DNA from: a virus
Reading direction: 5' to 3' (one strand)
DNA: 21,838 nucleotides
Virus record (IMG/VR): IMGVR_UViG_3300009170_000034
Span: 1 to 21,838 of that record
Positions 1 through 21,838 of this stretch are shown piece after piece. How positions within the stretch are numbered: the first letter of the stretch is position 1; every line of letters starts with the position of its first letter. Made by a program: the position numbers and the translations under genes. Below the pieces are notes generated by a model that searched no databases, had not been told where the DNA came from, and saw nothing but the letters and a program-made list of their open reading frames with translations.

Positions 1-117
1 ATAAGATTTTATGAGCCTCTATTCACTGTAGAACAAGCTCAAGATGTACAAGCATACTCACTAGGTTCAAATAACCTATATTCATTTTCACTTAGGCTGA
101 AGGAGGCCTTCTACTAA
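1..117 (+). CDS. 3' end of an upstream tail-region gene (partial)
   Basis: Frame 1 is open from the window edge to a TAA at 115-117 and encodes the last 38 residues of a protein ending in LKEAFY. The stop shares its last A with the ATG of the giant tail gene (TAATG), the same junction style used elsewhere in this window, which supports it as a real gene end. From its position just before a J-like protein it is probably a tail-tip or tail-assembly component. The visible fragment carries no motif I recognise, so the product is unknown. The ribosome binding site of the next gene (GAAGGAGG, 99-106) lies inside its last codons. Confidence 0.7.
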   Translation: MRFYEPLFTVEQAQDVQAYSLGSNNLYSFSLRLKEAFY

Positions 118-3100
118 TGGCAGAACGTAATATATCTTCCACATTAAAAATATCTCTACAGAATAATGAGCCTTTCCTTTACTATCACTTAGTAAAATTT
201 GAAAAGCCCAAACCCTCTGCCGCGGAAGGCGCTACCACAGAAAAGGGTACGGATTATGTTTATGTTACTGATGCCCCTCACACCGTAAAGTGGGATGATT
301 TATCTTTAGATTCTCAAGGTCTAGCTAATGGAATTCAAACTTATCATGCAAATAGAATCCTAAATATAGGAACAATGCAAGAAAGTACAGAAGCTAGAGC
401 TTCTACCATGTCTCTTACTTTATCTACTATAGCACTGGGTACTACGGTTACTACACCTTTTCAAATGATTGTAACTATAGATCACAGTGAACTATCTTTC
501 GGAGAAGTTAACCTTATAGAGTTAGGTTTCAGAGAGGGGGATAAAATTAAATTAGAACTAGTAGCTAATGACTGGATTACAGGCACCCCGTATAGTGAGA
601 ATGACCTTGCAGAGTATCAAGGTATTATATATGCGTGTATATTAACTCATGCAGATTCTACAGGCAAAGAACCAGGTACTATTGGTGGTGCTTCTTATTG
701 GGAACAATCTAACCATGATAAATATGGAAGAATAGACAGATTTATTGGAAGTGGAACTTACCCACTTCATGCTAATATTATTATTACCCCTGTAGATACA
801 GGGTTCAGAACTGACGGTATAACCTACAGTTATACTCTTACTTTAGTTTCAGAAGAATTAACAACCCTTACTTCAGATAAATCTGCTACTACTTACTCTA
901 ACTATGTGAATAGGGAAGTATATATTTATAGAGCACATACTAACCCATCTACGGGTGTATTAATAGGGGATCCATTTCTATTATTTAAAGGAATTATAGC
1001 AGAAGGAAGTATACAGGAAAGTCCGCATGATACATCAACAATAACTTGGACTATTTCTAGTCATTGGGGAGACTTTGTACGTGTACAAGGTAGACTTACT
1101 TCTGATGCATCACACAGAGCATTAAGCTTAACAGGTAAGACAGATACTGAAGCCCTTTTACGCCCAGAATATGCTACAGATTACGGATTCATGCACGCAG
1201 ATAGATCTGTGAATGTTTTAGGTACTTATCAAACTCAAGAACTACGCTATAAGATGAAGAAGCGTGGTGGTCTAGCTGGTTGGCTGGGGGGTAGAAAAGT
1301 AAAAGAATACTACGAGACAGTAAATAATGATGTAGATTTACGTTTTAACTTAACCTCCAAATATCTACCTATTGTATATGGTGTACAAAAAGTAAGTAGT
1401 ATTCCTATATTTGCAGATATTGACCATTTAGATCCCTCAGAATTCTTTGTTGCTTTCGCACTATGTGAGGGTGAAATTGGAGGAATCTATGATATACATA
1501 TAGAGGATCAGCCTTCTGTATGTTCGGATTTAGAAGATTGGACAGTACGTGAGCCTACCCATGGGGGTACAGCAACCGATGAAGATAGTAACGTATCTGT
1601 ATATTGTTATGGTAGATCAGATAGAGGAGATGTATTAGCAGGAAACTCTTATATTAGTAATACTGAATCTACAATCCCATATTCTGATGGTACAGATCCC
1701 GATTATACTTTATATACGGGAGATGGGGCTACATGGGGAAGAATACCACGTGAAATAGGCAGAGATATAGGTGATGGAGTATATGCCTTCAGTCCTCTTG
1801 ATAATACACCTTCTCCTACAGGCATAACTCATGAAACTTCTTTCACTTTTACAATTCCTATGGATGCTACTTTTATTGCTCATACAGGTAAAGCAGATCA
1901 AAGAGCAAATGAATTGTTAGTAGATAAAGCTAACCATAGAGAATTCAAAATTCAAGTAGACTATTATGATGGAGACTCAAGTAACTATTGGGGTACTTCA
2001 CATCAATTACTAGATACTGCTTATGTTGTGGGAGCTTTCAAATTATCTGAAGGCGAAGAAACTATCCCACAATATGACTTTGTGGTAAAAGGTAAGTATA
2101 TAGAATGTTATAACTATGATTTTAGTTATGGTAAAAATCCCGTTCATACTAGTGATGATGTAGCTAACTTTATGCTTGGTGATACGGTAACCTTATCTCG
2201 TAGAATTCCTAGCACAGGAGTTTGGGAGGTAGCTCATGCTAATGTACAAATTAAAGATAAATGGTATTTTTATGATAATAATAAAGTACAACAATGGAGA
2301 TTCCGTTGGATTTACGGAACACCCGCTACAACTTTTGTTGATTTAACTTGTAGTAACGATGAAATAGCTAAAGAACTGAAAATGGAAGGTGGCGGTAATA
2401 CTTGGTATATGCATACCCATGAATACGCTACTACAGAAGGAGATGTAATAAGTCCTCCAGTAGTTTCAGCTACAGGTGCTGCTTATTTAGATCAATCAGG
2501 AGTAGGAGAATTAAAAATCACTCTGGATTCTGGAGATCCAGACTATGCAGCACTAAGTGCTCTATTAAGTGGGACTGCAACAAGCAAAGAAGTTTACATT
2601 GGAGTTTCTTCTGATCCCACATATTCTTTCTTAGTTACCGGATATGCGGCACCTGTAATAACTTTAGCGCCTCATACAGGTGCAGGCTATGTATTAGTTA
2701 ATCAACTTTTTGGTGGACAAACCAAAGTATTTGTAGCTAATATGGCATATCTAACAACTATTACCAATGTTAAAGTCGGTGATACTTTAGATGTTTATAG
2801 AGTTACTAATGGTATAGTAGAAACTAGACAGAAAACTATTTCTTATATCTATAACAATTATGCCTTTACTCAATCAGTATATGATCCAGCCTTTATACCA
2901 GGATTATATTCAGATTATTACACTGATCTTCCTGACTACGACACATATCAGGCCGGGCCTTTTAATGATATGCGAGTATCTATAAATCCTGCAATACAGC
3001 TATTAGATTATTTAACTAGTACTAAGTATGGTAGAGGTTTACAAATAGGAAAGGATTTAAATCTTTCATCATTCTTAAATAGTGCGAAACTGTGTGATGA

Positions 3101-6100
3101 TGAATCTAAAGTTACGGTAGTACAGTTAGGTAGCCTTACTGGTGTATCTATTGGGGATAAGTTTGAGTACAGACGAGATGATTTGGGGGTACCAGGTGGA
3201 CAGCCTCACTTAGTTTTCCAAGGAACAGTATCTTCTATTAGTTCCCATAATGGATATTCACAAATAGTTTTTGATGATGTTATAGGAAAATTAGGTTATC
3301 AATGGAGTGATTGGAGAGATTTTCAAATTGGAGATCTAATTTGGGGCTTTGATAGAGCTAAAGTTGTGACTTCTGGTATGCTGACTGGAAGTAAGGTAAC
3401 CTATGCAAGTTTTATAGATGATACGACTTACCCTCCTATTGCTATAGGTAATACTTATGAAACTATACCACTTACTGAATGTGCTCCTGAACAGGGCAGC
3501 GCAACTATATCAGTATCCACTGAGAGACTTGGGGGCCTGAAAAATTCTAATAATATTGTTAGATCTTGGACAGCGGATGATAATGGATTCACCTCACCCG
3601 GATATACTTTACATGACTCTGATGAAGTTAAGTATTGGAAATATTTAGGTTGGGAGGCACCAGAGCAACGCTTTGTAACTCGTCACCAATTAAACCAAGT
3701 AGTAAATACAAGTACTCCGATATTTGATAATATCAATTCTATGTTAATTCAATTTAACGGAATATTAAGGTATTCTAATGGGGCTTATGAATTAGATATT
3801 AAATCCGGCTCAGCACCTGTTAGTGACCCATACTGGGAAACTGGGATTAATTCCCTGTCAGAAGATGATATTATTGGAGATATTAAATTAGACGATAAAG
3901 GGCAAAAAAACTCTTATAATAGTATATCAGCAAATATAATTGATCCAAAGAATAAGTTCGGTGCAAGAAATATTTCTTTCTTTAATTCTACGTACCTAAA
4001 GCAGGATAAAGGCATACCTAAACAAGGTACTTTTGCTATGCCTGGTATTAGTAATTTCTTCTCAGCCAGAACTAATATTAAACAATACTTAGATGAGTCT
4101 AGGTATGGGTTATCTATATCCTTTAAAATGGATCCTAAGGGGTATTTATTACTTGCAGGGGAAATTATACGAATAAACTACAATAGATTTAAGTGGGTTA
4201 ATAAACTTTTCCGTATAGATAATTTAACACTAGAAAATTCAGGTTTAGTGCAAATAACTGCTACAGAGCATAATGATGAAGCTTATCTGATAGATTACAG
4301 TGATAGAAATTCTATGGATAATAATAAGGATAGCACGGCTAATCCTTCGCCTGTATTAATTCAACCACCTACAGGCTTAGCAGCTACGCAAGATTTAAAG
4401 GGTACAATCAGGCTAAATTGGACTCATTCTTCTTCTTATGATACAAATATACACTGGGTAGAGATTTGGGGTGTAGAAGCTACAAAAGATATAAATGGAA
4501 ATTATACACATGACATAGACCCAGAAACCTATGATGGTAACGATAGGGCTCTAGCTATTCCATTAGCTACTATTCAATCTGATGCATGGCCACATACAGG
4601 ATTTGATGAGCAAAGTTTACATGTGTACTTTTATTGGGTACGATATGTAAGACCTGCCAGCCCTCGTAACCCTAAATCTTATTACTCACCTTGGGAACCT
4701 TTAGGGGTTAATCTAGGGGTGGAAGGTCGTGCATTGAGTGCTTCTGGGGCAGATGCTTATACTATTGAATTGTTGCCTAATCCTATTATATTACAGGCAG
4801 ATTCTAATGGAAATATTGATCCCAGTGCTTATGTAAATACTGAAACTACAGTTAAAGCTTGGAGAGGACCTCTACCTTTAGATGCAGTAACAGGAACTCC
4901 TGGAGCGAATCAGTTTAGTGTTACTTCTCAACTATTAAACGGTACGATCGGAATTCCAGGTTCTGGTTCAGCAGTAGGTCAAACTGTATCTTTCGCAGCT
5001 ATGAGTAATATGACTACTAGTATTGCTAATGTTAAATACAATGTAAAACTAGAATCTGATACTAACATACTTTCTGTAATACAATCTATTACCAAGAATA
5101 TTAAAGGGGCAGATGCTTGGGATATAGTAGGTTCTAACGTTGAACATATATTTATAGCGGATGCCGCAGGCGAAGTATTGACTAATGATTTTAGTACTTT
5201 CTTTGATGTCTCTAAAGCAGGGGAAATTTATATATGGGATAACAGTAATCCCTATGATCTGCAAAGTTATCGTTATGGCGCTGTAGCGGGTAGTGGTCCT
5301 GAAGTAGTAGCGCAATATGATGCTAATGGTACTATTACGATTACAGGAGCTTCTACAATTTTAAATGCTGGAGGGCCAACTTCCGGGTATATTGATGTTC
5401 CTTTTTTACAATATGATGGCCAGGCCATATATACTAGACGTATAAGCCTGAAAAAAGTATTCTCAGGTATTAGAGGCGGACAAAGTTTCATTTTTGAAGA
5501 ATCGGCATATGGAGCAGAATTAACAGATGCTCATGTTGTATCTTGGACAGGGACTTTGGATTATACTACTGCGGTAGCTGTTGCACAGTTAGCTATTAAT
5601 GCTTCTTTGGATGGATTTATACGTCCAAATGATCGTATTACAGTTACTGATAATGAAGCTAACTTGGCGGGTACTCGTATTTATACAGGTAATGGAACTG
5701 ATAATGCTGCAACAGTTACTACAGGCAACTTCAGTTCACTTGTAGTCGAAACTTTCAGTGGTAGTGTTATTGTAGATGGCACTCTAAGTGGGGATAAATT
5801 AGTAGCTGATGCAGGTATATTTAATAACTTATTGGTAGGTAGTAATTTAGTTATAGGTGCTCAAGCTCCTGGGCCTCAAGCGTATGCAGGACAGTTATAT
5901 TCTTACCAAAAAACATCTTTCGGAGATTCAAGCCCTGGGTTCTTTATGGATCATGATGGATATTTCGATGTTGGAGATGGTTCTGGGTATATGCGATATG
6001 ATCCGGGATTAGGCCAAGTATCTATTAAAGGAATTGTAAATATTACTAGCGGTAACGCACAAATAGTTACTTGGAACGCGTATGGAACTTGTACTTTAGA

Positions 6101-7808
6101 TGCCTATAATAATAAAGTTTCTAAGTCTGGTGCGGATACTTATGATGGTAGCGTTATTAGCAATACTGCTTTAGGTTGGGGTGTCACTGCTGTACTTAAT
6201 CCAGCAAATACATATCAGGCTCTCATTTTTGGGCTTGCCTTAAATCAAAATACAGGTACTTTTACTGGTTCCGATATAGATTTTGGGTTTAGATTAGACC
6301 CGGGAGCTAATTTAGCATATATAAGAGAGGCTGGTGTAGAAAGTTGGGGTAGTTTCCCATATGTAACAGGTGATAGGCTTCAAGTTGTATATGAAGGCAC
6401 TTCTGTTAGATATATGATTGGTATAACTACTGTAGCTACAACTACAGGACATGCAGCAGGTGGCGTATATTTCTGGAAAGGTGTATTTTCTACTCCCGGT
6501 ACAGACATAACACAACAGATTGCTATTGTAGAAGGTGCTGGCTCTAAAGGGGAAACGGGAGACACAGGTGCTGATGGTGCTGATGGGGCTGATGGAGCAG
6601 GTGCTGTAACTATTCATTATACTAATTCTTCTCATGCTGTACCCGTTACTAATACTAATGTAGAGACTTGGACAGGTAGTCAAGGCTTATTTTATGTTTA
6701 TGATGGTGCCTCCCTTTTAACATTAGATTCTAATACACAAACCGCTAGTGCTCCTCTAACTGTAGGTAGATATAATTTAAATATAACTCCAGTAAGTGGT
6801 AACACTTTAACAGAGCCGAATATTACTGGTTCCGGTACCACAACAGCTAGCTTAGGGATATGGGGTAGTAACTTAACTACTGCAACTGTGTATAGAATTA
6901 CCGCTTATATTAGGGATCTTGGAGACACTTTATATACTTTATCCCAGGATGTTAGTTTAACTCCTGCTTTTGAAGGTGCTGATGGTAGTAATGGTGCTGA
7001 TGGTGCTGATGGTGATAGTGCAGTCTCTATTAACCATACTAATATATCTCACGCTGTACCCGTTGCTATTTCAGGAGTTGCTAATTGGTCTGGAAGTCAA
7101 GCATTATTTTATGCATATGATGGTGCTTCCTTACTATCTTTAAATACTAATACACAAACTGGTAGTGCTCCTGTAACTGTAGGCAGATATAATTTGGATA
7201 TAAATTGGGTAAGTGGAGATACTCTAACAGAACCAGCTATTACTGGAGCAGTTGGAACAACAGCTACTTTAGGTGTATGGGCAGGTACTTTAACTCAAGC
7301 TACTGTTTATAGGGTTACAGCTTATATCAGAGATTTTGGGAATACCTTATATACATTATCTGTAGATGTTAGTTTGACCCCTTCGAAAGATGGAGAATAT
7401 GGATCTGGTATGTATTCCATTACTTCGGGAACTACTAGTACTGCAAAAGACAGGATTACTGTTAGTCTTATAAATGGACAAACCGGAAGATCTTATGGCA
7501 TTAAAGGTGATACTTGTATAGTTGTAGCAAGTGATGGATCTCAGTCTAGTGCTTATAGATTAGGACCTATAACTACAGGAGCTCCTCGTTGGACTGAAGC
7601 TAATGATATCAATAGAAATGACTGGGATCCAGCGGGTTATTTCCTTGATGGTGACATGGTTGTCACTGGAAGTATAGATGCTAGGGAATTAAAGATCTCT
7701 AACCTTACCGCAGAGGGTGTGCAGGGAATCTGGATGGATGGCCCAAATAACTGTATTAAGATATATTCAGGTAGCCAACTAAGAGTTAAATTAGGTAAGT
7801 TATCTTAA
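117..7808 (+). CDS. Giant lambda-J-like tail tip / host-specificity protein
   Basis: This 2563-residue protein is most likely the central tail-tip protein that contacts the host, more than twice the length of lambda J (about 1130 aa). A strong ribosome site (GAAGGAGG) sits 10 bases before the ATG. Seen in order: a segment around residues 378-435 (YLPIVYGVQKV) resembling the J-family N-terminal region; YGRGLQIGKDLNLSSF near 970; a J-type stretch at about 1189-1233 (STPIFDNI, FNGILRYSNGAYEL); a fibronectin-III-like region at 1417-1535 beginning PPTGLAA; DUF1983-like text near 1885 (VDGTLSGDKL); a possible ConA-like lectin module at 1982-2141; and two related domains at 2163 and 2302, each preceded by Gly-X-Y triplets. 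The C-terminus again has a J-like phrase (DMVVTGSIDARELKI). Receptor binding by the C-terminal half is inferred. There is no frameshift or internal stop. Confidence 0.9.
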   Translation: MAERNISSTLKISLQNNEPFLYYHLVKFEKPKPSAAEGATTEKGTDYVYVTDAPHTVKWDDLSLDSQGLANGIQTYHANRILNIGTMQESTEARASTMSLTLSTIALGTTVTTPFQMIVTIDHSELSFGEVNLIELGFREGDKIKLELVANDWITGTPYSENDLAEYQGIIYACILTHADSTGKEPGTIGGASYWEQSNHDKYGRIDRFIGSGTYPLHANIIITPVDTGFRTDGITYSYTLTLVSEELTTLTSDKSATTYSNYVNREVYIYRAHTNPSTGVLIGDPFLLFKGIIAEGSIQESPHDTSTITWTISSHWGDFVRVQGRLTSDASHRALSLTGKTDTEALLRPEYATDYGFMHADRSVNVLGTYQTQELRYKMKKRGGLAGWLGGRKVKEYYETVNNDVDLRFNLTSKYLPIVYGVQKVSSIPIFADIDHLDPSEFFVAFALCEGEIGGIYDIHIEDQPSVCSDLEDWTVREPTHGGTATDEDSNVSVYCYGRSDRGDVLAGNSYISNTESTIPYSDGTDPDYTLYTGDGATWGRIPREIGRDIGDGVYAFSPLDNTPSPTGITHETSFTFTIPMDATFIAHTGKADQRANELLVDKANHREFKIQVDYYDGDSSNYWGTSHQLLDTAYVVGAFKLSEGEETIPQYDFVVKGKYIECYNYDFSYGKNPVHTSDDVANFMLGDTVTLSRRIPSTGVWEVAHANVQIKDKWYFYDNNKVQQWRFRWIYGTPATTFVDLTCSNDEIAKELKMEGGGNTWYMHTHEYATTEGDVISPPVVSATGAAYLDQSGVGELKITLDSGDPDYAALSALLSGTATSKEVYIGVSSDPTYSFLVTGYAAPVITLAPHTGAGYVLVNQLFGGQTKVFVANMAYLTTITNVKVGDTLDVYRVTNGIVETRQKTISYIYNNYAFTQSVYDPAFIPGLYSDYYTDLPDYDTYQAGPFNDMRVSINPAIQLLDYLTSTKYGRGLQIGKDLNLSSFLNSAKLCDDESKVTVVQLGSLTGVSIGDKFEYRRDDLGVPGGQPHLVFQGTVSSISSHNGYSQIVFDDVIGKLGYQWSDWRDFQIGDLIWGFDRAKVVTSGMLTGSKVTYASFIDDTTYPPIAIGNTYETIPLTECAPEQGSATISVSTERLGGLKNSNNIVRSWTADDNGFTSPGYTLHDSDEVKYWKYLGWEAPEQRFVTRHQLNQVVNTSTPIFDNINSMLIQFNGILRYSNGAYELDIKSGSAPVSDPYWETGINSLSEDDIIGDIKLDDKGQKNSYNSISANIIDPKNKFGARNISFFNSTYLKQDKGIPKQGTFAMPGISNFFSARTNIKQYLDESRYGLSISFKMDPKGYLLLAGEIIRINYNRFKWVNKLFRIDNLTLENSGLVQITATEHNDEAYLIDYSDRNSMDNNKDSTANPSPVLIQPPTGLAATQDLKGTIRLNWTHSSSYDTNIHWVEIWGVEATKDINGNYTHDIDPETYDGNDRALAIPLATIQSDAWPHTGFDEQSLHVYFYWVRYVRPASPRNPKSYYSPWEPLGVNLGVEGRALSASGADAYTIELLPNPIILQADSNGNIDPSAYVNTETTVKAWRGPLPLDAVTGTPGANQFSVTSQLLNGTIGIPGSGSAVGQTVSFAAMSNMTTSIANVKYNVKLESDTNILSVIQSITKNIKGADAWDIVGSNVEHIFIADAAGEVLTNDFSTFFDVSKAGEIYIWDNSNPYDLQSYRYGAVAGSGPEVVAQYDANGTITITGASTILNAGGPTSGYIDVPFLQYDGQAIYTRRISLKKVFSGIRGGQSFIFEESAYGAELTDAHVVSWTGTLDYTTAVAVAQLAINASLDGFIRPNDRITVTDNEANLAGTRIYTGNGTDNAATVTTGNFSSLVVETFSGSVIVDGTLSGDKLVADAGIFNNLLVGSNLVIGAQAPGPQAYAGQLYSYQKTSFGDSSPGFFMDHDGYFDVGDGSGYMRYDPGLGQVSIKGIVNITSGNAQIVTWNAYGTCTLDAYNNKVSKSGADTYDGSVISNTALGWGVTAVLNPANTYQALIFGLALNQNTGTFTGSDIDFGFRLDPGANLAYIREAGVESWGSFPYVTGDRLQVVYEGTSVRYMIGITTVATTTGHAAGGVYFWKGVFSTPGTDITQQIAIVEGAGSKGETGDTGADGADGADGAGAVTIHYTNSSHAVPVTNTNVETWTGSQGLFYVYDGASLLTLDSNTQTASAPLTVGRYNLNITPVSGNTLTEPNITGSGTTTASLGIWGSNLTTATVYRITAYIRDLGDTLYTLSQDVSLTPAFEGADGSNGADGADGDSAVSINHTNISHAVPVAISGVANWSGSQALFYAYDGASLLSLNTNTQTGSAPVTVGRYNLDINWVSGDTLTEPAITGAVGTTATLGVWAGTLTQATVYRVTAYIRDFGNTLYTLSVDVSLTPSKDGEYGSGMYSITSGTTSTAKDRITVSLINGQTGRSYGIKGDTCIVVASDGSQSSAYRLGPITTGAPRWTEANDINRNDWDPAGYFLDGDMVVTGSIDARELKISNLTAEGVQGIWMDGPNNCIKIYSGSQLRVKLGKLS
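6540..6602 (+). repeat. Collagen-like Gly-X-Y stretch 1 in the tail protein
   Basis: Codons for residues 2142-2162 encode seven consecutive Gly-X-Y triplets (GSK, GET, GDT, GAD three times, GAG). The three GAD triplets are tandem copies of a nine-base unit close to GGTGCTGAT (6567-6593), so this DNA could change length by slippage. In phage fibres such stretches commonly act as trimeric linkers; that role here is inferred. Confidence 0.85.
6603..6968 (+). repeat. Tandem tail domain, copy 1
   Basis: Residues 2163-2284 (beginning AVTIHYTN) form the first of two homologous domains. The next copy starts 139 residues later. Shared segments include SHAVPV, YDGASLL, TVGRYNL, TLTEP, TVYR, TAYIRD and DVSLTP. 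The composition is rich in Thr, Ser and Tyr with regular beta-like spacing, as in Ig-like or receptor-binding fibre domains; the fold is inferred. Confidence 0.85.
6975..7019 (+). repeat. Collagen-like Gly-X-Y stretch 2 in the tail protein
   Basis: Residues 2287-2301 encode five Gly-X-Y triplets (GAD, GSN, GAD, GAD, GDS). They lie just before the second tandem domain, as stretch 1 lies before the first. The linker plus domain therefore appears to have been duplicated as one unit. Confidence 0.85.
7020..7385 (+). repeat. Tandem tail domain, copy 2
   Basis: Residues 2302-2423 (beginning AVSINHTN) repeat the preceding domain with many substitutions, concentrated near the start and middle of the module. 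The strand-like blocks YDGASLL, TVGRYNL, TAYIRD and DVSLTP are unchanged. The divergence at both DNA and protein level shows an old duplication, not an assembly artefact. Confidence 0.85.
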
Positions 7809-7810
7809 TT

Positions 7811-9070
7811 TTAAATAGTAAGAGGCCCTGGATATCTAGGGCTTTCTGCTTTTATAGCTACCAAAACTGCACAAGTTACCAGAATATTGTGATCTTTCAT
7901 AAATTGATTTGGATAATAGGTAGTTTTTTTAAATTCTTGAAATCTAATATCTGTGTTATCAATAAAAATAGCCTGTTCTTTATGGGTGTAGTATAAAAAA
8001 GAGTTTTCATTCCAAAAACTTACATGGGTGGGATCTTGCCAAGCCCCTCGGCCATCCGTGCTTGGAACTTCTATAAAAACCCAACCGCCTGGTGCCAAAA
8101 CTCTATGAATCTCAGCCATTATTTTTCTAGTATCATTTAAATGTTCTAAAATATGGTGGGCATGCATAACTCCTACGCTATTATCTGGTAGTGGTATACC
8201 ATCATTAAGATCTGCTACATAGTCAGCATTTTCTCTTATATCTATGGTTTTATAATCTGAATAAGGGTACAGCCCTCCACCCAGATCTATCTTTAGAAGT
8301 CCTCTATCTACTGCATCTTTTTCTGCTAATGCTCTGACATGAATATCAAATAGTTGCACAGTAGTATCTTGGATTAATTGATTACGAGCTAACCAGGTAT
8401 TATCCCCTGTAATTCTATATACATACAAAGGTTTAGTGTTAAACTTTATTTTTGTAGCTAAATAGGTGCGAATACACAGCTCGTGATCATCACATACAGA
8501 TAGTTTTGAATTATGCCCACCAATTTGTTTATATACGGAAGTACGCCAAGCTCTTACATGATCTGGAGCAAACCAAATATAACATAAACTATGGCTAGTA
8601 GCGGGAAAATGATTCATAGAATAACATTCTTTACCATTCCAATTATATGTTTTGTATGTCCATCCCATAGCAGGATTAAATGGTATAAACTTATCTTCCA
8701 TATGATTCACAATAGAATTACTATAAACAAACCCTATAGTTTCATCCTGAAAATCTTTATTTAGTTCATATAAACAGTCTGTAGTTAATAAGTCATCATG
8801 ATCTACTTCTACTAATATATCTCCCGAACCTAAATGGAAAGCTAAATGTTTGATAGCTCCTATGTTAGGTTCTGGATTTTCATTTACATATATAGATACT
8901 TTTTTATTAGCGCGTATTACTTCGGGAAGTTCTTCCTGCTTCATACCATTATTTAAGTATAGAACCCACTCCCAATTAGTATAAATCTGACTAGTTATAC
9001 TATAGTATAACTCTAATAAGAAAGGTAAATTTTTAACTGAGTGGGTTGGTGTTATAATACTAAATTTCAT
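7811..9070 (-). CDS. Fusion of a family 2 glycosyltransferase and a SAM methyltransferase
   Basis: This 419-residue protein has two enzyme halves. Residues 1 to about 245 are a GT-A fold, family 2 glycosyltransferase: it opens FSIITPTHS, and an acidic metal/nucleotide-sugar motif (VEVDHDDLL) lies near residue 90. Residues about 258-415 are a class I SAM methyltransferase: IDLGGGLYPYSD as the cofactor glycine motif, LPDNSVGVMHAHHILEHL as the post-I region, and RVLAPGGWVFIEVP as the typical later strand. The likely job is adding a sugar and methylating it or a neighbouring residue; the acceptor is unknown. It is the last gene of the leftward operon and starts one base after the previous stop. 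A GAAG-type ribosome site lies about nine bases before the ATG. I see no signal peptide or membrane segment. Confidence 0.85.
   Translation of the reverse strand: MKFSIITPTHSVKNLPFLLELYYSITSQIYTNWEWVLYLNNGMKQEELPEVIRANKKVSIYVNENPEPNIGAIKHLAFHLGSGDILVEVDHDDLLTTDCLYELNKDFQDETIGFVYSNSIVNHMEDKFIPFNPAMGWTYKTYNWNGKECYSMNHFPATSHSLCYIWFAPDHVRAWRTSVYKQIGGHNSKLSVCDDHELCIRTYLATKIKFNTKPLYVYRITGDNTWLARNQLIQDTTVQLFDIHVRALAEKDAVDRGLLKIDLGGGLYPYSDYKTIDIRENADYVADLNDGIPLPDNSVGVMHAHHILEHLNDTRKIMAEIHRVLAPGGWVFIEVPSTDGRGAWQDPTHVSFWNENSFLYYTHKEQAIFIDNTDIRFQEFKKTTYYPNQFMKDHNILVTCAVLVAIKAESPRYPGPLTI
7823..7853 (+). terminator. Probable rho-independent terminator of the tail gene
   Basis: A nine-pair stem (7823-7831 with 7836-7844, core GGCCCTGG, two G-T wobbles) closes a four-base ATAT loop and is followed by TTTC and then TTTT by 7853. 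It begins 14 bases after the tail stop codon and suits rightward termination. On the other strand it has no trailing U run. It lies inside the last codons of the convergent leftward glycosyltransferase gene, so the two 3' ends overlap as transcripts. Confidence 0.55.
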
Positions 9071-9071
9071 A

Positions 9072-9683
9072 TTAATTCTTCTGATAAGCTATTTTTTTAC
9101 GGGAATAGTCTAATAGATGCCATTTACGTGTAGCACCTATTACATTATGTAATGCATCAATATCGAAATAATCAATATCATCAATAACTAGGGTTGCGCC
9201 AGAATACATCCTATCATTGAACCAATTAAATTCATTAATTAAAAGATTTAAATGATGTGGGCCATCTAAGTGTGCAAAAATATACTTATTTAATATATAT
9301 TCAGATTCTTTATAAATAGGTACTCCATCTTTATATCTATTAAAAAACTGTTCATCAGTTAAATTCATAAATATAAAATTAACTCCTAAAGCCCCTGCGT
9401 ACTTGTAACATAAACCTATAGTTTCATCTCGCATAGTATTAGTATAATCTAATCTAGTAATTACTCCCTCTGAGGGAGCATATTCTATATTTCCATATGG
9501 ATCTATAGCTACATGAGTTCTCTCTGGGGATACTCTTTTAGCCAAAGCATCCATAATAACTTTACTTCCATAACCCCTACGAAGACCAATCTCACAAGTT
9601 AGACCTTCCTTATGGGCGGGTATAGCTTCTATAGCTCTAGTAATTATTTCATAATTACTGCTATCGCCTTCAAATTGTTCCAT
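9072..9683 (-). CDS. Class I SAM-dependent methyltransferase (Methyltransf_24-like)
   Basis: A 203-residue methyltransferase of the type that includes TylF-like O-methyltransferases and cephalosporin-hydroxylase relatives. Visible motifs are EIGLRRGYGS (31-40, SAM glycine loop), AIDPYG (59-64), AHLDGPHH (137-144) and GATLVIDDID (162-171), the last two likely to hold metal-binding acidic residues. A longer reading from a GTG at 9698 exists. I chose the ATG at 9683 because it overlaps the previous gene's stop as TAATG and has GGGAG eight bases upstream. Lying between two glycosyltransferase genes, it probably methylates a sugar hydroxyl on the same glycan. The substrate is inferred. Confidence 0.8.
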   Translation of the reverse strand: MEQFEGDSSNYEIITRAIEAIPAHKEGLTCEIGLRRGYGSKVIMDALAKRVSPERTHVAIDPYGNIEYAPSEGVITRLDYTNTMRDETIGLCYKYAGALGVNFIFMNLTDEQFFNRYKDGVPIYKESEYILNKYIFAHLDGPHHLNLLINEFNWFNDRMYSGATLVIDDIDYFDIDALHNVIGATRKWHLLDYSRKKIAYQKN

Positions 9684-11332
9684 TATTCTATCTCCCACAT
9701 CACAGTACCTTTATGGCGACATTTTATAGATGTATCACAAAATACTTTGTAACCTTTATTTCTAGCCTTTAAAAAGAAATCATTATCCTCACTAAAAGTA
9801 TCTTCATATTTCCAAGCTTGATGATAGAAGAATTGCGGATAACCTACATCTTTATAAACCTGCGTTTTTACTAGAACACAGCCAAAACCTGCACCGCCTA
9901 TTTCTAATAGTTGATGTTCTTTTAATTTCTCAAAAGGTATATTATGATAATTAGTATCATAAATTTCAACTACCTGCTCTGGTCTACGCATACGATACAT
10001 ACCAGTTATTATATCTTTATCGTGAGATAACATTTTAACTAGCATATCTTTAGGTAGCTCCATATCACTATCTACAGATAAAACGTAATCATATCCACAG
10101 TTAATAGCATAGTTGGCTATCTGATTACGCCCAGCATCTATCATATAACACCAGAAGAAGTTGAAATCTGTTCTAAATCCTACAGGTATTTGCAAATCAT
10201 ATATAGACTTAAAAGTTTCTGGTTCAATTTTTACAGCAGAAGGTATAGCTATAAGAATAGACTTATCCTTTAAATTTACTTGTTTATATGGTAACATTTT
10301 TTTAATTCCTTTAAAATGGTCATCCCATTCTTTTGCTACGTGATTCCATTGACTATTATTTATAATATTAAAACCTTCATTACGTTCTTTATCTCCAGCG
10401 GCTAAATAAGCTTCATGTACTTTAGCTACAAAGGCCTCTGGATATGCAAGAGGGCTAAGACTGCATTTAAATGATGCATTATCTATTGCAGTAGTCTCTA
10501 GTGCGCCAATATTCCAAGTTATTGGTATTGCGCCATAAGCATGAGCTTCTAAAGTAGATATGCCAAAAGTTTCTGGAAATACACAGGGATAAATAAAATA
10601 ACTAGCCCCTGCCATATGTCTAGCTACTTCTTCGGGTTTTAGAATACCAGTAAAAGTTATCTCATAAAAAGCATTCTCATATACTTGTGTATCATCAGAA
10701 AAATTTCTACTTATGTACTTAGCGTTATCATCATTTAAACCTTCATAGTAGCCACCAATTACTTTAAGTTTAGCACTAGGTATTATGGTTTTAACTTTAG
10801 GCCAGATCTCTTTTATGAGTAAATCTAAACCTTTATACGCAGCCGCATTAAATATAAACTGATCTTTATCTTTATTATATATTACATCATAATGATGATA
10901 CCCATTACGAGTCTGAAATATTTTATCTCTAGGAACTTGTAGTTGTATCATGGTATGTTGAGTATGCCAATCACTTAAAGTAAAAACTTCATTGATTTTG
11001 CACTCATTTAGTAATCTAACTATATTCTCATCGCCAGGACAATATGTATCATGTCTCCATAAAATTACATGCTTAGCGGCTGGAATGAATGATATACTTC
11101 TTAAAACTATAGCTATATCACACTGTTTACATTCCAGTATATTTTTATAGTTCACACCATTGTATACGCCTGGCTTTTCACAGTTATTATAAACTGTTAC
11201 ATTATAACCAAGTTTAACTAATTCTCTAGACATATAAATAACAGAGGACTCAGAACCTCCAAGTCCTCTGTGTTCTAAAGTATCACCCGTATAGGGTAAG
11301 CCTACTGCATCTATAAATGCTATATCTCGCAT
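9683..11332 (-). CDS. Two-domain GT4-GT2 glycosyltransferase
   Basis: This 549-residue protein joins two glycosyltransferases. The N-terminal part (to about residue 345) is GT-B fold, family GT4-like: a GLGGSES donor loop at 23-28, a FTGILKPEEVARHM region, and the conserved PETFGISTLEAHAYG block near 252-267, whose Glu normally contacts the donor sugar nucleotide. From about residue 354 (KDKSILIAIPS) a GT-A/GT2-like domain follows, with LSVDSDMELP near 419 as the DxD motif and later WKYEDTFSEDNDFF. The ATG at 11332 is preferred over an in-frame TTG at 11347, because AGGTGG lies just upstream and the fragment then overlaps the reductase gene by 13 bases. Two sequential sugar transfers by one polypeptide is an inference. 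Confidence 0.82.
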   Translation of the reverse strand: MRDIAFIDAVGLPYTGDTLEHRGLGGSESSVIYMSRELVKLGYNVTVYNNCEKPGVYNGVNYKNILECKQCDIAIVLRSISFIPAAKHVILWRHDTYCPGDENIVRLLNECKINEVFTLSDWHTQHTMIQLQVPRDKIFQTRNGYHHYDVIYNKDKDQFIFNAAAYKGLDLLIKEIWPKVKTIIPSAKLKVIGGYYEGLNDDNAKYISRNFSDDTQVYENAFYEITFTGILKPEEVARHMAGASYFIYPCVFPETFGISTLEAHAYGAIPITWNIGALETTAIDNASFKCSLSPLAYPEAFVAKVHEAYLAAGDKERNEGFNIINNSQWNHVAKEWDDHFKGIKKMLPYKQVNLKDKSILIAIPSAVKIEPETFKSIYDLQIPVGFRTDFNFFWCYMIDAGRNQIANYAINCGYDYVLSVDSDMELPKDMLVKMLSHDKDIITGMYRMRRPEQVVEIYDTNYHNIPFEKLKEHQLLEIGGAGFGCVLVKTQVYKDVGYPQFFYHQAWKYEDTFSEDNDFFLKARNKGYKVFCDTSIKCRHKGTVMWEIE

Positions 11333-13530
11333 AATCCACCTGCGCAAGCTGCGCTAGCCATAGTATCAATTTCAATATATTGAGGTTTAATATCTTCTTT
11401 ACTCCAATCTATATCTATCAGGTTGGATGTAATCTTACACCATTTGTGATAATTATATATATCTTTTAGGCAGTAAGTACAAGTACCCATATCACCATTA
11501 AAATAATTATCAGCAAATTTCTTAGCGCGTCTTACCCAATCTCGCTGTAAAACTAGAGATGTTCCTTTGTTTTCTAGTTTCGCTTTGCCCATCGATACGG
11601 CACAAGCAAGCCACAGATCATCATTGAAGGCGTGCATTCCATCCACGATAAGCCCTGAGGCGAATAAAGCGGCATCCCCATAGAAGTCCATGAGTTGCGC
11701 TCTTGTGAAAACTTCTGTGAAAGGTGCTTGAGGATAGTCCTTGTCACCCGTGATACCCAACAACGATATACCGGCAAAATCTTCTCTGCCTTCGTAGATA
11801 TAGTCTCTAACTTCATCCCAGTTTCCTACTTGTATTGTATTTGAAACATTGTGTCTAACTAAAGGATTTACACACAATTCTTCATTAGTTCCGTACTCTA
11901 CCCAGTTGTTTTGTGTTAATCGCACTAATTCAAGCTGATTGATACCAACTAAATGGCGTTTGAACAAACTGTCCTTCGGCGCAACTACAGGAATCGAGAA
12001 AACCCAATCTGTGCCTTCTGGATTCCATACACTTTCTTCTACAGCTTCGGGGTTGCAGCGAGCAAAAATCTTTGCTATATCATTACTCTTGTTCATCTGC
12101 ATATTACGGAAATAACGTGGAGCATGCTCTCCGTGAATACCAGAAGCCGAAGCTAATAGTACAGAGGCATTTCCGCTTGGTTTGACGCAAGTTGTTCGTG
12201 CGGCTTGTCTAATTCCGAGCATCCTAGAAACGATCTTATTTGTGATCTTAACAATCTCTGCCCCTTCTCGTTGAACTTCTTCATCGAATAAGACGTCGGG
12301 GTTATTACACCACCCCGTTGCAGATACTCCCAACAAAGCTTCGCGCTCAAAGATTTCCCTTGTCGTCTGCCCCAGATATTTGAAGTTGGTGTAACCCGCT
12401 TGAAGTGTTGCCATGATAGCAGCTGCTCTGCATGCTTCATAGAATCTTGTTGCATTAATACATTTTCCACCATTTATCTCCACTAAATTACAGCCTTGCC
12501 ATCCAGGTATTCCTGTTTCAGTCATAGGCCACATACCGATTTCAACACATGGATTTACACATATATCTAAATCATCAACCCATACGAAACCTGGTTCTCC
12601 AAATTGTTTTACGCTTTCAAAAAGAGCTGCAAATTCTTCAAAAGTAGTGCTATCACGTTTAAGCATTGCAGAATTATTAGATCTTGCTCTTTGTGGATTC
12701 TCTACTCTCCAGTTTCCTGTCTTAGCCTCTAGCATTTCTATGTCATCATGACTAAAGAGGCAAATCGTCGCGGAGCGACGTACTCCTCCGCTTAGGACAG
12801 CCTGCGTCATATGCATAACATAATCATAAGCTAAAATAGGAGTCCAATGAGTATGTTCATGATTACCTATGAACTTATCCATTAACTGCTCTATTTTACC
12901 AATGGCATTGCGTAGACCCTCTGGGCCTGGCGCTTTAAAACCACCAGTAATTTTCGAATCTTTAGGCCTTATTCTAGAGTAATCAAAGGCTACGTGATGC
13001 CCTTGGTATTCTGGAAAAGGAGCATTGAAACGTGTACTAGTGTAAGAACTTACTAAAACTCCAATAGCATCGGACCAACCCTCAATTTCATCCTCAATTA
13101 TAAAGGTTTTCGCCTCTTTATCTCTAGGACATAATGGAGGAAGTTGATCTATATGATGAAACTGTACTGAGAAGCCCGCACCGCAGCCACATAGTAAAAA
13201 ATACATAGCTTCCTGGAAGAACTTCAATCTGTTGACGTGGCTAGATACACAATTGTACATCTTCGCCTCGTGCTTCAGCATGGGCGCTCCGCCCCATTGA
13301 AGCGCACGTTGAGATCCTAGAATCTCAAAATTTAAGTACGCTTCTTCAGCATAGTCAATAAGTCTGCTTAACTCAGGATTTTGCGCAATTTGAACCGAAT
13401 ACTTAGTTCTGTGCATATTCATAACACGGGTTACACTATCTTCCCAGTTTTCTACTATTCCTTTTTCCTCGTCAAAACGAGAATAATCTGTATAATACTT
13501 AATACTACTAGCTAATGCGCTACCTTCCAT
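11320..13530 (-). CDS. nrdJ: Adenosylcobalamin-dependent ribonucleoside-triphosphate reductase (class II)
   Basis: This 736-residue enzyme reduces ribonucleotides to deoxyribonucleotides using coenzyme B12; its length matches the monomeric RTPR of Lactobacillus leichmannii (739 aa). Early text (YSRFDEEKGIVENWEDSVTRV) matches that family's N-terminus. Catalytic residues can be placed: Cys94 and Cys347 as the likely redox pair, NPCVE with Cys328 as thiyl-radical site and Glu330, and a C-terminal swinging pair Cys729/Cys734 in CAGGLCEI that would be recharged by thioredoxin. The ATG has AGGA seven bases upstream and follows the previous stop by two bases. G+C is uneven: 60-base blocks at 11641 and 12121 count 53% and 50%, against 28% at 11401 and 33% at 12841. 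It supplies dNTPs for phage replication. Confidence 0.93.
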   Translation of the reverse strand: MEGSALASSIKYYTDYSRFDEEKGIVENWEDSVTRVMNMHRTKYSVQIAQNPELSRLIDYAEEAYLNFEILGSQRALQWGGAPMLKHEAKMYNCVSSHVNRLKFFQEAMYFLLCGCGAGFSVQFHHIDQLPPLCPRDKEAKTFIIEDEIEGWSDAIGVLVSSYTSTRFNAPFPEYQGHHVAFDYSRIRPKDSKITGGFKAPGPEGLRNAIGKIEQLMDKFIGNHEHTHWTPILAYDYVMHMTQAVLSGGVRRSATICLFSHDDIEMLEAKTGNWRVENPQRARSNNSAMLKRDSTTFEEFAALFESVKQFGEPGFVWVDDLDICVNPCVEIGMWPMTETGIPGWQGCNLVEINGGKCINATRFYEACRAAAIMATLQAGYTNFKYLGQTTREIFEREALLGVSATGWCNNPDVLFDEEVQREGAEIVKITNKIVSRMLGIRQAARTTCVKPSGNASVLLASASGIHGEHAPRYFRNMQMNKSNDIAKIFARCNPEAVEESVWNPEGTDWVFSIPVVAPKDSLFKRHLVGINQLELVRLTQNNWVEYGTNEELCVNPLVRHNVSNTIQVGNWDEVRDYIYEGREDFAGISLLGITGDKDYPQAPFTEVFTRAQLMDFYGDAALFASGLIVDGMHAFNDDLWLACAVSMGKAKLENKGTSLVLQRDWVRRAKKFADNYFNGDMGTCTYCLKDIYNYHKWCKITSNLIDIDWSKEDIKPQYIEIDTMASAACAGGLCEI

Positions 13531-13532
13531 AA

Positions 13533-13796
13533 TTATTCCTGTATAAGCTTGCGCAACTCTTGTTCCGCCTTTAATAATTGTTTGTATCTTTTTACTGTGA
13601 GAAACGCTCCAGTCATTTTAAACTCTGTGGTATCAAAATCTCCATCTTCAATAGTCATTTCAGCATTTTCAAGTAGAAAATGCGCTAATTGTCTAGCTAA
13701 ATTACTTTTAACTATTTGTTCTAAATGGCCTTCCTCATTAAATTGATGAGCTGCTAATCTAGTCATACAATATTGTGCTGTTACTAATTCTTTCAT
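13533..13796 (-). CDS. Small acidic protein of unknown function
   Basis: An 87-residue protein without a recognised family. It is predicted mainly helical and acidic (EDGDFDTTEF in the middle, ending in a charged LLKAEQELRKLIQE helix), with no Cys pair, signal peptide or membrane segment. I chose the ATG at 13796 because it overlaps the exonuclease stop as ATGA with GGGA just upstream; an ATG two codons earlier (13802) is possible. It lies between the flap nuclease and the nucleotide reductase, so a role in replication or nucleotide supply is possible but unproven. Confidence 0.75.
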   Translation of the reverse strand: MKELVTAQYCMTRLAAHQFNEEGHLEQIVKSNLARQLAHFLLENAEMTIEDGDFDTTEFKMTGAFLTVKRYKQLLKAEQELRKLIQE

Positions 13797-14632
13797 AACC
13801 ATCCCATAATTCTTCTAATATCCTGTATATTATCCTCACCGATAGCATCATCACAGTATTCTAGTAAATCCATCAGCTCATAGTTTAATAAAATACGTTC
13901 TGGATGTGCATTCAGATCTTCCATATACTTGTATTTACTTTCAATAGGTAGTGCATCATAAATATCAAAAGCTGTTCCATATTGATTAACTAAATCAGCT
14001 GCACGTTTTGGTCCTATTTGAGCAAAGCCTTTAATATTATCTCCAGAATCTCCCAACATAACCTTATAGGAAATGTACTGTTCCTTAGGAGTATCATAAT
14101 GCTCATTCCAGTTTTCTAAAGTATATTCTTTGCGAGTCACATAAGAAAATTGAGATACGCCCTCTTGTACTAAAAGACCCCAATCTCGATCTGAACTTAT
14201 TAGCCAGATATTTTCTAATTCGTACTGTTCTTTATACTTTACTAAATACGCTGCAATATCGTCAGCTTCTACACCTTTATATCTTAGTACTATATACTTC
14301 TTGCCGATTTCTTCTAAAGTTGCTTCAAATTCATCAAAAAAGGCTTCAAATGCCATCTTTTCTTCTTCTGTCTGATCTTTAAATCTTTCAGATCTATCAG
14401 CCTTGTAAAGTGGATCTAAGTTCTTTCTATATGTGGAAGAACCCCAATCCGCGGCAATTATAATCTTTTTAGCCTTATAAGAGGCTGCTAAAGACTCTAC
14501 TGTTTGTATAAAATCGAAACGAAAATCATTTCGACCTTGATGTTTCCACCGGAAAGCTAAGTTTAGTGCATCCACTATCATAGTATTCCAGGGATTTGCA
14601 TCAAGGATTTTTTCTTTAAATGTAAAAGCCAT
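13793..14632 (-). CDS. 5'-3' exonuclease / flap endonuclease (T5 D15-like)
   Basis: A 279-residue member of the FEN/PolI-5' nuclease family, which removes RNA primers and 5' flaps. Metal-binding acidic motifs are present in order: Asp21 (MIVDALNLAF), Asp62, VEADDIA (121-127), SSDRDW (146-151) and LGDSGDNI (193-200). A helix-hairpin-helix follows directly (GFAQIGPKRA, 202-211). The tyrosine- and lysine-rich arch (YKADRSERF, 76-84) is intact. It has no polymerase domain, like the stand-alone T5 and T4 enzymes. GGAGG lies six bases before the ATG, which directly abuts the previous TGA. It works with the neighbouring Mre11/Rad50 and resolvase genes. Confidence 0.93.
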   Translation of the reverse strand: MAFTFKEKILDANPWNTMIVDALNLAFRWKHQGRNDFRFDFIQTVESLAASYKAKKIIIAADWGSSTYRKNLDPLYKADRSERFKDQTEEEKMAFEAFFDEFEATLEEIGKKYIVLRYKGVEADDIAAYLVKYKEQYELENIWLISSDRDWGLLVQEGVSQFSYVTRKEYTLENWNEHYDTPKEQYISYKVMLGDSGDNIKGFAQIGPKRAADLVNQYGTAFDIYDALPIESKYKYMEDLNAHPERILLNYELMDLLEYCDDAIGEDNIQDIRRIMGWL

Positions 14633-14827
14633 TCAATCCTCCGCGTCTTGGTGATATATTGAAAAATCTATATCACTATTGTCTATGCTTTGTTCTAACT
14701 CTTTCAGTCTTATCTCTAGTTTTTCCTGGTTATTGTTAGAGTAGCAGGTAAAACAGATAGGGGTATCCCCCGTATGGCCTTCTGTTCTTTTATCACAAAA
14801 AACACAAAAACCCTCATATACTGGCAT
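14633..14827 (-). CDS. Small four-cysteine zinc-finger-like protein
   Basis: A 64-residue protein with two CxxC knuckles (Cys8/Cys11 and Cys25/Cys28) spaced like a zinc ribbon, then a charged helical tail (EKLEIRLKELEQ) and an acidic end. The reading frame can be extended back to 14869 inside the resolvase gene. The ATG at 14827 is preferred because GGAG lies eight bases upstream and the resolvase stop is only two bases before it. Such small zinc proteins in phage replication operons may bind nucleic acid or a partner enzyme; the specific function is unknown. Confidence 0.72.
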   Translation of the reverse strand: MPVYEGFCVFCDKRTEGHTGDTPICFTCYSNNNQEKLEIRLKELEQSIDNSDIDFSIYHQDAED

Positions 14828-14829
14828 AA

Positions 14830-15273
14830 CTATTCTCCTAGAAATTCTACTATTTCGTTTTCCAACCATTCTTCCGCTAATAACACGTATGCATCTAGCC
14901 AGGCTATATATAAATACATTCCAGTATTTTCTGGTTTTACCTGCGTTACTACAAATATTTTTGATCTATTATACTTAAAAAATAGAAGGGGCTCTTGATC
15001 ACCTCCCAGCGCTTGTACTAATAATTTATTCCACCATCTAATGAGGTTATTAGTTTTCAACGCTGTAAAGAGAGTATCATTAAGTGGGGAACTTTCATAA
15101 TTCTTTACTTCTATGCAGAATTTATTTCTTTTAAGTGGAATATATAAATCACCTTTTAAATAATCTAATGCACCCGAGGAGGGGACTCTCTCAAACTGAT
15201 ATCCCGTCCATTCTCTTAACATATCTCGTACTATATATTCCCCACGAGCTCCTTTAGCTCTACTGTCTACCAT
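14830..15273 (-). CDS. Hjc-like PD-(D/E)XK endonuclease, probable Holliday junction resolvase
   Basis: A 147-residue nuclease whose N-terminal half carries the full Hjc/PD-(D/E)XK signature: RAKGARGEY with Glu12, the VPSSGALDYLKGDLYIP segment with Asp42, and IEVKNYE with Glu55 and Lys57. Archaeal-type resolvases use exactly this arrangement (G-x-x-x-E, S-G, D, E-x-K) to cut four-way junctions. The C-terminal half, rich in Trp and Tyr, is unlike Hjc and may provide specificity. It overlaps the preceding small gene by 14 bases. Resolving replication or packaging intermediates made by the Mre11/Rad50 and helicase genes is the likely role; a general repair nuclease is the alternative. Confidence 0.82.
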   Translation of the reverse strand: MVDSRAKGARGEYIVRDMLREWTGYQFERVPSSGALDYLKGDLYIPLKRNKFCIEVKNYESSPLNDTLFTALKTNNLIRWWNKLLVQALGGDQEPLLFFKYNRSKIFVVTQVKPENTGMYLYIAWLDAYVLLAEEWLENEIVEFLGE

Positions 15274-15430
15274 TCTTTTTATTCTCTATAAGTTTATTCA
15301 ACTTATCCCTGGCTGCTTCAGCCAATTTCATATCTATATCCCAATCATCTTTTATATTGAGAAGGATGAGTCTAGTTAGTGCTATATCTAGTGCTCTAAC
15401 ATCTTCTAATACATTACCTCCAAAAGCCAT
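15260..15430 (-). CDS. 56-residue small protein, unknown function
   Basis: A short gene filling the space between the Rad50-like and resolvase genes. The protein begins MAFGGNVLEDV, is strongly helical and ends in a basic tail (ENKKNGRQ). GGAG is six bases before the ATG, the Rad50-like stop lies three bases upstream, and its end overlaps the resolvase start by 14 bases. That spacing is the operon's normal pattern, which argues that it is translated. No cysteines, signal peptide or known motif are present. Confidence 0.75.
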   Translation of the reverse strand: MAFGGNVLEDVRALDIALTRLILLNIKDDWDIDMKLAEAARDKLNKLIENKKNGRQ

Positions 15431-15433
15431 ACT

Positions 15434-17230
15434 TTACTCCAATATGCTAATTTTGCCTCGGTTTACTACTGTTATTTTATTTAGTAAAGGATGCATCCAG
15501 CCGTGACTTACTACATAAGTGTTCAATTCCTCTTCCTGAAGAAGCACTTCTACTAGTTTTTCCTTGCCTTCGTCGTCCAAAACACTTATTACTTCGTCTA
15601 AGAATAATACGTTGATTTTGGACTTAGATATACTGCTCATCAGCTTACGTATAGCAAGCAGCGTAGCAGTATTTACTCTGGCTAGTTGTCCTGAGGATAA
15701 TTCCTCTATATCTACCGTAGCACCATTTTCTGTAATCATTACGTTTAGTTTATCATTATTAAGCACAAATTCTAAAGTAAACATTCCATCTGATAATTCT
15801 GATAAATATTGGTTTACTAATACTTCTAAATCCTTTACCATATTCTCTATCTTATAAGCTAAGAGACCATTTGTACTAAATGCCTTCTTTAACATTTCTA
15901 GGCTAGATAGTAATTCAACACTCTTTGCCATACTCTTCTTTGCTTTTTCTAAATCTGCTATAAAAGCGTCCGTTTGTTCTAAAATTACCTGGATTCTGGT
16001 ATTACGTTTTGTGCGTTCTTGGTCGATTTTAGATGATTCTTGTACGCGTTTTTTAGCGCCTTGTACGACTGTCTGTAAGTCGCGAATGCGCTTTTGAAGC
16101 TCATTCGCATCCAAAATACTCTGTGGTAGGTAAAGGTCAATACTTCTATAAAGATCTTCCCAGTCTTTTTGTAAATGACACTTTCTTGTATATTCTTCAT
16201 TATTTCTCTTAATTTCACTTATCTCCCCCTGTATTTCTGTGATTTTTTGCTCTGCGTATAATGCAATCTGTGTTTCTTTCTCTTCTAGATTTTTTTTAAA
16301 TAGAGGGTCTACTGGTTGTTCACAAACATGACAAGTATCTCCTAATTTACCTATTTGAAGTAACACCTTTCTAGCTGCATGTTTATCCGCTTCTAAAGTA
16401 CCTATTTCTTTTTGTAAGTGATCGTATGATAAAATCTGCGTCGCTTTTATACTATTTATTTCATTAAGGTTAATACCATCTAACATCTTCTTGAATTGAT
16501 TATTCGTTGCTATTTTTTTATTTTTTTGAGAAATATTTTCAAGTTCGGATGTAAGTTGACTCAGTGCCTTTTCTTCCATTTCCGTATTTATTTCTAAATT
16601 TATCATTGGCAGTACCGTAGTATCGGTCAATTTATTATCTTTTAACCATTTATCTATTGTGGCGATAGTGGCTTCGTACCCTGATACTTCTTGAGTTACC
16701 TCTTTCGCTGCTTCTTTAAAGATTTCAAATAAAGCAACATACTCCTCAAGATGTAAGAGGTCTATCAGAAATTTTTTGCGGTTGGTATCTGTAGCAGTTA
16801 AAAATTGTAACGAAGCTTTTGGATTTTGATAAACTAATTGTGAGAAAACTTTAAACTCATGCCCGAATAAATCTTGTATAGTTTGATATGTTGCAGTGGC
16901 CGTATGACTGGATATATCATCTCCATTTCTAAAAAGCTTCACTTTTATACTTGTTTTACGAACTAGGTCGATTTCGTACTCATCTTCATCAATTTGAAAA
17001 GTAAGATTAATCCAGTAGCCATCGTTAGCTATTCTATTTGGAATTGCGGCTTTCTTGACATTTTTAGAGTTTTTATTGAATAAAACTTCCTCTAAGATAA
17101 GAGGTATGGAAGACTTTCCCAGACCATTAGTACCTAAGATTTGAGTTAAGGTGGAATCTTTGAAGCATATTTTATTACCTTTCCCGAATCTAAAACAGTC
17201 AGACCATTGTAGTGTATCAAGTATAATCAT
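15434..17230 (-). CDS. sbcC: SbcC/Rad50-like recombination ATPase (T4 gp46 / T5 D13 type)
   Basis: This 598-residue SMC-like ATPase partners the Mre11-type nuclease encoded just upstream to process DNA ends. It shows a Walker A motif GTNGLGKS (33-40), two coiled-coil arms rich in Glu, Lys and Gln (about 180-290 and 310-470), a zinc hook CHVC (Cys300 and Cys303) at the hinge, an ABC signature LSSGQ (511-515), Walker B NVLFLDE (540-546) and an H-loop His576. The arms are short, as in phage versions, compared with about 1050 residues in E. coli SbcC. The start overlaps the nuclease gene by 14 bases and has GGGAG six bases upstream, consistent with coupled translation of complex partners. Confidence 0.94.
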   Translation of the reverse strand: MIILDTLQWSDCFRFGKGNKICFKDSTLTQILGTNGLGKSSIPLILEEVLFNKNSKNVKKAAIPNRIANDGYWINLTFQIDEDEYEIDLVRKTSIKVKLFRNGDDISSHTATATYQTIQDLFGHEFKVFSQLVYQNPKASLQFLTATDTNRKKFLIDLLHLEEYVALFEIFKEAAKEVTQEVSGYEATIATIDKWLKDNKLTDTTVLPMINLEINTEMEEKALSQLTSELENISQKNKKIATNNQFKKMLDGINLNEINSIKATQILSYDHLQKEIGTLEADKHAARKVLLQIGKLGDTCHVCEQPVDPLFKKNLEEKETQIALYAEQKITEIQGEISEIKRNNEEYTRKCHLQKDWEDLYRSIDLYLPQSILDANELQKRIRDLQTVVQGAKKRVQESSKIDQERTKRNTRIQVILEQTDAFIADLEKAKKSMAKSVELLSSLEMLKKAFSTNGLLAYKIENMVKDLEVLVNQYLSELSDGMFTLEFVLNNDKLNVMITENGATVDIEELSSGQLARVNTATLLAIRKLMSSISKSKINVLFLDEVISVLDDEGKEKLVEVLLQEEELNTYVVSHGWMHPLLNKITVVNRGKISILE

Positions 17231-18152
17231 GAAAGACTCCCATTATATTAACAATTTTATCTTCGGGTAACTCTAATATGTACCTAAAATATTCGGTTAA
17301 CTCTTCTGAGATGCTCATATTAGCACTTAGAAGAAGTGATGTATCAATGCTTCGTTTTACTACTTTCTTATCCAGTAAGTCTGAATCTTTGATAGTAGAT
17401 AGTTCTTGCAAGTCGCCTTCTAACTCGTAAATAGTATGATGATAGTCTGTTGCTATCATATCTTCTGAACTTTGTACTGTTTTACGAATTAATTGAGGTA
17501 GTTTGAATGGATACCAGGTCCAAAACCAATCATCCTCATGTATTAGTAAGTAGCCAGTTTCAACTTCTGTTCTGTGAAAGGATGTTGTGAGTGGACTTCC
17601 CGGATAAACAATATTTCTTTGGGTATTAGAGTGTGAGTGTAAATCTCCCGCAAAGACTGTTGGGAAGTCATAGAATCTGTCCAAATCCACTTCAGGTTTA
17701 ACATGAGGTGGAATCTCTCCGCGAACGTGCGTAAATAGTGCCTTATCATAAGGTAATTCCTCTATAGAGTTCTTCTTGTGCAAGTCACAATAGGGTAATA
17801 TACTAAAATTTTCCATTACTTTTGTACTATCTACGATTTCCACTAAAGGATTGATTTTGGCCGTAGCATTTTTTAAAAAAGTAAAAAAGGTCTGATGTTT
17901 TTTAGTTGCTTCATGATTTCCATCGTATATGATAGTAGGGATAGTTACCCCCGCTACAAAGATGAAATATAGTTGTAATTCTTCCATACTAGGAGAGCGA
18001 TCGAATAAGTCTCCTCCAATTATGTGTAAATTAACTTTAGACTCTAGTTCATGGACTTGTTTAAAAAATTCTATATATCGCGCCCACGCCCAATCTTTAG
18101 GGACATTTTTCTGCCCTAACTTAATATGCCAGTCTGCCGTAAATAAAATCAT
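17217..18152 (-). CDS. sbcD: SbcD/Mre11-like exonuclease subunit (T4 gp47 / T5 D12 type)
   Basis: A 311-residue calcineurin-type metallophosphoesterase, the nuclease half of an Mre11-Rad50 complex. The two-metal site is visible: Asp7 and His9 (TADWH), GGDLFDR (46-52), DGNHE (77-81), a THVRGE His142, and GDLHSH (169-174). The C-terminal part (beyond about 230) would hold the Rad50-binding segment. I use the ATG at 18152, which overlaps the previous stop as ATGA; the longer reading from 18173 lacks a ribosome site. It directly precedes and overlaps its ATPase partner. Confidence 0.93.
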   Translation of the reverse strand: MILFTADWHIKLGQKNVPKDWAWARYIEFFKQVHELESKVNLHIIGGDLFDRSPSMEELQLYFIFVAGVTIPTIIYDGNHEATKKHQTFFTFLKNATAKINPLVEIVDSTKVMENFSILPYCDLHKKNSIEELPYDKALFTHVRGEIPPHVKPEVDLDRFYDFPTVFAGDLHSHSNTQRNIVYPGSPLTTSFHRTEVETGYLLIHEDDWFWTWYPFKLPQLIRKTVQSSEDMIATDYHHTIYELEGDLQELSTIKDSDLLDKKVVKRSIDTSLLLSANMSISEELTEYFRYILELPEDKIVNIMGVFHDYT

Positions 18153-18559
18153 TCTTGTAACCACTCCCACCATTTTAAATTTAAATTATTCGGTGCGTAT
18201 TTAATTTCAAATTGCAAAGCATCCATCTCATGCCTGGCACCACGGAAATATTTTTTTATACTCTTTTTGTAAGATTTTCCCTGCTGCCAAGGATGCGTAG
18301 GTAGTTTTCCCCAAGTATAAGTTTGCCAATGATGTCTAAATTCATGTGCTATAACAGATTCCATACGATCTGTATCTGTAATAATTATAACAGCTTTTTT
18401 AGTTAAATCTAACTCATCATCAACATAATCTTGTACATTATAATAACAACCACCATAATCTGGATTATCTCCTATAAGTATTTGCGGGGTATCTAAACCT
18501 TTTCGTAAACTATTAGGAAGCCAGTTCAGTTCTAAGGAAGGCCATTTAATCTTTATCAT
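18149..18559 (-). CDS. HExxH zinc metallopeptidase-like protein
   Basis: A 136-residue protein with HEFRHHW at 72-78, the HExxH zinc site of gluzincin-type peptidases. Downstream, RHEMDALQFE (109-118) resembles the E-x-x-A-x-x-F segment that supplies the third ligand in small phage and ImmA-like peptidases. A preceding strand (AVIIITDTDRMESVIA) is typical before the active helix. Many Trp, Tyr and Lys residues suggest a nucleic-acid or protein-binding surface. It starts two bases after a 55-codon gene with no clear ribosome site of its own, so its translation is probably coupled. It overlaps the nuclease subunit gene by four bases. Its target is unknown; protease function is inferred from the motif only. 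Confidence 0.72.
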   Translation of the reverse strand: MIKIKWPSLELNWLPNSLRKGLDTPQILIGDNPDYGGCYYNVQDYVDDELDLTKKAVIIITDTDRMESVIAHEFRHHWQTYTWGKLPTHPWQQGKSYKKSIKKYFRGARHEMDALQFEIKYAPNNLNLKWWEWLQE

Positions 18560-18561
18560 AG

Positions 18562-18729
18562 TTAAGAAGGAATCCAATCAAGGGGAATCCAACTAACAGG
18601 TTTAATTATTACTTTCATACACTTTAAACAATACCAAGAATTGTACCCTAAAGGAACATATATTTGTTTTCGTGGTGCATTTAGTACATATAAATGTATG
18701 CAAAATAGACTTTTAAACCAATTTATCAT
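18562..18729 (-). CDS. 55-residue small protein with one CxxC
   Basis: A short gene beginning MINWFKSLFC and containing WYCLKC (Cys34/Cys37), a half zinc-knuckle or redox pair, in a Trp- and Ile-rich protein. AAAGGAA sits about ten bases before the ATG, and its TAA lies two bases before the metallopeptidase start. It is the first gene after the strong hairpin that ends the ssDNA-binding protein gene. No homolog is recognised; the hydrophobic N-terminus is too short to call a membrane segment with confidence. Confidence 0.68.
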   Translation of the reverse strand: MINWFKSLFCIHLYVLNAPRKQIYVPLGYNSWYCLKCMKVIIKPVSWIPLDWIPS

Positions 18730-18752
18730 TAATGAATTCCTTTCTATGGGCG

Positions 18753-18791
18753 AAAAAAGCAGCGGGTGCTTAGCACCCGCTGCGGGTTTTT
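18753..18791 (-). terminator. Strong bidirectional hairpin terminator after the SSB gene
   Basis: A perfect 11-pair, G+C-rich stem (18759-18769 with 18773-18783, arm GCAGCGGGTGC) closes a TTA triloop. On the leftward transcript it is followed directly by six U residues (A run at 18753-18758). On the other strand GGG and five T's follow (18787-18791), so it could stop transcription both ways. It begins just after the SSB stop codon. Confidence 0.9.
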
Positions 18792-18792
18792 A

Positions 18793-19425
18793 TTACTGAG
18801 TTACTTCGAACTCGTTTTCTAATGCTTCATCATCAATATTCTCTTTCGAGGTACCAGTGATGCGATCCAGTAATGCTTTTTGTGCATCTGGAGTAGGACG
18901 AGGCATAACTTCATCCATAGATTTTAGGTTCTCAAGAACTGCTAATTCCTCAGCATTTAAAGCACGTGGCTTGCACTTTAGAGATTGTAGTTGATATTCT
19001 ACGTTGAAAGCCAGAGGACCTGTTTTCTTGCGAAATACCTTCAGATCCCAGCCTTTTACAGGATCAGTAGGATCACCAAGATCTTCTGCTGCAGTAATTA
19101 CTTGCTCCCACAATTTCTTCTTAAGATTAACAACCAGAATTTCGCCATTATGAATGCACTGAGTAACATATGACCAGGTGCACTTCAGGTCTGGGTAGTA
19201 TTCTTTCACATAATCGTGTTCTGCATTTAGAAACTTTTCTGCGTCTCTATCGAATGATAGACACTCAAAAGGAATATTCTTGCCGTTTGTACCTTCAATC
19301 CAGTACACATACCTAGCTAGGATGTCCCCTACTAGACGGACTGTATTATCTCCATCCTTGAACTCAAAAGATTTGATTGTGTTTTTAATTGCTGAGCCTT
19401 TAGACTCGCCGAATTTTAATGCCAT
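18793..19425 (-). CDS. ssb: Single-stranded DNA-binding protein (gp32-like)
   Basis: A 210-residue protein resembling the gp32-like SSBs of many tailed phages. I recognise the run RLVGDILARYVYWIEG (from residue 30), the NIPFECLSFDRD segment, an AAEDLGDPTDPVKGWD loop and the FNVEYQL...PRPTPDAQKALLDRI tail. The OB fold would span about 20-160, with an acidic C-terminal end for partner contacts. It coats ssDNA made by the helicase and nucleases. Its G+C is high for this window (48% at 18841, 45% at 18961), possibly codon choice for high expression. It is the second gene behind a consensus promoter and is followed by a strong terminator. AAGGA lies about ten bases before the ATG, one base after the previous stop. 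Confidence 0.8.
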   Translation of the reverse strand: MALKFGESKGSAIKNTIKSFEFKDGDNTVRLVGDILARYVYWIEGTNGKNIPFECLSFDRDAEKFLNAEHDYVKEYYPDLKCTWSYVTQCIHNGEILVVNLKKKLWEQVITAAEDLGDPTDPVKGWDLKVFRKKTGPLAFNVEYQLQSLKCKPRALNAEELAVLENLKSMDEVMPRPTPDAQKALLDRITGTSKENIDDEALENEFEVTQ

Positions 19426-19426
19426 G

Positions 19427-19834
19427 TTATTTTATTCCTTCATTTCTTGGGGTTTCTTCATATATAAAGTGTATTTTTCCGTCTTTTATAGGAAGTAACC
19501 TAGGGTTTTTTAAATAATCTCTAGGATCTACAGGTGAATGTAGCAAGTCTAGAGTGAGTTTGCCTGACGCTTTATATTCCGCCAGTGATCTTAATGACGC
19601 GAGGGCTAAGTAAATACATAAATCGTAGTTACTATGTTTCCATGCGTTGTCTAGCAGCACATCCTGGTGCAGTAAAAAGCTTTCTCCTATAAACTTTTTC
19701 ATAGAATAGTAATAAATCGGATCATAGGTATTTCGAGGTACCTCCTTTTGGGCTAGCATTTTAAATATGCGCCAACACTCATTGGCTCTTCCTTTTCCTA
19801 CCCTAAATATTCGTTTCCAATCGTATAGAAGCAT
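19427..19834 (-). CDS. 135-residue protein of unknown function before SSB
   Basis: I do not recognise this protein. It begins MLLYDWKRIFRVGKG, is basic and helical in its first 60 residues, contains an ALASLRSLAEY helix, and ends in a more extended region (HFIYEETPRNEGIK). It is the first gene downstream of the consensus promoter; the leader is only about 20 bases and the ribosome site (GGAA, about 11 bases away) is weak. It directly precedes the SSB gene with one base between them, so the two are co-transcribed, and a role near ssDNA is possible. Confidence 0.75.
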   Translation of the reverse strand: MLLYDWKRIFRVGKGRANECWRIFKMLAQKEVPRNTYDPIYYYSMKKFIGESFLLHQDVLLDNAWKHSNYDLCIYLALASLRSLAEYKASGKLTLDLLHSPVDPRDYLKNPRLLPIKDGKIHFIYEETPRNEGIK

Positions 19835-19860
19835 ATAAATAGTTTCCGAATTAATAATAT

Positions 19861-19889
19861 ATTATATCAAAAAAATAACTCCGTGTCAA
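19861..19889 (-). promoter_or_regulatory. Perfect sigma70 consensus promoter (leftward)
   Basis: Reading leftward, TTGACA (19884-19889) is followed after exactly 17 bases by TATAAT (19861-19866): both hexamers and the spacing are the full bacterial consensus. The spacer contains a seven-T run. Transcription would start near 19854. It occupies one of only two real intergenic gaps in the leftward cluster, directly after the helicase stop, and would drive the 135-residue gene and SSB. It implies use of the host housekeeping RNA polymerase, without a phage-specific one at this site. Confidence 0.92.
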
Positions 19890-19899
19890 GAACTATTTT

Positions 19900-21192
19900 T
19901 TAGTAACTAGAGATCTGTCTTAGGCGGTAACCTTCCCGCATGTAATGCCCTATTCTAGCCGACGCCTGTCTAGTCGCGGTGTTACCCAGCAAATGTAGGT
20001 CTACTACTATAGGATTTAACTTCCCGGTTTCAATCCTACAGATTCTTCCTATCAACTGTTCCAATAGCGGATCATTATTTAATGGGGTGGCTAATATAAT
20101 GCAAGATAATGCATTAATAGAAATACCTTCTGCGTATATAGCTTGAGTGCCACAAAGTATTTCTTTTTCACCCATAGAAATCTGGTTTTGCAAAATATCT
20201 CTATCTTCTTGTAAAACCTCTCCAACTACAACAACAGCCTTATCGCCTATTAACTCTGCTACATTCTTTAAAAATGCAGTTCTATCACACACTACTAATA
20301 CTTTGTGTCCAATAGCGGCATAAGAAGAAGCTAACACAGCTATTAAGCGAACATATTCTTCACTTTGGGTGAGTGCAGTTACTCTATTAGCCCACGGTGT
20401 TCTTGCTCCATCTGGGAATCTTATATCTGTTTTTATAATATCCACAGTTGGAGTCATCATGTTCTCCCTAGGAGGTCTTAATATAGTATCCCCAAAATAG
20501 TCTTTAAATACTACATGTTTCCCATCTTTTCTATTTACTGTGGCTGATAGCCCTATCTTATATCGAGCATGATTAGAATCAATTATACGAGAAAAGGTGT
20601 CCGCGCTAACGTGATGCATTTCATCTAAAATGACTGTGCCAAACTCTCGTTGGATAAGGGGTATATTTCTGTACAAAGTTTGAATATTGCCGACAACTAT
20701 AGGATGATCAATTTCGAGTCTACCACTACCAATGATGCCAGGCATTCTTCCAATTACTTTTTTTACTTCTTTTTCCCACTGACTTCGTAGGTTGACATTG
20801 TGTGTTACAATCAATGTCTTTTGTTTCAGTTTACTGGCTATAGCGAGCCCACAGAATGTCTTACCCCAACTAGGATGCGCATTTATTATACAGTTGTCAT
20901 TCACTGAGTCATAAACTTCTTGTTGACTATCGCGTAAAGTGAACTTACAGTCAGGAAAATCAGTCGGCGCAAGAATCCGCTTATCGACAATTTCGTACCC
21001 ATAAGGGATTAAATCAATTCGACCCACAGGAATACTAACTATATTTTCTCGGACACGCGCCATATTTTTAATAACTTGTGGGGGGTCATTTGGATTGTAC
21101 GAAGGAATTATATGAGTAAGAGTTTTATCTAGTTCCTTCCTATAACTCTCTGTACATTCCATATAAATTCTATTACTAATTACAGCTTTCAT
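19900..21192 (-). CDS. Superfamily 2 DNA helicase (T5 D10 / T4 UvsW-like)
   Basis: A 430-residue DEAH-type SF2 helicase: LRDSQQEVYD (86-95) as the Q-motif-like region, AHPSWGKT (105-112) as Walker A, LIVTHNVNLRSQW as motif Ia, DEMHH starting at Asp190 as Walker B, GLSATVNRKDG as motif III, TQAIYAEGISI as motif V, and QLIGRICR as motif VI with its arginine fingers. Such enzymes unwind branched DNA, driving branch migration and replication restart. The longer reading from 21282 was rejected: the ATG at 21192 overlaps the previous stop as TAATG and has GGAG nine bases upstream. It lies upstream of Mre11/Rad50 as in T5. Confidence 0.92.
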   Translation of the reverse strand: MKAVISNRIYMECTESYRKELDKTLTHIIPSYNPNDPPQVIKNMARVRENIVSIPVGRIDLIPYGYEIVDKRILAPTDFPDCKFTLRDSQQEVYDSVNDNCIINAHPSWGKTFCGLAIASKLKQKTLIVTHNVNLRSQWEKEVKKVIGRMPGIIGSGRLEIDHPIVVGNIQTLYRNIPLIQREFGTVILDEMHHVSADTFSRIIDSNHARYKIGLSATVNRKDGKHVVFKDYFGDTILRPPRENMMTPTVDIIKTDIRFPDGARTPWANRVTALTQSEEYVRLIAVLASSYAAIGHKVLVVCDRTAFLKNVAELIGDKAVVVVGEVLQEDRDILQNQISMGEKEILCGTQAIYAEGISINALSCIILATPLNNDPLLEQLIGRICRIETGKLNPIVVDLHLLGNTATRQASARIGHYMREGYRLRQISSY

Positions 21193-21683
21193 TATACTTT
21201 TCTCCGAGTAGTTTTCTGATACTCCGAAGAGTAGTTGTAAAGAAGCCAGGGTAATCCATCTAAGTGTAAAACACCAGCCCAACTTACACGATCTGGTGGT
21301 GGTCTAGGAATTGTGAAAGGGAATTTAATATCTGCTAACCATAGAAGTGAAGCTACTTCTTTTTTCTCAACTTTGCGTATTCTGTAATACCTTAAAGCAC
21401 ACCATTTAGTTTTCTCATATAAAAAGCACTTTCCCAAACTATCTATATAAGGCCCTGCAGCATTCTTAATAAGTGCTAAAGAATCTTGGCAAGCCTTTTC
21501 TAATGGAAGAATATTTTTAAAGGAGGTTTGTAATCTACGAATCCCTAAGGTTTTACCAGGTTGATTTTTATCATCAACTATAACACTATCAACAAATAAT
21601 AACCCGTCTAGAGAATACCAGTTATCACTAGGTAATCTATAGACGGGAAAAGTTATTCTATTAAATTGTTTGTATGTAAGCAT
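21192..21683 (-). CDS. 163-residue protein of unknown function before the helicase
   Basis: I do not recognise this family. The protein is rich in Tyr, Trp, Leu and Lys, starts MLTYKQFNRITFPVY, has an acidic-then-basic stretch (VDSVIVDDKNQPGKT) near residues 31-45, and ends in a basic KTTRRKV. No Cys pair, Walker motif or membrane segment is evident. Its stop overlaps the helicase ATG (TAATG), so the two are translationally linked, and its start overlaps the preceding 52-codon gene by 23 bases with a weak ribosome site. A helicase-associated role is only a guess from position. Confidence 0.78.
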   Translation of the reverse strand: MLTYKQFNRITFPVYRLPSDNWYSLDGLLFVDSVIVDDKNQPGKTLGIRRLQTSFKNILPLEKACQDSLALIKNAAGPYIDSLGKCFLYEKTKWCALRYYRIRKVEKKEVASLLWLADIKFPFTIPRPPPDRVSWAGVLHLDGLPWLLYNYSSEYQKTTRRKV

Positions 21684-21819
21684 TGTATACTGCTAATGCT
21701 TCTGCTTCTGTGTCTCCACCCCAACGGAAACAATTAGTTTCATCGGTATAATACCAACCAGGACCAATAAACCAGTCTTGGCCATCCAATCTACCACATT
21801 TTGCTATATACATTACCAT
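21661..21819 (-). CDS. 52-residue small protein, unknown function
   Basis: A short gene at the right edge, beginning MVMYIAKCGRLDGQ and containing a Trp- and Tyr-rich centre (WFIGPGWYY) with two cysteines 22 residues apart. GAGG lies seven bases before the ATG at 21819; a second ATG two codons in (21813) is possible. It overlaps the following gene by 23 bases in another frame, more than usual here, which is why confidence is moderate. A possible stop of a further upstream gene lies one base before it (21821-21823). Confidence 0.65.
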   Translation of the reverse strand: MVMYIAKCGRLDGQDWFIGPGWYYTDETNCFRWGGDTEAEALAVYNAYIQTI

Positions 21820-21838
21820 ATTAATCCTCGTAAGCGTA

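Follow-up and report, generated by a model that had tools for sequence, protein, structure and literature searches.

A cassette of three adjacent, co-directional genes (A, B and C) in the uncultured phage of IMG/VR virus record IMGVR_UViG_3300009170_000034 encodes three glycosyltransferase (GT) and two methyltransferase (MTase) domains and, on balance, probably acts in the cytoplasm of the infected host to put a short O-methylated glycan on a protein of the virion, with a tail fiber or the fiber-bearing tail protein J as the likeliest target. The genome is incomplete, and the whole 21.8-kb stretch of DNA analyzed here is referred to as the window. The cassette is intact and is new both in the grouping of its domains and in its T5-like setting (Table 1). 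All five domains of the original prediction were confirmed with Pfam and PHROGs, and with AlphaFold for B, and the limits that it had given to the cassette, 7811 and 11332, were correct.

Judged by gene order, the phage backbone is T5-like. The series exonuclease, HJ resolvase, SbcC, SbcD, SSB, o135 and helicase, convergent with tail gene J, had the same order and orientation as in Vibrio phage D386, with protein identities of 28-44%. Between J and the exonuclease, Vibrio phage D386 has genes for straight and L-shaped fibers and for a dUTPase, whereas in the window the cassette shares this interval with a class II RNR gene and a small ORF. A DNA near-search with the whole window against phages gave no match. 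Gene A starts at the ATG at 11332, with AGGTGG upstream, and overlaps the end of nrdJ by 13 nt; its stop codon and the ATG of B overlap by 1 nt (TAATG), and B and C are spaced by 1 nt. With these overlaps and this spacing, translation of the three genes looks coupled, and the trio seems to form one unit that ends the replication operon, in line with the earlier claim that it is co-directional with the dNTP and recombination genes. The same cassette was present at 100% protein identity (393/419 residues of C) in a 12-kb IMG/VR contig that overlaps the window.

It was also observed that the cassette of the window is transcribed with the replication genes and against the tail gene, a point against a virion target. 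The original prediction had noted that the cassette touches this gene. The stop codons of C and J do face each other, 2 nt apart, but J is on the plus strand and belongs to the opposite transcription unit, which makes the argument a weak one. Since J is convergent with the cassette, the contact is not evidence in itself, and the support for a virion target comes from the relatives of A and C.

Table 1. Features of the cassette and its surroundings in the window
Feature	Position	Strand	Basis
Gene A, 549 aa: GT4 (about 10298-11332) and GT-A/GT2-like domain (9686-10267)	9683..11332	-	Pfam/PHROGs, start, SD, overlap, relatives
Gene B, 203 aa: class I SAM O-methyltransferase, DGPH...DD motif	9072..9683	-	Weak Pfam, alignment, AlphaFold, Foldseek, start on the stop of A
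Gene C (419 aa), a fusion of GT2 (about 8366-9070) with a Methyltransf_11-type methyltransferase (about 7814-8299)	7811..9070	-	Pfam, alignments, AlphaFold, Foldseek, relatives
Class II (B12-dependent) ribonucleotide reductase NrdJ, same operon, upstream of the cassette	11320..13530	-	
Tail tip/central fiber protein J (2563 aa), a candidate acceptor encoded convergently with the cassette	117..7808	+	PHROG 'collagen like minor tail' (weak)
Collagen-like GXY stretch in J, aa 2142-2159, GSKGETGDTGADGADGAD	6540..6593	+	
Second collagen-like GXY stretch in J, aa 2287-2301	6975-7019	+	
Terminator-like hairpin for J, within the 3' end of gene C	7822..7845	+	Consensus scan only
T5-like replication/recombination block: exonuclease, HJ resolvase, SbcC, SbcD, SSB, helicase	13793..21683	-	

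Gene A matched Glyco_trans_1_4 (E value of 6.6e-11) and Anp1 (E value of 2.5e-7), both past the Pfam cut-offs, as well as phrog_1574 (E value of 8e-22), and thus has the pair of a GT4 and a phrog_1574-like GT2. In the second domain, the Asp residues of the DxD and ED motifs and a late His were invariant among the relatives. This domain also gave a weak profile match (E value of 7e-4) to STIV A197 (2c0n), in which Asp151, the catalytic residue (PMC4187194), aligned with the ED motif of A. STIV A197 is a candidate GT for the coat protein of an archaeal virus (PMC10551542, PMC4187194); it is a stand-alone single-domain enzyme, whereas A is a two-domain phage protein.

A scan of viral contigs with the single sequence of A returned only the overlapping contig, and an alignment was needed to find the other relatives of its GT4, which numbered at least 450 and were scarce among isolate phages. 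The locus counts given here and below refer to the best 80 loci per scan, drawn from IMG/VR contigs that are redundant, share ancestry and are not independent. A GT2 was fused to the GT4 (21) or encoded by the next gene (51) in 72 of the 79 best relatives, and the gene directly before the GT4 was collagen-like in 40 of the 79. Collagen-like ORFs were present in 49 of the 56 longer A loci, compared with 1 of 69 B loci. In the long relatives, a GT4 shares a single chain with an FkbM methyltransferase and either one GT2 domain or two, and one of these relatives also has a GT25; the A of the window has neither the middle GT2 nor the FkbM MTase. Given that the long relatives carry all these in one chain, the trio of the window can be seen as a re-grouping of the same kinds of domain. 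Enrichment of Thr near A, where it made up 38% of third collagen positions, was considered as a specific signal and rejected, as control stretches had 33%.

Gene C combines a GT2 and a Methyltransf_11-type domain in one chain, with matches past the Pfam cut-off to Glycos_transf_2 (E value of 3e-8) and Methyltransf_11 (E value of 7.5e-12) and with the motifs DHDD, CDDH and EHL...EIHRVL. The best structural matches of its AlphaFold model (pLDDT 89.8) were to the GT part, namely SpsA, chondroitin polymerase (K4CP), TarS, TarP and RmlT, consistent with the predicted GT2 type. The fusion was found in at least 468 viral contigs. A search of 84,980 cellular genomes gave 3 loci; the one full-length copy, itself phage-like, adjoins a baseplate-type BppU_N gene on a 4.3-kb Spirochaetia MAG contig. 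In 46 of the 84 C loci listed, the next gene, 24-66 nt downstream, was that of a homologue of the T4-type neck protein gp13, after which came gp14, gp15, terminase and sheath genes; the upstream side typically held collagen-like tail fibers, a 2OG-Fe oxygenase or two, and another GT2.

When a single threshold of at least 6 GXY triplets was applied to all loci, 16 of the 23 non-redundant C loci had a collagen-like ORF within 8 kb on their upstream side, compared with 8 of 43 gp13-anchored viral loci lacking C (Fisher 1e-4), a comparison that was made after the test of the gp13 set and is affected by shared ancestry. Because of this common ancestry and the use of the best 80 loci per scan, p values are only indicative. 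Within the gp13 control set, in which one locus had a close relative of C, there was no association between GTs and collagen (2/7 versus 7/30, p 0.62). In the isolates Cr30, RN05-S, S-RIM2 and BUCT608, which have the same neck genes, the slot of C was filled by structural or unannotated genes, with no annotated GT and no collagen repeats. An unrelated T4-like contig (L062) has A- and C-type genes together around collagen-like fibers. Synechococcus phage S-CRM01, a T4-like cyanophage, encodes a full-length GT2-MTase fusion (SCRM01_090c) that is 54% identical to C, but without an adjoining A or B homologue and away from fiber genes.

Gene B matched Methyltransf_24 slightly under the Pfam cut-off (E value of 1e-4), and searches of the PDB with its sequence, as a single sequence and as a profile, gave no match and no detectable kinship to a characterized member. 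Its AlphaFold model (pLDDT 90.7) has the class I O-methyltransferase fold of the metal-dependent COMT/TylF type, in agreement with the predicted methyltransferase. The top five Foldseek matches were all to MeT1, a methylmannose-polysaccharide 1-O-methyltransferase (PMC9883506), and MycF, SpnH and CalS11 were also listed. These sugar O-methyltransferases have the fold in common with B (TM about 0.5-0.65, E values of 1e-8 to 1e-6) but only 10-16% identity, and catechol-type O-methyltransferases of plants and animals matched nearly as well. In the alignment of relatives (208-aa numbering), D145 and D173 were invariant and D174 nearly so, with the same 28/29-residue spacing that we take the metal ligands of MycF and SpnH to have. 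In other contigs (L013, L133), B-type genes follow a GT4 or lie close to one; as the collagen counts above indicate, the relatives of B are mostly not linked to fibers.

With B and C structurally similar to enzymes of several substrate classes, including the catechol O-methyltransferases, the genes might be an accessory set for another target (a small molecule, an intracellular polysaccharide, or another phage or host protein) or passengers without strong function. This seems improbable. Catalytic residues are strictly conserved in hundreds of viral relatives and translation is tightly coupled, both of which argue against passengers, and the recurrent linkage to fiber genes favors a virion target. 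The PADLOC models of anti-phage defense gave no match.

The classical role of phage GTs is that of the T-even phages (PMC9614988), and the enzymes of the cassette might likewise glycosylate and methylate modified phage DNA bases as a protection against restriction, the more so as the cassette ends a replication/nucleotide operon and the present genome is incomplete. We consider this very improbable. The window encodes no base-hydroxymethylating enzyme, as had been noted from the start. PF00303 (thymidylate-synthase/dCMP-hydroxymethylase) matched 3 of the 23 records searched, a set that included the window, and none of these matches was in S-CRM01, a complete genome which also gave no TET/JBP match in a search run without a positive control. 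DNA glucosylation is disfavored by the fact that S-CRM01 has C but neither a thymidylate-synthase-type nor a TET/JBP enzyme. Moreover, the folds are those of GT2, GT4 and sugar-O-MTase-like enzymes rather than of known DNA GTs, and the relatives are placed with fibers and neck genes.

For the methylated virion glycan, the linkage of relatives to fiber genes makes a fiber the likeliest acceptor. The relatives of A and C adjoin fiber and neck genes, and in the window there is only the convergent contact with J, which is a candidate acceptor only. Two relatives of J, with no cassette gene detected in the sequence examined around them, also have a short GXY stretch; the collagen-like part of J therefore does not identify the acceptor, and the idea that J is a necessary acceptor was dropped. 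With regard to the acceptor, the donor sugars, the order of steps and the biological role, we propose the following scheme. One GT, either the GT2 of C or the GT4 of A, would transfer the first sugar onto Ser or Thr, and the remaining GTs would lengthen the chain with host NDP-sugars as donors. B and the MTase half of C would then methylate sugar hydroxyls, the fused MTase of C presumably capping the sugar added by the GT of the same chain. The product may shield the fiber or tune receptor binding.

The strongest rival to this scheme is that the cassette alters a glycan of the host surface during infection, be it the LPS O-chain, the core or some other part of the envelope, for example, to prevent superinfection or to keep progeny from re-adsorbing to debris. 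Polysaccharide synthesis typically involves GT4 and GT2 enzymes and sugar MTases, the GT part of C resembles capsule and teichoic-acid GTs (K4CP, TarS, TarP and RmlT), some B-type genes are found in phage contigs with an NDP-heptose-like pathway, and the position in an early operon suits a need soon after infection. In addition, pelagimyophages have GT genes, with GT8 the most represented, in a hypervariable tail-fiber region, and these have been read as modifiers of the host O-chain (PMC7029224); like the relatives of A and C, they lie in the fiber region of aquatic myophages. They were the only related case that literature searches turned up, and these searches gave no description of a fiber-oxygenase-GT module in phages. 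However, A, B and C have no clear transmembrane segment (KD19 maxima of 1.68, 1.18 and 1.22, respectively), and no flippase, polymerase or gtr-type family was matched within the window, which therefore shows no sign of the membrane-anchored GT and flippase of gtr-type serotype conversion. In most loci, C-type genes are found among late structural genes, with fibers on one side and the neck on the other, where an envelope enzyme would be out of place. The window has the replication-module backbone of lytic T5-like phages, and such phages gain little from lasting seroconversion. Altogether, a host-surface target appears unlikely, though it deserves serious consideration.

The original ranking of a methylated glycan, on the virion or the host surface, above DNA glucosylation was supported by the intact catalytic motifs in A, B and C, the loss of which had been named as evidence against it, by the occurrence of A and C relatives in tail-fiber and neck blocks of unrelated phages, and by S-CRM01, with no hydroxymethylase match. 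Its argument from contact with the tail gene is weak, and the choice between virion and host surface is still one that we infer.

On the basis of the contig scans, A and C belong to two large, almost entirely uncharacterized phage enzyme families that are clearly linked to fiber and neck genes. It is conceivable, though doubtful, that many unrelated aquatic phage lineages share a methyl-capped O-glycan module for collagen-like tail fibers, a phage counterpart of collagen-type glycosylation of which the window would hold a compact three-gene version. The 2OG oxygenases beside some of the modules may hydroxylate the collagen-like fibers. In the literature found, phage virion glycosylation has been demonstrated for mycobacteriophages, and the A and C families suggest that it could be common among aquatic phages. 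Since C also occurs in an isolated phage, S-CRM01, the idea is open to experimental test. If true, the glycosylation of fibers would be relevant to how hosts are recognized, to the stability of the particle and to competition between phages; in addition, the fused enzymes could serve as new tools for the synthesis of methylated glycans.

In mycobacteriophages, according to Freeman 2023 as cited in PMC12619734, phage-encoded GTs glycosylate the virion, with glycans on capsid and tail tube subunits. Relative to that account, the features of the present cassette are the GT4-GT2 and GT2-MTase fusions and the linkage to fibers. The closest proven analogue in logic would be PBCV-1, in which A064R (GT-GT-methyltransferase) and A061L (MTase) are enzymes of the capsid N-glycan and the GT genes are early (PMC9614988). 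PBCV-1 is a eukaryotic virus with other GT domains in another order and with a proven acceptor, and the cassette, known here from its genes, is likened to it by logic. Both have soluble viral GT domains and class I MTases, with one MTase fused to GTs, and the methyl-capped virion glycan of PBCV-1 is what the cassette is proposed to make. As the GT genes of PBCV-1 are also early, expression of the cassette with early genes would be compatible with a virion glycan.

Transcription signals around the glycan cassette, comprising gene A (GT4 and GT2-like domains), gene B (methyltransferase) and gene C (GT2-methyltransferase fusion), were sought by consensus scanning. The perfect sigma-70 consensus was positioned upstream of o135 and SSB; given the strong terminator just past SSB, a different promoter probably drives the cassette. 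Within its coding sequence, towards the 5' end, gene A contains a 14-bp hairpin with a U-rich stretch after it, which may act as an attenuator of the cassette.

Predicted transcription signals and a motif-bearing ORF in the window
Feature	Position	Strand	Basis
14-bp hairpin, then U-rich stretch	11241-11271	-	consensus scan only
142-aa ORF with VIAHEFRHHW	18149-18577	-	sequence motif
Strong hairpin terminator, directly after SSB	18759-18783		consensus scan
Sigma-70 promoter, perfect consensus TTGACA-17-TATAAT with TG	19861-19889	-	consensus scan

The motif of the 142-aa ORF resembles a zinc-metallopeptidase HExxH-type site; PHROG and PADLOC searches returned no match to this ORF. In the tail tip protein J (117-7808), residues 153 to 187 weakly matched carbohydrate-binding module 5/12, below the cut-off. 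For the class II RNR (11320-13530), the nearest counterparts, at 51-53%, were the enzymes of Rhizobium phage RHph_I1_18 and Pseudaeromonas phage KLEP7; neither phage appears T5-like.

Relatives of gene A at five viral loci (L237, L241, L280, L284 and L259) were giant enzymes of 1096-1584 aa in which GT4, one or more GT2 domains and an FkbM methyltransferase were fused. The B-type methyltransferase on three phage contigs (L128, L130 and L131) adjoined genes for a SIS isomerase, GHMP kinase, HAD phosphatase, nucleotidyltransferase and GT4, a set that looks like a phage-encoded NDP-heptose pathway. In L063, L117 and the majority of loci with C relatives, collagen-like fibres, 2OG-Fe oxygenases, GT2-DUF6445, GT2-methyltransferase and the T4-type neck gene gp13 formed a block which recurs among T4-like aquatic phages.
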